Below are positions 1 through 64,000 of a stretch of DNA of 64,000 nucleotides, piece after piece; the first letter of the stretch is position 1, and each line of letters starts with the position of its first letter. Position numbers and translations under genes: made by a program. The notes under the pieces were generated by a model. That model saw only the letters and a program-made list of their open reading frames with translations. It made no database searches and had not been told where the DNA came from. The stretch lies in the NCBI GenBank assembly GCA_001939945.1, contig MOEB01000009.1, positions 1 to 64,000 on the forward strand, read 5' to 3'. This DNA is from Aerophototrophica crusticola (GTDB lineage Bacteria; Pseudomonadota; Alphaproteobacteria; Azospirillales; Azospirillaceae).

Positions 1-141
1 GATCCCGGCCAACTTTGCAACAGAGCCACCATTGGTTAAGCCGCCGCGGGGGCAATCAGGCTAGCCGGGTCGGGCCGCCCACCCCCTTCGGCAGCGACCA
101 CGCCCGTTGCCCCCGGGCGTCAGGGATGGCAGGGTCCGCCC

Positions 142-960
142 ATGTCCGACCGCAGGCCAGCCCCGACCCACCAGGCCCAGGCCCACCGCCGTACCCTGGC
201 GGGGGTGGAGGCGGTGGCGCTGCTGTCCGCCCGCAGCTTTCCCCGCCACGCCCATGACCAGCTGGGCATCGGCGTGATCCACCAGGGGGCCCAGCGGTCC
301 TGGAGCGGCATGGGCGCCGTGGAGGCCGGTCCCGGTGACGTCATCATGGTGAACCCGGGGGAGCTGCATGACGGCATGCCCCTGGGCGGGGGGCCGCGGG
401 CCTGGCGCATGGTCTACCTGGACGCAGGCCTGGCCGCCGCCGCGGCGCGGGAGGCGGGCGTGGACCCCGCGGCCCTGGTCCCGCCCGTGGCGCGCGACCC
501 GCTGCTGGCCCGCCGCTTCGCCCGGCTGTTCGATTGCCTGGCCGACAGTGCCGCCGACCCGTTGGCGCGGGAGGAGGCCTTGTTCCGCTGCCTGGCCCTG
601 GCCCTGCGCCGGCATGCCCTGGCCCCGCCCAGGTCCCCCGGGCGCTCCCCGACGGTCACCCGCGCCCTGCGGCGGCTGGAGGAAGCCCCGGCGGAGCCCA
701 TCACCCTGGCGGAGCTGGCAGCCCTGGCGGGGACCGGCCGGTTCCAACTGCTGCGCGGCTTCGCGCGGGAGGTGGGGACCACGCCCCACGCCTATCTGGT
801 GCAACGGCGGGTGCTGCTGGCCCGGCGCCTGCTGGCCGCGGGGATGGGCCCGGCGGAGGCGGCACTGGAGGCGGGCTTCGCCGACCAGAGCCACCTGACC
901 CGCGCCTTCGTCCGCCAACTTGGCCTGACCCCGGCCCGCTATCGCGCCGCGGTGTGCTGA
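142..960 (+). CDS. AraC-family transcriptional regulator
   Basis: A 272-residue one-component regulator. The N-terminal third (about residues 20-90) is a cupin-like sensor domain with HAHDQLGIGVIHQG, typical of AraC proteins that bind a small ligand. The C-terminal 100 residues carry the paired helix-turn-helix module: a first helix set around ITLAELAALAGTGRFQLLRGF and the signature region AALEAGFADQSHLTRAFVRQ, then LGLTPARYR. The downstream methyltransferase lies on the same strand 77 bp away and may be co-transcribed or controlled by it. The ligand cannot be told from sequence. Confidence 0.9.
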   Translation: MSDRRPAPTHQAQAHRRTLAGVEAVALLSARSFPRHAHDQLGIGVIHQGAQRSWSGMGAVEAGPGDVIMVNPGELHDGMPLGGGPRAWRMVYLDAGLAAAAAREAGVDPAALVPPVARDPLLARRFARLFDCLADSAADPLAREEALFRCLALALRRHALAPPRSPGRSPTVTRALRRLEEAPAEPITLAELAALAGTGRFQLLRGFAREVGTTPHAYLVQRRVLLARRLLAAGMGPAEAALEAGFADQSHLTRAFVRQLGLTPARYRAAVC

Positions 961-1037
961 GTCGCTGCAATCCCGTTCAAGACGCCGGCCCGCTGACCCG
1001 CCAGGATCGCCCCGCCAACGATGGACGGGAGGCAAGC

Positions 1038-1853
1038 ATGCGGGACGGGTACGTGCACGGCTATGCGCCGCGGGAGGGGGAACGGCTGGAGGACCAGGCC
1101 CGGGCCCTGGAGAGCTTGCTGCACGGCGACGTGCGTTACGCGCCCGGCAGCAGGGTGCTGGAGGCCGGCTGCGGCACGGGGGCCCAGACGGTCGCCCTGG
1201 CCCGCAACAGCCCCGGGGCCCGGTTCTCCGGCCTTGACATCTCCGCCCCGTCCCTTGCCCAGGCCGGGGAGAGGGTCGCGAGGGCGGGGCTGGCGAATGT
1301 GGAGTTCGTGCGGGGCGACCTGGCCGACCCGCCCTTCCCGCCGGGAAGCTTCGACCACGCCTTCGTCTGCTTCGTGCTGGAGCACCTGCCCGACCCGGCG
1401 GCGACCCTGGCCCGCATCGGCGCGCTGCTGCGCCCCGGCGGGACGGTGACGGTGATCGAGGGGGACCACGGCAGCGCCCTGCCCCACCCGGACCACCCCG
1501 CCGCCCACGCGGCCGTCGCCTGCCAAGTGGAGCTACAGCGGGCCGCCGGCGGGGATGCCAGGATCGGCCGCCGCCTTTATCCCCTGCTGGCCGCCGCCGG
1601 CTTCAGCGACGTGCGGGCCGGACCCGTGGTGGCCTATGCGGACGGCGGCGACCCGGCCATGCAGGCCGCCTTCACCCTGGGCACCTTCACCGCCATGGTG
1701 GAAGGGGTGCGGGAACGCGCCTTGGCCGCGGGCCTGGCGACGGCGGAGGGGTTCGACGCCGGCATCAACGCCCTGCGCCGCGCGGCGGAGCCGGACGGGA
1801 CCTTCACCTATGTCTTCTACAAGGCCGTGGCGATCCGTGGGCAGGACCCGTGA
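1038..1853 (+). CDS. SAM-dependent class I methyltransferase
   Basis: A 271-residue protein with the Rossmann SAM-binding motif VLEAGCGTGAQT at residues 40-51, an acidic second motif (FSGLDIS) and the post-motif III stretch HLPDPAATLARIGALLRPGG, as in UbiE/Methyltransf_11 proteins. The start at 1038 is chosen because GGGAGG lies just upstream and because the methyltransferase fold begins soon after; the open frame continues upstream only as a shadow of the AraC gene. Substrate unknown. It follows the AraC gene on the same strand. Confidence 0.85.
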   Translation: MRDGYVHGYAPREGERLEDQARALESLLHGDVRYAPGSRVLEAGCGTGAQTVALARNSPGARFSGLDISAPSLAQAGERVARAGLANVEFVRGDLADPPFPPGSFDHAFVCFVLEHLPDPAATLARIGALLRPGGTVTVIEGDHGSALPHPDHPAAHAAVACQVELQRAAGGDARIGRRLYPLLAAAGFSDVRAGPVVAYADGGDPAMQAAFTLGTFTAMVEGVRERALAAGLATAEGFDAGINALRRAAEPDGTFTYVFYKAVAIRGQDP

Positions 1854-1923
1854 GGCAGCGCACGTTTCGGTGGCCTGCCCTCGTCCGGCGGCTACCAAAG
1901 ATAAGGCCTTGCTAAAGTTCAAG

Positions 1924-1942
1924 AATGCAAATCACTCGCATT
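1924..1942 (+). promoter_or_regulatory. Fur-box-like 19-bp dyad upstream of a TonB receptor
   Basis: AATGCAAATCACTCGCATT is a 19-bp element with perfect AATGC/GCATT ends, 65 bp upstream of the receptor start. Size and sequence resemble the iron-repressed Fur sites often found before TonB receptor genes. A further GTTCGCATTCGCA at 1978-1990 is shared exactly (on the opposite strand) with the promoter of the receptor gene ending at 51699. Iron control is inferred. Confidence 0.5.
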
Positions 1943-2007
1943 GACACCCCGGAAGCGTGGGCTTAAAGCTGCGACCCGTTCGCATTCGCACCTCTCCGGG
2001 ACCCACC

Positions 2008-4125
2008 ATGCGCCGCGCCTTGCTGCTGACCACCCTGCTCGCCCCCGTCCTGCCGTTGGCCGCCTGGGCCCAGGGGGCGCCCACCCAGGTGGCGGCAAAG
2101 GGGGAGATCGAGGAGATCACCGTCACCGCGTCGCGCACCGGTGCTGCGGTGCGGGAGGTGGCGACGTCCGTCTCGGTCGTGGACGAGAAGGCGCTGGCGG
2201 AGCAGTTTTCCGGTGCCCGCAACGTGCTGGAGGTGCTGGACGTCACCGTCCCCGGCCTGAACGTCAGCACCGGCAGCCGGGGTGCCTGCCTGACCAAGAT
2301 CCGCGGCCGCACGGTCAACTTCCAGATCAACGGCGTGCCGGCGAACCAGGAACTGCGGCCGTCCACCTGCAACGCGGCCTTCCAGGTCAACCCCTTCGCC
2401 CTGGAGCAGGTGGAGGTGGTGCGCGGCGCCACGGCCCTTTACGGCGCCGGCGCCCCCGGCGGCATCGTCAACCTGATCACCCGCCGCGCCAAGGGCGACG
2501 CGCTGGAGGTGGATGCCGTCGCCCAGACCAGCTTCAACACCGACCACCCCGGCGGCACCTTCCGCCACGACCTCTATGCCGGGGCCGGGCAGCGGCTGGG
2601 CGCCTGGGACTATTATTTCGGCCTGGGGTATGAGGACGCGGATGTCGGCCGCGACCCTGGCGGCGACCGGGTGGGGGACACGGCCTATGACGCCCTGTCC
2701 CTGAACGGCTCCATCGGCTACGAGATCCCGGAGGTGGGCCGCCTGCGCCTGACCGGCACCTGGTACCAGGAAGACCCCGGCCAGGAGTATGGCCCCGACG
2801 GGGCGGAGGTCGACGCCGGCGTGCCCCGCCCCCGCGTGATCGCCGTGCGCGACAACCCTTTCCGGGGGGAGAGCGAGGACAGCCTCTACACCCTCGCCCT
2901 GTCCTTCGAGGCGGACGAGGTCTTGGGCCACCGGCTGTTCCTGTCCGCCTTCCTGCAAGAACAGGAGTACAAGCAGCGCGCCAACTTCCAGGACGCCAAT
3001 GGCGGCGCCGACGACTTCTTCTCCGACGACCGGGAGAATGGCGGCTACGGCTTCCGCTCCACCCTGGCGCGGGACTTCGACCTGGGCGGGCCGGTGCTGG
3101 GCCTGCAATACGGCGCGGATTTCCAGTCCAGCCGAGTGCTGCGCCTGCAACTGGACCCCACCAACACGGACCGCGTCATCGGCTACATCGCGCCGGAGGT
3201 GATCCTGCGCACCTACGGCCTGTTCGCGCAAGGTGAGCTGTCGGTGGGCGACCTCCGCCTGACCGGCGGCGCCCGGCGGGAGCTGTACCGCGGGGAGGTG
3301 GGCGACGACGCCTTCGACCCCGCCCTGCCCCGGCCCGCCACCCCCGGCGACCTGGGGAAGAGCGACCTGTGGCTGTTCAACGCGGGCGCCATCTATGACC
3401 TGACCGACGCGCTCCAGCTCTATGGCGGCTTCAGCCAGGGCGCGGAGCTGAGCCAGCTTGGCCGCGCGGCCCGCGGCGTGCGCGACCCTTCCACCATCAC
3501 GCCGGAACCGGCCACGTCCGACCAGGTGGAGGCGGGCATCCGCGGCGGGGTGGGCGACGTGGATTTGTCCTTCGCCGCCTTCTATTCCCGATCCAACAAG
3601 GCCAGCCTGCTGCAGAACGACCCGTCCTGCGCCGGCCAGTCCTTCTGCCCGCTGATCCCGCTGCGGGCCAAGCAGCGCTTCCGCGGGGTGGAGGCCACCT
3701 TGGACTGGGCCGTGTCCGACAGCCTCACCACCGGTGCCATCGCCACCTGGCAGAAGGGCAAGGTGTTCGACGAGGGCCTGGGGGAATACATCGACTATTC
3801 CACCGACCAGATTTCCCCCTTCCGGGTCACGGGCTATGTCTCCGGCACGCCGGTGGACGGGCTGGACGCGCGGCTCCAGGCCACCTGGATCGGGGCGGCG
3901 GACTATTTCTCCCCCACCGAGCAGGCGCTGGGCCGGGTGAACACCGACAGCGTGTTCCTGGTGGACCTGTCCGCCAGCTATGCGGTGGGGCCGGGCGCCG
4001 TCACCCTGGGCGTCACCAACCTGCTGGACCGCCGCTATGTCAACGTGGCGTCCCAGGGCGGCGGCTTCACGGAGGTGCTGGAGGAAGGCCGCCGGCTGAG
4101 CCTCGGCTACCGCGTCCGCCTGTGA
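2008..4125 (+). CDS. TonB-dependent receptor, iron-siderophore type
   Basis: A 705-residue outer-membrane receptor. Residues 1-22 form a signal peptide ending AAWAQ. A TonB-box-like EEITVTASR follows, then the plug domain with NVLEVLDVTVPGLN, RGRTVNFQINGVP and VEVVRGATALYGAGAPGGIVN, then a beta barrel with alternating segments to the end. The final residue is Leu rather than the common Phe. The start at 2008 is preferred over an in-frame ATG at 1957 because it begins the signal peptide. A PepSY membrane protein follows 13 bp later, the usual partner in ferric-siderophore uptake loci, and a Fur-box-like dyad lies upstream. Confidence 0.93.
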   Translation: MRRALLLTTLLAPVLPLAAWAQGAPTQVAAKGEIEEITVTASRTGAAVREVATSVSVVDEKALAEQFSGARNVLEVLDVTVPGLNVSTGSRGACLTKIRGRTVNFQINGVPANQELRPSTCNAAFQVNPFALEQVEVVRGATALYGAGAPGGIVNLITRRAKGDALEVDAVAQTSFNTDHPGGTFRHDLYAGAGQRLGAWDYYFGLGYEDADVGRDPGGDRVGDTAYDALSLNGSIGYEIPEVGRLRLTGTWYQEDPGQEYGPDGAEVDAGVPRPRVIAVRDNPFRGESEDSLYTLALSFEADEVLGHRLFLSAFLQEQEYKQRANFQDANGGADDFFSDDRENGGYGFRSTLARDFDLGGPVLGLQYGADFQSSRVLRLQLDPTNTDRVIGYIAPEVILRTYGLFAQGELSVGDLRLTGGARRELYRGEVGDDAFDPALPRPATPGDLGKSDLWLFNAGAIYDLTDALQLYGGFSQGAELSQLGRAARGVRDPSTITPEPATSDQVEAGIRGGVGDVDLSFAAFYSRSNKASLLQNDPSCAGQSFCPLIPLRAKQRFRGVEATLDWAVSDSLTTGAIATWQKGKVFDEGLGEYIDYSTDQISPFRVTGYVSGTPVDGLDARLQATWIGAADYFSPTEQALGRVNTDSVFLVDLSASYAVGPGAVTLGVTNLLDRRYVNVASQGGGFTEVLEEGRRLSLGYRVRL

Positions 4126-4138
4126 AGGGCCGGGGCGG

Positions 4139-5413
4139 ATGAGCCGGCGGGACTGGTTCAAGGTCCATGGCTGGGTGGGGCTGACCGCCGGCCTGCTGCT
4201 GTTCGTCGTCTGCTGGTCCGGCACCGTGGCCGTGTTCAGCCGGGAGATCGACTGGCTGCTGGACCCCGCCCGCCGCGCCGCCGCGGCGGAGGGGCCCCTG
4301 GGCTGGGAACGGGCCCACGCCGCCGTGCTTGCCGCCGCCCCCGGGCTGGAGCTGTCACAGCTCAACGCGCCCTACAAGCCCGGTTACCCGATGGAGGCTT
4401 GGCTGGAGGTGGGGGACGGGCCGCCGCGCCGCGCCCTGGTGGACCCGGCGACGGGGCAGGTCACGGCCGTGACCCACTATTTCAACGTCCAGCGCTTCTT
4501 CCGCAGCTTCCACATGGCCCTGTTCATCACCGGCTGGCGGGTGGCCGGGGTGCCGGTGGGATATTGGGTCATCGGCCTGATGGCCGCGGTGCTGCTGGCC
4601 AGCCTGGTCAGCGGCCTTGTCTTCTACAAGCGCTGGTGGCGCGGTTTCTGGTCCTTGGAGCTGGGCAAGGGCCCCAAGGTGTTCTGGAGCGGCCTGCACA
4701 AGCTGGCGGGCCTCTGGTCCCTGTGGTTCGTGCTGCTGATCGGGCTGACCGGCCTATGGTACCTGGCGGAGTGGTTCACCTCCCGCTCCCCCGAAGCCCC
4801 GCCCCTGCCCGCCCAGGCCGCGGCGGCCGGTCCCGCCCCCGGGTTGGACGCCCTGGTCGCGGCGGGGGAGGCCGCCTATCCCGGCTTCCGGACCCGCGCC
4901 GTGTCCTTCGGCGAGGTCGTCGCTCTGCATGGGCAGGACGGGTCGCTGCTCGTCCGCGACCGGGCCGCCAAGGTCTGGCTGGACCCGCGGGACGGGGCGG
5001 TGCTGGGCATCCAGCGGCCGGGCGACCTGACGCCCTACCAGCGCTGGATCGACACCGCCGACCCCTTGCATTTCGGCGATTTCGGCGGGTTGTGGAGCAA
5101 GTCCGTCTGGTTCGCCTTCGGCCTTGCCCTGTCCGGCATGGCCCTGACCGGCGCCTACCTCCAGGCCCAGCGGCAACGGCGGGCACAGGGCGCACAAGCC
5201 TTGCGCCGGCCGGTGGCCCTGGCCTATGGGGTGACCGTGCTGGTCCTGCTGCTGTCCGCCGGCTGGGGGGTGGCGGAGATCCGCGACTATGGCGGGGATG
5301 CCGCCGGGAACCCCGCCTGGCCCGCCGTGCCTTGGGCCGTCTGGGCCTTCATCGCGGCATGGGTCGCCACGACCCTGGCCACCCTCACCGTCTGGATGGC
5401 CAAGCTGCGCTGA
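4139..5413 (+). CDS. PepSY-associated transmembrane protein, siderophore-reductase-like
   Basis: A 424-residue inner-membrane protein. A first membrane helix at about residues 13-35 follows the conserved KVHGWVGL; a PepSY-type periplasmic region comes next, then helices around 140-165 and 190-210 (HKLAGLWSLWFVLLIGLTGL), a second PepSY-like segment and two C-terminal helices. Several membrane histidines (SFHMALF, GLHKLAGLW) fit haem binding, as in the PepSY_TM family proposed to reduce ferric siderophores. It is co-directional with the upstream receptor, 13 bp apart, so almost certainly one iron-uptake operon. The reductase role is inferred from family and context. Confidence 0.85.
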   Translation: MSRRDWFKVHGWVGLTAGLLLFVVCWSGTVAVFSREIDWLLDPARRAAAAEGPLGWERAHAAVLAAAPGLELSQLNAPYKPGYPMEAWLEVGDGPPRRALVDPATGQVTAVTHYFNVQRFFRSFHMALFITGWRVAGVPVGYWVIGLMAAVLLASLVSGLVFYKRWWRGFWSLELGKGPKVFWSGLHKLAGLWSLWFVLLIGLTGLWYLAEWFTSRSPEAPPLPAQAAAAGPAPGLDALVAAGEAAYPGFRTRAVSFGEVVALHGQDGSLLVRDRAAKVWLDPRDGAVLGIQRPGDLTPYQRWIDTADPLHFGDFGGLWSKSVWFAFGLALSGMALTGAYLQAQRQRRAQGAQALRRPVALAYGVTVLVLLLSAGWGVAEIRDYGGDAAGNPAWPAVPWAVWAFIAAWVATTLATLTVWMAKLR

Positions 5414-5433
5414 GGGTGTCCGGCCATCCCGTC

Positions 5434-5461
5434 ACGTGGGTTTCGAATTCGAAACCCACGT
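5434..5461. repeat. 28-bp perfect palindrome, TTTCGAATTCGAAA repeat copy 1
   Basis: A perfect 28-bp palindrome centred on GAATTC lies between two convergent genes. The core GGTTTCGAATTCGAAACC recurs at 47196-47222, also between convergent genes, and in decayed form inside hypF at 20010-20039. It could act as a bidirectional terminator hairpin, but no U-tract follows. Confidence 0.7.
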
Positions 5462-5504
5462 CGCGAGGCCGGGCCGCAACGGCCCGGCCCCCCTCACCAT
5501 CAAC

Positions 5505-8387
5505 TCACAGCTTGTAGTTCACCCGCACATAGAAGAAGCGGCTGGGCACGTCGTAGGTGCCGGGGTCGAAGTTGTTCAGGCCGCAGGAGAAGCAGCCCGG
5601 CGGGTCCGTGTCGAACAAATTGTTGACCCCCAGCGTCAGCCCCACCTTCCGGTCCAGCGCCTCCGGCGAGAAGGTCACCTGGGCGTCGCCATAGAAGCGG
5701 GTGCCCAGCTTGTTGTCGTCGGCCTGGGTCTCCTTGACGCTGCTGATGTAGCGGCCGGTGAAGCTGGTGGACCAATCCCCCATCTGCCAGTCCAGCACGG
5801 CGGTGAACTTGTATTCCGGGAAGGCCTGGTCGGGGCTGCCCCGTTCCGTCCCCTCACGCTCGATCTTGCCGCTGCCGGTGGTCGAGGGCACCGTCTCCGT
5901 GTACTCCAGCAGGATAGCGTTGTTGAAGCTCAGGCCGAAGCTGCCGAACCCGGTTTCCGGCCCGCGCCAGGTGATGGTGGCGTCGATGCCGCGCGTGTCG
6001 ATGGAGCCGATGTTCTGCAACAGCCCGTTGATCTGGTTCACGGCACCGGAGGCGGTGCGGGTGATCGCCGCGCAGCTCGCCAGATCCAGGGTCTCCGCGC
6101 AGCGGCCCAGGATAGTGTCGGCGCCGATGGGCTGGATGGCGCCCTTCAGCTTGATGTCATAGTAGTTCACCTCCAGGTCCAGCCGGTCCGCCCAGGACTG
6201 GTTGCGGGCGAATTCCGGGCTGTAGACGGCGCCCACCGTCCAGCTTTCCGAGGTCTCGGGCTGGAGGTCCGGGTTGCCGCCGGTGATGACGGAGAGCTGC
6301 GGGTTGTTCTGCACGTAACTCCCGTTGGCCGGCACCCCCCGCGCGATGCAGTTGGCCCGCACGGCAGCGGACGCCGCGGGCCCGCCGGCAAGGCCCAGCA
6401 GGTCGGAGCAAGGGTCCACGATCTCCTGGTCGAAGCGCGACGGGGTGCCGAACAGCTCCCCGATGCCGGGCGCGCGGAAGCCCTGTCCCCAGGAGCCGCG
6501 GAACAGCACGTCCTCCACCGGCCGCCATGTCAGGCCGGCGCGGTAGGTCGTCTCCCCGCCGAAGGTGGAGTAGTTGGAATAGCGGGCGGCCACGCTGGCC
6601 TCCACCTCCTCCAGGAACGGCACGTCCCGCACCAGCGGCACCCGCAGCTCCCCATAGGCCTCGTGCACGTCGAACTGGCCGGAGGTGGGCTGGGCCGGGA
6701 TGTCGGAGCCGAGGCCCGCCGCCACGGTGGCGTCCGGGTCGAACCGGCCCTTCTGGTCCCGGTACTCATAACCCACGGCGATGCCCAGCGCCCCGGCCGG
6801 CAGGTCGAACAGCTCGCCCGACACGTTCAGGCTGCCGCCGGCCAGCCGCTGGCGGCTGCTGTCCCGCTGGGTGAAGGTCACGTACTCGATCTGCTCCGGC
6901 GTGATGGTGCCGGGGCCGCCGAACAGGTTGAAGGGCACGCACGGCGCCGTGCAGCCGGCGATGGGGCCCAGGGCCTGTTGCAGCCGCTGGGCGTTCACGT
7001 TGCCCTCGAAGCTCTGGGACGCCTTGTTGCGCGACCAGATGCCGTTGGCGTCCCAGAACCAGTCCTTGCCCAGCACCTCGAACGACCCGTCCAGGGTGCC
7101 CGAGAGGTACCAGGTGTCCACGTCCTGCCGGTACTGGCGTGGCCCCGCCTCCACGAAGCGGCGGCCGATGAAGGCATAGTTGGCCGGCCCCGCCGCCCCG
7201 CCGGACGACAGGGTCACGCCGAACGGGTTGAAGGGGTTGGTGGCGTCGATGCTGATCGTGTCCAGCAAGTTGCCGTTGCCGGCGTCCGGCCCCACGAACA
7301 GGGGGATGGGGGCGGCCTGGTTGCGGGACTTGCGGTCGTTGTAGACGGCCTTGCCGGTGAAGCGGATGCCGGCGCCCAGTTCCTGCGTCACGTTCAGGAA
7401 GGTGCCGATCCGCTCCGACGGGGCCTGGACATAGTTGAAGGGCTGGAAGTTGAACCGGTCCGGCGTGGTGAAGGCCCGGAAGTCGCCCGCCAGCGGCGCC
7501 AGCGGGTTGAACACCGGCCGCCCCTGCACGACGCCGCGCAGGGTCAGGTCCAGATCGTCCCCCGTCACTGGGTTGGTCAGGATGAAGCGCCCGAACGGCG
7601 TGCCGGAGCTGCATGAGGCATCGCACGCCGTCACGCCCGGCGTGGGGAACTGCGAGATCTCGCGGTCGCTGGCCAGCACGCTCTGCTGCTTCACGTAGCT
7701 GACGCCGGCGACGATGCTGGTGCCGCCGGTCTGCGCGCCCCAGGTCAGGTCGTAATCCTGGGTAAGGCCGTCGCCCTCCTCATACAGCCCCACCTGGGCG
7801 GAGGCTTGGAAGCCTTCCTGGCGGCGCTTGGTGATGATGTTGATCACGCCCGCGATGGCGTCGGAGCCATAGATGGGCGAGGCCCCCTCCTGCAGGACCT
7901 CCACCCGCTCGATCAGGCCGGAGGGGATGGTGTTCAGGTCGGTGGCCGACGGCACGCCGCTGGCCGACGACCCGTTGACCCAGCGCAGGCCATCCACCAG
8001 CACCAGGGTTCGGCGGGAGCCCAGGTAGCGCAAATCCACCTCGGCCGAGCCCGCGCCCACGCCGCCGCCGTCCGGCGGGTTGCCGAAGTTGCCGGAGTTG
8101 TTGAAGCGGCTGTTCAACCCGCCGCCGGCACCCGGCAGGCGTTGCAGGATCTCCGCCGTGCTGGACAGGCCGGTGCGGAGCAGGTCCTCCTCCCCCAGCG
8201 TCACCACCGGCTGCGTCTGTTGCAGCGGGTCGCGGCGGATGCGGGAGCCGGTGACCACCACCTCGTCCATCTCCCCCGCCGACGGCGGCCCCGCCTGCGC
8301 GAAGGCGTCACCCGCGGCACCCAGGCCGGCCACGGCAAGGATCGTCCCCATGGCCGCGCCGGCGGCCAAGCGTGCCCTCATCCCCAT
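5505..8387 (-). CDS. TonB-dependent receptor, large
   Basis: A 960-residue outer-membrane receptor of the large type common in Caulobacter and sphingomonads. Residues 1-31 form a signal peptide ending GDAFAQ. The TonB box is [10 protein letters not shown]; the plug contains [47 protein letters not shown] and [11 protein letters not shown]. The barrel ends [10 protein letters not shown]. The start at 8387 is chosen because GGGGAGA lies 7 bp upstream and the signal peptide begins there; the frame stays open upstream to 8462. Members of this class import oligosaccharides, peptides or other large ligands; the substrate is not evident. It stands alone, convergent with the PepSY gene. Confidence 0.92.
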
Positions 8388-8552
8388 GAGGTCTCCCCAT
8401 CGTTCCCCGGCGGGACCATTGGCGGCCCGCCTTCTTTCCACCGATGGTGCGGCCAGGATCACCCAAGCGGAAAGCGCGCGGTGGGGTTAGGCTTTGCCAC
8501 TACCGCGCGCTTGCCGCGATGCGGGAAACCTGTCTGCGGGTTGAGTCGGGGA

Positions 8553-9545
8553 TTACCGCTCACTGTCCAGATGGGCCATCAGGGCGGGGGCGTAGCGCTC
8601 CCCCGCCGCGGCGCCCTTGGGCACGGCCTGCTCGATGGCGGCCAGCTCCGCCGCGGTCAGGGAGACGTCCAGGGCGCCCAGGGCCTCACGCAGCCGGTCG
8701 GGCCGGCGCGCGCCCACCAGGGGGACGATGTCCGGCCCGCGGGACAGCACCCAGGCGATGGCCAGCTGGGCCACGCTGACGCCCTTGGCCGCCGCCACCC
8801 GGCGCAGCTCCTCCACCAGGGCCAGGTTCCTTTCCACGTTGCCTTCCTGGAAGCGGGGGCTGTGGCCGCGGAAGTCGCCTTGGCCGGCGCCCGGCTGCCA
8901 GTGCCCGCTGATCAGGCCGCGGGACAGCACGCCATAGGCGGTGATGCCGATGCCCAGGTCCCGGCAGGCCTGGAGGATGCCGTCCTCCACCCCGCGGGAG
9001 ATCAGGGAGTACTCGATCTGCAAGTCCGTGATGGGATGCACGGCCGCCGCCCGGCGGATGGTCTCCGCCCCCATCTCCGACAGGCCGATGTGCCTGACGT
9101 AGCCCGCCTTCACCATGTCGGCGATGGCGCCGATCGTGTCCTCGATCGGCACCTGCGGGTCCAGGCGGGACGGGCGGTAGATGTCGATATGGTCCACGCC
9201 CAGCCGCTTCAAGGAATAGGCCAGGAAGTTCTTCACCGCCGCGGGCCGCGCGTCATAGCCGCTCCAGCCCCCCGCCGGGTCCCGCAGGGCGCCGAACTTG
9301 ACGCTGAGCAGGGCCTTGTCGCGCCTGGCGCCGCGCAGGGCCTCCCCCACCAGCAGCTCGTTGTCGCCCATGCCATAGAAATCGCCCGTGTCCAGCAGGG
9401 TCACCCCCGCCTCCAGGGCCGCGTGGATGGTGGCGATGCCGTCCGCCTTGTCGGCGGGGCCGTACATGCCGGGGGACATGCCCATGCAGCCCAGGCCGAG
9501 GGCGGAGACCTGGGGGCCGGTGCGGCCGAGGGTACGCTGTTCCAT
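8553..9545 (-). CDS. Aldo/keto reductase
   Basis: A 330-residue TIM-barrel NADPH-dependent oxidoreductase. It has the AKR start RTLGRTGPQVSALGLGCMGM, the catalytic Asp and Tyr in LLDTGDFYGMGDNE and a Lys in LLSVKFGAL. The position that normally holds the active-site His reads IDIYRPSRLDP, so Pro/Ser replaces it; this variant is typical of one AKR subgroup but means catalysis is not guaranteed to be standard. The start at 9545 has GGAGGA upstream. It is transcribed away from a LysR gene, a common pairing in which the regulator controls the reductase. Confidence 0.88.
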   Translation of the reverse strand: MEQRTLGRTGPQVSALGLGCMGMSPGMYGPADKADGIATIHAALEAGVTLLDTGDFYGMGDNELLVGEALRGARRDKALLSVKFGALRDPAGGWSGYDARPAAVKNFLAYSLKRLGVDHIDIYRPSRLDPQVPIEDTIGAIADMVKAGYVRHIGLSEMGAETIRRAAAVHPITDLQIEYSLISRGVEDGILQACRDLGIGITAYGVLSRGLISGHWQPGAGQGDFRGHSPRFQEGNVERNLALVEELRRVAAAKGVSVAQLAIAWVLSRGPDIVPLVGARRPDRLREALGALDVSLTAAELAAIEQAVPKGAAAGERYAPALMAHLDSER

Positions 9546-9678
9546 CGCTTCCTCCATCATCAGGGGCCGGTGCGGCCCGTCGGATGGGCGGAAGATGGGC
9601 CCTTGCCGCCTGTGCGATAATCCGCCTTAATCTGGAAAGGCTGTTCGGATTTATGCACAATGGCGCCATACCGCTTGC

Positions 9679-9700
9679 CATCGATCGTAGCCGATCAATG
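9679..9700. promoter_or_regulatory. Candidate LysR operator dyad
   Basis: CATCGATCG-TAGC-CGATCAATG is a near-perfect 22-bp inverted repeat between the divergent aldo/keto reductase and LysR genes, 134 and 87 bp from their starts. Position and symmetry fit a LysR binding site. Function is inferred. Confidence 0.4.
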
Positions 9701-9787
9701 GCCCCTCAAACGCCGGGCGGGCGCATCCGCGCCCTTGGCTTACGCGTCCACGTGGCCGCGGGCCGGCAGTCGCCGGCCTCCGGGCGC

Positions 9788-10708
9788 ATGAGTAAACCCA
9801 TGCGCCCGGCCCCCGCCGACCTCGGCGACCTGCAGGCCTTCGCCGCCGTGGCGCGGGCCCGCAGCTTCCGCACCGCCGCCGCCCAGCGCGGCGTCTCCCC
9901 CTCCTCCCTCAGCGAGGCTGTGCGGCGGCTGGAGGCGCGGCTGGAGCTGCGCCTGCTGAACCGCACCACCCGCAGCGTCACGCCGACGGAGGCCGGCCGG
10001 CGGCTGCTGGAGCGGCTGGTGCCGGCGCTGGAGGAGGTGGCGTCCGCCCTGGACGGGCTGAACGACCACCGCGGCACACCCCGCGGCACCCTGCGGCTGA
10101 ACGTGCCCACCATCGTGGCCCGTATGGTGCTGCCGCCCATCGCCACCCGCTTCCTGGCCGCCCATCCCGGCGTGACGCTGGAGGTCGTGGCCGACGACAC
10201 CTTCGCCGACGTGTTGGCCGACGGCTTCGACGCCGGGGTGCGGTATGAGGAGCGGCTGGCCCAGGACATGGTTGCCGTTCCCCTGGGCCCGCGGGAGCAG
10301 CGCTTCGTCACCGCCGCAGCCCCTGCCTACTTGGCCGCCCGCGGCACGCCCACGCACCCCACGGAGCTGCTGGGCCATGCCTGCATCCGCCACCGCTTCG
10401 CCAGCGGCGTCACCGGCATTTGGGAGTTCGAGCGTGGGGCGGAAAACCTGAAGCTCAGCCCCGGCGGCCCGCTGGTGGCCAGCCTGCTGGACATGGAGCT
10501 GGCCGCGGCGGAGGCGGGCCTGGGCATCATCCACACCTTCGACGGCTTCCTGGCGCCGTCCATCGCGGCGGGGCGGCTGGTGCCGATCCTGGAGGAGTGG
10601 TCGCCCCGCTTCTCCGGCCCGTTCCTCTACTACGCGGGCCGCCGGCACCTGCCGGCCCCGCTGCGGGCCTTCGTGGACTTCATCCGGCGGGACAAGGGCA
10701 GCCCCTGA
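9788..10708 (+). CDS. LysR-family transcriptional regulator
   Basis: A 306-residue regulator. The N-terminal winged helix-turn-helix (residues about 10-70) includes LQAFAAVARARSFRTAAAQRG, SSLSEAVRRLEARL and LLNRTTRSVTPTEAG. The remainder is the periplasmic-binding-like effector domain (LRLNVPTIVARMVLPPI and so on), of the CrgA/PA2206 type. The start at 9788 gives the normal LysR length; the frame stays open upstream to 9584 without family homology. Divergent from the aldo/keto reductase at 8553-9545, its probable target. Confidence 0.9.
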   Translation: MSKPMRPAPADLGDLQAFAAVARARSFRTAAAQRGVSPSSLSEAVRRLEARLELRLLNRTTRSVTPTEAGRRLLERLVPALEEVASALDGLNDHRGTPRGTLRLNVPTIVARMVLPPIATRFLAAHPGVTLEVVADDTFADVLADGFDAGVRYEERLAQDMVAVPLGPREQRFVTAAAPAYLAARGTPTHPTELLGHACIRHRFASGVTGIWEFERGAENLKLSPGGPLVASLLDMELAAAEAGLGIIHTFDGFLAPSIAAGRLVPILEEWSPRFSGPFLYYAGRRHLPAPLRAFVDFIRRDKGSP

Positions 10709-10716
10709 AAAAGAAG

Positions 10717-10742
10717 ACCCCCGCCCGTTTCCGGGCGGGGGT
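10717..10742 (-). terminator. Rho-independent terminator
   Basis: An 11-bp GC-rich perfect stem (ACCCCCGCCCG / CGGGCGGGGGT) with a 4-nt loop is followed, on the minus strand, by CTTCTTTTTC. It lies 26 bp beyond the stop of the minus-strand MHS transporter and also between it and the convergent LysR gene. Confidence 0.8.
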
Positions 10743-10768
10743 GCAGTCGGGCGTAAGCTTGGGAAAGG

Positions 10769-12484
10769 TCAGCGGTTCTCGTCCGCGAAGATGTCCTTCT
10801 TGTGGGTGTTGGGCACGAAGATCAGGCCGATGACCAGGGTCATGCTGGCGATGACGATCGGGTACCAGAGGCCGTAGTACATGTCGCCGGTCTGGGCGAT
10901 CATGGCGAAGGCCGTCGCCGGCATCAGGCCGCCGAACCAGCCGTTGCCGATGTGGTAGGGCAGCGACATGCCGGTGTAGCGGATGCGGGTCGGGAACAGC
11001 TCCACCAGGGCGGCGGCGATGGGGCCGTACACCATGGTCACCAGCAGCACCAGGTAGGTCAGCACCAGGATCAGGGAGAAGGCCTGGCCGGAGAACACGT
11101 CGAAGAAGCCGTTCAGCTTCACGATCTCCGGGTGGCCCGGCTTGGGATAGCCGCCGGCGGCCAGCGCGTCACCCACCGCCTTGTTGAAGGCGGCCGGCAC
11201 GGCCTTCGTCTCGTCGCCGGACAGCTTGGTCAGGTCATAGGCGGGGATCACCGTCTCGCCCACCTTCACGCTGGCGACGGTGCCCGCGGGCGCCCATTCA
11301 ACGTTGTAGCTGACGCTGTTCCGGGCCAGGAAGGCCTTGGCCACGTCGCAGGAGTTGGTGAACTTGGAGGTGCCGGTCGGGTTGAACTGGAAGGAGCAGT
11401 CGTCCTGCGCCGCCACGACGGTGACCTTGGTGGTCTGCTGCGCGGCGTGCAGGGCGGGGTTGGCGGTCTTGGTGATGAACTCGAACACCGGGAAATAGGT
11501 AGCGATGGCCAGGGCGCAGCCGGCCAGGATGATGGGCTTGCGGCCGATCTTGTCCGACAGGATGCCGAAGACCACGAACCCGCCGGTGCCCAGCACCAGG
11601 GACCAGGCGATCAGGACGTTGGCGGTGAACATGTCCACCCGCAGGATGTTCTGCAGGAAGAACAGGGCGTAGAACTGGCCGGTGTACCAGACCACCGCCT
11701 GGCCGGCGACCAGGCCGAACAGGGCCATGAGGGCGAACTTGGCGTTCTTCCACTGGCCGAAGGCCTCGGAGATGGGGGCCTTGGAGTTGGTGCCCTCCTC
11801 CTTCATCTTCTTGAAGGCCGGGCTTTCCTCCATCTGCATGCGGATCCAGACGGAGATGCCGAGCAGGAAGATGGACAGCAGGAACGGGATGCGCCAGCCC
11901 CACTGGGCGAAGGCCTCCTCGCCCACCGCGGTGCGCACGCCCAGGATCACCATGAGCGACAGCAGCAGGCCCAGGGTGGCCGTGGTCTGGATCCAGCTGG
12001 TGAAGAAGCCGCGGCGGCCGTTGGGCGCGTGCTCCGCCACATAGACGACGGCGCCGCCATACTCGCCGCCCAGGGCCAGGCCCTGGAGCATGCGCAGCAC
12101 GATCAGCACCACCGGCGCCACCCAGCCGATGGTCTCGTACCCCGGCAGCAGGCCCACCACGAAGGTGGAGATGCCCATGATCAGGATGGTCATCAGGAAC
12201 GTGTACTTGCGGCCCACCAGGTCACCCAGGCGGCCGAACACCAGCGCGCCGAAGGGGCGGACCAGGAAGCCCGCGGCGAAGGCCAGCAGGGCGAAGACGT
12301 TGCGCGTCGCCTCCGGGAAGGAGGAGAAGAACTGGGCGCCGATGATGGCGGCCAGCGAGCCATACAGGTAGAAGTCGTACCACTCGAACACCGTCCCCGC
12401 CGAGGAGGCGAGGATCACCTTTCTCTCTTCCCGCGTCATCGGGCGCTTGCGCGCGTCGACGGACGCGACGGCCATGTCTGCCAT
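10769..12484 (-). CDS. MHS-family MFS transporter (metabolite:proton symporter)
   Basis: A 571-residue major facilitator protein of the metabolite/H+ symporter family (ShiA/ProP-like). It starts into helix 1 with SSAGTVFEWYDFYLYGSLA and has the loop 2-3 motif FGRLGDLVGRKYTF, GLALGGEYGGAVVYVAEHAP and the loop 8-9 motif GILSDKIGRKP. Between the helices around residues 355 and 480 there is a long hydrophilic insertion of about 110 residues with paired cysteines (DDCSFQF, TNSCDVAKA), probably periplasmic; this enlarged form recurs in proteobacterial MHS proteins. The start at 12484 has GGAGGG four bases upstream. Substrate unknown, likely an organic acid. Confidence 0.88.
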   Translation of the reverse strand: MADMAVASVDARKRPMTREERKVILASSAGTVFEWYDFYLYGSLAAIIGAQFFSSFPEATRNVFALLAFAAGFLVRPFGALVFGRLGDLVGRKYTFLMTILIMGISTFVVGLLPGYETIGWVAPVVLIVLRMLQGLALGGEYGGAVVYVAEHAPNGRRGFFTSWIQTTATLGLLLSLMVILGVRTAVGEEAFAQWGWRIPFLLSIFLLGISVWIRMQMEESPAFKKMKEEGTNSKAPISEAFGQWKNAKFALMALFGLVAGQAVVWYTGQFYALFFLQNILRVDMFTANVLIAWSLVLGTGGFVVFGILSDKIGRKPIILAGCALAIATYFPVFEFITKTANPALHAAQQTTKVTVVAAQDDCSFQFNPTGTSKFTNSCDVAKAFLARNSVSYNVEWAPAGTVASVKVGETVIPAYDLTKLSGDETKAVPAAFNKAVGDALAAGGYPKPGHPEIVKLNGFFDVFSGQAFSLILVLTYLVLLVTMVYGPIAAALVELFPTRIRYTGMSLPYHIGNGWFGGLMPATAFAMIAQTGDMYYGLWYPIVIASMTLVIGLIFVPNTHKKDIFADENR

Positions 12485-12868
12485 CGTTCCCTCCGTGGGA
12501 GCGCCCCGCCGGGGCCGCCCCTGTCCCATGGTTATTGTCCCCTGGCCACGGCCCGCCCGGGTACGGGCCGCGACGCTGCCCCCAAGGGTGGCCAAAGGGG
12601 GAATGGGGTCAATCAAGACCAAGGTAGCCATAGACGGAGTATGGATTTAGGGAAGTGAATATCCTGGCATGCCGTCGGCTACCCCATTACTTCACCCGGG
12701 CGCGTGCCGGACAGCTTGTGACTGTCGATTACATGCACCCGGCGCATACCGCACTGCAACAAGACTGCCAGGATCGCAATCCAGAGAAAAACCCCGATAA
12801 TAATGGCGTTGAGTGCATCGGGTCGATGCATAGGATTCGGCCATGACGCTTCAAGGGAGGAGACGGCC
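12485..12868. other. Gene-poor stretch of 384 bp
   Basis: Region between the MHS transporter and a 42-residue ORF. It is more AT-rich than its neighbours around 12780-12830. It may hold a 50-codon minus-strand ORF (listed separately, weakly supported) and promoters for both flanking directions. Nothing else is recognisable. Confidence 0.5.
12679..12831 (-). CDS. Possible small single-pass membrane protein (50 aa)
   Basis: A 50-codon ORF with a convincing hydrophobic helix, NAIIIGVFLWIAILAVLLQ, at about residues 8-26, followed by a basic, positive-inside-type tail. There is no good ribosome-binding site and no known family. It lies head to head with another small single-helix ORF starting at 12869. 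It may be a real small membrane protein or a chance hydrophobic frame. Confidence 0.35.
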   Translation of the reverse strand: MHRPDALNAIIIGVFLWIAILAVLLQCGMRRVHVIDSHKLSGTRPGEVMG

Positions 12869-12997
12869 ATGTCGCAGACCGGAAACAACAATGAAGGCGG
12901 CAAGCACAAGTGGAGCTTCGATTCAGTCGGCGGAACCCTGCTGATGTTGGTGGGCATTCCGCTGCTGCTGGTCGGCTTCATCGTCACCATCGCCTGA
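12869..12997 (+). CDS. Small single-pass membrane protein (42 aa)
   Basis: A 42-residue ORF with a strong ribosome-binding site (GGGAGGAG, 7 bp before the ATG). The N-terminal half is hydrophilic with a Gly/Asn/Lys-rich stretch; the C-terminal half is one membrane helix, GGTLLMLVGIPLLLVGFIVT, ending two residues before the stop. No family is recognised. The strong start signal makes translation likely; function unknown. Confidence 0.6.
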   Translation: MSQTGNNNEGGKHKWSFDSVGGTLLMLVGIPLLLVGFIVTIA

Positions 12998-13039
12998 CCA
13001 CCCAGGCCTGCCCAGGTCACCGCCCGGGCGGGCCCCCCG

Positions 13040-13558
13040 TCAGCCATCGCGCTTGCCGCATTGCAGCACATAGTGGCGGACGTCCACGCCATCCTCCGGG
13101 ACCACCCGGTCCAGCCGGAATCCCAGCCCTTCCAGGATGTGCCAGGACCGCCGGTTGGTGTCGTCCACGGTGGCCAGCACCTCGGCGAACCGGAAACGGT
13201 CCCGCGCCAAACTCACCAGCCCCGCGGCCACTTGCCGCCCCAGGCCCTGGCCCCAGCGGGCCTGCTCGAAGCCATAGATGAGTTCCGGCAGCGGCGATTC
13301 CCGCGGCGGGATGAAGCCGCCCCAGCCGAACAGGGCGTCGTCCGCCGGGTCGGCCAGGGCGAAGCTGCCATAGCCGAAGGCCCGGTAGTTGGCCTGTGAC
13401 CGCTCGATCCACAGCGCCACCTTGCCCGCGTCCAGCAGGCTTCCGTCTCCCACATGGCGCATCACCGCCGGGTCCGTGGTGACGGCCAGCAGGCGCGCCG
13501 CGTCGTCCGGCCGGAAATGCCGGATGCGGAACCCGTCCCCCTCAAGCAGGATGGCCAT
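13040..13558 (-). CDS. GNAT acetyltransferase, RimJ/RimL type
   Basis: A 172-residue protein. It opens with RIRHFRPDDAARLLAVTTDPAVM and has the acetyl-CoA-binding motif ARWGQGLGRQVAAGLV, then the motif-B region ATVDDTNRRSWHILEGLGF. This layout is typical of Acetyltransf_3 proteins that acetylate protein N-termini or small amines. Immediately downstream on the same strand in genome order lie a DUF1772 fragment and a VOC gene. Substrate unknown. Confidence 0.85.
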   Translation of the reverse strand: MAILLEGDGFRIRHFRPDDAARLLAVTTDPAVMRHVGDGSLLDAGKVALWIERSQANYRAFGYGSFALADPADDALFGWGGFIPPRESPLPELIYGFEQARWGQGLGRQVAAGLVSLARDRFRFAEVLATVDDTNRRSWHILEGLGFRLDRVVPEDGVDVRHYVLQCGKRDG

Positions 13559-13567
13559 CCGCCCCCC

Positions 13568-13843
13568 TCACAGCGCCGCCGATAGGCCCAGCAGCAGCGA
13601 GGCGGCGAGGCTCGCCACCGTGCGCACGCCATTCCAGCGTGTCCACCGGCGCAGGTACTCCGGCCATGTCCCGTCGCCCCCCGCCTGGGCCAGGCGGTTG
13701 TTCAGGGGCAAATTGGCGGCCAGGGTGACCCCCACGGACCCTACCCCGTACAGTAGCGCCCCGGCCAGGGCCGCAACCCGCGCGGCGCCACCCGGGGCCA
13801 GGGCCGCCGCGGCCAGGGCCAAGCCCGTGGCTGTCCCGTCCAT
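13568..13843 (-). pseudogene. DUF1772 membrane protein, N-terminally truncated remnant
   Basis: A 91-residue frame matching the C-terminal half of DUF1772 proteins: LLYGVGSVGVTLAANLPLNNRLAQ and RWTRWNGVRTVASLAASLLL are hallmark segments. Intact members are about 150 residues with four helices; here the first part is missing because the upstream DNA is already the end of the VOC gene. Either a decayed gene or a short variant translated from 13843. Confidence 0.55.
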
Positions 13844-13858
13844 GCGCGCCGTCCCCCG

Positions 13859-14323
13859 TCAGTCGCCCCGGAAGGCGGCCTCCAGCTTGGCCACGTCCAG
13901 CTTCACCATGCCCATCATGGCGGCCATCACCCGCTGGGCCGCGGCCGCGTCCGCCTGCGCCATCAGCCGCGGCATGGCCTCTGGGACCAATTGCCAGCAC
14001 AGGCCGAAGCGGTCGCGCAGCCAGCCGCACTCGATGGGCGCGCCGCCGCCCGCCAGCAGGGCATCCCACAGCCGGTCCAGCTCCGCCTGGTCGCGGCACA
14101 GGACGGAGATGGATGCCGCCTCCGTGAACGCCGCGTCCAGCCCGGCGTTCAGGGCCTGATACGGGGTGCCGGCCAGGGTGAAGTCGATGATGATGGGCGG
14201 GGCTCCCGGCGTCGCGCTGAATCCCCCCTCCACCCGCGAATCGGGGACGACGGAGACATAGAAGGCCACGGCCTCCTCGGCCTTGCCGGGCAGCATCAAG
14301 CAGGTGCGGACACGCGCGCTCAT
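13859..14323 (-). CDS. VOC-superfamily (PhnB/3-demethylubiquinone-methyltransferase-like) protein
   Basis: A 154-residue protein of the glyoxalase fold. RVRTCLMLPGKAEEAVAFYVSVVPDSRV and GTPYQALNAG are the typical opening of the PhnB/YjdN group; CGWLRDRFGLCWQLVPEAM closes the domain, followed by a four-helix-like tail with VMAAMMGMVKLDVAKLE. Proteins of this group often lack clear metal-site residues and their substrate is unknown. Two adjacent ATGs occur (14326 and 14323); the second has the better spacing from AGGGAGG. Confidence 0.85.
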   Translation of the reverse strand: MSARVRTCLMLPGKAEEAVAFYVSVVPDSRVEGGFSATPGAPPIIIDFTLAGTPYQALNAGLDAAFTEAASISVLCRDQAELDRLWDALLAGGGAPIECGWLRDRFGLCWQLVPEAMPRLMAQADAAAAQRVMAAMMGMVKLDVAKLEAAFRGD

Positions 14324-14535
14324 CATTTCCCTCCCTTGGGGCCGGCGGGCACCCTTGTGGCCCCGGTTCCCACGGCAGCATGGGCCGGGCACGCCGCCCC
14401 GTCCATGCCCCCAAGAACCGGTGCGGCGGAGGATAGCACGGTTCATTCGGCCACCGACCCATTGGCCCCTGGAAGGGCCGTGCATTGGACCCTGGCGGGC
14501 GCTAGGCTGCCCCTCCCCGGACCCAGGAGCATCCC

Positions 14536-15243
14536 ATGCCGAGCATCCCCGGTTTCCCCATCAGCGAGCGCTGGCCCGCCGCGCACCCGGACTGTATCCA
14601 GCTCTACGCCGCCCCCACCCCCAACGGGGTGAAGGTGTCCATCATGCTGGAGGAGGTGGGCCTGCCCTATGAGCCCCACTATGTGGACATCGGCGCGAAT
14701 GAGACCTGGGGGCCGGAATTCCTGTCCCTGAACCCCAACGGCAAGATCCCCGCCATCATCGACCCGGACGGCCCGGGCGGGGAGCCGCTGGGCCTGTTCG
14801 AATCGGGCGCCATCCTGCTGTACCTGGCGGACAAGACCGGCAAGCTCATCCCCAGCCATCCGGCGCGGCGGCAGGAGGCGATCCAGTGGCTGTTCTTCCA
14901 GATGGCCGCGGTGGGCCCCATGTTCGGCCAGCTCGGCTATTTCCACAAGTTCGCGGGGCGGGAGATCGAGGACAAGCGCCCCCTGAAGCGCTACGTGGAC
15001 GAGTCCCGCCGCCTGTTGGGCGTGCTGGAGAACCGGCTGGACGGCCGGGAATGGTTCATGGGCGGTGAGTTCACGATCGTGGACATCTCCCTGCTCGGCT
15101 GGGTGCGCAACCTGGTGGGCTTCTATGGCGCGGGGGAGCTGGTGGACTATGCCAGCCTGCGCCACGTCCCGGCATGGCTGGACCGCTGCCTGGCCCGCCC
15201 CGCCGTGCAGCGGGGGCTGACCATCCCGAAGAAGCCGGGGTAA
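14536..15243 (+). CDS. Glutathione S-transferase family protein, YfcG/YghU-like
   Basis: A 235-residue protein. The thioredoxin-fold N-terminal domain has IQLYAAPTPNGVKVSIMLEEVGLPYE with TPNG in the position used by the Nu-class (YfcG/Ure2p-like) enzymes instead of a catalytic Ser or Tyr, then SLNPNGKIPAIIDP and ESGAILLYLADK, the glutathione gamma-glutamyl-binding ESGAI motif. The all-helical C-terminal domain has FTIVDISLLGWV (N-capping box). It probably acts as a disulfide reductase or detoxifying enzyme. The next GNAT starts three bases after the stop. Confidence 0.9.
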   Translation: MPSIPGFPISERWPAAHPDCIQLYAAPTPNGVKVSIMLEEVGLPYEPHYVDIGANETWGPEFLSLNPNGKIPAIIDPDGPGGEPLGLFESGAILLYLADKTGKLIPSHPARRQEAIQWLFFQMAAVGPMFGQLGYFHKFAGREIEDKRPLKRYVDESRRLLGVLENRLDGREWFMGGEFTIVDISLLGWVRNLVGFYGAGELVDYASLRHVPAWLDRCLARPAVQRGLTIPKKPG

Positions 15244-15246
15244 GGG

Positions 15247-15840
15247 GTGGGCATCCTCCTCCGCCCCCTCGCCACGCCAGACATCCAGGCCACGGCGGCC
15301 CTGACCCGTGCGGCGTACCTGGCGCCCCCCCCCGACCACCCCGCGCGCCGTTGGGTGGCGGGGCAGGATGCCGGTGCCTATCAGGCCCTGCTGGCGGGGG
15401 ACTGGGCGGAGGACCTGGCTTTAGGGGCGGAGGCGGAGTGTCGGGTGCTGCTGGCCGTCGAGGGCGACCGCGTGCTGGGCCAGGCGGAGGTGAGGCTGTC
15501 CGCCTGGGACGGCAAAGTCACACTCCAGGGCGTCGCCGCCGATCCGGCTCGCTGGCGCCAAGGCATCGGCCGGGCGCTGGTCGAGGGCGCCAGCGCGGCG
15601 GCCTCAGCGGCCGGGTATGGTGAGTTGGGGCTCATGGCCGACCCGCAGGACGTGGCCTTCTTCCAACGCTGCGGCTTCCGCCCCACGGGCCCCTGCGGCA
15701 GCACGGACCGGCCCATGGTGGGGATGCTGCGCGTGTTCGATCCGGCAAGCGAGGCGGCGTCGCTTGAGGCCCGCCAAAAGGTGCTGGCAGAGGCGAACGC
15801 GGCTGCCGACCACCTGAGACGGACCTTGGACCTGACCTAA
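15247..15840 (+). CDS. GNAT acetyltransferase
   Basis: A 197-residue protein starting with GTG three bases after the glutathione transferase stop, so probably translationally coupled. The acetyl-CoA motif is VAADPARWRQGIGRALVEGA, followed by DVAFFQRCGFRPTG. The N-terminal part is variable. The last bases overlap the end of the convergent hypE by four. Substrate unknown. Confidence 0.75.
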   Translation: MGILLRPLATPDIQATAALTRAAYLAPPPDHPARRWVAGQDAGAYQALLAGDWAEDLALGAEAECRVLLAVEGDRVLGQAEVRLSAWDGKVTLQGVAADPARWRQGIGRALVEGASAAASAAGYGELGLMADPQDVAFFQRCGFRPTGPCGSTDRPMVGMLRVFDPASEAASLEARQKVLAEANAAADHLRRTLDLT

Positions 15841-16895
15841 CAGATCCGCGGCAACTGCTCCCCCGCCAGCCAGTCCACGATGCGCCGGCCGCCGAAGGTG
15901 GTGTCCAGCTGGACGAGGCCCCGCGCCTCTGCCGTCACCGTGCCGATGATGGCGGCCTCCGCGCCCCTGGGGTGGGCCCGCATGGCGGCCAGCACCGCGC
16001 CCGCGTCGGCCGGGTCGACGATGGCGACCAGCTTGCCCTCGTTCGCCACGTGCAGCGGGTCCAGGCCCAGCAGCTCGCACGCCGCCTCCACCGCCGGCTT
16101 CACGGGGATGTCCCGTTCCCGCACCAGCATGCCGACGTTTGAGCGGCCGGCGATCTCGTTCAGGGTCGCCGACAGGCCGCCGCGGGTGGGGTCTCGCAGC
16201 ACCCGCACGCCCGGCGCCACGTCCAGGATGGCGGCCACCAGCCCATGCAGGGCGGCGCTGTCGGACAGGATGGGCGCCTCGAAATCCAGGCTTTCCCGGG
16301 TGGACATGATGGCGATGCCATGGTCCCCGATACTGCCGCTGAGGATGACCACGTCCCCCGGCCGGGCCCGGTCGGCGGAGGGGGCCACCACGTCCCGCCG
16401 CACGCCGATGCCCGTGGTGTTGATGAAGACGCCGTCGCCTTTCCCGCGCTCCACCACCTTGGTGTCGCCGGTGACGATGGCCACGCCCGCATCCCGCGCC
16501 GCCGCGGCCATGCTGTCCACCACCCGCTTCAGCTCGGAAAGGGGCAGCCCCTCCTCGATGATGAAGCCCGCCGTGAGGTAGAGCGGCACCGCCCCGCCCA
16601 TGGCCACGTCGTTCACCGTGCCGTGCACCGCCAGGGACCCGATGTCCCCGCCGGGGAAGAACAGGGGGGAGACGACGAAGCTGTCGGTGCTGACCACCAG
16701 CCGGCCCGGCGGGACGTCCAGAACCGCGTTGTCGTCCCGCCGGTCCAGCGCGTCGTTGGCGAAGGCGCTGACGAACAGCTCCTCGATCAGTTGCTCCATG
16801 GCCCGCCCGCCGGACCCGTGGGACAGGTCCACCCGCCCGTTGGCGAGGTCCAGCTTGCGGCGGCGGGGCGTGCCACGTCCCAACGAACCATCCAT
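15837..16895 (-). CDS. hypE: HypE, carbamoyl dehydratase for hydrogenase cyanide ligands
   Basis: A 352-residue protein of the PurM/AIR-synthetase fold. It converts the thiocarboxamide on its own C-terminal cysteine, supplied by HypF, to thiocyanate using ATP. The essential C-terminus PRIC is intact. Visible signatures include DLSHGSGGRAMEQLI, DRRDDNAVLD, HGTVNDVAMGGA, IVTGDTKVVERG and RDPTRGGLSATLNEIA. It is the last gene of the hup-hyp operon, three bases after hypD, with the convergent GNAT overlapping its stop. Confidence 0.98.
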   Translation of the reverse strand: MDGSLGRGTPRRRKLDLANGRVDLSHGSGGRAMEQLIEELFVSAFANDALDRRDDNAVLDVPPGRLVVSTDSFVVSPLFFPGGDIGSLAVHGTVNDVAMGGAVPLYLTAGFIIEEGLPLSELKRVVDSMAAAARDAGVAIVTGDTKVVERGKGDGVFINTTGIGVRRDVVAPSADRARPGDVVILSGSIGDHGIAIMSTRESLDFEAPILSDSAALHGLVAAILDVAPGVRVLRDPTRGGLSATLNEIAGRSNVGMLVRERDIPVKPAVEAACELLGLDPLHVANEGKLVAIVDPADAGAVLAAMRAHPRGAEAAIIGTVTAEARGLVQLDTTFGGRRIVDWLAGEQLPRIC

Positions 16896-16898
16896 GGC

Positions 16899-18035
16899 TC
16901 AGGCCTCCTGCCGCTCGGGCGCCCGCAGGCGGCCATAGGTGTAATAGGCGGCGCAGGACCCCTCCGGCGAAACCATGCACGACCCCAGCGGCGTCTCCGG
17001 CGTGCAGGCCGTGCCGAAGATCCTGCAATCCGCCGGCTTCTTCAGCCCGCGCAATATGTCGCCGCAAGAACAGGCCTTGTGGTCGGCCACCGGCTGGTAG
17101 TCCACGGGGAAGCGCCGCTCCGCGTCGAACCGGGCGAAGGGCTCGCGCAGGCGCAGGGCGCTTTGCGGGATGGTGCCCAGGCCGCGCCACTCGAACTCGG
17201 GCCGTAGCTCAAATACTTCCTCCACCAGGGCCTTGGCCTTCTGGTTGCCGCCGGGCACGACGGCGCGGGTGAACTGGTTCTCCACCTCCGCCCGGCCCTC
17301 ATTCAGCTGGCGCACCAGCATCAGCACCGATTGCAGGATGTCCAGCGGCTCGAAACCGCTGACGGCGATGGGCTTGCGGTAGTGCCGGGCGAAGTACTCG
17401 TAGGGCTCGGCCCCGATGATGGTGCTGACATGGCCGGGGCCGATGAAGGCATCCACCCGCACCTTCCCGGTTCCTGCCTCTGGCTGGTCCAGGATCGCGG
17501 AGATGGCGGATGGGGTCAGGACGTGGTTGCAGAAAAGGGTGAAGTTCTCCAGCCCCTCCGCCTCCGCCTGCTTGACCGCGGCGGCAGAGGTGGGGGTGGT
17601 GGTCTCGAACCCGATGGCGAAGAACACCACCTGCCGGCCCGGGTTCTGCCGGGCGATGCGCAGGGCATCCAGGCTGCCATAGACCATGCGGATGTCGGCG
17701 CCCGCCGCCTTGGCCTTCAGCAGGCTGCGCCGGTCCCGACCGGGCACCCGCATCATGTCGCCATAGGTGCAGAGGATCACGCCATAGCGCGCGGCCATGT
17801 CGATGGCCATGTCCAGCCGACCCGCAGGCAGCACGCAAACCGGGCAGCCCGGGCCGTGCACCAACTCCACATTGTCGGGCAGCATGTCCTCCAGCCCGTA
17901 GCGGCAGATGGCGTGGGTGTGGCCGCCGCAGAACTCCATGATGGCATAGTGGCGGTCCGGCCTGACCGCGGCGCGGATGTTGGCTGCCAGGTTGGCGGCC
18001 AGGGCGGGATCGCGGAACTCGTCCACATATTTCAT
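16899..18035 (-). CDS. hypD: HypD, Fe(CN)2CO assembly scaffold
   Basis: A 378-residue iron-sulfur protein that, with HypC, carries the iron atom while its CO and cyanide ligands are added. Conserved motifs: EFCGGHTHAICRYG, HGPGCPVCVLP, GFETTTPTSA, FIGPGHVSTIIG, SGFEPLDILQS, and the C-terminal [4Fe-4S] region with cysteines in KACSCGDIL, ADCRIFGTAC, GSCMVS and GSCAAY. The start overlaps the hypC stop by 4 bp (ATGA). Confidence 0.98.
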   Translation of the reverse strand: MKYVDEFRDPALAANLAANIRAAVRPDRHYAIMEFCGGHTHAICRYGLEDMLPDNVELVHGPGCPVCVLPAGRLDMAIDMAARYGVILCTYGDMMRVPGRDRRSLLKAKAAGADIRMVYGSLDALRIARQNPGRQVVFFAIGFETTTPTSAAAVKQAEAEGLENFTLFCNHVLTPSAISAILDQPEAGTGKVRVDAFIGPGHVSTIIGAEPYEYFARHYRKPIAVSGFEPLDILQSVLMLVRQLNEGRAEVENQFTRAVVPGGNQKAKALVEEVFELRPEFEWRGLGTIPQSALRLREPFARFDAERRFPVDYQPVADHKACSCGDILRGLKKPADCRIFGTACTPETPLGSCMVSPEGSCAAYYTYGRLRAPERQEA

Positions 18036-18277
18036 GATGTGGCCTCCAAGGCCTGGCGTTCGACCTCCGGCAGTTCGGCGAAGGCGGCCAGGGTGCGCGC
18101 CGCCTCCTCCGGGTCCAGACGGCTCAGCGCGTAGCCCACATGGACGATGACGAAGTCACCGGGCACGATGCCTTCCACCAGGGCCAGCGACACGGCCTTG
18201 CGCACGCCGCCCACCTCCACCACGGCATTGTCGCCGTCGCGCAGCTCCACCACCCGGGCCGGCAGGGCCAGGCACAT
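18032..18277 (-). CDS. hypC: HypC, hydrogenase maturation chaperone
   Basis: An 81-residue chaperone that binds iron with HypD and delivers it to the large-subunit precursor. The invariant N-terminus MCLALPARV with Cys2 is present, plus DFVIVHVGYALSRLDPEEA. The start at 18277 has AAGGAGAG upstream and overlaps the hypF stop (TGATG); the hypD start overlaps its own stop. Its paralogue hupF lies upstream in the same operon. Confidence 0.97.
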   Translation of the reverse strand: MCLALPARVVELRDGDNAVVEVGGVRKAVSLALVEGIVPGDFVIVHVGYALSRLDPEEAARTLAAFAELPEVERQALEATS

Positions 18278-20910
18278 CACGACTCTCCTTGGCTTGGTTG
18301 TCCGTCCAGCACCCGCGCCGCCACCCAGGCCTGGCCGAGGGCGAGGCCCCCGTCGTTGGCGGGCGCGAGCCGGGGCAGCAGGGCGGTGACGCCGTGGCGG
18401 CCGAAGCCCTCCACCAGCGCCTCCGCCAGCACCTTGTTCATGACGCAGCCGCCAGACAGGGCCACGCGCTCCCCGCCCGCCGCCTGGACCGCCGGCAGGG
18501 CCCAATCCACCAGGGCCGCCGCCAGGGTGCCGTGGAACAGGTCCGCCCCGTCCGCCGGGCCCATCCCGTCCAGCGCCGACAGCAGGGGCAGCAGGTCAAG
18601 CACCCCGCCGTCCACCGACCACAGGCCGGCGCCCACCCGCGGCCGGGTCACCAGCGCCTCCAGCCGCATGGGGGCCTCCCCCTCGAACCCCGCCTCCGCA
18701 ACCAGCCCCAGCAGCCCGCAGGCGGCGTCGAACCAGCGCCCGCAGGAGCTGGTGGGCGGGCTGCGCACCCCCTTGTCCAGCATCCAGGCCAGGGCGGCGG
18801 AGGGGCCGTGGGCGACGAAGCGCCCGGCGATCTCCCCGCCCCGCCCCAGGGCATGCAGGGCGGACGCCGCCATCCGCCAGGGCTGCCGCGCCGCCACGTC
18901 GCCGCCCGGCTGGGCCAGGCGGCGCAGGTGGCCCAGCCGCGTGAAGCCCGCCCCCTCCAGCCGCAGCAGCTCCCCACCCCAGGCGCCGCCATCGTCGCCA
19001 AGGCCGTGGCCGTCCAATGCGAGACCCACCGTGGGCCCCTCCACCCCATGCTCCGCCAGCACGGCGGCCAGGTGGGCGTGGTGGTGCTGGACCGGGATGG
19101 TCGGCAGGCCCAGCTCCTCCGCCAGGCGGGTGCTGGGGAAGTCCGGGTGCAGATCGTGGGCGACGGCCACGGGGGCCACGTCCAGGATGCCGGTCAGGTG
19201 GCGCACCGTCTCTGCCAGGAAGTCCAGGGTGGCGGCATCGTCCAGGTCGCCCACATGCTGTGACAGGAACGCCTCCCGCCCCCGGGTCACGCAGATGGCA
19301 TTCTTCAGGTAGGCACCGAGCGCCAGCACCGGCGGCATGACCCGGGGCAGCCGGATCGGCACCGGCACGAAGCCCCGCCCCCGCCGCAGCAGCCGCGCCC
19401 TGCCCGCCACCACCCGCACCACGCTGTCGTCGGCGCGGGCGACGATGTCCCGGTCATGGGTGACGATGGCGTCGGCGATGCCCTCCAGCCTTGCCGCGGC
19501 CTCCCCGTTCCCCACCACCAGCGGCTCCCCGCCCGGGTTGGCGCTGGTCATCACCAGGGCCAGGGGTTGCGGTTGCGCCAGCCAAGCCGTCCCGTCCGGC
19601 CGCCCGGCGGCCTCGTGGAACAGCAGGAAGTGCAGGGGCGCGTAGGGAAGCATCAGGCCGATGTCGGCGAGATGGGGGGCGATGAGGTCAAGGGGGAGGA
19701 CCTCCCCCTTCCATTCTCCGTCATCCCGGCCTTTACCCATGGCCCCCAAATTGAGATCGGGACGGAGTTGAGGTCGAACGCCGTCCCCGCGTCCCCTCCC
19801 CCAGAGGGGGAGGGACAGGGAGAGGGGTTGGGCCTCCTCCGGAAGGGGAAACCTGTGGACAGGGTCCTGCTGTCCTGGTCGGCCGCCCCTCACCCTGTCC
19901 CTCTCCCCCTGGGAGAGGGCACGGAACGGTGCCGTTCGCCCCTCTTCGAAAGAGATATTGAGTACCGAAGTCCCTGAATCCAGCGTCTGCGGGCTTTCGC
20001 TGGGGTGACGGGTTTCGAATTCAAAAGTCGCGTTTCCGGTGTCGGAAGACCGAACCCGGCACAGCACGATGGGTCGTTCCCGGCTTTCCAGCGCCGCCGC
20101 GTCCGCTTCCGTCAGGTCGGCCAGGGCCCGCGCGCTCTCCAGGTTCGCCACCATCACGGCAAAGGGCTTGCCGTCCCGCTGCTTGCGCTGCCGCAGCCGC
20201 GCCACCGCCTCCCGGTTCCGCGCGTCGCAGGCCAGGTGGAAGCCGCCCAGGCCCTTGATCGCCACGATCTCCCCCCGCCGCAGCCGGGCCAGGATTTCCT
20301 CGACCGGCATGGACAGGCGCGGCCCGCAGGCCGGGCAGGCCAGGGGTTGGGCGTGGAACCGGCGGTCGCCGGGGTCGGCATATTCCGCCGCGCAATCCGG
20401 GCAGAGCGGGAAGCCGGCCATGCTGGTCAGCGGCCGGTCATAGGGCAGGCCGCGGGCGATGGTGAAGCGCGGGCCGCAATGGGTGCAGGTGGTGAAGGGG
20501 TAGCGGTAGCGGCGGGCCGCGGGATCGAACATCTCCGCCAGGCAGTCCGGGCAAACGGTGCTGTCCGGCCCGATGGCGGTGCGCAGGGTGGCACCCCCGC
20601 CGCTCTGCCGGATGTCAAACCCCGTGCCGCCCGTTTCCAGGACCGGCTCGATCTCCACCGCGTCGATGCGGGACAGCGGTGGGGCCTGCTCCACCAGATC
20701 CACCAGGAAGGCGGCGCGGCCCTCGCCCTCCACCTCCAGCAGCACGCCCTCCGCATCGTTCAGCACCCAGCCGGCCAGACCATGCCGCCGTGCAAGGCCG
20801 TACACATGCGGCCGGAACCCCACCCCCTGCACCAGGCCGCGCACCCGGACCCGCAACCGCCCCGTGTCCGGCGACAGGCGGGGCGCAACGGGGGCAGTGA
20901 GGGCGTCCAT
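18277..20910 (-). CDS. hypF: HypF, carbamoyltransferase, with an in-frame repeat insertion
   Basis: An 877-residue protein that activates carbamoyl phosphate and passes the carbamoyl group to HypE. Domains in order: acylphosphatase (VRGLVQGVGFRPHVYGLA, about 20-105), two zinc fingers (CPDCLAEM...CTHCGPRF and CPDC...CPACGPRL), a YrdC-like domain (from 205) and the Kae1-like carbamoyltransferase domain with PVQHHHAHLAAVLAE. Typical HypF is about 750-780 residues. The excess is a run of roughly 115 residues (about 286-404) inside the YrdC domain, between RPIVLC and LPLDLIAPH, that is low in homology and encoded by palindromic repeat DNA (19700-20055). The reading frame stays open. Whether the insertion is tolerated is not known. 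Confidence 0.96.
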   Translation of the reverse strand: MDALTAPVAPRLSPDTGRLRVRVRGLVQGVGFRPHVYGLARRHGLAGWVLNDAEGVLLEVEGEGRAAFLVDLVEQAPPLSRIDAVEIEPVLETGGTGFDIRQSGGGATLRTAIGPDSTVCPDCLAEMFDPAARRYRYPFTTCTHCGPRFTIARGLPYDRPLTSMAGFPLCPDCAAEYADPGDRRFHAQPLACPACGPRLSMPVEEILARLRRGEIVAIKGLGGFHLACDARNREAVARLRQRKQRDGKPFAVMVANLESARALADLTEADAAALESRERPIVLCRVRSSDTGNATFEFETRHPSESPQTLDSGTSVLNISFEEGRTAPFRALSQGERDRVRGGRPGQQDPVHRFPLPEEAQPLSLSLPLWGRGRGDGVRPQLRPDLNLGAMGKGRDDGEWKGEVLPLDLIAPHLADIGLMLPYAPLHFLLFHEAAGRPDGTAWLAQPQPLALVMTSANPGGEPLVVGNGEAAARLEGIADAIVTHDRDIVARADDSVVRVVAGRARLLRRGRGFVPVPIRLPRVMPPVLALGAYLKNAICVTRGREAFLSQHVGDLDDAATLDFLAETVRHLTGILDVAPVAVAHDLHPDFPSTRLAEELGLPTIPVQHHHAHLAAVLAEHGVEGPTVGLALDGHGLGDDGGAWGGELLRLEGAGFTRLGHLRRLAQPGGDVAARQPWRMAASALHALGRGGEIAGRFVAHGPSAALAWMLDKGVRSPPTSSCGRWFDAACGLLGLVAEAGFEGEAPMRLEALVTRPRVGAGLWSVDGGVLDLLPLLSALDGMGPADGADLFHGTLAAALVDWALPAVQAAGGERVALSGGCVMNKVLAEALVEGFGRHGVTALLPRLAPANDGGLALGQAWVAARVLDGQPSQGES
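19700..20055. repeat. Composite palindromic repeat inserted in frame in hypF
   Basis: About 350 bp that interrupts the hypF coding sequence without closing the frame. It contains two arms in inverted orientation, 19791-19834 and 19885-19922, each itself a short palindrome (for example CCCTCTCCC-CCT-GGGAGAGGG at 19899-19919), around a loop of about 50 bp. It also contains a decayed copy of the TTTCGAATTCGAAA palindrome (20010-20039). A related hairpin, CCCTCTCCCCAGGGAGAGGG, occurs at 31181-31200. The architecture resembles paired REP (BIME) elements. Edges are estimated from where HypF homology stops and resumes. Confidence 0.65.
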
Positions 20911-20913
20911 GGC

Positions 20914-21840
20914 TCAAGGCGTGGGCTGCAGGGCGTGCGCCGCCTGCCGGGCGCGGGCGGCCTCCACCCACTCGTACCAGCGCGCCAGCCCCAGGCCCGA
21001 CGTGGCGGATACCTCGATCACCTCCAGGTGCGGGCGCACCTTGCGGGCGTTCGCCACCAGCGCGTCCAGGTCGAAGGACAGGTGCGGCAGCAGGTCCACC
21101 TTGTTCACCAGCAGCAGGTCCGCGCCGGCGAACATGTTGGGGTACTTTAGGGGCTTGTCCTCCCCCTCCGTCACGGAGATGACCACCACCCGGGCCGTCT
21201 CGCCCAGGTCGAAGCCGGCGGGGCAGACCAGGTTGCCCACATTCTCCACGAACAGCACGGTACCCGGCCGCACATGCAGCTCTGCCACCGCCTGGGTCAC
21301 CATCTGGGCGTCCAGGTGGCAGCCCTTGCCGGTGTTCACCTGGATGGCGGGGGCGCCGGTGGCGCGGATGCGCTCCGCGTCCAGGCTGGTCTGCTGGTCC
21401 CCCTCGATCACCGCGGCGGGGAAGCGGCCCTTCAGGTCGGTCAGGGTGCGGGCCAGCAGGGTGGTCTTGCCCGATCCGGGGCTGGACATGAGGTTCAGGA
21501 CCAGGACGCCCGTCGCCTCGAACAGGCGGCGGTTTACCGTGGCGAAGCGGTCGTTCTTGGCCAGGATATCCTGCTCCACCGCCACCAGCCGGGCCGAGCC
21601 GCCGGTATGATCGTGGTGGTGCGCGTGATGGTCATGATGGTGGTCATGATGGTGGTGGTCGTGGTGGCTGTGCCGGACCACGGTGCCGTCGGGCATCACA
21701 TGCTCATGGGTATGGTCATGCCCATGGTGATGGTGGTCGTGGCCATGATGGTGGTCATGGTCGTGGTGATGGTGCCCGTCCAGGGGCTTGCCGTCGATCC
21801 GGGTCTCCCCCGCGCCGCAGCCGCACACGCCGCACATCAC
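20914..21840 (-). CDS. hypB: HypB, nickel-binding GTPase
   Basis: A 308-residue SIMIBI GTPase that supplies nickel to the hydrogenase with HypA. The N-terminus has the high-affinity nickel motif CGVCGCG, followed by a very histidine-rich stretch (about residues 20-80, with many HDHHH-type runs) that can store nickel. The G domain has the P-loop [37 protein letters not shown] and NKVDLLP. The start overlaps the hypA stop by 4 bp. The His-rich segment is encoded by a CATGAC/CACGAC-like low-complexity run. Confidence 0.98.
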
Positions 21841-22178
21841 ACGACCTCCAGTTCCTTGACCCGCATTTCCTCACCGCCCACCACCACGACCTGGTGGCTG
21901 CCACAGTGCGGACAGGGATCGTAGCGGTTTGCCAGGGGAAAGGTTTTGACGCACATCAAGCAGGTGGCACTTCCCTGCGGCCGGTCGATCTCCAGCACCG
22001 CCCCCTCGGCCAGGGTGCCACGGCTGACCGCGTCGAAGCAGAAGGACAGGGCCCGCGGCTCCACATGGCTCAGCGCGCCGATCTCCAGCCGCACCAGCCG
22101 GATGCCGGCGGCGTTGTTGGCGCGGGCCTGTTCCACCGCGATGTCCACCACGCCCTGGGCCAGCGCCATCTCATGCAT
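21837..22178 (-). CDS. hypA: HypA, nickel metallochaperone
   Basis: A 113-residue protein partnering HypB. The N-terminal MHEMALAQ carries the nickel-binding His2 and Glu3. The zinc site is formed by CLMC and CPHC in the second half. The start at 22178 lies inside the end of hupK (8-bp overlap), a coupling also seen in rhizobial hup loci. Confidence 0.96.
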
Positions 22179-23349
22179 CGGCCATCTCCTCCACCACAAG
22201 GCGGGCGGGGACGCAGGCATCCAACCCCGCCAGCAGCAGCGCCGCCCGCCGTTCCAACCCCGGCCCCGCCGCCTGCCCCACCAGCCCCTGCAAGGCGGGC
22301 GAGCGGGGGTGGAAGTTCCATTCCGTTGGCGCAACGATCTGCCAGCCCGCCACCCGGCCGCCCTCCAGCCGCACCCGGTGGGCCAGCGGCCCCCGGCTGG
22401 TCTGGACCACACCGCAGCCGGTCCCCTGCCCGTCGCCATGCCGGTCGAGCATACCACGGAGATCCCCCTCGGCGATGCGGGCGGGGAGTGACGCCAGTTC
22501 CAGGAGCTGCGCGGCCAATCGGACCGCTTCTGGAACAACTGGCAGGCGACCGCTGCCCCACCAGCGCGTGATGGGTCCGACCTCGCGGGGGGTGCCGGCC
22601 ACGGTCGGACCGGTTACGAAATGAGGGTCGCCGGCGAGGCAGGTGGCGAACCAGGGGGCGGAGAAGGCATTGTGTTTTCCACCTGCACCACCCGACTCCC
22701 CTGCGAAAGCAGGGGCCCATTTTTCTTCAAAGCCAGCAGCGTTGGCCCCCTGGTCAAGAACCGTAGACCCCTGCTTTCGCAGGGGAGGCACCCGAGCTTG
22801 CATTTGACGGGTGTCAGCCAAGGCCACCCCCACCGCCCGCTCCGCCAGGGTCCCGGCGCTTTCCGCCCACGCCGCCCAGCCGTCGCCCGCTTCCGGCAAC
22901 CCGTCCGGCCCCAGAAGCACCTCCCGCAGCACCGCCACCAGCGCCGCCTCCGCTGCCGCGGACGGCGCGTCCCGCAGCGCCCGGGCGCAGGCCCGCACCC
23001 GGGCCAGCAGGTCGGGGCGCGGCTTCTCCCCCAGCAGGGGCGGCCAGGCCAGCAGCATGGTCCAGGCATGGGCCTCCACCTGCTCCGCCAGCACCTGACG
23101 GGCCCGGGCTTCCCTTGACGCGGGATCGTCGGCCAGCGCGCCGGCCGCCACCAGCGCCTCCGTGGCTGCGGCCTTCTGGGCCATGCCGCACAGGCTGAAC
23201 AGCAGGGGCACCAGGGCCAGGGCCTCCGCCGCCGTCCGGCCCCTCAGCAGGCCGGCGGCACCCAGGGGGCGGCTGTTGGCGACCCGCACCGCGGCCACAT
23301 GGCCCTCCCGGACACCGAGGCGTACCGTGATCTCCCCCAGCCCGGCCAT
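22171..23349 (-). CDS. hupK: HupK, hydrogenase assembly protein, with an in-frame repeat insertion
   Basis: A 392-residue protein of the HupK family, thought to be a scaffold related to the large subunit. It keeps echoes of the large subunit such as SLCGMAQ in place of RICGVC and LDACVPARLVVEEM near the C-terminus, plus APTEWNFHPRSPALQG. Residues about 188-218 (PPLRKQGSTVLD through KWAPAFAGE) are encoded by a 92-bp hairpin repeat that also occurs between genes at 31053 and 48297; homology to HupK lies on both sides. The frame is intact. The hypA start overlaps the end. Confidence 0.85.
   Translation of the reverse strand: MAGLGEITVRLGVREGHVAAVRVANSRPLGAAGLLRGRTAAEALALVPLLFSLCGMAQKAAATEALVAAGALADDPASREARARQVLAEQVEAHAWTMLLAWPPLLGEKPRPDLLARVRACARALRDAPSAAAEAALVAVLREVLLGPDGLPEAGDGWAAWAESAGTLAERAVGVALADTRQMQARVPPLRKQGSTVLDQGANAAGFEEKWAPAFAGESGGAGGKHNAFSAPWFATCLAGDPHFVTGPTVAGTPREVGPITRWWGSGRLPVVPEAVRLAAQLLELASLPARIAEGDLRGMLDRHGDGQGTGCGVVQTSRGPLAHRVRLEGGRVAGWQIVAPTEWNFHPRSPALQGLVGQAAGPGLERRAALLLAGLDACVPARLVVEEMADA
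22696..22787. repeat. 92-bp double-hairpin repeat, copy A (inside hupK)
   Basis: Perfect 20-bp inverted terminal arms (22696-22715 and 22768-22787). Each arm is itself a hairpin, CCCCTGC-GAAA-GCAGGGG. The loop varies between copies. Here the element lies within coding sequence and reads through in frame. Copies B and C are intergenic. Confidence 0.85.
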
Positions 23350-23353
23350 GGCC

Positions 23354-24055
23354 CTAGTCCGCGGCGGCGCCGAACAGGCTGCGGCGGCTCAGTTCCCGCA
23401 CCGCCGGGGTAGGCGGCGGGGCCGGCGGGCGCAGCACCTCCTCCAGCGCGGCCTCGGCGGTGATCCGCGCCACCGCCTGTTCCTGGAACTCATGCATCGG
23501 CGAGAAGAGGGAGCAGGTCAGCACCCGCCCCACCCCGTCCAGGTCGCCTACCAGGAACGGGTAGACACCGGACGGCAGCGCCCGGTCCACGCTCGCGCCC
23601 AGCGACAGCTCCGCCCAGCCGGCCGGGTCCTCCGGCAGCAGGGTCAGGTTCATGAACCAGGGGCTGATGACGATGCCGAGCAGCCCGTCGCCGAAGGCCC
23701 GGAACCCCACCGTCTCCACGGCCAGGGCCGGGTTGTGGATGGGCAGGTCGCGCATCTGCCGCTCCGCCCGGCCATAGGCCTGCGCCAGGGCTTCGACCCG
23801 CCCCAGGGGCCGCGGCCCCCCGTCCCCGGCGGACCCGTCCAGCAGCATGTATTTGTGCTTGGGCGCGTCGCAATTCGGGCAGCGCCAATGGCCGGGCAGG
23901 GCGGCGAAGGGGGTGCCGGGGGGCACCTGCCAGACCGGGTCGCCTTCCGCCGGGTCATAGACATGCCAGCAGATGCCGCATTCCAACCGGGCATCGGGCG
24001 CCAGCTTGCTGTCGTCGCCCAGGTAGCTGCCCTCGAACAGGGATGGCCGGGTCAT
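23354..24055 (-). CDS. hupJ: HupI-HupJ fusion: rubredoxin plus HybE-type chaperone
   Basis: A 233-residue protein joining two functions that are separate genes in many rhizobial clusters. Residues about 22-70 form a rubredoxin domain with CGICWHVYDP and CPNCDAPK (the four iron cysteines), as in HupI. Residues about 90-225 match the HupJ/HybE assembly-chaperone family, with GFRAFGDGLLGIVISPWFMNL and FSPMHEFQEQ. HupI-like rubredoxins help protect or assemble HupS under oxygen. The start overlaps the hupH stop by 4 bp. Confidence 0.9.
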   Translation of the reverse strand: MTRPSLFEGSYLGDDSKLAPDARLECGICWHVYDPAEGDPVWQVPPGTPFAALPGHWRCPNCDAPKHKYMLLDGSAGDGGPRPLGRVEALAQAYGRAERQMRDLPIHNPALAVETVGFRAFGDGLLGIVISPWFMNLTLLPEDPAGWAELSLGASVDRALPSGVYPFLVGDLDGVGRVLTCSLFSPMHEFQEQAVARITAEAALEEVLRPPAPPPTPAVRELSRRSLFGAAAD

Positions 24056-24906
24056 GACGCGTAGGCCTCCAGGATCTCGGCCAGCCGCTCGGCGCTGTCG
24101 GCGAAATCCTCATCCGCCGCGCGGATGGCGGCGGGCACGTCGCCGATCTCCAGCGTGTCCAGCACCACCGCGTCGCGGGCGTTCAGGAACTGCACGCTCC
24201 AGACATTGCGGCAGGCGGTGGCCACCACCCGGGCCGTGCCATAGCCGCCGGACACCGCCTGCACCGGCCCCAGCCCCAGGGTGCGCTTGATCAGGGCCAT
24301 GTCGCCCTCGGTCACCGGCAGCAGGCTGAAGCTGATCACATGGTTGGGGTCGCCGGGCCGCCAGCTTTCGGCCCGGTGCTTCACCTCCGCCAGCAGGGGC
24401 ATGGCGTTCATGGTGTCCATGGCGGCTTCCAGCGGCGGCAGCTCCACCACCGCCCGGGTCATGGAAGCGGCCTCCCGCATCTCCGTCGGGACGGCGGAGA
24501 CCTCCAGCACCTCCCCCACCACCTTGCCGGACCGGTCCGTGGCGCGCAGCCGCCAGACGCCGGTCAGCACGGTTTCCTGCACCTGCACCTCCACGGGGCC
24601 GGACAGGACCATGGAGACCTCGCCGTCGCCCAGCATCTGGTCCAGCAGGCGGATGTTCTCCGCGGACAACCGGGTCAGGTCGAACCGCTCGGCCGGCAGG
24701 TCGGACCGGTAGGCCTTCAGCGCCCCGCACAGGCCATGCAGCAGCTCCGCCAGGGGTGCCGCCGACCCGGTCAGGGTGGGGATCACCGGCTTGGCTTTGG
24801 CCCGCAGCCCCTGCGGCAGGTCCAGCAGGTTAAGCGCCGGCTCACCGCGCCCGAGGAAAATCCCGTCGGGCGCTTCCTCGTTTTCCCACCGCATCGGGTT
24901 GTGCAT
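24052..24906 (-). CDS. hupH: HupH, hydrogenase expression/formation protein
   Basis: A 284-residue HupH/HyaF-family protein needed for small-subunit maturation; its exact activity is unresolved. Recognisable segments: ALNLLDLPQGLRAKAKPVIP, RLSAENIRLLDQMLGDGEVS and the C-terminal VWSVQFLNARDAVVLDTLEIGDVP. The start at 24906 has GGGAGAG upstream. It is separated from hupG by 203 bp that carry a cluster of GGACACGGAC-type repeats, the only sizeable gap in the operon. Confidence 0.92.
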   Translation of the reverse strand: MHNPMRWENEEAPDGIFLGRGEPALNLLDLPQGLRAKAKPVIPTLTGSAAPLAELLHGLCGALKAYRSDLPAERFDLTRLSAENIRLLDQMLGDGEVSMVLSGPVEVQVQETVLTGVWRLRATDRSGKVVGEVLEVSAVPTEMREAASMTRAVVELPPLEAAMDTMNAMPLLAEVKHRAESWRPGDPNHVISFSLLPVTEGDMALIKRTLGLGPVQAVSGGYGTARVVATACRNVWSVQFLNARDAVVLDTLEIGDVPAAIRAADEDFADSAERLAEILEAYAS

Positions 24907-24954
24907 CGGACGCTCTCCCGTTGGTTTTGAACGGCTTTGGTTGGTCAGGTGATC

Positions 24955-25092
24955 AAGGTTTTTCACAGGGACACGGACGGCACGGACAAGGACACGGACC
25001 ACACGGACAAACCACCAATCCCCTCACCATGGATGTCGGTCCCAGCAAGCGTCCGTGTCCGTCCGTGGAATGTCTGTGCCGTCCGTGAAGAC
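24955..25092. repeat. GGACACGGAC-type repeat cluster with inverted arms
   Basis: The strand reads runs of GGACACGGAC, GGCACGGAC, GGACCACACGGAC and then, after a spacer, the reverse-complement type GTCCGTGTCCGTCCGTGG and GCCGTCCGTGAAGAC. The two halves could pair into a long imperfect hairpin. It sits in the gap between hupG and hupH. There are no regular spacers, so it is not a CRISPR array. Confidence 0.7.
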
Positions 25093-25109
25093 GGCACCCA
25101 CGTCCAAAG

Positions 25110-25496
25110 TCAGGCATTACCCATCTGCTCGCTGTCGCCCACGGCTTCCTTCACCGCGCGGACGTAATCTTCCCAGTCCTTGATGCCCGGCAGCTTCGCC
25201 ACCGGTTCCCCGTCCCGCAGCACGATCAGGCAGGGCACCACGGGTGCCTTGAAGCGGGTCTGCACCGTTGGCTCCGCCTCTGCCGCCACCAACCCGCCGC
25301 GCAAGGTGCCGGGGAAGTCCAGCAGCAGTTCCCGCAGCACCACGGCCACGTCCCCCGTTTCCCCCCGCTTGGCGTTGAAGCCCGCCACGAACAGCACCGC
25401 GGCCCCGGGGGTGTTGAGGAAGCCATCAAGGGACCGGCCATCCACCCGGGCGCAGTCCGTGTCCCGCAGCAGCATGTCGATCAGCGCCTGGCTCAT
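25110..25496 (-). CDS. hupG: HupG, thioredoxin-fold hydrogenase assembly protein
   Basis: A 128-residue protein of the HupG/HyaE family, a thioredoxin-like fold without the CxxC motif (VVPCLIVLRDGEPVAKLPGIKDWEDY near the C-terminus). HyaE/HupG is thought to bind the Tat-signal-bearing small subunit as a chaperone. The start overlaps the end of hupF by 4 bp. In rhizobia hupG lies between hupF and hupH as here. Confidence 0.88.
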   Translation of the reverse strand: MSQALIDMLLRDTDCARVDGRSLDGFLNTPGAAVLFVAGFNAKRGETGDVAVVLRELLLDFPGTLRGGLVAAEAEPTVQTRFKAPVVPCLIVLRDGEPVAKLPGIKDWEDYVRAVKEAVGDSEQMGNA

Positions 25497-25825
25497 ACCG
25501 CCGCCTCCCTGGCTGTGTCCTGGTCGGCCCCGGCGCGCAGGTGGGGCGGCAGTTCCGGGGTCCGGTTCACCAGGTCGGCGAACAGGTGCTCGAAATCCTC
25601 CCCGCGCAGGCTGGCGGCCAGGCCGTCCAACGCGTCGGCGATCAGGCCGGCCTCGCCTTCGTCCAGCACGCGGATGGCCGTGTCCAGGTGGACCAGCACC
25701 CAGGTGCCGACCGCCTGTTCCCCCACCAGGGCCAAGCTGACCGGCCGTTCCTCCCCCGCCCGGCTGCGGGCGTGGGCTACCAGGCCGTCCACCGTCTCCA
25801 CCCGCATGGGCACGCCGATGCACAT
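25493..25825 (-). CDS. hupF: HupF, HypC-like hydrogenase chaperone
   Basis: A 110-residue paralogue of HypC with the N-terminal MCIGVPMRVETVDG (Cys2 conserved), GTWVLVHLDTAIRVLDEGEA and a C-terminal extension beyond the HypC length (HLFADLVNRTPELPPHLR). In rhizobia HupF stabilises the large subunit during assembly in air and works beside HypC. Starts 4 bp after hupD ends; overlaps hupG by 4 bp. Confidence 0.93.
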   Translation of the reverse strand: MCIGVPMRVETVDGLVAHARSRAGEERPVSLALVGEQAVGTWVLVHLDTAIRVLDEGEAGLIADALDGLAASLRGEDFEHLFADLVNRTPELPPHLRAGADQDTAREAAV

Positions 25826-25829
25826 GGCC

Positions 25830-26438
25830 CTATCCCTGCACCGGCAGGAAGCGGGCGTCGCCCACGCGGCAGGCTTCCTCGGCCGAGGGGCGGCCCGCCT
25901 CATAGCTGCGCCAGTCCAGCCCACCTTCCATCAGCGACGGCTTCGGCTCCGCCCGCTCCACCGCCGGGAAGCCCCAGGCGGCCAACTGGTCCAGCGCCAC
26001 CCGCAGGGCCGGCCCCACCTGGGCCCGCACCGGTTCCGTCAGGCTGCCGCCGTAATCGTCCAGCAACCCCGCCTGCACGCCGATGAGGAGGACCGACGAC
26101 GGCCCGCCGCCCAGCAGGTCCGCGGCGCTCAGCACGTCCTGGAAGCCGGTCTGGTGCAGGCTCATCTTGCGCACGCCGTGGAACTTCGGCACCTCGTCGT
26201 CGCGCACCAGCTTCAGCGTGCCGGGTTCCACGCCATAGTCGATGGCGTCGAACACCACCAAGCGCTTGGCATCGCGGATGCGGTGGACCAGGTACAGGCC
26301 CTGGGTGCCGCCATCCAGCACCTCCACGCCGGGAGCCATGGCATAGCGCCGGTCCAGCTCCTCCACGCAACGGACGCCGAACCCCTCGTCCGCCCACAGG
26401 ATGTTGCCGATGCCGAGGACCAGGACCTCGGTGCTCAT
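25830..26438 (-). CDS. hupD: HupD, hydrogenase large-subunit endopeptidase
   Basis: A 202-residue maturation protease that removes the C-terminal tail of HupL once nickel is in place. The metal-sensing residues Glu18 (LWADEGFG), Asp64 (VVFDAIDYG) and His95 (MSLHQTGFQD) are all present, as is the GIGNILWADEGFG signature. The start overlaps the hupC stop by 4 bp. Confidence 0.97.
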   Translation of the reverse strand: MSTEVLVLGIGNILWADEGFGVRCVEELDRRYAMAPGVEVLDGGTQGLYLVHRIRDAKRLVVFDAIDYGVEPGTLKLVRDDEVPKFHGVRKMSLHQTGFQDVLSAADLLGGGPSSVLLIGVQAGLLDDYGGSLTEPVRAQVGPALRVALDQLAAWGFPAVERAEPKPSLMEGGLDWRSYEAGRPSAEEACRVGDARFLPVQG

Positions 26439-27187
26439 TGCCCGTCGTCCTTGAACATGCGCTCACCGCTCAGCATGGTGCTGATCATGCTCTGGCGGCT
26501 CATGATGTCTTCCCGGATCGCCGCGTAGATGTGGATGATGGCGAAGACCAGCATCACCCACATGGCCGCCCGGTGCAGGGTGTGGACCCACAAGGTGTTC
26601 GGGCCAAGCAGGTCGATGACCCAGCCGAAGGCGGCGAACCACCAGCTCCCCTGGCCCTGCCCCTCCGCGTACAGCGCGCAGCCGGTCAGGATCAGGAACA
26701 CCAGGGTCAGGTTGAACATGGTGAACATGGCCAGGTGGGCCAGGGGGTTGTGCCCCTCGTACTTCTTCGGCTCCGGCACCAGGAACAGGTACCACTTGGC
26801 CTCCCACACCACTTCCTTCCACCAGCGGGCGTTCCAGAAGGGGATGTAGAAGATCTGCCGGGAATGCTTGTTGCCGACGAAGGCCCAGAAGATGCGCGCC
26901 AGGTAGGCCACCACCAGCGCCTGCCCCGCCGCGAAGTGGGCGAAGCGGATATAGCCCATCAGGAAGGCGTCGCTTGCCTCCCCCGGCATGGAGGGCAAGG
27001 GCCGGCCGATGAAGAAGCCAGTGGCGATCAGCACCACGATCAGCAGGGCGTTGACCCAGTGCCAAAGGCGCACCGGCGCCTCATAGACATAGATGGCCGT
27101 GCGCTGGCCGAGCTGCACGCCCACGCCGGCCTCGTCGGTGCCGGCAAGGCCGCGGGGGCGGGGGTCGGTGGGGAGTTCGGCATACAT
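26435..27187 (-). CDS. hupC: HupC, cytochrome b subunit of uptake hydrogenase
   Basis: A 250-residue integral membrane cytochrome b that anchors HupSL and passes electrons to the quinone pool. Four helices are visible: LWHWVNALLIVVLIATGFFIG, HFAAGQALVVAYLARIFW, MFTMFNLTLVFLILTGCALY and LHRAAMWVMLVFAIIHIY, with histidines positioned for two haems. The start at 27187 (MYAELP) precedes the helices by about 40 residues. hupL ends 14 bp upstream. Confidence 0.96.
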   Translation of the reverse strand: MYAELPTDPRPRGLAGTDEAGVGVQLGQRTAIYVYEAPVRLWHWVNALLIVVLIATGFFIGRPLPSMPGEASDAFLMGYIRFAHFAAGQALVVAYLARIFWAFVGNKHSRQIFYIPFWNARWWKEVVWEAKWYLFLVPEPKKYEGHNPLAHLAMFTMFNLTLVFLILTGCALYAEGQGQGSWWFAAFGWVIDLLGPNTLWVHTLHRAAMWVMLVFAIIHIYAAIREDIMSRQSMISTMLSGERMFKDDGQ

Positions 27188-27201
27188 GGCGCCCCTCCCC
27201 C

Positions 27202-28995
27202 TTACCGGACCTGGACGCGGGTCAGCTCCTGACCCTCCGGCGACATGACGTGGGTGGAGCAGGCCAGGCACGGGTCGAAGCTGTGCAGGGTGCGCAGGAT
27301 TTCCAGCGGCTGGTCAGGCACCTGCATGGGCGTGTCCAGCAACGACGCCTCGAAGGCGCCGATGTTGCCCTGGTTGTCGCGGGGGCTGCCGTTCCAGGTG
27401 GTGGGGACGACGGCCTGGTAGTTGTCGATCTTGCCATCCCGGATCTTGATCCAGTGGCCCAATGCCCCGCGCGGCGCCTCGGTGAAGCCCACGCCCTTGC
27501 ATTCCTTCGGCCAGGTGGACGGGTCCCACTTGGTGGTGTTGGCGGTGCTGCTGTCGCCGGCCTTGATGGTGGCCACCAGCTTGTCCTGGAAGTGGCGCAG
27601 CTTCACCGCCGCCCACTCGCACTCCAGCCCGCGGGCCAAGGTGCGGCCGAGGGTGGAGAACAGGGCCGACACCGGCGCGTCCAGGTCCCGCAGGGCCTTG
27701 TCCACCGGCTCCTTGAACTCGGGGTTGCCCTGGGCGTAGCCAATGATGTAGCGGGCCAGGGGGCCCACCTCCATGGCGTTGCCCTTCCAGCGGGGCGCCT
27801 TGATCCAGCTGTACTTGCCGCCCTCGTCCACCGCCTCGATGCGGGTCCGGGTGCCCTTGGCGTTGGGGCCCAGCACATAGTTGGCCTTGGTCACCCCGTC
27901 CCAGGGGTGCAGGCCCTTGGATTCGTCGTCATAGGTGTACCAGCTATGCGGCACGAACTCCTGGATCTCCGACGGGTCGGTCAGGTCCACGTCGTGGATC
28001 TTGGTCAGGTCGCCGTTGATGATGGCGCCGCGGGGGAACAGCAGGGACTTGGCGCTGTAGTCGTTGGCGTGCTCCGGGATGTCGCCATAGGACAGCACCG
28101 ACTTGGACGACAGCCCGCCGCCATACATCCAACCCTTGTAGAAGCTGGCGATGGCCATCAGGTCGGGGATGTAGACCTTGCGCGTGAACTCCAGCGTCTG
28201 GTCGATGATGCTGCTGACCAGGTTCAGCTGCACCATGTTGATGGCGCCCACCGCGCCCACGCCATGCACGTTGATGGGGCAGGGAACGCCGCCCACCAAC
28301 CAGTTGGGATGGGGGTTCTTGCCGCCATAGATCGTGTGGATCTTCACGATCTCCTTCTGGAAGTCGAGCGCCTCCAGATAGTGCGCCACGGCCATGAGGT
28401 TGGCCTCCGGCGGCAGCTTGTAGCCGGGGTGGCCCCAATAGCCGTTCTTGAAGGGGCCGAGCTGGCCGGACTCCACGAACTTCTTCAGCCGGTTCTGCAA
28501 ATCCTTGAAATAGCCGGGAGAGGACAGGGGCCAGTCGCTGATGCTCTGCGCCAGTTCCGACGTCGCCTTCGGGTCCGCCTTCAGGGCGCTGACCACGTCC
28601 ACCCAGTCCAGCGCGTGCAGATGGTAGAAGTGCACGAGGTGGTCATGCACCTGCAGCGTCAGCTGCATGATGTTGCGGATGCTGTTGGCGTTCTCGGGGA
28701 TGGAGATGTTCAGCGCGTTCTCCACCGCCCGCACGCTGGTCAGGGCGTGGGTGCCGGTGCAGACGCCGCAGATCCGCTCGGTGAAGGCCCAGGCGTCGCG
28801 CGGGTCGCGGCCCTTCAGGATCACCTCCAGGCCGCGCCACATGGTGCCGGTGGACACGGCGTTGCGGATGACGCCCTGGTCGTCCAGGTTTACCTCCACC
28901 CGCATGTGGCCCTCGATGCGGGTGACGGGGTCGACGACGACGCGCCGGCCCGTGTTGTCCAGGTTGAAGCCGTTGGGCGTGGTGACGGCGGGCAT
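27202..28995 (-). CDS. hupL: HupL, [NiFe] hydrogenase large subunit
   Basis: A 597-residue catalytic subunit that oxidises hydrogen at the nickel-iron site in the periplasm. The N-terminal cysteine pair is in [11 protein letters not shown] (Cys76, Cys79) and the C-terminal pair in [10 protein letters not shown] 15-residue tail after that His ([15 protein letters not shown]) is the segment HupD would cut. [16 protein letters not shown] and GHMRVEVN are typical of group 1 membrane-bound uptake enzymes. It follows hupS by 50 bp. Confidence 0.98.
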
Positions 28996-29045
28996 GGGAT
29001 CGGTCCTCCCCGGGGGCGCTCTGCGGCGTTCTGGTCTTTAAGGGA

Positions 29046-30146
29046 TCAAGGCGTGGGCGGCTGCGGCGGGGTGGTCATCCCCGCCTTGGTGCGCGCGCGG
29101 TGCACGGCGCTGACGCCCGCATGGGCCGCCACGGCGGCGGTCACCACCCCGGCCACGGCACCGCCGATGCTGTCGGCGTTGGCTTCCGCCCCGAACTGCG
29201 GGATGTCGGTCAGGCGGCTGTAGAACGGCCCCTTGTCCCAGAACCCGTCCTCGGAGCAGCCGATGCAGCCATGGCCGGACTGGATGGGGAAGGACAGCCC
29301 GTCGTTCCAGCGCACGGTGGAGCAGGCGTTGTAGGTGGTCGGGCCCTTGCAGCCCATCTTGTACAGGCAATAGCCCTTGCGCGCCTGGTCGTCGTCCCAG
29401 GCCTCCACGAACTGGCCGGCGTCGAAGTGCGGCCGGCGGTAGCATTTGTCGTGGATGCGCTGGCCATAGAACATGGTCGGCCGCCCCTGCCGGTCCAGCT
29501 CCGGGATACGGTCGAAGGTCAGCATGTAGGTGATGACGCCGGTCATCACCTCGGCGATGGGCGGGCAGCCCGGCACCTTGATGATGGGCTTGTTCTTGAT
29601 GACCTTGTCCACGGGGGTGGCCTGGGTCGGGTTCGGCTTGGCCGCCTGCACGCAGCCCCAGGAGGCGCAGGACCCCCAGGAGATCACGGCCATGGAATCG
29701 TCACAGACCTCGCGGAGCTGCTCCACGAACGGCCGGCCGCCGATGATGCAATACATGCCGTCGTCGGCCAGCGGCGGGTTGCCCTCGATCGCGGCGATGT
29801 AGCGGCCTTTGTACTCGTGCCGGATCTCTTCCAGGATGGCCTCGGCCTGGTGGCCGGCGCTGGCCATCAGCGTGTCGTCATAGTCCAGGCTGATCATGGA
29901 CAGGACCACGTCCTTGACCAGCGGGTGGGCGGAGCGGATGAAGCTCTCGGAGCAGCAGGTGCACTCCAGCCCGTGCAGCCACAGCACGGGGATGCGCGGC
30001 TTCGTCTCCATGGCATGGGCGATCTTCGGCACGAAGGCCGGGCCCAGGCCCAACGACGCCGCGGTCAGGGAGCAGAACTTCATGAAGTTGCGGCGGCTGA
30101 TGCCCTGCCGCCGGATGACGTCGTAGAACGTTTCCAACCGTGCCAT
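29046..30146 (-). CDS. hupS: HupS, [NiFe] hydrogenase small subunit, oxygen-tolerant type
   Basis: A 366-residue iron-sulfur subunit exported through Tat: ISRRNFMKF at residues 16-24 is the twin-arginine motif, with cleavage probably near 46. The proximal cluster has six cysteines, Cys62, 64 and 65 in ECTCCSES, Cys160 and 165 in SCASWGC, and Cys194 in VPGCPP. The two extra ones replace the glycines of standard enzymes and mark the [4Fe-3S] cluster of oxygen-tolerant hydrogenases. Distal and medial cluster ligands follow ([29 protein letters not shown]). A C-terminal membrane helix (about 325-345) anchors it near HupC. First gene of the operon, with GGGAGG upstream. Confidence 0.97.
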
Positions 30147-30283
30147 GGCGCGTCCTCCCGGGCCGCAAGCGTCGCCGTCCGGTCTTTCGCCGCGGCGGGT
30201 GTTATCGTCGCTCCGCCACAGGGCAGCAGTGCGCGCCCGCGGGGAAAAGTCCGCCAGGGTTGCCCGGATAAACCGCCCGCACC

Positions 30284-30297
30284 TTGATCTAGATCAA
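30284..30297. promoter_or_regulatory. Perfect FNR/FixK-type box between hupS and hupE
   Basis: TTGATCTAGATCAA is an exact match to the FNR-family consensus TTGAT-N4-ATCAA. It lies 138 bp before hupS and 121 bp before hupE. For hupE, TATTCT at 30322-30327 is correctly spaced as a -10 if the box is centred near -41.5. Control by an FnrL- or FixK-like protein under low oxygen is inferred. Confidence 0.75.
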
Positions 30298-30352
30298 ATC
30301 GCGACGAGAGGACTTGACGAATATTCTCCAGTTCACGGGCGAACAAAGTTGT

Positions 30353-30381
30353 TTGTGATCCACGCCTGTTTGCCACATAAT
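30353..30381 (+). promoter_or_regulatory. Candidate sigma-70 promoter for hupE
   Basis: TTGTGA (30353-30358) and CATAAT (30376-30381) are separated by 17 bp, in an AT-richer patch just before hupE. A second, FNR-activated start further upstream is possible. Prediction only. Confidence 0.35.
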
Positions 30382-30417
30382 GATTACCTGAGCTAATCTT
30401 TCCCGGAGGAACCGAGC

Positions 30418-31017
30418 ATGCTGTCGCGCAAGCCCCTCGCCGCCCTGGCCGCCTCGGCCGCCCTCCTGGTGCCGTTCCCGGCGCTGGCCCACACGGGCGT
30501 CGACCACGGGCACAGCCTGGTGCAGGGGCTGGCGCACCCCGTCGGCGGGCCGGACCATCTGCTGGCCATGGTGGCGGTGGGCCTGCTGGCGGCGCGGTTC
30601 GGCGGGCGGTCCCTCTGGGCCCTGCCGGCCCTGTTCCTGGGGGGCATGCTGGCGGGCGGCCTGATGGGCATGGCCGGGCTGGCCCTGCCGGCGGTGGAGC
30701 CAGGCATCCTGGCCTCGGTCGTCCTGCTGGGTACCCTGCTGTGCCTGGCGCCGCAGGCCCTGGCCCCCGCGGGCATGTTGCTGGCGGGCCTGTCCGGCCT
30801 GTTCCACGGCTACGCCCACGGGGCGGAGATGCCGGCCGCCGGCAGCGCGCTCACCTACGGCCTGGGCTTCCTGCTCTCCACCGCCACCCTGCACGGGCTG
30901 GGGGTGCTGGCCGTGCTGGGCCTGCAAGAGAAGCTGGCCCGCCCGGCGGCGGCCACCGCGGTCCGTGTCGCCGGCCTCGCCATCGGCGTGGCGGGCGTCG
31001 GATTGGCGGTGGCCTGA
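30418..31017 (+). CDS. hupE: HupE/UreJ-family nickel permease
   Basis: A 199-residue inner-membrane protein with a signal peptide ending PALAH, then six predicted helices. The metal-binding motif HPVGGPDHLLAM matches the HPxxGxDH signature, and HGYAHGAEM is a second His-rich site. HupE supplies nickel for hydrogenase by facilitated uptake. In rhizobia hupE lies inside the operon after hupD; here it is divergent and shares the regulatory region with hupS. GGAGGA lies 7 bp before the ATG. Confidence 0.95.
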   Translation: MLSRKPLAALAASAALLVPFPALAHTGVDHGHSLVQGLAHPVGGPDHLLAMVAVGLLAARFGGRSLWALPALFLGGMLAGGLMGMAGLALPAVEPGILASVVLLGTLLCLAPQALAPAGMLLAGLSGLFHGYAHGAEMPAAGSALTYGLGFLLSTATLHGLGVLAVLGLQEKLARPAAATAVRVAGLAIGVAGVGLAVA

Positions 31018-31052
31018 CAAGGGTTCCCATTCCCCTCAAGGGCCCAACCGTC

Positions 31053-31142
31053 TCCCCTGCGAAAGCAGGGGCCCACGGTTCTTGGCCCCCCAGCCAGCGG
31101 TTCCCTGGTCACAAAACTGTGGGCCCCTGCTTTCGCAGGGGA
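31053..31142. repeat. 92-bp-family double-hairpin repeat, copy B
   Basis: A 90-bp copy with 19-bp perfect outer arms (31053-31071, 31124-31142), each also a CCCCTGC-GAAA-GCAGGGG hairpin. Pairing continues inward through GCCCACGGTT / AACTGTGGGC. It lies between the convergent hupE and paoC-like genes and could help stop transcription. A separate hairpin, CCCTCTCCCCAGGGAGAGGG, follows at 31181-31200. Confidence 0.85.
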
Positions 31143-31206
31143 AACAGGGAAGGCGGACCGCCGGATCAGGAAGACGCGCACCCTCTCCCCAGGGAGAGGG
31201 CACGAC

Positions 31207-33426
31207 TCACACCAGCGACTCCGGCCGGATCGGCAGGTCGCGGATGCGCTTGCCGGTGGCGTGGTAGACGGCGTTGGCGATGGCCGCCGCCGTGCCCACG
31301 TTGGACAGCTCGCCGATGCCCTTGACGCCGATGGGGTTCACCTGCGTGTCCACCTCCGGCACCATGATGATCTCCACCAGCGGCACGTCGGCGTTCACGG
31401 GGATCAGGTACTCCGCGATGTTGGCGTTGACGTAGCGGGCGCGCTTCTCGTCGATCTCCGTCGCCTCGTGTAGCGCCGACCCGATGCCCCAGATCATGCC
31501 GCCCAGATACTGGCTGCGGGCGGTGCGGGGGTTCAGGATGCGACCGCCGGCGAAGGCGCCGGTGATGCGGGGCACGCGGATCTCCTTGGTGCGGGAATGG
31601 ATGCGCACCTCCACGAACTCCGCCCCGAAGGCGAACATGGCGGGCTTGGGCGTGCCACCGCCCCGCTCCGCGCTGCCGCCGCCCATGCGCCCCTCATGCA
31701 GGGCGGCCAAGCCCTTTTCCCCGCCCGGCGGGGCCCATTCCGCGTATTCCTCCAGCGAGCCGACCTTCAGCTTCTCGAACATCCCTGCCAGGGCCTTCGG
31801 GTCGGCGGGCACGGAGCCGCCCAGCCGTTCCCGGATGCGGTCGCAGGCCACCTTGACGGCGGAGCAGGCGCTGGCCGTGGTCATGGAGCCGCCGGCAACC
31901 GGCCCGGGGGGAAGGCGGCTGTCGCCCAGCTCCACCACCACCTTGTCGGCGGGGATGCCCAGGAACTCCGCCGTCGCCTGCCCGATCACCGTATAGGCGC
32001 CGGTGCCCACGTCGTGGGCGGCCACCTGCACCCGGGCGCTGCCGTCGCCACCCAGCCGCACCCGGGCGGCCGACGGCATCATGTTGGTGGGATATGTCGC
32101 CGTGGCGCAGCCCCAGCCCACCAGCCACTCCCCATCCCGCATGGAGCCCGGCCGCGGGTCGCGCCGGGACCAGCCGAACTGGGCCGCCGCCTCGTCATAG
32201 CATTTCATCAGCGACCGGCTGGTATAAGCCGCGCCGTTGATCGGGCTCTTCATGGTGTCGTTGATCCGGCGCAGCTCCACCGGGTCCATGTTGAGCGCCA
32301 CCGCCAGCTCGTCCATGGCACATTCCAGCGCGTACATGTACGGCACCTCGGGCGGGGAGCGCATGAAGCCCGGCGTGTTCCGGTCCGCCTTGACCAGGTT
32401 CACCTTGGTCCAGACGTTGGGGCTGGCATACATCTCCGCCGTGTTCTCGGTGCCGGCCACGTCGTAATTGTCGACCATGGAGGTCAGCTCCCACCCCTCA
32501 TGGCCATAGGCGGTCAGCTTCCCGTCCGGGGTGGCGCCCAGGCGGACACGGTGCCGCGTCTCCGCCCGGTATGTGGTGATGAAGAAGCCCTGGTCGCGGG
32601 CCACCACCAGCTTCACCGGCCGGTTGAACTGCCGCGCCAGGGCGGCGACCAGGGCCGTGCGCTGGGTCGGCGCGCCCTTGGACCCGAAGGCGCCGCCCAC
32701 ATAGGGGTTGATGACATGCACCTTCTCCGGCGGCAGCGCCAACTGCCGGGCGACGCAGTTCTTCAGGGAATAGACGAACTGGCTCGGCTCATAGATGGTC
32801 AGCTCGTCCCCGTTCCAGACGGCGGTGGTGCTGAACAGCTCGATGGGGTTGTGGTGCTGGGTGGGGGTGAAATACTCCGCGTCCACGGTCACGGCCGCGT
32901 CTGCCAACCCCTTGTCGATGTCGCCGACGCCCACATCCTTGTGGGACTTCTTCACCGCGGCCAGCTCCACCGTCTGCGCGCCGGGGGACCGGAAGCCGGC
33001 CACCGGCTCCGCCACCTCATACTCCACCCGCAGCCGGTGCGCGGCCTCCCGCGCCGTCTCATAGCTGTCGGCCAGGACCACGCCGATGATCTGCCCGGCA
33101 TGGTGGATGTCCGGCCCCTGCAACGGCACCAGGGAGGTGGAGACGTAGCCGCCGTCGCCGAAGAAGGCCACCTTCTCCCGCTTCGGCGCGTTCTCATGCG
33201 TGATGATGGCCAGCACGCCGGGGATGCCCTTCGCCTCATCCGCCAGGAAGCGGCGCACCTTGCCCTTGGCGATGGCGCTGGTCACCAGGAAGGCCCAAGC
33301 CGGGTTGCTCACCGGTTCGTCCGCGGCATAGCGGGCGCGGCCGGTGACCTTGGACCGCGCCTCATAGCGCGGGTCCGGCTTGCCCATGTTCTCCATCGGC
33401 GGGGGGACGGGGGGGACGGGCTGCAT
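31207..33426 (-). CDS. paoC: Molybdenum hydroxylase large subunit, PaoC-like aldehyde oxidoreductase
   Basis: A 739-residue catalytic subunit of the xanthine dehydrogenase family, with the two-part aldehyde-oxidase domain: VTGRARYAADEP at the start, then the Moco-binding domain with GGAFGSKGAPTQ and the motif VGTGAYTVIGQATAEFLG. The catalytic Glu is in GVKGIGELSN (about residue 706). Its gene neighbours encode the FAD and [2Fe-2S] subunits, the same order as E. coli paoABC read in reverse. GGAGG lies 6 bp before the start, one base after the FAD subunit stop. Likely oxidises aldehydes in the periplasm. Confidence 0.9.
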   Translation of the reverse strand: MQPVPPVPPPMENMGKPDPRYEARSKVTGRARYAADEPVSNPAWAFLVTSAIAKGKVRRFLADEAKGIPGVLAIITHENAPKREKVAFFGDGGYVSTSLVPLQGPDIHHAGQIIGVVLADSYETAREAAHRLRVEYEVAEPVAGFRSPGAQTVELAAVKKSHKDVGVGDIDKGLADAAVTVDAEYFTPTQHHNPIELFSTTAVWNGDELTIYEPSQFVYSLKNCVARQLALPPEKVHVINPYVGGAFGSKGAPTQRTALVAALARQFNRPVKLVVARDQGFFITTYRAETRHRVRLGATPDGKLTAYGHEGWELTSMVDNYDVAGTENTAEMYASPNVWTKVNLVKADRNTPGFMRSPPEVPYMYALECAMDELAVALNMDPVELRRINDTMKSPINGAAYTSRSLMKCYDEAAAQFGWSRRDPRPGSMRDGEWLVGWGCATATYPTNMMPSAARVRLGGDGSARVQVAAHDVGTGAYTVIGQATAEFLGIPADKVVVELGDSRLPPGPVAGGSMTTASACSAVKVACDRIRERLGGSVPADPKALAGMFEKLKVGSLEEYAEWAPPGGEKGLAALHEGRMGGGSAERGGGTPKPAMFAFGAEFVEVRIHSRTKEIRVPRITGAFAGGRILNPRTARSQYLGGMIWGIGSALHEATEIDEKRARYVNANIAEYLIPVNADVPLVEIIMVPEVDTQVNPIGVKGIGELSNVGTAAAIANAVYHATGKRIRDLPIRPESLV

Positions 33427-33427
33427 C

Positions 33428-34444
33428 TCAGACCTCCATCGCCTTGGCGGCCATCAGGGCACGGACCAGGGTCTGCCGGCCCACGGGCACCTTGAAGTCG
33501 TTATGGCCGTGGGTACGGGCGGCGGCGAACTCCGCCTCCGCCGCCTTCTCCGCCGCGGCCTCGTCCAGCACCTGGCCGCGCAGGGCCTCCTCCGCCTTGC
33601 GGGCGCGCCAGGGCACGGTGGCAACGCCGCCCAGGCCGATGCGCACGTCGCGCACCCGCTCCCCGTCCAGGTCCAGCCCCACGGCGGCGCTGGCCAGGGC
33701 GAAGGCGTAGCTCTCCCGGTCCCGCACCTTCAGGTACAGGGACCGCCTGGCCGCCGCGCTGGCGGGCACGTTGAAGGCGGTGATCAGCTCCCCCGGCACC
33801 AGCGTCGTCTCGATATGCGGCGTGTCCGCCGGCGGCTTGTGCAGTTCGGCGAAGGGGATCACCCGCGGGCCGCGGGGGCCCATCACCTCCACATTCGTGT
33901 CCAGGGCCACCAGGGCCTGGGCCCAGTCGCCGGGGTAGCTGGCGATGCAGGCCTCAGACACGCCCAGGATCGCGTGCAGCCGGTTGTGCCCGTCCAGGGC
34001 GGCGCAGCCGGAGCCCGGTTCGCGCTTGTTGCACTGGCCATAGGCGATCTCCCGGAAATAGGGGCAGCGGGTGCGTTGCAGCACGTTGCCCCCCAGCCGG
34101 GCCATGGTGCGGAGCTGCTGGCTGGCGGCCAGGGCCAAGCTTTGCGCCACCATCGGGAACTGCTGCACCAGCAGCGGGTGCTCCGCCGCGTCCGACATGC
34201 GCACCAGGGCGCCGATGCGCACCCCCTGGGGCGTCTGCTGGATGCGCCCGGCCTCCGCCTTCTCCAGCGGCGTGATGTCCACCAGGGTGGCGGGGCGCAT
34301 CACGTCCAGCTTCATCAGGTCCAGCAGCGTGGTGCCGCCGCCGATGAACTGCACCGGCGACCTGACATGGGCGTCGGACGGGACCGCCGCCATCTGCACG
34401 GCGGCACGGGCATCGGGGGCCTGCTCATAGGTGAAGGGGCGCAT
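33428..34444 (-). CDS. paoB: Molybdenum hydroxylase FAD subunit, PaoB-like
   Basis: A 338-residue FAD-binding subunit of the CoxM/XdhB type. FAD contacts fit [17 protein letters not shown] and [20 protein letters not shown]; cysteines in [19 protein letters not shown] match the [4Fe-4S] cluster typical of PaoB. The C-terminal domain includes [19 protein letters not shown]. Lies between the [2Fe-2S] subunit (3-bp gap) and the large subunit (1-bp gap). Confidence 0.9.
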
Positions 34445-34447
34445 GGC

Positions 34448-35074
34448 TCAGGCCCTCCCGGTCTTGACGACAGCCGCCTGTTTCACGGCGGCGACGATGT
34501 TGGGATAGGCGGCGCAGCGGCACAGGTTCCCGCTCATGAACTCGCGGATCGCCGCCTCGTCCCCGGCCCGGCCCTGCTCCACGCAGGCGGCGGCGGACAT
34601 GATCTGGCCCGGCGTGCAGTAGCCGCACTGGAAGGCGTCATTGTCGATGAAGGCTTGCTGCACCGGGTGCAGGGTCCCGTCCCGGCCCTCCAGCCCCTCG
34701 ATGCTGGTCACCGCCTTGCCCTGGGCCATGACCGCCAGGGTCAGGCAGGACAGGACCGGCTGGCCGTCCAGGTGCACGGTGCAGGCACCGCACTGGCCCT
34801 GGTCGCAGCCCTTCTTGGCCCCGGTCAGGCCGGCATGCTCCCGCAGCGCGTCCAGCAGGGTGGTGCGGATGTCCAGGGGCAGGCGGTAGTCGGTGCCGTT
34901 GACCTTCAGCACCATGTCCACCGGCGCCCGCGGGTCCGGGGCCCGGCCGGGCGCCTGCGCCGATGCCGCCCCGGCCCCCAACACCCCCGCCGCCAGCGGC
35001 ACGGCGGCGGTGGAGGCCGAGCTGGCCAGGAATCCCCGCCGGCTGACACCGGTTGCCTTCGTGTCTCCGCCCAT
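34448..35074 (-). CDS. paoA: Molybdenum hydroxylase [2Fe-2S] subunit with Tat signal, PaoA-like
   Basis: A 208-residue subunit with two [2Fe-2S] clusters. The first uses CDQGQCGAC and a later Cys in VLSC; the second uses CGYCTPG and LCRCAAYPN. The N-terminus has a Tat motif, SRRGFLASS, followed by a hydrophobic stretch ending ASAQA, so the enzyme is exported folded, carrying its partners. The start at 35074 has GGGAGG 5 bp upstream; an ATG 39 bp further up is in frame but lacks a binding site. Confidence 0.92.
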
Positions 35075-35251
35075 CGCCGCCTCCCGCGCTTCTTGGGTCA
35101 CCGCGGTGCACAACCGGGAGAGCGGCGGAACGTTGCAGGGGTTGGTTGCAGATTACGGGCCGCTGATGTTGTGCGGCATATCCGCGGGGGGCTTCCGTGT
35201 CCGGCCCTGGTCAGGGCGGCGGGACGGGCCAACGCCCCGGCCGAGGCACGC

Positions 35252-36142
35252 TCACCCCACCAGCCCCATCGCCTTCGCCCGGTCCAGCAGGTTCTTCACG
35301 CTGCCGGCACTCCAGCGCGGCCGGCCGCGGGGGGTCTTGATCCCCGCCTCTTCCAGCTTCGCCGCCACGCCCAGCAGGGTGGGCTTCTCCAGCGTCTTCC
35401 ACAGCAGGACCACGCGGGCCAGCGCGTCCTCATCCTCCACCGTCCCGGCCCGGCTGGTGGGTTTCAGCAGCTCCTTGTCCGCCAGCCCGTCGCGGGCCAG
35501 CCGGCAGACGGCGCGGATCAGGCTGTCACGGGTCCAGGCCTTGCCGTCCATGGGGCGGGTGCGCTTGCGGTAGTTCAGCAGGCCGACGATCTCGTCCCAG
35601 GTGCGTCCCTCGCCCCGCATCTGCCGGACCTCCGGCAGGAAGTCCACGGCCGCCGCGGCCACGGCGTCGGAGCGGCGGTCCTCCCGCGCGCGCAGCACCT
35701 TGGCGATGGCGTCCGGGTCGCCCCGGCGCAGGCCCGGGTTGCCCCCCACCCGACCCCGGGCGCGGGCAAGGCTGAGGCCGAGCACCGTCCGCTCCCGCGC
35801 CGCCGTGCGCTCCATGCGGGCCAGCGCCTCGACCAGGGCCAGGGTGGCGGCCGCGTCGGCGGCCCCCGTGTCCACCGGTTCGCCCAGGCTGCGGAAGCCC
35901 ACACCCTTACCGCCCAACTCCGCCAGCAACCCGGCCAGGTGGGGGACGGAGCGGGCCACCCGGTCCAGCCGCGCCACCACCAGCACGTCACCGGCACGCA
36001 GGGCGGCCATGGCCTTCTTCCATTCCCCCCGGTTGGCGCCGCTGTCCTGGTAGACCCGGGCGCAGCCGGCGGCCTTCAGGGCACCGACCTGCGCTTCCGC
36101 CTTTTCCCCCGGGGCAGGGCGGGCATAGCCGATCAGGGGCAT
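35252..36142 (-). CDS. Serine-recombinase-like protein lacking the catalytic serine
   Basis: A 296-residue protein with the resolvase N-terminal fold and a recombinase-type helical region behind it. The usual YARVS start with the nucleophilic Ser reads IGYARPAPGEKA here, so the serine is replaced by Ala. The catalytic arginine region VVARLDRVARSV is kept, as is ERTVLGLSLARARGRVGG. The C-terminal half (LIRAVCRLARDGLADKELL and KTPRGRPRWSAGSVKNLLDRAK) looks like DNA-binding helices. No inverted repeats or target duplications flank it. It may be a DNA-binding protein derived from a recombinase rather than an active enzyme. Confidence 0.75.
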   Translation of the reverse strand: MPLIGYARPAPGEKAEAQVGALKAAGCARVYQDSGANRGEWKKAMAALRAGDVLVVARLDRVARSVPHLAGLLAELGGKGVGFRSLGEPVDTGAADAAATLALVEALARMERTAARERTVLGLSLARARGRVGGNPGLRRGDPDAIAKVLRAREDRRSDAVAAAAVDFLPEVRQMRGEGRTWDEIVGLLNYRKRTRPMDGKAWTRDSLIRAVCRLARDGLADKELLKPTSRAGTVEDEDALARVVLLWKTLEKPTLLGVAAKLEEAGIKTPRGRPRWSAGSVKNLLDRAKAMGLVG

Positions 36143-36794
36143 GGGATACCTCAGGGCTGGGAAGGCGCCACACTAGCGCCGCCTTCCAGAATCCGGCAAG
36201 GCTGTTAAGGTAGGTTTTCTTGCCGAACCCGGCCTGTCACCACCGCGCTTCCCGCGGCGCAATATCGATTTGTCAGTGCCCGGCCGGTGGACGCCGCCAG
36301 GGCAGGCCGTCCAGACCCAACTACCGGCGTATGCAGCTTGCCCAGCCATCAGGCGGTTAAGTGCCTGTTTTTGCACCCGTGCCACCAAAATAGGCGCACG
36401 TGCACGAAGCAGTTGCCCCCGAAAGCCTTATGGGGCCTAAGGATTTGGCTTGGCACACAACTTGCGAAGTACGCTGCACATGCGAACGAACGCTGCGGAG
36501 CCGGTCGGGCAATGGGTCGGACCCGCTTCCCGGAACCATCCGGGGCCGCGGCGCTGGCGGGGAGCCAATGAATGGCAGCAAAGACGGTCATGGTCGTGAT
36601 CCGGCGGGTGGTGCGGACCATGGAGGTCCCAGGCCGGCCGGGCCGCGGCGCGACCCAGGCGCTGGGCGTGGCGGGCCGGGGCGGCAAGGCTTCGGCGTCA
36701 AAAGGTGGGAAGCCGAAGGGGGATTTCGGCTTCGTCCCGGCCCGGGTGGCCTGGGCCGGGCCCTTCCGGTAATCAGAAACGGCGAAGGAGGATG
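36143..36794. other. Gene-poor stretch of 652 bp
   Basis: Between the recombinase-like gene and ridA. It contains an AT-richer patch (36200-36480) with a sigma-54-type promoter at 36450-36465. Downstream of the promoter is a leader of about 320 bp before ridA; a 66-codon basic ORF at 36572-36772 is open but not convincing. No RNA gene is recognised. Confidence 0.6.
36450..36465 (+). promoter_or_regulatory. Sigma-54 (RpoN) -24/-12 promoter upstream of ridA
   Basis: TTGGCACACAACTTGC has GG and GC exactly 10 bp apart, matching the TGGCAC-N5-TTGC consensus almost fully. Transcription would start near 36477 and read into ridA at 36795. Nothing on the plus strand lies between that could be its target except a doubtful small ORF. 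RpoN control usually signals nitrogen regulation, which fits an amine-oxidising module. Confidence 0.65.
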
Positions 36795-37292
36795 ATGGTG
36801 AAGATGCGACGCCTTGCGGCGGGCCTGTTGCTGGCGGCGGTGCCCGCCCTGGCCCACGCGGACGCGATCAAGCGGGTCGATGTCCCCAATTTCCCGATCT
36901 CGGCGGCGGTGATCGTCCCCGGCGGGTCGGACCTGGTCTTCCTCAGCGGGCAGGTGCCCTCGGTCAAGGACCCCAACGCGCCGAAGGGCAGCATCGAGGC
37001 CTTTGGCGACACCGAGGCCCAGTCCATGGACGTGTTCGGCAAGATCGAGGCCACGCTGAAGGCCCAGGGCCTGGGCATGGGCGACGTGGTGCTGATGCAT
37101 GTCTACCTGGTGGGTGACCCCGGCAAGGGCGGCACCATGGATTTCGGCGGCATGATGAACGCCTACCGCCGCTTCTTCGGCACGGCGGAACAGCCCAACA
37201 AGCCCGCCCGCTCCACCGTCCAGGTCGCGGGCCTGGCCGCCCCCGGCATGCTGGTGGAGATCGAGGTGGTCGCGGCCAAGCCGCGCCAGTGA
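36795..37292 (+). CDS. Exported RidA (YjgF/UK114) family protein
   Basis: A 165-residue protein with a signal peptide (LAAGLLLAAVPALAHA) and a RidA domain from about residue 25. Key residues for imine/enamine hydrolysis are present: the active-site Arg in PARSTVQVAGL and the Glu in LVEIEVVA. FLSGQVP and MGDVVLMHVYL are other family segments. Most RidA proteins are cytoplasmic; this one is predicted periplasmic. Just upstream of a TonB receptor, amine oxidase and cytochrome c on the same strand, where it could hydrolyse the imine product. Start 36795 chosen for spacing from AAGGAGG; 36792 and 36804 are alternatives. Confidence 0.85.
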   Translation: MVKMRRLAAGLLLAAVPALAHADAIKRVDVPNFPISAAVIVPGGSDLVFLSGQVPSVKDPNAPKGSIEAFGDTEAQSMDVFGKIEATLKAQGLGMGDVVLMHVYLVGDPGKGGTMDFGGMMNAYRRFFGTAEQPNKPARSTVQVAGLAAPGMLVEIEVVAAKPRQ

Positions 37293-37358
37293 CGGGCTGA
37301 GGGACCAGGGAAGCCCGCGCAGGAGACGCGCGGGAACGGAGCAGTGAGGAGAGGGCCA

Positions 37359-37433
37359 GGCGAAGCGCAGGAGGACCGGGACGGTCGGGAAAGCTCCCGT
37401 CGGGTAGGCCGCCACAGGTCCCCGCGCTTCGCC
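37359..37433. repeat. Inverted repeat between ridA and the TonB receptor
   Basis: GGCGAAGCGC...GGACC (37359-37377) pairs with GGTCCCCGCGCTTCGCC (37417-37433), enclosing a second small palindrome around GGTCGGGAAAGCTCCCGTC. A long hairpin is possible. It could attenuate or separate ridA from the receptor, or be another interspersed repeat. Confidence 0.45.
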
Positions 37434-37511
37434 CAACAAACAAGAAACCAGGGATGGACGGCAGTCCGAGGAGTCGCGCCCCAACTACAATCGTGAACAG
37501 GGGACGACATA

Positions 37512-39959
37512 ATGAAAAAGTCTGGGACGCTTCATGACACCCAAGTGACCATCCGCCGGGCCATGGCGCTGGGCCTGCTCTGCACCACCGCGCTGGGCGC
37601 GGCCGGCACGGCGTCGGCGCAGGAGGCGCTGGACGAGATCATCGTGACCGGCACCCGCGTGGCGAACCGCACCGCCACGGAATCCTTGGCCCCCATCGAC
37701 GTGCTGGGCGGCGAGGACTTGGCCCGCCAGGCCTTCACGGACACCAACGACGTGCTGCGCACGCTGGTGCCCTCCTTCAACGTGAGCCGCAACGGCATCT
37801 CCGACGGCTCCACCTTCGTCCGGCCGCCCACCCTGCGCGGCCTGCCCCCCGACCAGACGCTGGTGCTGGTGAACGGCAAGCGGCGCCACCGCTCCGCCCT
37901 GGTGCAGCTCAGCGGCGGCGCCCTGGCGGCCGGCGCCCAGGCCCCGGACCTGGCGCAGATCCCGGCCATCGCCATCAAACAGGTGGAGGTGCTGCGCGAC
38001 GGCGCCTCGGCCCAGTACGGGTCCGACGCCATCGCCGGCGTGATCAACTTCCAGCTCAAGGACGCGGCGGAGGGCGGGTCCGCCAGCATCCAGTACGGCT
38101 CCACCTATGAGGGTGACGGCGACAACGTGAAGGCGGAGGCCAACATCGGCCTACCCTTGGGCGACACCGGCTTCTTCAACATCTCCGCGGAGGCGACGGA
38201 CAGCGACCCCACCAACCGCGGCGTGCAGGACCCGCGGGCCCCAGCGTCCCTGACCAAGCTGGCCATGAACTGGGGCGACCCGGATGCCAAGGCGGCGCGG
38301 GTCTTCGTGAACTCCGGCATCGACCTGACGGAGACCACCTCCATCTTCCTGTACGGCAACTACGGCGCCAGCGAGTCCGACGGCAGCTTCTATTACCGGC
38401 CGCCCACCCTGGAACACGCGGTGAACGGCCCCACCCTGCCGGTCGCGGGCGACCCGAACGGCTTCCGCTTCGTGGAGTTCTTCCCGGGCGGCTTCACCCC
38501 CCGCTTCTACGGCGACGTGAAGGACGCCAGCCTGACCGGCGGCTTCCGCCAAGAACTGTCCATGGGGCTGACCTACAGCCTCAGCGCCTCCTTCGGGCGC
38601 AGCCAGATCGACTATGAGCTGAAGAACACGGTCAACCCGTCCCTCGGCCCCGCCTCCCCCACCGAGTTCTATGTGGGCCGGCTGGTGGAGGAGGACACCG
38701 GCCTGAACGCCGACTTCACCTATCCCATCGAGGTCGGGCTGGCCAGCCCGCTGAACCTGGCCTTCGGCGCGGAGTGGCGGCAGGAGCTGTACGAGATCGG
38801 CCCGGGCGAGCCGGACAGCTACCGCGTCGGCCCCTATGCCACCTTCACCGACTTCCGCACCGGCCTGCCGGCGGCCCTGCCCATCGGCTCCAACGGCTAT
38901 CCCGGCTTCCGGCCGGAGGATTCCGGGGAGTTCACCCGCGACAACTACGCCGTCTATGTGGACACGGAGACGGACCTGACGGAGGCGCTGACCCTGGGCG
39001 TCGCCGCCCGGTATGAGGATTTCGAGGCCTTCGGCGACACCTTCAACTGGAAGGTCAGCGGCCGGTACGAGCTGACGGACTTCCTGGCCGTCCGGTCCAG
39101 CGTCAACACCGGCTTCCGGGCGCCCACGCCCGGCCAGTCGCAGACATCCTCCATCCAGACCTTCTTCCCGGCCGGCAGCTCCGACCCGGTGGCCCGCGGC
39201 ACCTACCCGGCCACCAACGTCGTGGCCCGCTATTTCGGGGCCCAGGCCCTGTCGCCGGAGGAAAGCTTCAACATCGCCGGCGGCGCGGTGCTGGACCTGC
39301 CGGGCGGCATCACCGCCACCCTCGACTACTACAACATCAAGGTGGAGGACCGCATCGCCCTGTCCGGCGACTTCACCCCCACCGCGGCGGACCGGGCGGC
39401 CCTGGCGGCCCTGGGCGTGCCGGGGGCCAACACGCTGGGGGCGGTGAACTACTTCACCAACGCCTTCGACACCCGCACCCAGGGCGTGGATCTGGTGGTG
39501 CGTGGCAGCGTGGACATCGGCGACGGCGAGTTGGACCTGACCGCCGCCGGCAACTACAACCGCACCAAGGTCACCAAGCGCGACACCAGCGTCATCGACG
39601 ACACGCGCAAGGCCGACCTGGAGAAGCAGTTGCCCAAGTGGCGCGGCAACTTCACCGGCGTCTACACGCTGGACGCCATCTCCGTCCTGGCGCGGGCCAG
39701 CTACTACGGCAAGTTCACGGACACGGCCAACTACGCCAAGACCTTCGGGGCCGAGTGGCTGGTGGACCTGGAGGCGACCTATACCATCGCCGAGGCCTAC
39801 AGCATCTCCGTCGGCGTGCAGAACCTGTTCGACAACTACCCGGACAAGGTGGATGCCCTGCCCGGCGGCGGCTACGCCGTGGGCCAGGTTTATCCCGACA
39901 CCTCGCCGCTCGGTTACAATGGCGGGATGTATTACATCCGACTTGGCGTGACCTTCTGA
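37512..39959 (+). CDS. TonB-dependent receptor of the amine-oxidation cluster
   Basis: An 815-residue outer-membrane receptor. Signal peptide ending ASAQ at about residue 36, TonB box ALDEIIVTGTRV, plug with VLRTLVPSFNVSR, LRGLPPDQTLVLVNGKRRH, IKQVEVLRDGASAQYGSDAI and AGVINFQLK, and a barrel ending YYIRLGVTF with the normal terminal Phe. GGGGACGAC precedes the ATG. It lies between ridA and the amine oxidase and probably imports the amine substrate; ligand not predictable. Confidence 0.92.
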   Translation: MKKSGTLHDTQVTIRRAMALGLLCTTALGAAGTASAQEALDEIIVTGTRVANRTATESLAPIDVLGGEDLARQAFTDTNDVLRTLVPSFNVSRNGISDGSTFVRPPTLRGLPPDQTLVLVNGKRRHRSALVQLSGGALAAGAQAPDLAQIPAIAIKQVEVLRDGASAQYGSDAIAGVINFQLKDAAEGGSASIQYGSTYEGDGDNVKAEANIGLPLGDTGFFNISAEATDSDPTNRGVQDPRAPASLTKLAMNWGDPDAKAARVFVNSGIDLTETTSIFLYGNYGASESDGSFYYRPPTLEHAVNGPTLPVAGDPNGFRFVEFFPGGFTPRFYGDVKDASLTGGFRQELSMGLTYSLSASFGRSQIDYELKNTVNPSLGPASPTEFYVGRLVEEDTGLNADFTYPIEVGLASPLNLAFGAEWRQELYEIGPGEPDSYRVGPYATFTDFRTGLPAALPIGSNGYPGFRPEDSGEFTRDNYAVYVDTETDLTEALTLGVAARYEDFEAFGDTFNWKVSGRYELTDFLAVRSSVNTGFRAPTPGQSQTSSIQTFFPAGSSDPVARGTYPATNVVARYFGAQALSPEESFNIAGGAVLDLPGGITATLDYYNIKVEDRIALSGDFTPTAADRAALAALGVPGANTLGAVNYFTNAFDTRTQGVDLVVRGSVDIGDGELDLTAAGNYNRTKVTKRDTSVIDDTRKADLEKQLPKWRGNFTGVYTLDAISVLARASYYGKFTDTANYAKTFGAEWLVDLEATYTIAEAYSISVGVQNLFDNYPDKVDALPGGGYAVGQVYPDTSPLGYNGGMYYIRLGVTF

Positions 39960-40039
39960 GGCTGACCCCGACCGGCCGGGGCGCCCCGCCCCGGCCGGCT
40001 GCCTGCTTCGCGCACGTGCCGGAAACGAGGTCGATAGTG

Positions 40040-41635
40040 ATGGTCGAGGACGCTTCGAGATACAGCCGCCGTCGGCTGCTTTCCATGATCGGCGCCACGG
40101 CGGGCGCCTCCGTCATGTACCAGGCGGCATCCAGCCTGGGCTTCGCCGCCGAATCCCCCTACAGGGGCCCCGTGAAGCTGGAGGGCTCGCCCAAGGGCGC
40201 CTCCGTCCTGATCCTGGGCGCCGGCGTGGCCGGGCTGGCCGCGGCGCTGGAGCTGACGAAGGCCGGCTACAAGGTCCAGGTGCTGGAATACCGGGAAAAG
40301 CCCGGCGGCCGGTCCTGGACCCTGCGCGGCGGCGACCGCTATGCCGAGCTGGGCGGCGCCACCCAGGAGGTGGGGTTCGACCAGGGCCAGTACCTGAACC
40401 CCGGCCCCTGGCGCATCCCCTACCACCACCATGCGGTGCTGGACTATTGCCACCGGCTGGGCGTGGCGCTGGAGCCCTTCACCCAGGTCAACTACAACGC
40501 CCTTGTCCACGCGCGGGACGCGTTCGGCGGCAAGCCCCAGCGCTACCGCACCGTGGCCGCCGACTTCCAGGGGCAGGTGGCGGAGCTGCTGGCCAAGGTG
40601 ACCAACAAGGGCGCCCTGGACGGCGCCGTCACCAAGGAGGACCAGGAGATCCTGCTGGAGGCCCTGCGGGAGTGGGGCGCTCTGGAGAAGGACCTGTCCT
40701 TCCGCCCGGGGGAGGCGTGCAGCCAACGCCGCGGCTATGTGAAGGACCCCGGCGGCGGCCTGTCCGGCGTGCCGGAGCATTCCAAGCCCGTGGCCCTGGG
40801 CGATTTGCTGAAGTCCGGCCTGTGGCGCAGCATCGGCATCGGCGCCGGCTATGAGTTCCAGACCACCCTGTTCCAGCCGGTGGGCGGCATGGACCAGATC
40901 CCCCGCGCCATGGCGAAGGCCCTGGGCGAGGGGGTCATCACCTACAACGCCAAGGTCACCGCCATCCGCCAGACCGGCGGCGGCGTCACCGTCACCTGGG
41001 CCGACGGGGCCAAGCCCGGCACCACCCGCACGGCCAGCGCCGACTGGTGCCTGTGCACCATCCCCCTGTCCGTGCTGAGCCAGATCGACAAGGACGTCAG
41101 CCCGGCCATGGACGCGGCCATCAACGCCGTGCCCTACCACGCCTCGGTCAAGGTGGGCCTGCAGTTCAAGCGCCGCTTCTGGGAGCAGGACGAGGGCATC
41201 TATGGCGGCATCAGCTACACCGACCTGCCCATCACCCTGATCAGCTACCCGGCCTTCGGCTATGGCAGCCCGGGCAAGGGCGTGCTGCTGGGCGCCTATA
41301 GCTGGGGCCCCTACGCCTATGAGTTCACGGCCCTGCCGCCGGAGGAGCGGGTGCGGCGCGCCGTGGAGTTCGGGGCGGAGATCCACCCCCAGTACAAGGC
41401 GGAGTTCGAGACGGGCGTGGCCGTGGGCTGGCACCGGGTGCCCTGGACCCTGGGCTGCTTCGGCGCCTGGACGGAGGAGTCGCGGGCCGAGCACTACAAG
41501 AACCTGTGCGCCATCGACGGGCGCCTGCTGCTGGCGGGGGAGCATGCCTCCTACCTGCCGGCCTGGCAGGAGGGCGCCATCCTGTCCGCCCTGGACGCCG
41601 TCACCCGCCTGCACCAGCGGGTCGTGTCCCTGTAG
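40040..41635 (+). CDS. Tat-exported flavin amine oxidase/dehydrogenase
   Basis: A 531-residue FAD enzyme of the monoamine/L-amino-acid oxidase family. The N-terminus has a twin-arginine motif (SRRRLLSM) and hydrophobic stretch. The dinucleotide-binding motif is VLILGAGVAGLAAALELTKAG, with PGGRSWTLRGG and YAELGGATQEV next; the C-terminal FAD contact is RLLLAGEHASYLPAWQEGAI. It should deaminate an amine or amino acid to an imine in the periplasm. The next gene, 11 bp on, is a small c-type cytochrome, an arrangement that suggests the enzyme is a dehydrogenase using cytochrome c rather than oxygen. GTG at 40037 is an alternative start. Confidence 0.9.
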   Translation: MVEDASRYSRRRLLSMIGATAGASVMYQAASSLGFAAESPYRGPVKLEGSPKGASVLILGAGVAGLAAALELTKAGYKVQVLEYREKPGGRSWTLRGGDRYAELGGATQEVGFDQGQYLNPGPWRIPYHHHAVLDYCHRLGVALEPFTQVNYNALVHARDAFGGKPQRYRTVAADFQGQVAELLAKVTNKGALDGAVTKEDQEILLEALREWGALEKDLSFRPGEACSQRRGYVKDPGGGLSGVPEHSKPVALGDLLKSGLWRSIGIGAGYEFQTTLFQPVGGMDQIPRAMAKALGEGVITYNAKVTAIRQTGGGVTVTWADGAKPGTTRTASADWCLCTIPLSVLSQIDKDVSPAMDAAINAVPYHASVKVGLQFKRRFWEQDEGIYGGISYTDLPITLISYPAFGYGSPGKGVLLGAYSWGPYAYEFTALPPEERVRRAVEFGAEIHPQYKAEFETGVAVGWHRVPWTLGCFGAWTEESRAEHYKNLCAIDGRLLLAGEHASYLPAWQEGAILSALDAVTRLHQRVVSL

Positions 41636-41646
41636 GGAGAAAAGCC

Positions 41647-42057
41647 ATGAGACTGAGCATCACACTGGCACTCGCCGGTGCCCTGCTGGCCGTCGGCACC
41701 GCCGGGGCCAACGACACCAAGTCCGGCGGCAGCTTCGCCAGCCCCAACCGCTTCGTCCAGGACGACGGGGAGGCGCTGTACAAGTCCATCTGCCAGGGCT
41801 GCCACATGCCCGACGGCAAGGGGGCCCAGGGGGCCGGCGCCTATCCCGCCCTGGCCACCAACCCGAACCTGGAGGCGGGCGCCTATCCGGTGACGCTGGT
41901 CGTGAACGGCAACCGGGCCATGCCGGGCTTCGGCGGCGTGCTGGACGACGCCCAGGTGGCCGCCGTGGTCAACTATGTCCGCACCCATTTCGGCAACAGC
42001 TACGAAGACCCGGTGCAGCCGGCCGAGGTCCATGATGCCCGGCCTGCCAAGCACTGA
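41647..42057 (+). CDS. Periplasmic c-type cytochrome, partner of the amine oxidase
   Basis: A 136-residue exported monohaem cytochrome c. Signal peptide to about residue 21; haem motif CQGCH at 49-53; axial Met92 in RAMPGFGG; and the closing helix VAAVVNYVRTHFG. A strong AGGGAGA ribosome site precedes the start, 11 bp after the amine oxidase. It likely accepts electrons from that enzyme and passes them to the respiratory chain. Confidence 0.92.
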   Translation: MRLSITLALAGALLAVGTAGANDTKSGGSFASPNRFVQDDGEALYKSICQGCHMPDGKGAQGAGAYPALATNPNLEAGAYPVTLVVNGNRAMPGFGGVLDDAQVAAVVNYVRTHFGNSYEDPVQPAEVHDARPAKH

Positions 42058-42598
42058 CCCCGGCAGCCTGCGCTTCCGCAAGGCCGTCGCCGGGGACGTG
42101 CCGGCCCTGCGGGACCTGATCGCCCTGTCGGCGCGGGGGTTGAGCGCCGGCCACTACACCCCGGCCCAGGTGGAAGGCGCCCTGGCCGGGGCCTTCGGCG
42201 TGGACACGGGCCTCATCCGCGACGGCACCTATTGGCTGGCGGAGCAGGGCGGCCGGTTCCTGGCCTGCGGCGGGTGGAGCCGGCAGCGCGCCCTTTATGG
42301 CAGCGACGCCCTGCATGGGGACGGGCCTGCCGGCTTCCGTGTCCCCGGCCAGGACCCGGCACTGGTCCGGGCCGTGTTCGTCCACCCCGACGCCGCCCGC
42401 CGCGGCATCGGCCGCTGCCTGGTGGGCATCGCCGAGCTGGAAGCCCGCGCCAACGGCTTCACCACCCTGGAGCTGATGGCCACCCTGCCCGGCGTCCCCC
42501 TCTACGTCGCCCTGGGCTACCACCCCCAGGGCGAGGCCACCCACCCCCTGCCCGACGGCAGCCCGCTGCCCCTGGTGCCGATGCGGAAGGCGTTCTGA
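42035..42598 (+). CDS. GNAT acetyltransferase
   Basis: A 187-residue protein whose start overlaps the cytochrome gene end by 23 bp, so probably in the same operon. It has LRFRKAVAGDVPALRDLI at the N-terminus, VRAVFVHPDAARRGIGRCLVGIAE as the acetyl-CoA motif and VPLYVALGYHPQGE near the end. The open frame extends further up without homology. It may acetylate an amine or amino acid connected with the cluster; substrate unknown. Confidence 0.85.
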   Translation: MPGLPSTDPGSLRFRKAVAGDVPALRDLIALSARGLSAGHYTPAQVEGALAGAFGVDTGLIRDGTYWLAEQGGRFLACGGWSRQRALYGSDALHGDGPAGFRVPGQDPALVRAVFVHPDAARRGIGRCLVGIAELEARANGFTTLELMATLPGVPLYVALGYHPQGEATHPLPDGSPLPLVPMRKAF

Positions 42599-42609
42599 GG
42601 GTTGCCCCC

Positions 42610-44394
42610 CTACTCCGCCGCCCGCACCCCCGTTCCGCGCAGCGCGTCGGCCAAAGCCGCGGCGTCGTTGCCGACGATGATGTCCAGCCCGCCGGGCCGG
42701 GACACCACCCCGCGCACGCCGGCCTTGCGCAGGGCCGCCGGGTCGGCCTTGCCCGCGTCGGCCAGGACCACCCGCAGCCGGGTGACCGCGAAGGCCGCCA
42801 GGGACCGGATGTTGCCAGCCCCGCCCAACGCCTCTGCCAGGGGGCCGGGCTGCAACGCGGACGCGCCAGCCTTCGGGGATGCGGCAGCGGCGGAAGGGGC
42901 CGCCGGCGCGCTGCCGGGGCTGACCAGTTCCGGGTCGTTGGCCGCGGCGGCGGTCTGCAGATATTCCTGCATCTCCGTCTTCAGGTTTTCCGACAGGGTG
43001 CCGAACACGGCCTGGACGCTGTCACCCACCCTCAGCACGCCGGTGGCGCCCATGGCCCGCAGCCGCGCCTCGTCCACCCGCGGCGGCTCCGCCACCACGA
43101 TGCGCAGCCGGGTGATGCAGGCGTCCAGGTTGCGGATGTTGCCCCGCCCGCCGAAGGCCAGCACCAGGTCCCGGGCCCGGTCCGTGCCGGTGCCGGCGGC
43201 CCCCTCGGCCCCTTCCGCGCCCGGGGCCTCGCGGCCCGGCGTCTTCAGGTTCAGCCAGCGGATGGCCCCGCGGAAGACGGCGTAATAGACCACCGCCGTC
43301 ACCGGCCCCAACACCAGCACCAGCCACCATTTCTGGGAATAGGGGCTGAGCACGTTGAACAGCACGAAGTCGATGCCGCCCTGGGAGAAGGTGAACCCCA
43401 TGTGCGCCCCCAGCGCGTTCATCACGAACTGGCAGGCCGCCGCCAGCACGGCATGGAACAGGTAGAGGACGGGGGCGAGGAACAGGAAGGAGAACTCGAT
43501 GGGCTCGGTGATGCCCGTCAGGAAGCTGGTCAGGGCGGCGGAGATCATGATGCCGCCCACCCGGGCGCGGTTCTCCGGCCGGGCCGCGTGCCACATGGCG
43601 ATGGCCGCCGCGGGCAGGCCGAACATCTTGAACAGGAAGGCGCCGGCCAGGATGCCGGCCGTGGGGTCGCCGGCGAAGTAGCGGGCGATGTCGCCATGCA
43701 CCACCTGCCCGTCCGGGGCGGTGAAGCTGCCGATCTCGAAGAAGAAGGGCACGTTCCAGATGTGGTGCAGGCCGAAGGGGATCAGCAGCCGCTCCACGAA
43801 GCCATAGATGGACACCGCCGTGCGCGTGTCGCTGACCGCAGCCCAGTGGGAGAAGGCGTCGATCCCGCCCTGGATGGGCGGCCAGATGACCGACAGGGCC
43901 ACGCCCAGCAGGATGGCTGACAGCGCCGTGACGATGGGCACGAAGCGCTTGCCGGCAAAGAAGCCCAGGTAGGCGGGCAGGGCGATCTTGTAATACCGGT
44001 TGAACATGAAGGCTGCCAGCCCGCCCGCCAGGATGCCGCCGAAGACCCCCGTCTCCATGGACTTGATGCCCATGATGGTCTTGGGCTCCAGGCCCCAGAC
44101 CCCGGCCATGACGCCCAGGGTGGCCAGCATCACCAGGTAGCCGATGGTGGCGGCGATGGCGGACACGCCGTCGTTCCGGGTGAACCCCAGGGCCACGCCG
44201 ATGGCGAAGATCAGCGGCAGGTTGCCGAAGATCACGTCGCCCGCGCTCTTCATCATCAGCGACAGCAGTGCCGGCATCCAACTGAACTCGGCCGCGCCGA
44301 TGCCCAGCAGCAGGCCTGCCACCGGCAGCACGGCGACGGGGAGCATCAGCGACTTGCCGATGGTCTGGAGGAAGGCGAAGGGATTTAGCCGCAT
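42610..44394 (-). CDS. nagE: PTS permease EIIC with two EIIB domains, N-acetylglucosamine type
   Basis: A 594-residue phosphotransferase permease. The EIIC domain fills residues 1 to about 375 ([47 protein letters not shown]). The first EIIB domain has the phospho-accepting Cys426 in [11 protein letters not shown] second EIIB-like domain (about 515-590) reads [12 protein letters not shown], with Ala at the Cys position, so it cannot carry phosphate. EIIA, HPr and EI are supplied by the divergent gene. AGGAGG lies before the ATG at 44394. Sugar specificity (GlcNAc rather than glucose) is inferred from family resemblance. Confidence 0.9.
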
Positions 44395-44631
44395 GGTTGC
44401 CTCCTGCTGGGGCACCGTCCGGCCTCGCCGCGCCCTGTCCCTGGCGCGCGGCGGCGGGGCCGGGGCGGACACGGCGCCCCTTTGTGGTTTCTCCCCCGCC
44501 GGCAGCTTTTTGACCCGGTGTCAGGTTCCGGGGCGCCGGCTTGGGTGTTCCCCCACCAGCAAGAACATGGGCCGGCCCCGAAGGGTCCGGCGTCGACGCG
44601 CTGGAATAAAGACGCGAAGGGAGGATACGCC

Positions 44632-47187
44632 ATGACCCGCCTGCCCCTTTCCGCCCCCCTGGCCGGCTGGGCCCTGCCCCTGGACGAGGTGCCGGACCCC
44701 GCCTTCGCCCAGCGCCTGGTCGGCGACGGCATCGCCATCGACCCCACGGTGGGGGAGCTGCGCAGCCCCTGCGACGGGGTGGTGCTGTCCGTCCACCGCG
44801 CCCGCCACGCCTGCACCCTCCGCGCCGCCAACGGGGCGGAGGTGCTGCTGCATGTCGGGGTGGACACGGTGAAGCTGGGGGGTGAGGGGTTCACGCCCCG
44901 TGTCACCGACGGGCAGGCGGTGAAGGCCGGCGACCGGCTGATCTCCTTCGACCTGGACCTGCTGGGGCAGAAGGCGCGCAGCCTGGTCAGCATGATGGTG
45001 GTGACGAACGGCTTCTCCGTCGCCGACCTGGTCACCGGGCGGGAGGTGGCCGCGGGTGACGCCGTGATGGCCGTGACGGGCGGGGAGGCCGCGGTTGACC
45101 CGACCCCCGCCCCCGCGGCGGCGGCGGGGGAGACGGTGACCCGCGCCGTGCGCCTGCCCCTGGCCCAGGGCCTGCACGCCCGCCCCGCCGCCGCCCTGGC
45201 CGCGGCGGCGAAGCGGCATCCGGGCCCCGTCCAACTGCGCTGCAAGGGCCGGGACGCCAACGCCAAGAGCGTCACCGCCCTGATGGGGCTGGGCACCGCC
45301 CTGGGCGACACGCTGGAGATCGCCGTGTCCGGCCCGGGCGCCGCGGACGTGGCGGACCGGCTGGTGGACCTAGTCCAGGGAGGCCTGGGCGACCCCGTCG
45401 TCGCCATCCCCGACACGCCTGCCGGCGGCGGGGCCCCCATGGCCGCCATCGCCAAGCCCGCGGCCGAGGAACCTCTGGGCCCGCCCTTCGCGGCGGGGGA
45501 GGAGGTGCTGCTGAAGGGCACCATCGCCGTGCCCGGCATCGCCGTCGGCGCCGCCGTGCGCCTGTTCCGGGAGGCGGTGAGCTTCCCCGAGCAGGGAAGC
45601 GGCCCGGAGGTGGAGGAGCGCCGCCTGCGCGACGCCCTGGCCCGGGTGGGTACCGACCTGGAGGCCGCGCAGGCCCAGGGCGGCGGCCATGGCGCCATCT
45701 TCGCCGCCCACCGGGAACTGCTGGCCGACCCCGACCTGGCGGATGAGTCCATGGCCCAGCTCCGCCAGGGCCGCAGCGCGGAGGCGGCGTGGAGCACCAC
45801 CATGCGGCGCCAGGCCGACAGGCTGGCCGGGATGGCCGACGCGCGGATGGCGGAGAGGGCGGCGGACATGCGCGACCTGGAGGCCCAGGTGCTGGACGTG
45901 CTGTCCGGCCGCGGCCCCCGCCTGCGGCTGGCGGACGTGCCGCCGGGCAGCGTCGTCCTGGCGGGGGAGGTGCTGCCGTCCGACCTGGCCGGGGTGCAAC
46001 CGGGGCGGCTGGGCGGCCTGTGCATGGCCCAGGGGGGGCCCACCAGCCACGCCGTGATCCTGGCGGCGGGGCTGGGCGTGCCCACGGTGGTGGCCGTGGG
46101 CGGGCAGTTGGGCCGGGTGCCGGAGGGGGCACCCCTGATCCTGGACGGCAACCGCGGGCAGCTCACCGTCTTCCCGCCGGAGGCGGAGATGCAGGCGACG
46201 CGGGAGGCGGCGCGGGTGCGGGAGGCGCGGCGGGTGGAGAACCGCCGCTCCGCCCACCTGGACTGCGTCATGGCCGACGGCACAAGGATCGAGGTGTTCG
46301 CCAACCTTGGCAAGGCGAAGGACGCCGCCCCGGCGGTGGCGGAGGGGGCGGAAGGCTGCGGCCTGCTGCGCACGGAGTTCCTGTTCCTGGAACGCCAGTC
46401 CGCCCCGACGGAGGACGAACAGCTGGAGCAGTACCAGGCCATAGCCGACGCGTTGGGCGGCCGCCCCCTGGTCATCCGCACCCTGGACGTGGGCGGCGAC
46501 AAGCCCCTGCCCTACCTGCCCCTGCCGCCGGAGGAGAACCCGGTGCTGGGCCTGCGCGGCGTCCGCGTCGGCCTGCGCCAGCCGGAACTGCTGCGCGGCC
46601 AGATCCGCGCCATCCTGCGGGTCCGCCCGGCGGGGGCCGCGCGCATCATGGTGCCGATGATCGCCAGCCCGTGGGAGCTGCGCGCCGTGCGGGACATGGT
46701 GGCGGAGGAGATGCAGCGCCTGGGCCGGGCCGAGCCCATCGAGGTGGGTGCCATGATCGAGGTGCCGGCCGCGGCCGTCGCCGCCGACCAGATCGCCGCG
46801 GTGGCGGACTTCCTGTCCGTCGGCACCAACGACCTGACCCAGTATGTCCTGGCCATGGACCGCGGCAACCCGCATGTGGCCGCCCAGCTCGACGCCCTGC
46901 ACCCCGGGGTGCTGCGCATGGTGCGGCTGGCCGTGGTGGGTGCCGACCAGCACCGGCGGCCGGTGGCTGTGTGCGGCGGCAGCGCCAGCGACCCCCTGGC
47001 CGCCCCCATCCTGCTGGGCCTTGGCGTGACGGAGCTGTCGGCCACCCCCGCCGTCATCGCCGACCTGAAGGCCTTCATCCGCACCCTGACCCTGGAGGAA
47101 TGCCGCGCCGTGGCGGAGACGGCCCTGAACCTGGACTCCGCCGACGCGGTGCGCCGGATGGTGGCGGAGCGCTGGCCGGGGTTGTGA
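44632..47187 (+). CDS. nagF: PTS EIIA-HPr-EI fusion protein
   Basis: An 851-residue multiphosphoryl protein. EIIA(Glc) type domain with His74 in VLLHVGVDTVKL; HPr domain with His182 in AQGLHARPAAAL; EI from about residue 295 with KGTIAVPGIAVGAA, the active His473 in GGPTSHAVILA, and the PEP-binding domain with GLLRTEFLFLERQSAPTEDEQ and FLSVGTNDLTQYVLAMDR. It carries phosphate from PEP to the NagE-like permease transcribed divergently. GGGAGG precedes the ATG at 44632; the frame is open upstream to 44482 without homology. Confidence 0.94.
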   Translation: MTRLPLSAPLAGWALPLDEVPDPAFAQRLVGDGIAIDPTVGELRSPCDGVVLSVHRARHACTLRAANGAEVLLHVGVDTVKLGGEGFTPRVTDGQAVKAGDRLISFDLDLLGQKARSLVSMMVVTNGFSVADLVTGREVAAGDAVMAVTGGEAAVDPTPAPAAAAGETVTRAVRLPLAQGLHARPAAALAAAAKRHPGPVQLRCKGRDANAKSVTALMGLGTALGDTLEIAVSGPGAADVADRLVDLVQGGLGDPVVAIPDTPAGGGAPMAAIAKPAAEEPLGPPFAAGEEVLLKGTIAVPGIAVGAAVRLFREAVSFPEQGSGPEVEERRLRDALARVGTDLEAAQAQGGGHGAIFAAHRELLADPDLADESMAQLRQGRSAEAAWSTTMRRQADRLAGMADARMAERAADMRDLEAQVLDVLSGRGPRLRLADVPPGSVVLAGEVLPSDLAGVQPGRLGGLCMAQGGPTSHAVILAAGLGVPTVVAVGGQLGRVPEGAPLILDGNRGQLTVFPPEAEMQATREAARVREARRVENRRSAHLDCVMADGTRIEVFANLGKAKDAAPAVAEGAEGCGLLRTEFLFLERQSAPTEDEQLEQYQAIADALGGRPLVIRTLDVGGDKPLPYLPLPPEENPVLGLRGVRVGLRQPELLRGQIRAILRVRPAGAARIMVPMIASPWELRAVRDMVAEEMQRLGRAEPIEVGAMIEVPAAAVAADQIAAVADFLSVGTNDLTQYVLAMDRGNPHVAAQLDALHPGVLRMVRLAVVGADQHRRPVAVCGGSASDPLAAPILLGLGVTELSATPAVIADLKAFIRTLTLEECRAVAETALNLDSADAVRRMVAERWPGL

Positions 47188-47195
47188 GGGGTGTC

Positions 47196-47227
47196 GGGAG
47201 TTTCGAATTCGAAACCCGCGTTTTCGG
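47196..47227. repeat. TTTCGAATTCGAAA palindrome repeat copy 3
   Basis: GGGAGTTTCGAATTCGAAACCCGCG, followed by TTTTCGG, lies nine bases after the stop of the PTS fusion gene and just before the convergent oxidoreductase end. Core identical to copy 1 at 5434-5461; the trailing CGCGTTT-CGG segment matches the hypF copy. Confidence 0.7.
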
Positions 47228-47233
47228 CGCCGG

Positions 47234-48262
47234 TTACGCCATCTCCACCCGCCGCCCCTCCGCCGCACTCCGCCGCGCGGCGTCGATGACGCGCATCACC
47301 GCCACCGCGTCTTCCCCCGGGACCGGCATGGGGGTGCCGTCCAGCAGGCTGGCGGCGACGCCGCCGTAGAAGGCGGGGTAGTCGCCGGGCTCGGTCCGCA
47401 CCACCCGGCTGCCGCCGTCGGGCAGGTGGAGGGTGCCGTGCTCCGTCGTCGGCGCCCAGTCCCCCGGCCCCGGCCGGCCACCGGCCCGCAGGACCGCCTC
47501 CTGCGGGTCCAGGCCGTACTTCACATAGCTACCGCCGGTGCCATGGACGGTGAGGACGGCGCCGGGCAGGCAGGTGAGCATCCCCGCGTGCAGGATCACC
47601 CGCAAGGGCCCGTAGTCCAGGACCAGGTGGAACCAGTCGTCCACCTGCACCCCCGGCCGCTGCCGCGCCAGGTCGGCCGTCACGGCGCGGGGCTTGCCGA
47701 ACAGCACCAGCGCCTGGTCCACCAGGTGGGGGCCGAGGTCATAGAACAGGCCGGAGCCCTCCCCACCCTCCTCCCGCCAGCCGGGCTTGATAGAGGGGCG
47801 GAACCGGTCGAAATGGGCCTCGTAATGGGCGGGGGTGCCCAGGGCGCCGTCGGCAAGCAGCCGGCGCACGGTCAGGAAGCCGTCATCCCAGCGCCGGTTG
47901 TGGAAGACGCCCAGGGGCAGGCCCTTTTCCGCGGCCAGGGCGACCAGCCCCTCGGCCTCCGCCACCGTGGGGGTGAAGGGCTTGTCCACCACCACGGCCT
48001 TGCCGGCCTCCAGCGCGGCGCGGGCGAAGGGGGCATGGGTGTCGTTGGGGGTGGCGATGACCACCAGCCCGATTTCCTTGTCCGCCAACACGGCATCCAA
48101 GTCCGGCACGGCCCGGGCGCCGGGATGGTCCGCCGCCAGCTTTTCCGCCCGGCTGGTGACCACGGATTTCAGACTCAGCCGCGGCTCGGCCGCAATCAGG
48201 GGCGCATGGAACGCCGCCCCCGCCACCCCGTACCCCACCAGCCCGACGTTGACGTGGTTCAT
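47234..48262 (-). CDS. Gfo/Idh/MocA-family oxidoreductase
   Basis: A 342-residue NAD(P)-dependent dehydrogenase. The Rossmann motif is NVGLVGYGVAGAAFHAPLI; the signature EAGKAVVVDKPFTPTVAEAE contains the conserved Lys-Pro, and DLGPHLVDQALVLFG is the second family motif. It resembles the YdgJ/scyllo-inositol-type group. Start at 48262 (MNHVNV); upstream frame runs into the repeat. Sugar or inositol substrate unknown. Confidence 0.9.
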   Translation of the reverse strand: MNHVNVGLVGYGVAGAAFHAPLIAAEPRLSLKSVVTSRAEKLAADHPGARAVPDLDAVLADKEIGLVVIATPNDTHAPFARAALEAGKAVVVDKPFTPTVAEAEGLVALAAEKGLPLGVFHNRRWDDGFLTVRRLLADGALGTPAHYEAHFDRFRPSIKPGWREEGGEGSGLFYDLGPHLVDQALVLFGKPRAVTADLARQRPGVQVDDWFHLVLDYGPLRVILHAGMLTCLPGAVLTVHGTGGSYVKYGLDPQEAVLRAGGRPGPGDWAPTTEHGTLHLPDGGSRVVRTEPGDYPAFYGGVAASLLDGTPMPVPGEDAVAVMRVIDAARRSAAEGRRVEMA

Positions 48263-48296
48263 GGCCGCCCTTCCCCGGTTCGATATCCTATCACTG

Positions 48297-48388
48297 CTTC
48301 CCCCGCAAAAGCAGGGGCCCACAGTTCTTCAAACGGAGAGCTGTCGGCGATGTGTCAAAAACCGTGGCCCCCTGCTTTCGCAGGGGAG
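48297..48388. repeat. 92-bp double-hairpin repeat, copy C
   Basis: Left arm CCCCGCAAAAGCAGGGG and right arm CCCCTGCTTTCGCAGGGG in inverted orientation around a variable loop, between the oxidoreductase start and the chemoreceptor stop. Inward pairing continues through GCCCACAGTTCTT. Same family as 22696-22787 and 31053-31142. Confidence 0.85.
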
Positions 48389-48474
48389 GCAAGGTGTGAT
48401 TGCAAGCCTATACGCCGTGGCGATGCCAAGGGGATCCCAAGAAGGCATGGAGGGGGAAGCACGCCCCCCGCCCC

Positions 48475-50151
48475 TCACGCCGCCCGGACGCCCTGGAGGA
48501 AGCCCTCGACCTCGCGGCGCAGCACCTCGCTCTGCCGGGCCAGCTCCCCGGCCGAGCCCAGCACCCGGCCCGCCGCCTCGCCAGAGCGGCCGGCGGCGCC
48601 GCTGACCAGGGCGACGTTGCGGCTGACCTGCTCCGTGCCCTGGGCGGCCTGCTGAACGCTGCGGCTGATCTCCCCGGTGGTGGCGTTCTGCTCCTCGATG
48701 GCGGCGGCGATGGCGGCAGAGACCTCGCTGATGGCGGTGATGGTGCGGCCGATGCCCTGGATGGCGTCCACCGTGCCGCGGGTGGCGTCCTGCACCCCGG
48801 CGATCTGGGCCGCGATCTCCTCCGTCGCCCGGGCGGTCTGGGTGGCCAGGGCCTTGACCTCGCTGGCCACCACGGCGAAGCCCTTGCCGGCCTCACCGGC
48901 ACGCGCCGCCTCGATGGTGGCGTTCAGGGCCAAGAGGTTGGTCTGGCTGGCGATCTCCCCGATCAGGCCCACCACCTCGCCGATCCGCCGCGCGGCCTCG
49001 GCCAGCCCTTCCACCGTGTGGCCGGTGCGCTCCGCCTCCGCCACCGCGGCGGCGGCGATGCGGGTGTTCTCCGTCACTTGGCGGCTGATCTCCTGGATAC
49101 TGGCTGCCATCTCCTCCGTGGCGGCGGCCACGGTCTGCACGTTGGCGGATGTCTGCTCCGCCGCCGCGGCGGAGGCCGCCGCCTGCTCGTTGGTCTGGCT
49201 GGCCAGGTCGGCCATGTCCTGGGCGGTGCCGCCCAGCTCCGTCGCCGCCGTCGTCACGGCGCCCAGCACGGTGGTGGCGGTGCGGTCGAAGGAGCCCAGC
49301 AGCCCCTCCAGGGCCGTGGCCCGCCGTTCCCGGTCGGCCCGGGCGGTGGCCTGCTCCGCGGCCAGCCGGTCCGCCTCGTCCAGGCCGGCGCGGAAGACCT
49401 CCAGCGCCTTGGCCATGGCGCCGATCTCGTCCCGCTTCTCCAGCCCCGGCACGGCGACCTTGCGGTCGCCCGCGGCCATGCGGGACATGCAGTCCGTGAT
49501 GTCGCGCACCGGGCGGCTGATCTCCCGCGTGGCGATGATGCCGGCCAGGGCCACGCCGGCGGCGCTGCCCAGCACGGCGATGCCGAGGACGATGCCCATG
49601 GCGGTGCTGTAGGCGCCGGCCACATGGGCGCTTTCCGTCGCCACGGCGGCGGCATTGGCATCGGCCAGGGCCTTCACGGCCTTGTTCAGGGCTTGGCGGG
49701 AGGAGCGGTTGGCATCGTTGTCGCCGAAGGTGCGGGCGGCGGCGGCGCCCTCCTCCAGCCCCAGGCGCACCAGCTCCAGCCGCTTGGCGCGGAACTCCGC
49801 CACCTGGCGCTTGGCGTCGTCCAGTTCCCCCCGGCGGTCCGCCGGCAGGGCCTTCTCCCAGTCCGCCATCAGCGCGTCCAGCCGGTCCAGGCTGGCCTTC
49901 AGGGGGGTGGAGAACTTCTCCGCCTCCGCCCGGTCGCGGGCCATGTAGATGCCGCGGCTGTCCATGACCACGGCCAGGATGGTGGCGTTCACCTGCTCGC
50001 CGATGAAGCTGCGCTCGGCCGCGCCCTCGATCTCCATCACCTGGCTGTTGAAGGAGGTGAGCTGCTGCGCGGCGATGCCGCCGACCAGGAGGGACACCAG
50101 GGCGAGCAGCCCCACCACACCAAAGATCTTGCCCCGAATCCCGAGCGTCAT
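48475..50151 (-). CDS. Methyl-accepting chemotaxis protein
   Basis: A 558-residue receptor. Helix 1 ([20 protein letters not shown]), a four-helix-bundle periplasmic sensor of about 150 residues, helix 2 (about 185-210), a HAMP domain ([19 protein letters not shown]), then the signalling domain with the hairpin tip [21 protein letters not shown] and [13 protein letters not shown]. No CheR-docking pentapeptide at the C-terminus. Start 50151 ([11 protein letters not shown]) chosen at the natural receptor N-terminus. Ligand unknown. Confidence 0.92.
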
Positions 50152-50301
50152 CGTCACCACCCCCCCTGGTACCACCGGCTTTTGCCTATCAAACGTGGTA
50201 ATTGGTAGGAGGAAATGGTTAACGGAAGGTTTGCCTGCAAGCGCCTTGGACACGCGGATGTGTGTTCCTACGGATAGCTTGCAGGCGTGGGCACCAGCCT
50301 T

Positions 50302-50532
50302 TCACGCGTCATCCAGGGACGGCCGGTCCCGCCCGGGGGAGCCCGGGATCACCCGGCGGCAGACATAGGCCCAGGCCACCGCGGCCACCGGCACGGCCAG
50401 CCCCACCCAGGCGGCGGCGTCCCAGCCGCGGTCGCCGAACAGGGCGCTGACCAGCCCCACCAGGCTGACCACGCCGACCAGCGCCGGGATGCCGAAGATC
50501 CGGGTCAGGGAGGTGTCGGCCCGCATGCTCAT
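50302..50532 (-). CDS. Small membrane protein of the iron-uptake operon
   Basis: A 76-residue protein with two predicted helices (GIPALVGVVSLVGLVSALFG and AAWVGLAVPVAAVAWAYVC). Its ATG overlaps the PepSY gene stop (4 bp), so it is translationally coupled. Small two-helix proteins of this kind often close TonB receptor/PepSY operons; function unknown. Confidence 0.7.
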   Translation of the reverse strand: MSMRADTSLTRIFGIPALVGVVSLVGLVSALFGDRGWDAAAWVGLAVPVAAVAWAYVCRRVIPGSPGRDRPSLDDA

Positions 50533-51677
50533 GCCCCCTCCGCCCGGGCCGCCACGGCGGCCCCCGCCTGCGGACCCGGCGCCCGGGCCCGGGTCGCGGC
50601 CAGGGGCCGCCGCAGCCACAGGTACAGCCCGCTGCCCAGCACCACGATGGTGGCCCCGTTCAGCAGGGCCCACAGGACCTTCAACGGCAGGCCGCCGTAA
50701 TCGCCGAAATGCAGCGGCTGCGACAGGGACAGGGCCTTGGCGTACCAGGGCATGGGCCTGATCCCGTCAAACCGGCCGGTGGCCGCATCCACCAGGGCCG
50801 GGGTGATCAGGTGCTTGGTGACGGGCGTGTCGCCCTGCAGGAACACGGCGAAGTGCCGGTCCGTGGAATAGCCGGTGCCGGGGAAGGCCACGAACTGCAC
50901 CCAGTTGCCGGGCACCTGCCGCCTGGCCAGCTCCACCGCCCCATGGACGGACCCGCCGGCGACCGGCCCGCCGCCGTCACGCTCGGCGGACAGTTCCCGC
51001 ACCAGGTCCGCCCGCCACAGGCCGACGATGGGCGTGGCAAGCGTGTTCACCACCCCGGTCAGCCCCACCACCAGGGCCCATGCCACGGTGACGATGCCCA
51101 GCAGGTTGTGCCAGTCCAGCCACTTGACCCGCCGCGACTGGGCGAGCCGCAGGGTGCCGAAGCCCAGCTTGCGCATGAACGGGGCATAGAGCACCACGCC
51201 GGAGACAACGGCCACGGCGAACAGCAGCCCCATGGCGCCCAGGAACAGCATCCCGGGCAGGCCGAGGAACATGTCCGTGTGGAGCTGCAGCAGGAACTCC
51301 ATCACCCCGCCCTCATGCGCGGGCACCAGGTCGCCGCTGGTCCGGTCGAAGCTGGCGAAGTGCATCAACCCCTCCGCCGACCCGGCGGTCGGCGCGGTGG
51401 TGACGTTCACCACGGGCCGGTCCTCGTCGAAGCTCATGAACACCGGCACCTCGCCCGGCCGATGGGCCAGGGCGTGGGCCAGCACCTGGTCCAGGTCCAG
51501 CAGAGGGCCGCCCGGGTTGGCGGGCGCCCACTCCCCCTCCTCCAGCGCATGCTCGATCTCATGGTGGAAGATCAGGGGCATGCCGGTCAGGCACAGCATC
51601 AGCAGGAAGGCCGTGCAGGCCAGGCTGGACCATTTGTGCACGAACGACCAGCCGCGGATGGCCTTGGGTGTCATCAT
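50529..51677 (-). CDS. PepSY-associated transmembrane protein
   Basis: A 382-residue membrane protein: helix 1 in HKWSSLACTAFLLMLCLTGMPLIF, PepSY periplasmic region, helices around 140-165 (LGAMGLLFAVAVVSGVVLYA) and 190-215 (DWHNLLGIVTVAWALVVGLTG), and a last helix in WALLNGATIVVLGSGLYLWL. Same family role as the PepSY gene at 4139-5413. It lies 21 bp after the TonB receptor in the same direction and is followed by a small membrane protein, forming an iron-uptake operon. Confidence 0.86.
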   Translation of the reverse strand: MMTPKAIRGWSFVHKWSSLACTAFLLMLCLTGMPLIFHHEIEHALEEGEWAPANPGGPLLDLDQVLAHALAHRPGEVPVFMSFDEDRPVVNVTTAPTAGSAEGLMHFASFDRTSGDLVPAHEGGVMEFLLQLHTDMFLGLPGMLFLGAMGLLFAVAVVSGVVLYAPFMRKLGFGTLRLAQSRRVKWLDWHNLLGIVTVAWALVVGLTGVVNTLATPIVGLWRADLVRELSAERDGGGPVAGGSVHGAVELARRQVPGNWVQFVAFPGTGYSTDRHFAVFLQGDTPVTKHLITPALVDAATGRFDGIRPMPWYAKALSLSQPLHFGDYGGLPLKVLWALLNGATIVVLGSGLYLWLRRPLAATRARAPGPQAGAAVAARAEGA

Positions 51678-51698
51678 GGCGGTCCCCGGAAGGTTGGG

Positions 51699-53873
51699 TC
51701 AGAACTCGGCCGAGGCGGACAGGACGAAGGTGCGCGGCCCGCCCAGGACCAGGTAGTTGGCACCGGGGAAGCCGCCGGCCGACGCCCAGTAATCCTTGTC
51801 CGTCACGTTCTCCACCCGGCCGCGCAGGGAAACCTGCCGGCCCGCCAGCTCCGCCTCGTAGCTGACGCCCAGGTCCCAGCGGGTCCAGGACGGGATGTCC
51901 GTGGTGTTGGCCGCATCCGTGTACTGCTCCCCGGTGTGGGTCAGGCGGGTGTCGAGGGTCAGCCCCTCCACGCCCGGCACGTCCCAGGTGACGTTGACGT
52001 TGGCCTGCCATTCCGGCGCGCCCACCGCTGTGTTGCCGTCGAAGGTGCCGCCCGCGGTGCGGCGCAGCTCCGCGTCCAGCCAGGTCAGGCCGCCCAGGAC
52101 CGTCAAGCCCTCCACCGGCTCGCCGAAGAGGGTTAGCTCCACGCCCCGGTTGCGCTGCCGGCCCCCGTCGGTGAACAGGTTGTCCGCCACCAGGGCGCTG
52201 GGCTGGGTGGTGGAGAACAGGCTGACGCTGCCGCCCAACTCGCCGCCATCATATTTGGCGCCCACCTCGTACTGCTTGGCGCGGAAGGGCGACAGCACCT
52301 CGCCGGCGTTCAGCACCGGGGTGCCGCCGCTGGTGGCCGGGGCGATCTGGCCGGGTTGCAGGCTTTCCGCATAGTTGCCGTAGAAGGAAACCTGGTCGCT
52401 GAGCTTGTAGACCAGGGCGAAGGACGGGGTGACCGCATCATCCTTGTAGCGGGACAGGCGGGCGCCGCTGTCATAGTCGTAGGTCTTCGTGTCGATCTGC
52501 TGGAAGCGTGCGCCCAGGGTCAGCAGCACCGCCCCGTCCCAGAGGGAGACCATGTCGGCGACGGCGATGCCGGAATTGTCCGTTCGCTCCGTCACGCCGG
52601 GATCGGACAGGTCGCCGCCCACGAAGAAGTCTGCCGCCGGGCGGGCCACCGCGACGGGCTGGAACAGGTTCCCCGCGAAGCCGGCGAAGCTGGAGAAGGC
52701 ATAGGCGTTGCGGGACTTCAGCGAGACGGTGGAGCCGGACAGCACGACCCGGTGCCCGATGGGGCCGGTGGCGAACTCCCCCCTTATGCCGGCGTCGGCG
52801 GAGAGGACCTCGTCCTCCCGCACATTGTCGAAGCGGTAGCTGCTGGTGCTCCCGTCGGCCAGGGCGGTGGGGTTGGCCAGCACGTTCGCCTCCTCCCCCT
52901 TGCGTCCGCCGGCGGCGGCCCACACCGTGATGGCGTCGGTCAGGTCAAGCTCCCCGCGGACGGCGCCGAACAGCTGGTCCTCGTCCGTGAAGGTCCAGGG
53001 CTGGGCGAAGTTGGAGCCGGCGTCGGGCGCGTCCGGCGCGGCGCCCAACGGCGTGACGCTGGGCCGGGGCCGGTCGATGTGCTGGTCCTGCCAGCCGAAA
53101 TCGGCGGAGAAGCGGAACCGCTCTCCCTGGTAGTCGGTGCCCAGGGACAGGACCGACAGTTCCCGGTCCTGGTCCTTCACGGCGGTCTCCCCGTCGCGGC
53201 GCACGGCGTTCAGGCGGACGCCCAGGCCCCTGCCCTCACCGAAGCGGCGGGCCAGGTCGGCGGCGGCGTAGGTCTGGCCGTCATTCTCGAAGCCCAGGGT
53301 CAGCCGGTTCAGGGGCGTGTCCGGGGCGCGCTTGGGCACCAGGTTGATGGCGCCGCCCACGCCGCTGCCGCCCGGGGCGGCGCCGTTCAGGAAGCTGTTG
53401 GCGCCGCGGAACACCTCCACCCGCTCCACCAGTTCCGCTGCCACGTACTGGCGCGGCAGGATGCCGTAGACGCCGTTGTAGGTCATGTCGTCGGAGAAAA
53501 CCGGGAAGCCGCGGATCACGTACAGCTCCTGGAAGTTCCCAAAGCCGCGGGCCACCCGCACCGTGGGGTCGTTCTGCAGCACGTCGGCCACGCTGCGCGC
53601 CTGCTGCTGCCGGGCGAGGTCGGCCGTATAGGCCGTGGTGGCGAAGGGCGCGTCCATCATGTCCAAATTGCCCAGCAGGCCCGCGCGCCCGCCGCGCGCC
53701 ACCTGCCCGCCGGCATAGGTGCCGGTCAGTCCCACCTGGGAGCCGCTGGCGATCACCACGATCTCCTCCACCTCCTGCGCGGCGGGGGTGGTTGCCTTAT
53801 CCTGTGCCAGGGCCGGTACCGCGAAGGCGGCCACCAGGGCGAGGGCCGCCGGGCCCCGAAACACGCTGCTCAT
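51699..53873 (-). CDS. TonB-dependent siderophore receptor
   Basis: A 724-residue receptor of the siderophore class. Signal peptide ending VPALAQ (about residue 23), TonB box VEEIVVIASG, plug with SVADVLQNDPTVRVARGF, YVIRGFPVFSDDMTYNGVYG and VERVEVFRGANSFLNGAAPG, then GGAINLVPKRAPD and a barrel ending FVLSASAEF with terminal Phe. The start at 53873 begins the signal peptide. First gene of an operon with a PepSY protein and a small membrane protein. Confidence 0.94.
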   Translation of the reverse strand: MSSVFRGPAALALVAAFAVPALAQDKATTPAAQEVEEIVVIASGSQVGLTGTYAGGQVARGGRAGLLGNLDMMDAPFATTAYTADLARQQQARSVADVLQNDPTVRVARGFGNFQELYVIRGFPVFSDDMTYNGVYGILPRQYVAAELVERVEVFRGANSFLNGAAPGGSGVGGAINLVPKRAPDTPLNRLTLGFENDGQTYAAADLARRFGEGRGLGVRLNAVRRDGETAVKDQDRELSVLSLGTDYQGERFRFSADFGWQDQHIDRPRPSVTPLGAAPDAPDAGSNFAQPWTFTDEDQLFGAVRGELDLTDAITVWAAAGGRKGEEANVLANPTALADGSTSSYRFDNVREDEVLSADAGIRGEFATGPIGHRVVLSGSTVSLKSRNAYAFSSFAGFAGNLFQPVAVARPAADFFVGGDLSDPGVTERTDNSGIAVADMVSLWDGAVLLTLGARFQQIDTKTYDYDSGARLSRYKDDAVTPSFALVYKLSDQVSFYGNYAESLQPGQIAPATSGGTPVLNAGEVLSPFRAKQYEVGAKYDGGELGGSVSLFSTTQPSALVADNLFTDGGRQRNRGVELTLFGEPVEGLTVLGGLTWLDAELRRTAGGTFDGNTAVGAPEWQANVNVTWDVPGVEGLTLDTRLTHTGEQYTDAANTTDIPSWTRWDLGVSYEAELAGRQVSLRGRVENVTDKDYWASAGGFPGANYLVLGGPRTFVLSASAEF

Positions 53874-53902
53874 TCCCGAACTCCGAAAACGCGACCATGC
53901 AT

Positions 53903-53915
53903 TGCGAATGCGAAC
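53903..53915. promoter_or_regulatory. 13-bp element shared with the other iron-type receptor promoter
   Basis: TGCGAATGCGAAC, 30 bp before the receptor ATG, is the exact reverse complement of GTTCGCATTCGCA at 1978-1990, 18 bp before the first receptor. Both genes pair with PepSY proteins. The sequence resembles half of alphaproteobacterial Fur-type sites; a shared regulator is inferred. Confidence 0.45.
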
Positions 53916-53988
53916 AGTTCTTACTTGCACAGTCGGGCCGGGGGATCAAGCGGCTTGTGGGGCCTTTTTCACCAGGGCTGTCAGGGCC

Positions 53989-54801
53989 CTACCGGTCGGC
54001 CCCGTGCCGACGTTCCAGCCATTCCACGCCGTAGCGCACCATGTCCGGTGCCTCGAACAGGTGGCAGTGGGCGTCGCCCACCCGCCCCTGCCGGTGCCGC
54101 CCCTCACGCACATAGTCGGTGGCGATGCGCTCCACCGCGTCGGGCTGCCCCTCCACGGCGTAGCAGTCCAGGATGCCGTTGGTGTCCCAATCCTCCGCCC
54201 GGACCCAGATCTTGCGGCCGGCGGCGTCCAGCAGGGGCATCTCGGTGCTGATTCGGCGCTTGCCCGGGATGTCCGCCAGGGCCTCCGCGTGATGCAGCAC
54301 GGTGACCGCGTCCAGCGGCGCGCCCAGCAACAGGGTACGGCCCCCGGCGGCCACGAACCTGTCCAGCGGCGAGCCGGGGCCGTAGCCCCGGCCCATGCGG
54401 TGGTCGGCCAGCAGGGATTCCGCCAGGGGGCCGATGGCGGCCATGGAGGCGTCGGGGTGGGCGCTGCGGCGGGCACCGGGGTGGCGGACGATGAAGCCGT
54501 TCAGGGCCCCGAAACCGGGGTAGGTGCCCGCGATGGCGGGGTCGAAGGCCGGCCACGCCTCCTTCTCCGCCGCTGTCAGTCGGTTCTCACCCAGCGTCTC
54601 CTCATAGGGCGACCGGTCCCAGGAGACGAATGCCATCAGCGTGCCCTCCGGCCCGATCGCGTCCAGCAGGGCGCCCAGCACGGCCCCCGGCCCGCCATCT
54701 ACCGGTCCCACCGCCTTCAGGGAGGCATGCACCATCACCAGGTCGCCGGGCCGCAACCCCAGGGCCCGCAACGCGTTGGCCAGACTGTCCCGCGTGTGCA
54801 T
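53989..54801 (-). CDS. Aminoglycoside 3-N-acetyltransferase, AAC(3) family
   Basis: A 270-residue protein of the Antibiotic_NAT fold. Family segments include LGLRPGDLVMVHASLKAVG, GPEGTLMAFVSWD, RRSAHPDASMAAIGPLAE and TLLLGAPLDAVTVLHHAE. The start at 54801 has GGAAGGGACGGG upstream. It would acetylate aminoglycosides, but chromosomal members may use other substrates, such as YokD-like proteins. Divergent from a transglutaminase-like protease gene with a 93-bp shared gap. Confidence 0.87.
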   Translation of the reverse strand: MHTRDSLANALRALGLRPGDLVMVHASLKAVGPVDGGPGAVLGALLDAIGPEGTLMAFVSWDRSPYEETLGENRLTAAEKEAWPAFDPAIAGTYPGFGALNGFIVRHPGARRSAHPDASMAAIGPLAESLLADHRMGRGYGPGSPLDRFVAAGGRTLLLGAPLDAVTVLHHAEALADIPGKRRISTEMPLLDAAGRKIWVRAEDWDTNGILDCYAVEGQPDAVERIATDYVREGRHRQGRVGDAHCHLFEAPDMVRYGVEWLERRHGADR

Positions 54802-54894
54802 CCCGTCCCTTCCATGAAGATGGCTTGCAATGGATGCAGCCTGTGCCATTGTGCCGCAAGTCCAATCCAAGAAGGCGGCAAACGCCGGACGAGA

Positions 54895-55656
54895 ATGGGA
54901 AGGAACGCCAACGGGCCCTCACCGGCCCGCGCAAGCCGATGCGTGCCTGCCGCAAGTGGCCGGCCGAATGATGACTGCCGCCCGGGCCGGCAGGCGCGCC
55001 CCTGTGCTTGCCGCACCGCAGCAGGGTCGGGGACACGGCCTTGGCAGGCCCGCCATTTCCTGGCCGGGATCGCCCTGGCCCTGTTGGCGCAGCCCGCCCT
55101 GGCCGGGGCGAAGCCGGGGATGCTCCAGGGCGCGGGCGCGGTGGAACCGCCGCGCCAGTACCAGGAATACTGCCAGGCCCATGGCGCCCGCGACCCCGGC
55201 TGCCATGCCCGCTGGGGCGGCGGGCTGCCGCTGGCCGAGTCGAAGGCCGCCGTGCCGAAGCATGCCCTGCCCATGGCCGTGCACTGGCACCGGCAGGTGG
55301 TCAAGACGGTCACGGCCAAGCCCGACAAGGGCGACCGCTGGTCCGTGGCGTCCAACGGCGGCCAGGGCATGTCCGGGGACTGCGACGACGTGGTGGTGAC
55401 CACCATCGCCCACCTGGTGCGGCGCGGCGTGCCCCGGTCCGCCCTGCGCGCCACCATCGTCCGCCTGCCCGGCGACGAGGGGCACCACCTTGTCCTGGGC
55501 GTTCAGACGGAGGAGGGGGAGGTGTTCCTGGACGACCGGTCCCGCTGGCCGCTGACGGTGGCCGACGCGCTGGCGCGGGGCTATGGCTTCGTGGCCCAGG
55601 AAGTCCCGGGGGAGCCCTTCTGGCAGAGGCTGGCGGTGGAAGACGGGGCCGGCTGA
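54895..55656 (+). CDS. Transglutaminase-like cysteine protease (BTLCP/DUF920)
   Basis: A 253-residue exported protein. A hydrophobic segment HFLAGIALALLAQPALAGA acts as signal peptide after an unusually long, Arg/Pro-rich N-region, so the true start may be later or use a rare codon. The catalytic triad is visible as Cys in SGDCDDVVV, His in EGHHLVLGV and Asp in FLDDRSRWPL, as in LapG-type periplasmic proteases. LapG cuts adhesins to release biofilm; here the adhesin is not seen, though RTX proteins lie next door. Confidence 0.72.
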   Translation: MGRNANGPSPARASRCVPAASGRPNDDCRPGRQARPCACRTAAGSGTRPWQARHFLAGIALALLAQPALAGAKPGMLQGAGAVEPPRQYQEYCQAHGARDPGCHARWGGGLPLAESKAAVPKHALPMAVHWHRQVVKTVTAKPDKGDRWSVASNGGQGMSGDCDDVVVTTIAHLVRRGVPRSALRATIVRLPGDEGHHLVLGVQTEEGEVFLDDRSRWPLTVADALARGYGFVAQEVPGEPFWQRLAVEDGAG

Positions 55657-55670
55657 CCGGCCCCGCCCCC

Positions 55671-57047
55671 TCAGGCATACAGGAAATAGCTGGAATTCAC
55701 CGCATGGGTGCCGGCCAGGATGAGGCCGAACTCATAGGCCGCGTCGCCGTCCGTGTTGCCGACGATGTGGGTGTCGCCGCTTGCCGTGACGAAGAAGGTG
55801 ACCTTGCCCGCGCCGGGTGACTTGGATTGCCCGCCGAAGGTGAAGGCCTGGGTGCCGGCCACGGAGGTGTTGGCGTCGAAGCTGCCGAAGGCGATGCGGT
55901 CCCCCTCGGCGAAGCTGAAGTCGCCGATGAAGTCCGCCACCCCCTGCCCGTTCACCACGCTGTACGGCGCGTCAGACGCAGCGAAGAACCAGAACTTGTC
56001 GGCCCCCGCGTCGCCCCACAGGCTGTCGATGCCGGCGCCGCCGTTGATGTCGTCGTTCCCGGCCACGCCGCTAGGCGGCAGGCTGCCCGGGTCCGCCGGC
56101 GGGAAGTCGGGCAGCAGCTCGTCATGGGTGTCCCCATGGATCACGTCGTTCCCGGCCCCGCCGAACAGCCGGTCGTTGCCGCCCCAGCCGAACAGCCAGT
56201 CGGTGCCGCCGCCGCCGCGCAGCTCGTTGGCGCCCGTGTCGCCGACGACGGAGGTGAACCGGTCCCCCACCACCTGCACGTTCTCGATGTTGGGCAGGTT
56301 GGACAGGAACAGCACGGCGTCATACTCGCCGCCCCGGTATTCCACCGTGTCGGTGCCGCCGCCCGCCTCCTCGATGATCTGGAATCGGGCGTCGGAATAG
56401 TAGTTCATCCAGCTGTCGGGCATGACGTAGTAGTCGTTGCCCGTGCCGCCGCGGACCGTGGTGAAGGTTTCGGTGCTGGTGGCGTCGATGCCCACCAGGT
56501 CGATCCGGTCGTTGCCGGAGCCGCCGTTCACCGTGCCGCCGCCCGGCCCGACGATGATGGTGTCGTTGCCGGACCCGCCATCGACGGTGTCGAAGCCCTC
56601 GCCATCCTCGATCCGGTCATCGCCGGCGCCGCCGTTCAGCGTGTCGTCGCCCAGGCCGCCCCGCAGCGTGTCGTTGCCGTCGCCGCCGTCCAGGCGGTTG
56701 GCCAGGGCATTGCCCGTCAACGTGTCGGCATAGGAGCTGCCCCGCAGGTTCTCGATGGAGACCAGCGTGTCCCAGCCCCACCTGGTGTCCTGCGCGCCCG
56801 CCAGCAGCAGGTTCACCACCACGCCCCTGGTGGCGCTGGCATAGCTGGCCGTGTCCGTGCCGCTGCCCCCGTCCACCCGGTCGTTGCCCGACCCGCCGTC
56901 CAGTGTGTCGTTCCCGCCCTCGCCATACAGGAAATCGTTTCCCGCCAAGCCGCGCAGCGTGTCGTTGCCGCCGCGGCCCCACAGGGTGTCCGCCGACGCC
57001 GTCCCGTCCTTCGTGTCGGCGCCAGCCGACCCGTACCAGACCACCAT
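55671..57047 (-). CDS. RTX-type calcium-binding secreted protein
   Basis: A 458-residue protein made mainly of GGxGxDxLx nonapeptide repeats: blocks near the start (GRGGNDTLRGLAGNDFLYGEG), at residues about 100-180 and about 265-295, which fold on calcium. The C-terminal part (about 345-458) is of the kind recognised by type I secretion (GVADFIGDFSFAEGDRIAFG). No catalytic domain or signal peptide. No ABC exporter gene is present in the window. Same orientation as the CAP-RTX gene upstream; 266 bp separate them. Confidence 0.88.
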   Translation of the reverse strand: MVVWYGSAGADTKDGTASADTLWGRGGNDTLRGLAGNDFLYGEGGNDTLDGGSGNDRVDGGSGTDTASYASATRGVVVNLLLAGAQDTRWGWDTLVSIENLRGSSYADTLTGNALANRLDGGDGNDTLRGGLGDDTLNGGAGDDRIEDGEGFDTVDGGSGNDTIIVGPGGGTVNGGSGNDRIDLVGIDATSTETFTTVRGGTGNDYYVMPDSWMNYYSDARFQIIEEAGGGTDTVEYRGGEYDAVLFLSNLPNIENVQVVGDRFTSVVGDTGANELRGGGGTDWLFGWGGNDRLFGGAGNDVIHGDTHDELLPDFPPADPGSLPPSGVAGNDDINGGAGIDSLWGDAGADKFWFFAASDAPYSVVNGQGVADFIGDFSFAEGDRIAFGSFDANTSVAGTQAFTFGGQSKSPGAGKVTFFVTASGDTHIVGNTDGDAAYEFGLILAGTHAVNSSYFLYA

Positions 57048-57313
57048 GGTTTCCCCCCGGAATCCAGGCGGGGCCCTCCCGCCAGAGTGGATTTGAGGTT
57101 AATTGAAGAAACCGGCGGGACAGCGCGCGCTTCGGAGTGCGGGCATATCCCTGGCGGGCCGCGGCCCGGACGCGAATAGGGGCAGGGACGGAGGGGACGC
57201 CTCCCCTCCGTCCTACACCGCCAGGGATGTGGAACCCTGTCAGCCCAGCCTGACGCCAGGCCAGCGACTTTCGGCCCGCGGGCCCACGCTTACGTGAGCC
57301 AGGCCCACGGTCA

Positions 57314-58576
57314 TCACGCCAGGAGCCAAGCCCCCTTGTCGGCCAGGGTGGACATGTCCACGCCTGCCAGGGTGACCAGCGGCTGGTAGCCGTTGCCACC
57401 GCCATTGCCGTCCACGTCCAGCCTGGCGCCGTCCGCGGCCTGGGTGAGGCGCAGCCAGCCCTCCGCGAAGGGGTCGGTGCCGGCGAAGCCCGCCCGGTCC
57501 AGCAGGGCGGTGACGTCGATCCGGTCCCCCTGCGCCAGGCTGAAGTCCGCCACCCGGTCCGCCCCTTCCCCGGCGGCGCGGAAGGCGAAGCGGTCGGCCC
57601 CGGCGCCGCCGGTGAGGTTGTCCGCCCCGTTGCCGCCGACCAGCAGGTCATCCCCCGCCCCGCCGCTGAGCTGGTCGTTGCCGCCATAGCCCCGCAGCGT
57701 GTCGTTGCCGTCCCCACCCACCAGCATGTCGGCCACGGTGGAGGAGCCGTACAGCGTCTTGCCCGCCACCGGCACGGGCGCCGGCGCCGCCGCGTCCACG
57801 GCGCTGTTCAGGTCCAGCTTGACGTTGCCGGTGCCCACGGTGGCGGTCTTGGTGACCGGTGCGGCCAGCCCGCCGCCGCTGAAGGTGACGGTGTAGGTCC
57901 CCGCGGGCAGGGCCATCTGGTAGCCGCCGGCGTCCCAGGTGGTGATGAAATAGCTGGCGCCCGTCGTGGAACGCGCCTGCACGGTCAGGCCGCCCAGCCC
58001 CTCCCCCACGTCATAGAAGGCGTCCGCGTCCTTGTCGGCGAAGGCGACGCCGGTCAGGAAGACGGCGCTGCCGGACTTGGCGAAGGCCTGGGTGGCGTTC
58101 ACCGCCTCATACCCCTTGAACTCCCCCGCCCGGATGCCGATGCCGGCCTCGCGGAACGTCTCCGACAGGATGTTGGTGCGGTGGCCGGCGGACTTGAACA
58201 GGCCGGACGCCTGCTGGTCCACCAGGGCCTGGGTGATGGGCATCTTCGTGCCGTAGTTGATGGCGATGTTCTCCCCCCAGCTCCAGGAGCCGGAGAAGAC
58301 ATAGCCCGCCGCCTTCATCCGGTCGCCGGGGCTGGAGCCGTTCACGCCCGTGTGGCTGAAGGTGTCCGTGGCCAGGACCCAGTCGGAATGGCTGTCCGCC
58401 GCGTCGTTCAGCAGGGCGTTGAAGGCCAGCGGCGCCTTGGCCGTCGCCTTGATGGTGCCGGCCGCCAGGCCCTGGTTCAGGTCGATGCCCAGCCGCGCCG
58501 CCTCTGCCGCCGGGTTGGCGCGGGCGCGGTTCACCAGCTCCATCATGTACTGCTCGAAGGCCGTGGGTTGGGCCAT
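57314..58576 (-). CDS. CAP-domain protein with C-terminal RTX repeats
   Basis: A 420-residue protein. The N-terminal CAP/SCP domain (about 1-165) has FEQYMMELVNRARANPAAEA, HSDWVLATDTFSHTG, WSWGENIAINYG and SGLFKSAGHRTNILS, with the paired His and Glu of the CAP cavity. A beta-sandwich carboxypeptidase-regulatory-like segment (GEGLGGLTVQARSTTGASY) follows at 190-260. RTX repeats (GGDGNDTLRGYGGNDQLSGGAG) at 290-325 precede a type I secretion tail. No signal peptide. Likely a secreted calcium-dependent protein of unknown target. Confidence 0.9.
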   Translation of the reverse strand: MAQPTAFEQYMMELVNRARANPAAEAARLGIDLNQGLAAGTIKATAKAPLAFNALLNDAADSHSDWVLATDTFSHTGVNGSSPGDRMKAAGYVFSGSWSWGENIAINYGTKMPITQALVDQQASGLFKSAGHRTNILSETFREAGIGIRAGEFKGYEAVNATQAFAKSGSAVFLTGVAFADKDADAFYDVGEGLGGLTVQARSTTGASYFITTWDAGGYQMALPAGTYTVTFSGGGLAAPVTKTATVGTGNVKLDLNSAVDAAAPAPVPVAGKTLYGSSTVADMLVGGDGNDTLRGYGGNDQLSGGAGDDLLVGGNGADNLTGGAGADRFAFRAAGEGADRVADFSLAQGDRIDVTALLDRAGFAGTDPFAEGWLRLTQAADGARLDVDGNGGGNGYQPLVTLAGVDMSTLADKGAWLLA

Positions 58577-58924
58577 GTCGTTCCCTCCGCTTTCCGGTCA
58601 GGCCTTGGTACCGGAAAGCGGAACGGCCGGTGTTGGGACAAGCGGTGGCGGCAGGGATCGGGGCAATTCCGTGCGGAAACCCTTGGAAAACCGACGGGAT
58701 CGGCCCGCGAAGCGACCGCGCCCCGGCCGGTGAGCCCGCACTTCCCGGCACCAGGGGTGGCACCCTTCGATCCCGGGGGCAAGGGGTGCGGAGTCGAAGA
58801 AGGGGTAAGCGGGCCGTTCCTGCGTAATGGAAGCGCAACCGGCAGGTTTGCGGCTTGAGGCCGACCGGGTTCGCATCCCGCGAGAAAGCCTGGCGGTCGA
58901 CGCGACTGGGGAGGGTCGTCCGTC
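58577..58924. other. Gene-free divergent region of 348 bp
   Basis: Between the divergent CAP-RTX gene and the symporter gene. It holds a small hairpin, GCACCCTT...AAGGGGTGC (58760-58789), and presumably both promoters; no clear consensus site is visible. Confidence 0.5.
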
Positions 58925-61306
58925 ATGCTTGACCTGTTGATTGTGCTGGCATTCGTAGTCTACGCGATCGGTTCCGGCATCAGAGCCAAGAGCGCCGCGG
59001 GGCAAAACCTTCAGGAATACTTCCTGGCCGGCAAATCCATTCCCGGCTGGAAATCCGGCATGTCCATGGCGGCGACCCAATTCGCGGCCGACACGCCGCT
59101 GCTGGTCACCGGCCTGGTCGCCACGGCCGGCGTTTTCGCCCTGTGGCGGCTGTGGGTCTATGCCCTGGCCTTCCTGATGATGGCCTACATCTTCAGCAGC
59201 GCCTGGCGGCGCGGCGGCGTGCTGACCGACGCCGAGCTGACGGAGACGCGATACAGCGGCAAGGGCGTGCTGGCCCTGCGCGTCACCAAGGCGATCTATT
59301 ACGGCACCGTGATCAACTGCATCGTCCTGGCCATGGTGCTGGTGGCGGCCGTCCGCATTTCCGAGGTCTTCCTGCCTTGGCACCTCTGGCTGCCCACGGG
59401 CCTGTACCAGGGCATCGTCGGCTTCGTCCAGTCCATCGGCCTGCAGCTGGGGGAAAGCGTCACCGGCCTGCCGCCGGAGATGGCGACCACCAACAACCTG
59501 ATCTCCATCCTGCTGATCGTGGGCTTCACGGCGACCTACGCCACCACGGGCGGCCTGCGCAGCGTCATCAACACGGACGTGGTGCAGATCGTGTTGGCCA
59601 TGGTGGCAACCGGCCTCTACGCCTGGTTCGTGGCGCAGGCGGTGGGCGGTTTCGGCAGCATCACGGATCGGTTCGTCGAGATCTACGGGGTGGAGAAGGC
59701 GAACGAGACCTTGTCCTTCGGCCCCGTGGGTGCCGGGGACGTGATCATGCCGTTCCTGGTGATCATCAGCCTGCAATGGTTCTTCCAGATGAACTCGGAC
59801 GGCACGGGCTACCTGGCCCAGCGCAGCATGGCGTGCCGGACCGACCGGGACGCCCGCATCGCCGGCATCATCTTCACCTGGGTGCAGATCTTCGCCCGCA
59901 GCCTGTTCTGGGTGGTCATCGCCGTGGGCCTGATGATCCTGTACCCCTTCACGCCCGAGCAGGCGGGGGAGGCGACCTTCGCCGCCCAGCGGGAGATGCT
60001 GTTCGTCACCGGCATCGACGATCTGCTGCCCCCCGGCATCCGCGGGCTGATGGCCACGGGGCTGCTGGCGGCCCTCGCCTCCACCGTGGACACGCACCTG
60101 AACTGGGGCGCGGGGTATTGGAGCAACGACGTCTATGACCGGTATGTCTGCAAGCACCTGCTGCGGCGGGAGGCCAAGGGCAAGGAGCTGGTCATCGTCG
60201 CCCGCCTGTCCAACGTGCTGATCCTGGTCATCGCCCTGGCGGTCATGGCCAACCTCGGCTCCATCCAGACGGCGTGGTTCATCTCCCTGCTGTTCGGGGC
60301 GGGCATGGGGTCGGTGCTGGTGCTGCGCTGGCTGTGGGAGCGGATCAACCTGTTCTCCGAGATGGCGGCCATGGCGGCCTCCATCATCCTCGCCCCCATC
60401 CTGCTGGTGACCATGGGGACGGAGGAGAACGAGGAGTGGATCCGGCTGCTGATCATGGCCGCGGTCACCACCTCCGTCGCCATCGGCGTCACCTTCATCA
60501 CGCCCAAGACCAACGAGAAGACCCTGCTGGCCTTCTATGAGCGGGTGCAGCCCTATGGCTGGTGGCCGCGCACGGCGGCCCTGGCCGGCGACCGGCCCAA
60601 CGCCCCCATGCAGGCCCTGGTCCGGCGGACGCAGGCCCTGCTGGTGACGGCGGCGTCGGTGTTCCTGCTGCTGCTGGGCACCGGGCGGCTGCTGGTGCCG
60701 GCCCCCGACGCCAACACCTGGGCGAGCTGGGCCCTGGTGATCGGCGGCCTGGCCCTGGTCCCCATCTGGTGGAAGGACGCCAACCGCGACGACATGGAGG
60801 TGGACCGGTCCGCCCATGCCAACGACCAGCAACAGGACGAGCACGCCCTGCTGCACCGGGAGGACGGGCTGGAGGCCGCCCTCCGCGAGCTGGCCACGCA
60901 CATGGACAAGATCTACGGCCTGCCCGTGGTGGTGGATGTGCAGGCCGGCGCCCGGGTGAAGGACGAGGGGCATCGCCTGATGCTGTTCGAGCTGACCCAG
61001 GACCTGCTGATCCACATCGCCGGCCCCAACCGCGCGGGGCCCGTGCGGGTGGCGCTGAGCCAGGTGGACGACCGGGACCTGGTGGAGCTGGTCCTGCCCG
61101 AGCCGGTGGACTTCGGCCCGTGCTCCCGCGAGGCGTCCAACGGGCGGCTGAGCGAGCAGGACGTGCTGGACCGGGCGGAGGAACGGATGAGCCACATCTG
61201 CGGCAGCTTCCGGATCCTGCCCGACCGGCGGCGGGCCGAACGCCTGCAGATGTCCGCGCCGATCTACGGGGCCACGGTGCGGGTCTATCCCCAGGCGGCG
61301 GAGTGA
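58925..61306 (+). CDS. Sodium/solute symporter with a degenerate kinase-like C-terminal domain
   Basis: A 793-residue membrane protein. Residues 1 to about 620 are an SSS-family symporter with around 14 helices: [60 protein letters not shown] and [20 protein letters not shown]. Residues about 645-793 are soluble and resemble the ATPase part of NarX/UhpB-type kinases: [38 protein letters not shown], and a final [17 protein letters not shown]. The N-box Asn and the G boxes needed for ATP are not conserved. Substrate unknown. It may be a transporter that senses or regulates through this tail. Confidence 0.82.
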
Positions 61307-61505
61307 CGGGACGGCGCGGCGGGACGGGGAACCGTCCCGCCGCGCTCCTCCCGCGCAAGCAATCTGCCTTTCAGCCTATGACTATTCGCATTACCCCTTC
61401 CGATACGAATTTTTAAGGCTCGGACATTCTACTCCACGGGCCGCCTATTTGCGGCGGGTCGGTTCGGAAACGGGCGCCGGCCCGCCAAGCCGACCCGGGG
61501 AAATG

Positions 61506-63530
61506 ATGATCCAGCGTATCCAGTCCGCCTCCATCACGGCGCGCCTTCTCGGCACCGCCATCTTGTCCGTCACCCTGATGACGGGTCTGGGGGTGGTGGC
61601 GAACAACACGCTCGCCAGCGCGGAGGCCGAGGCCCAGGCCGTGTTGGCCGCGACGGAAGCTGCCAACATGGCCGCGGAGGCCGAGGAGGGCGTGCGCCTG
61701 AGCGCCACCCTGCTGCGCGACATGTACCTGGCCGCCAACGCGGAAGAAGCCGCCAAGGCCGGGGAGGCGACGGCCGCGGAGGCCGCGCGCACCGCCAAGG
61801 CCATCAGGTCCATCGCCGACGCCGCCGGCAGCGAGGGCAAGCGCGCCAAGTTCGATGCCCTGGGCGCCACCTGGGAAGAGCACCGCCAGGCCATCACCGA
61901 CGTCACCCGCCTGTCGGTGGAGCGGCTGAAGGTCCGGCAGGAGGAGCTTTTCGGGATGGGCCCCAAGGTGGCGGAGCGGCTGCGCGCCCTGTCCGCCGCC
62001 GCGATGGCTTCCGGCGCCCCCGCCGGCGCGGCCGCCGACGTCGCCCGGGTGGTGGAGCTGTACAACGACGCCCGCGGCGCCACCCTGCGCTTCCTGAGCG
62101 AGGGCGACCCCAAGACCATGGAGCGGGTGGAGAGGTCCGGCCGCGAGGCGGACGGGCTGCTGGCCGAGCTGGCGAAGGCCCCGTCGCTGGCGGCCCCCGC
62201 CAAGGCGGCGCAGGAGATCATCGCCAACTATGTCGCCGTGGCCCGCAAGCTGGGCGACTTGGCGGGCAAGATTGCCGATGTGCGCGCCAACCGGATCAAC
62301 CCGACCCGGGAGAAGGTCCTGGAAGGGGTGGAGGGCTTCGTCCAGGTTTCCGACCTTGCCCAGGCGGCGAAGATGGAGGGCATCCAGGCCAGCACGTCCG
62401 GGGCCCGGTGGACGGTGCTGGGGGCGCTGGCCGGCATCGCCGCCCTGCTGTTCGGCGTGTTGCTGCTGGTTTCCCGCTCCATCACCCGCCCGGTCCGCAC
62501 CCTGACGGGCGCCATGGGCCGCCTGGCGGGCGGCGAGCTGGAGACGGAGGTGGAAGGCACGACCCGCGGCGACGAGGTGGGCGCCATGGCGCGGGCGGTG
62601 CAGGTCTTCAAGGAGAATGCCCTGAGGGTGCGGGCCCTGGAGGCCGAGGCCGCCCGGCAGAAGGAGGCCGCGGAGCAGGAGCGCCGCGCCGCCCTGCTGA
62701 GCCTGGCCAGCGACTTCGAGGCCGGCGTGAAGGGCGTGGTGGACGCCGTCGCCACCGCCGCCACGGAGATGGAGGCCGCCGCCGCGTCCATGGGGGCCAC
62801 GGCGGAGGAGACCACCCGCCAGGCCGGTGCCGTGGCCGCCGCCGCGGACCAGGCCAGCGCCAACGTCAACACGGTGGCCGGCGCCACGGAGGAGCTGTCC
62901 GCCAGCATCCAGGAGATCAGCCGCCAGGTGCTGGCCTCCAGCGACATCGCCGGCCGGGCGGTTGGGGAGGCCGGGCAGGCCAGCGACACCATGCGCACCC
63001 TGGCGGAGTCGGCCCAGAAGATCGGGGAGGTGGTGCAGCTCATCAGCGACATCGCCAGCCAGACCAACCTGCTGGCCCTGAACGCCACCATCGAGGCGGC
63101 CCGGGCGGGGGAGGCCGGCAAGGGCTTCGCCGTGGTGGCATCGGAGGTGAAGGCGCTGGCCACCCAGACCGCCCGGGCGACGGAGGAGATCGGCGCCCAG
63201 ATCCAGGGCATCCAGCAGGCCACCGGGGCCGCCAGCCGCACCATCGACGGCGTGGCCGGCACCATCAGCCGGATGAGCGAGATCGCCGCCGGCATCGCCG
63301 CGGCGGTGGAGCAGCAGCAGGCCGCCACCCGCGACATCGCCGGCAACGTGGCCCAGGCCGCCCAGGGCACGGCGGAGGTGTCGTCCAACATCGGCGGGGT
63401 GAACCGTGCCGCCGGGGAGACCGGCACCGCCGCCACCCAGGTGCAGGGTGCCGCCTCTGGCCTGGCCCGGGAGGCGGAGCAGCTCCGCCGCCAGGTGGGC
63501 AGCTTCCTGGAGACGGTCCGGGCTGCCTGA
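61506..63530 (+). CDS. Methyl-accepting chemotaxis protein
   Basis: A 674-residue receptor. Helix 1 near the N-terminus ([21 protein letters not shown]), a long helical periplasmic domain of about 270 residues rich in Ala/Glu (probably a helical-bimodular ligand domain), helix 2 at about 300-325 ([21 protein letters not shown]), HAMP ([20 protein letters not shown]) and the signalling domain with [21 protein letters not shown]. The C-terminus [15 protein letters not shown] has no pentapeptide tether. Two adjacent ATGs (61503, 61506); the second has the better spacing. Confidence 0.93.
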
Positions 63531-63549
63531 CAGGCGGGGCAGGAATGGA

Positions 63550-63585
63550 AAGGGCGTGCGGCCGGGGCCCTGGCCGCACGCCCTT
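63550..63585. terminator. Hairpin terminator between convergent genes
   Basis: A 14-bp perfect stem AAGGGCGTGCGGCC / GGCCGCACGCCCTT with an 8-nt loop lies 19 bp after the chemoreceptor stop and just beyond the end of the convergent Cys-rich gene. No long T-run on either side. Confidence 0.6.
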
Positions 63586-63592
63586 CGTCATG

Positions 63593-63796
63593 TCAGCGGC
63601 TGGCGATCCGGTCGCTGGGGGAGACGACGCAGGGCTGGAACTCGCCGCACCAGTCGCCCTGGGCCACGTGGGGCCAGCGCACGTCCCGCGGGGTGGCAGC
63701 CGCGCCCAGGGACTTCGGACCGTCCGTCGGCTGCGGGGCATAGCGGCGGCACTGGGACTGGTCCTTGTACCAGAAACGGCATTCGCCACAGATCAT
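63593..63796 (-). CDS. Small cysteine-rich protein (67 aa)
   Basis: A 67-residue protein with cysteines in MICGECRFWYKDQSQCRRYAP and GDWCGEFQPC, spaced like a zinc or iron site (CxxC...C...C). Short proteins of this shape are found in alphaproteobacteria without known function. The start at 63796 begins the CxxC motif; an ATG at 63853 is in frame but the upstream residues look like shadow sequence. Confidence 0.6.
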   Translation of the reverse strand: MICGECRFWYKDQSQCRRYAPQPTDGPKSLGAAATPRDVRWPHVAQGDWCGEFQPCVVSPSDRIASR

Positions 63797-63872
63797 GGCC
63801 GTCACTCCTGTCGGTGGAAGGGTCTGCCCCTTCCAATCCCTGCCGACAGCCACCGTTCCGGATGCAAATGGT

Positions 63873-63908
63873 TATCACCGCGGGCCGCCGGGGCCGCCCG
63901 CGGTGATA
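63873..63908. terminator. Hairpin downstream of a minus-strand gene
   Basis: A 13-bp perfect stem TATCACCGCGGGC / GCCCGCGGTGATA with a 10-nt loop lies 16 bp beyond a minus-strand stop at 63925. It probably ends transcription of the gene that enters the window from the right. Confidence 0.5.
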
Positions 63909-63924
63909 CGGGTGGAAGCCGGCC

Positions 63925-64000
63925 TCACTCCGCCGGCTGCATCGTCGCCCCCCGCGCCGGGCGCCTGAACCGGGCGACCAGGCTCATCACCGCCACGTAG
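63925..64000 (-). CDS. 3' end of a minus-strand gene, partial
   Basis: The last 24 codons of an open frame that continues beyond the window, reading YVAVMSLVARFRRPARGATMQ and then PAE and stop. A hydrophobic start followed by a basic tail suggests the C-terminus of a membrane protein. The hairpin just downstream supports a real gene end. Family not identifiable. Confidence 0.4.
   Translation of the reverse strand, partial: YVAVMSLVARFRRPARGATMQPAE

Follow-up and report, generated by a model that had tools for sequence, protein, structure and literature searches.

Among the systems closest to the locus analysed here, the lao-cccA-ridA cluster of Gluconacetobacter diazotrophicus PAL5 (GDI2456-2454) brings together genes for an L-amino-acid-oxidase-like flavoenzyme with a Tat signal, a cytochrome c and a Rid protein, and its authors proposed that the three act jointly (PMC5053998). 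In the part of that source available, the cluster is reported to be co-transcribed and needed for the conversion of Trp to indole-pyruvate, and its conservation is noted in Caulobacter and Xanthomonas; lao insertion mutants no longer form IAA from Trp, and in mutants of cytochrome c maturation 5% of it remains, a loss of 95% (PMC5053998). In Chlamydomonas, L-amino acids are deaminated outside the cytoplasm by the LAO1/LAO2 (RidA) system, in which RidA is a putative partner, and the accessible text describes LAO1 as a periplasmic enzyme that serves nitrogen supply and is induced by nitrogen limitation (PMC10805672). NicA2/Pnao with CycN, as well as other cytochrome-using dehydrogenases of the flavin amine oxidoreductase superfamily, pair a flavoenzyme exported by Tat with a cytochrome c that is encoded next to it and exported by Sec, and in related flavoenzymes of other branches a Tat signal together with an adjacent cytochrome gene predicted such dehydrogenases (PMC12224317).

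Clusters of FAD amine oxidase genes with RidA genes, or sometimes Rid3 genes, have been reported, and Rid3 proteins are distinguished by keeping the Arg and Glu while Tyr is replaced by Ile (PMC4433059). Two Rid3 proteins, PFL_1385 and PSPTO_3006, act in vitro on imines generated by snake-venom L-amino acid oxidase, according to the portion of the report available (PMC5619798).

Results

The window, by which we mean the whole 64-kb stretch of DNA analysed, contains four genes open and intact on one strand, for a Rid protein, a TonB receptor, a flavoenzyme and a cytochrome c, behind a sigma-54-type element. The features are as follows.

36451-36466, + strand: sigma-54 -24/-12 promoter-like element TGGCACACAACTTGCG (motif match and recurrence)
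36572-36772, + strand: small ORF of 66 aa (at this place in all 11 congeners)
36795-37292, + strand: Rid-family protein, Rid3-like, exported (PF01042)
37512-39959, + strand: TonB-dependent outer-membrane receptor (PF00593/PF07715)
40040-41635, + strand: FAD enzyme of the L-amino-acid oxidase branch, Tat-type exported, probably a dehydrogenase (PF01593)
41647-42057, + strand: cytochrome c, single-haem, exported (PF13442/PF00034, CQGCH)
42035-42598, + strand: GNAT N-acetyltransferase (PF13508)

The cytochrome c gene starts 11 bp after the flavoenzyme stop, and the GNAT gene, which accompanies the block in the genus, overlaps its 3' end. The first-pass annotation had described the same four genes in this order behind a promoter-like element, with the cytochrome gene 11 bp downstream of the flavoenzyme gene, and both the Pfam families and the coordinates bear this out.

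Neighbourhoods were counted in the named loci, the best 80 of at least 587. Within this set a cytochrome c gene lies immediately downstream of the flavoenzyme gene in 79/80 loci, Rid directly follows the cytochrome in 41/80 and occurs anywhere in the examined stretch in 45/80, and a twin-arginine motif, loosely defined, is found in 76/80 flavoenzymes. The block recurs in other genomes and so is more than a chance arrangement; such a conserved neighbourhood supports the first-pass annotation. Rid is not obligatory, however, since the examined stretch of the remaining 35 of these 80 loci has no Rid gene. One locus (L173, 9 kb on each side) has neither Rid nor a matching cytochrome, and Nitrospirillum-type genomes carry a closer flavoenzyme copy (65-68%) with a cytochrome and no Rid or receptor match.

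The motif TGGCACN5TTGC has a single exact match in the 64 kb, TGGCACACAACTTGC at 36451-36465. With 0.18 matches expected, and at least one found in 16 of 100 shuffles, such a single match carries little weight alone. When scored against the -24/-12 motif that we take to be the sigma-54 consensus, the element, 344 nt upstream of the Rid start, reaches 13.5 of 14. In the 600 nt ahead of Rid, 13 of the 15 loci tested, from three genera, have a site with a score of 13 or more out of 14, a threshold passed by 0.86% of random 600-mers; the two loci without one are Nitrospirillum-type, with another gene order. It is this recurrence that makes the sigma-54-type element, proposed earlier from the single sequence, credible.

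Eight congeners have a second -24/-12-like site ~172 nt further upstream. Activator sites were not found by eye in the upstream alignment, and no part of 34000-45000 reaches the gathering score of any Rfam family. Two sets of three flanking proteins, from loci L035 and L044, each include one HWE histidine kinase; the other four comprise one exchanger, one transglutaminase-like protease and two proteins without a match.

Between the promoter-like element and Rid lies the small ORF, which the first-pass annotation had not listed. It occupies the same place in 11/11 congeners with a shared N-terminal motif, and three members scanned, the window's copy included, gave no Pfam match. Its dN/dS is 0.12-0.51 in 36/36 pairs of nine congeners. 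In pairs involving the window or genome G066 it is 0.26-0.73 (16/19 pairs; 3/19 not computable), which makes the window's copy the weaker case. In six congeners the varying codon positions are the third in 41/70, the first in 20/70 and the second in 18/70 (chi-square p 2e-5, relatedness ignored). Judged by these substitution patterns, the small ORF, a genus-specific gene, is under purifying selection, with less force for the window's own copy, and a purely noncoding leader was rejected on the dN/dS values and the third-position variation.

The Rid protein begins with MVKMRRLAAGLLLAAVPALAHA, although several in-frame start codons between 36792 and 36804 could each be the real one. Its best solved matches are the Rid3 proteins PFL1385 (E 1.8e-43) and PSPTO3006 (E 1.6e-40). 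R139, E155 and E157 are invariant in 14 sequences and I35 is at least 90% kept; we infer that these columns correspond to the RidA residues. With Arg and Glu kept, as in PFL_1385 and PSPTO_3006, and Ile in place of Tyr, the protein goes with the Rid3 subfamily, and its named relatives suggest that it would hydrolyse imines. A hydrophobic export-type N-terminus is present in 44/44 relatives evaluated, and Rid is a lipoprotein in 6/11 congeners. Both the export and the intact Arg and Glu had been predicted at first pass, and both agree with the sequences. The Rid3 proteins were assayed with snake-venom oxidase and DauA, whereas the Rid protein here has a co-encoded exported partner (PMC5619798, PMC4433059, the former as far as available); the words 'signal' and 'periplasm' are absent from the available text on Rid3 (PMC5619798), in contrast to the export-type N-terminus seen here. 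The Rid of a Pseudomonas locus with the same gene order (L165, one of three such loci) shows no closer likeness to PFL1385 than the Rid of the window does, and PFL1385 could therefore not be traced to such an operon.

The flavoenzyme has a Tat-type N-terminus as read from the sequence, SRRRLLSMIGATAG. Among the best 60 of 103 solved relatives, the closest is 2jae, the L-amino acid oxidase of R. opacus (E 1.3e-94; 180/471 aligned residues identical). L-amino acid oxidases of a tetrapod ancestor (4e-48) and of the snake type are also among the best, and behind them rank a monoamine oxidase (6e-15) and a putrescine oxidase (1e-12). R125 and Y420 correspond to an Arg and a Tyr of 2jae which we take to be carboxylate ligands, and in an alignment of 10 sequences R125 never varies, whereas Y420 is kept in at least 90%. 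The open-licence literature yielded neither a published account of this ligand role nor a purified-protein assay of the flavoenzyme or a close relative. These relatives and residues place the flavoenzyme in the L-amino-acid oxidase branch, which makes its substrate more likely to be an L-amino acid than an amine.

The cytochrome c has the haem motif CQGCH, and its Met92, invariant in 8 aligned relatives, is likely the axial ligand. Like the dehydrogenases surveyed in PMC12224317, the locus, by reading of the sequences, pairs a Tat signal on the flavoenzyme with an adjacent exported cytochrome c. Applying that rule here extrapolates it to another branch, since the survey covered NicA2 relatives and NicA2 does not appear by name among the best 60 of 103 solved relatives of the flavoenzyme.

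The receptor is conserved within the block. It need not be specific to such clusters, because relatives of 53-54% identity sit away from any of them. Its solved matches cover only the N-terminal part and name no useful ligand.

Discussion

The core of this operon is an already described gene cluster. As in G. diazotrophicus, genes for a Tat-signal flavoenzyme, a cytochrome c and a Rid protein lie together, although the order here is Rid-receptor-flavoenzyme-cytochrome, whereas the published order is found in 41 of the best 80 of at least 587 loci. In addition to that core, the locus has a TonB receptor in between, the small gene, the GNAT gene and the sigma-54 element; within the open-licence literature, the accessible text of PMC5053998 does not contain 'TonB-dependent' and mentions no receptor. 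What is new is the receptor, the recurrent -24/-12 element, the small gene and the Rid lipoproteins. The combination of exported Rid and flavin amine enzyme, which the first-pass annotation had regarded as undescribed, was already in print for the bacterial cluster and for algal LAO1/LAO2, so far as these sources could be consulted (PMC5053998, PMC10805672), and its novelty is rejected. LAO1 differs in being eukaryotic, in making H2O2 and in having no cytochrome partner mentioned in the accessible text (PMC10805672), and the dehydrogenases found as NicA2 matches seem to belong to another branch, in a paper whose text has no word beginning with 'Rid' (PMC12224317).

Gene content and order, export signals, conserved residues and the recurrent promoter element, all established at the sequence level, support a single exported redox module in which a flavoenzyme, a cytochrome c and a putative imine hydrolase are joined. 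We read it as a periplasmic L-amino-acid:cytochrome c dehydrogenase module, with a probability of about 0.68; the roles of the cytochrome as acceptor and of Rid in imine hydrolysis we infer from the named relatives, and the identity of the amino acid, the receptor ligand and nitrogen control are guesses. The sigma-54 promoter would drive the operon, the small genus-specific gene included, and the receptor would import a related ligand. The Tat-exported FAD enzyme would abstract a hydride from the alpha-carbon of its L-amino acid substrate and so form a 2-imino acid. The electrons would pass through the co-encoded cytochrome c, and not through O2, into the respiratory chain, and hydrolysis of the reactive imine by the exported Rid would yield ammonia and a 2-oxo acid.

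The acceptor could instead be O2, in which case a periplasmic L-amino acid oxidase would make hydrogen peroxide and the cytochrome would serve another purpose, such as peroxide removal. The nearest solved relatives, that of R. opacus included, are indeed named L-amino acid oxidases, and Chlamydomonas LAO1, as far as its report is available, makes H2O2 in the periplasm with a putative RidA partner (PMC10805672). However, a cytochrome c gene directly follows in 79 of the best 80 of at least 587 loci, Tat signals with adjacent cytochromes predicted dehydrogenases in other branches (PMC12224317), and the 95% product loss in G. diazotrophicus maturation mutants, reported in the available part of that study, points the same way (PMC5053998). 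We consider an O2-using oxidase unlikely.

A dehydrogenase of amines fed by receptor uptake was the substrate assignment of the first-pass annotation, whose exported flavoenzyme-cytochrome-Rid unit is supported. Pfam assigns only the broad flavin amine oxidoreductase family, and sequence alone cannot tell the substrate, but the L-amino acid oxidases (2jae, 1e-94) outrank the amine oxidases among the solved relatives, and the presumed carboxylate ligands R125/Y420 are kept. An amine was therefore rejected as first-choice substrate, and we regard this alternative as improbable.

The window and G. diazotrophicus share three protein families, and three of the six peptides encoded by G. diazotrophicus primers match here in position: YPSHGYF (aa 404) vs YPAFGYG (403), QVIHPNY (447) vs AEIHPQY (446) and NYVRSH (108) vs NYVRTH (109), the other three matching weakly at 2 or 3 of 6 residues. 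These likenesses would suit a module serving chiefly auxin synthesis, from L-Trp through indole-3-pyruvate to IAA, but this is the least probable reading, as an Azospirillum-type indolepyruvate decarboxylase (TIGR03394) stays below cut-off in the genome (best 95.2 of 554.5 bits; 14 control genomes likewise gave only sub-cut-off matches) and the gene pair is also carried by genera, Alteromonas and Marisediminitalea among them, that to our knowledge are not plant partners.

The L-amino-acid:cytochrome c dehydrogenase reading may extend beyond this locus. In the broader proposal, whose chances we judge to be even, a whole widespread branch of bacterial proteins annotated as L-amino acid oxidases would consist of L-amino-acid:cytochrome c dehydrogenases of the periplasm. 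These would respire extracellular amino acids without making peroxide and would in many cases have an exported imine hydrolase dedicated to them, and the Niveispirillum module would be one placed under sigma-54 and joined by a TonB receptor of its own as well as a new small protein. If so, many exported 'L-amino acid oxidases' of Proteobacteria would be misnamed dehydrogenases feeding the respiratory chain, the toxic imine would be dealt with in the periplasm by a co-encoded Rid, and the Rid3 subfamily would gain a directly testable natural source of substrate. Extracellular amino acid use would also be linked to a sigma-54 promoter, and the receptor within the block would offer a lead to the real substrate.

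Organization of the gene block and its flanks

In a genome of 6.06 Mb, the window carries a plus-strand block of genes for a Rid-family protein (Rid), a TonB-dependent receptor, a Tat-type flavoenzyme, a cytochrome c and a GNAT acetyltransferase.

Features of the block and its flanks in the window
31207-35113, minus strand, molybdopterin aldehyde/xanthine-type dehydrogenase (three genes), left of the block
35252-36142, minus strand, resolvase-domain recombinase gene adjoining the module on the left
36451-36466, plus strand, sigma-54-type element
36572-36772, plus strand, small ORF
36795-37292, plus strand, Rid
37512-39959, plus strand, TonB-dependent receptor
40040-41635, plus strand, Tat-type flavoenzyme
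41647-42057, plus strand, cytochrome c
42035-42598, plus strand, GNAT acetyltransferase
42610-47187, divergent, phosphotransferase system right of the block (EIIC-EIIB permease and fused EIIA-HPr-EI)

A twin-arginine sequence, SRRGFL, lies near the start of the iron-sulphur subunit of the molybdopterin dehydrogenase. Two genera have an HWE histidine kinase gene next to the block, on one side in the first (L035:11933-14491) and on the other in the second (L044:9101-11260); none was found among the eight window neighbours scanned.

Flavoenzyme and cytochrome c

The best solved relative of the flavoenzyme is the L-amino acid oxidase of R. opacus (2jae; E 1.3e-94; 180 of 471 aligned residues identical), followed by tetrapod-type and snake-type L-amino acid oxidases, with monoamine oxidase (6e-15) and putrescine oxidase (1e-12) as weaker relatives. 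Arg and Tyr at 2jae chain positions 83 and 370 align to R125 and Y420 of the window's enzyme, and among ten relatives with identity down to 40%, R125 is invariant and Y420 is at least 90% kept. We take these chain positions to be Arg84 and Tyr371, ligands of the substrate carboxylate; a literature search for stated roles of these two residues found none. Because the nearest solved relatives are L-amino acid oxidases and the presumed ligands are kept, the sequence points to an L-amino acid as substrate.

The cytochrome c has a single haem motif (CQGCH), and its Met92 is invariant across 8 aligned relatives. For related flavoenzymes, a Tat signal together with an adjacent cytochrome gene has been taken to mark a cytochrome-using dehydrogenase, in a survey described as having started from NicA2 (PMC12224317). 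By this rule we infer a dehydrogenase rather than an oxidase, which is an extrapolation, since no entry named NicA2 is among the 60 listed of 103 solved relatives of the flavoenzyme.

Rid protein

The best matches of Rid are the Rid3 proteins PFL1385 and PSPTO3006, with which less semicarbazone is reported to form in vitro from the imines of L-Leu, Gln, Phe, Met and His (PMC5619798). Rid3 proteins are described as keeping Arg and Glu, with Ile in place of Tyr, and FAD amine oxidase genes as clustering with RidA, sometimes Rid3, genes (PMC4433059). R139, E155 and E157 of Rid are invariant in an alignment of 14 relatives, and Rid would act here by imine hydrolysis.

The first-pass annotation had regarded this protein as exported, and its sequence agrees: the window's Rid has a signal-peptide-like N-terminus, six of the 11 congeners (genomes of the window's own genus) carry a lipobox (LTAC, LTGC or LSGC; L038-L043), and the others have ordinary signal-peptide-like N-termini. 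As orthologues bear two different export signals, a place outside the cytoplasm appears to be under selection, and Rid export is well supported by these N-termini.

Conservation of gene order

Among 82 family genomes, a Rid match (E <= 1e-15) was found in 28 and a flavoenzyme match (E <= 1e-30) in 23, both being present in 11/11 genomes of the own genus. The order first read as a module is indeed kept, with Rid-receptor-flavoenzyme-cytochrome-GNAT on a single contig in nine of the 11 congeners. G054 and G076, which represent two other genera, share it except that a GNAT match is lacking. In the remaining congeners, G072 and G074, the block is broken by contig ends and the fragments are consistent with this order; a close receptor was not found in G072 (best match 41%).

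All seven genomes of a Nitrospirillum-type genus have Rid-flavoenzyme-cytochrome-receptor around a flavoenzyme of 44-45% identity, and also a closer flavoenzyme (65-68%) with a cytochrome and without a Rid or receptor match. Two of them have a further flavoenzyme-cytochrome pair (59%), and in three a 38-40% flavoenzyme, accompanied by Rid and lacking a cytochrome match, has a receptor divergent from it. One flavoenzyme copy of this genus, L052 (G064:C1:653773-655338), contains one inner TGA stop, which may reflect decay of a paralogue or an error in sequencing. In one further genus, two genomes (G015 and G045) have flavoenzyme-cytochrome-Rid without receptor, and six more have a Rid match of 41-48% with no flavoenzyme match nearby.

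One scan of genome contigs with an alignment of ten flavoenzymes confirmed at least 587 relatives, of which the best 80, a sample biased to close relatives, were all examined. In these best 80 loci, the cytochrome directly follows the flavoenzyme in 79 (the exception being L173), Rid directly follows the cytochrome in 41 and lies anywhere in the stretch examined in 45, and a loosely defined twin-arginine motif is present in 76. Restricting the count to the 78 loci that extend 1500 bp or more further gave 40 and 44 for Rid, respectively. A hydrophobic N-terminal stretch is found on all 44 evaluable of the 45 Rid genes. These best 80 loci include Xanthomonas, Pseudomonas, Methylobacterium, Mesorhizobium, Bradyrhizobium, Dyella, Solimonas, Novosphingobium and an acidobacterial MAG. 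Novosphingobium sediminicola (L172) has two tandem flavoenzyme-like genes, 53% and 63% identical to the query, with a cytochrome match on either side.

In 15 of the same 80 loci, one of them of the own genus, there is a receptor that aligns with the window's across 600 residues or more; a single control, another receptor-like ORF of the window (5505-8462), gave 0/80. Within the family, a receptor search that scored no more than 12 candidates in each genome gave 65 places at E <= 1e-80, of which 23 lie within 10 kb of a flavoenzyme and the top 19 by score all adjoin one. Receptor relatives of 53-54%, plus one partial match of 56%, lie elsewhere, and at nine other receptor places in the own genome the match is confined to about the first 230 residues. 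The association of receptor and block is genuine in these genera.

Putative promoter element and small gene

The -24/-12 consensus of sigma-54 promoters is TGGCACRNNNNTTGCW. At 15 loci, the 600 nt ahead of Rid were searched for the site that fits it best. In 13 of them this site reached at least 13.0 of 14, at 172 to 427 nt from Rid, a score attained by 0.86% of a random set of up to 5000 600-mers drawn from the loci and the window. These 13 comprise G054, G076 and all 11 congeners (in two of these congeners a contig end falls before the receptor); because the genomes are related, they are not 13 independent events. Two of the seven Nitrospirillum-type loci, of different gene order, scored 10.0 and 11.0. 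On its own such an element does not imply nitrogen control, which, like the substrate and the receptor's cargo, is a guess. Eight congeners (L035, L036 and L038-L043) have a second -24/-12-like or dyad element, for example TGGCACCAAACGTGCT in L038, at a near-constant spacing of about 172 nt ahead of the main site; it could be a tandem promoter or an activator site.

Each of the 11 congeners (the window and L034-L043) has an ORF of 66-77 aa, starting with MA, between the promoter and Rid. Nine share the motif MAKHAVRVAVRN.V(R/K)VV and, near the end, PELLSGVSWDEGRKVWLVHP, or close variants of each; the window and G066 share the first part alone, in a looser form. The dN/dS among the nine is 0.12-0.51, and third codon positions are the most variable. 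When the 82 family genomes were searched by sequence, the ORF turned up in 9, every one of the own genus, the window and G066 copies being too diverged to be picked up. A Pfam scan of three members gave no match. The small gene could encode either a leader peptide or a protein that partners the module.

Discussion

The pairing of an exported Rid with a flavin amine enzyme had been put forward as undescribed, a claim that two published systems overturn. In Gluconacetobacter diazotrophicus, GDI2456-2454 are lao-cccA-ridA, with a Tat signal reported on the L-amino acid oxidase, and their products are hypothesized to make IAA jointly from Trp; cytochrome c maturation mutants are reported there at 5% of normal IAA (PMC5053998, citing Lee 2004). 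In Chlamydomonas, a periplasmic LAO1, induced by nitrogen limitation, is described along with a putative RidA, LAO2 (PMC10805672). Comparing the peptides encoded by the primers of PMC5053998 with the window's proteins, both lao peptides (4/7 residues each) and one cccA peptide (5/6) fell at matching positions, the ridA reverse peptide (3/6) fell near its place, and the cccA and ridA forward peptides matched too poorly to be of use (2/6 each, elsewhere in the protein). Since no indolepyruvate decarboxylase (TIGR03394) passes the cut-off in the window's genome, an IAA route is not the first choice here; other routes onward from indole-pyruvate are possible.

In summary, the sequences show the genes, their order, their signals and their conservation, and the block is most likely a periplasmic L-amino-acid dehydrogenase module, of which the core is already known and the receptor, the promoter element and the small gene are lineage-specific additions.
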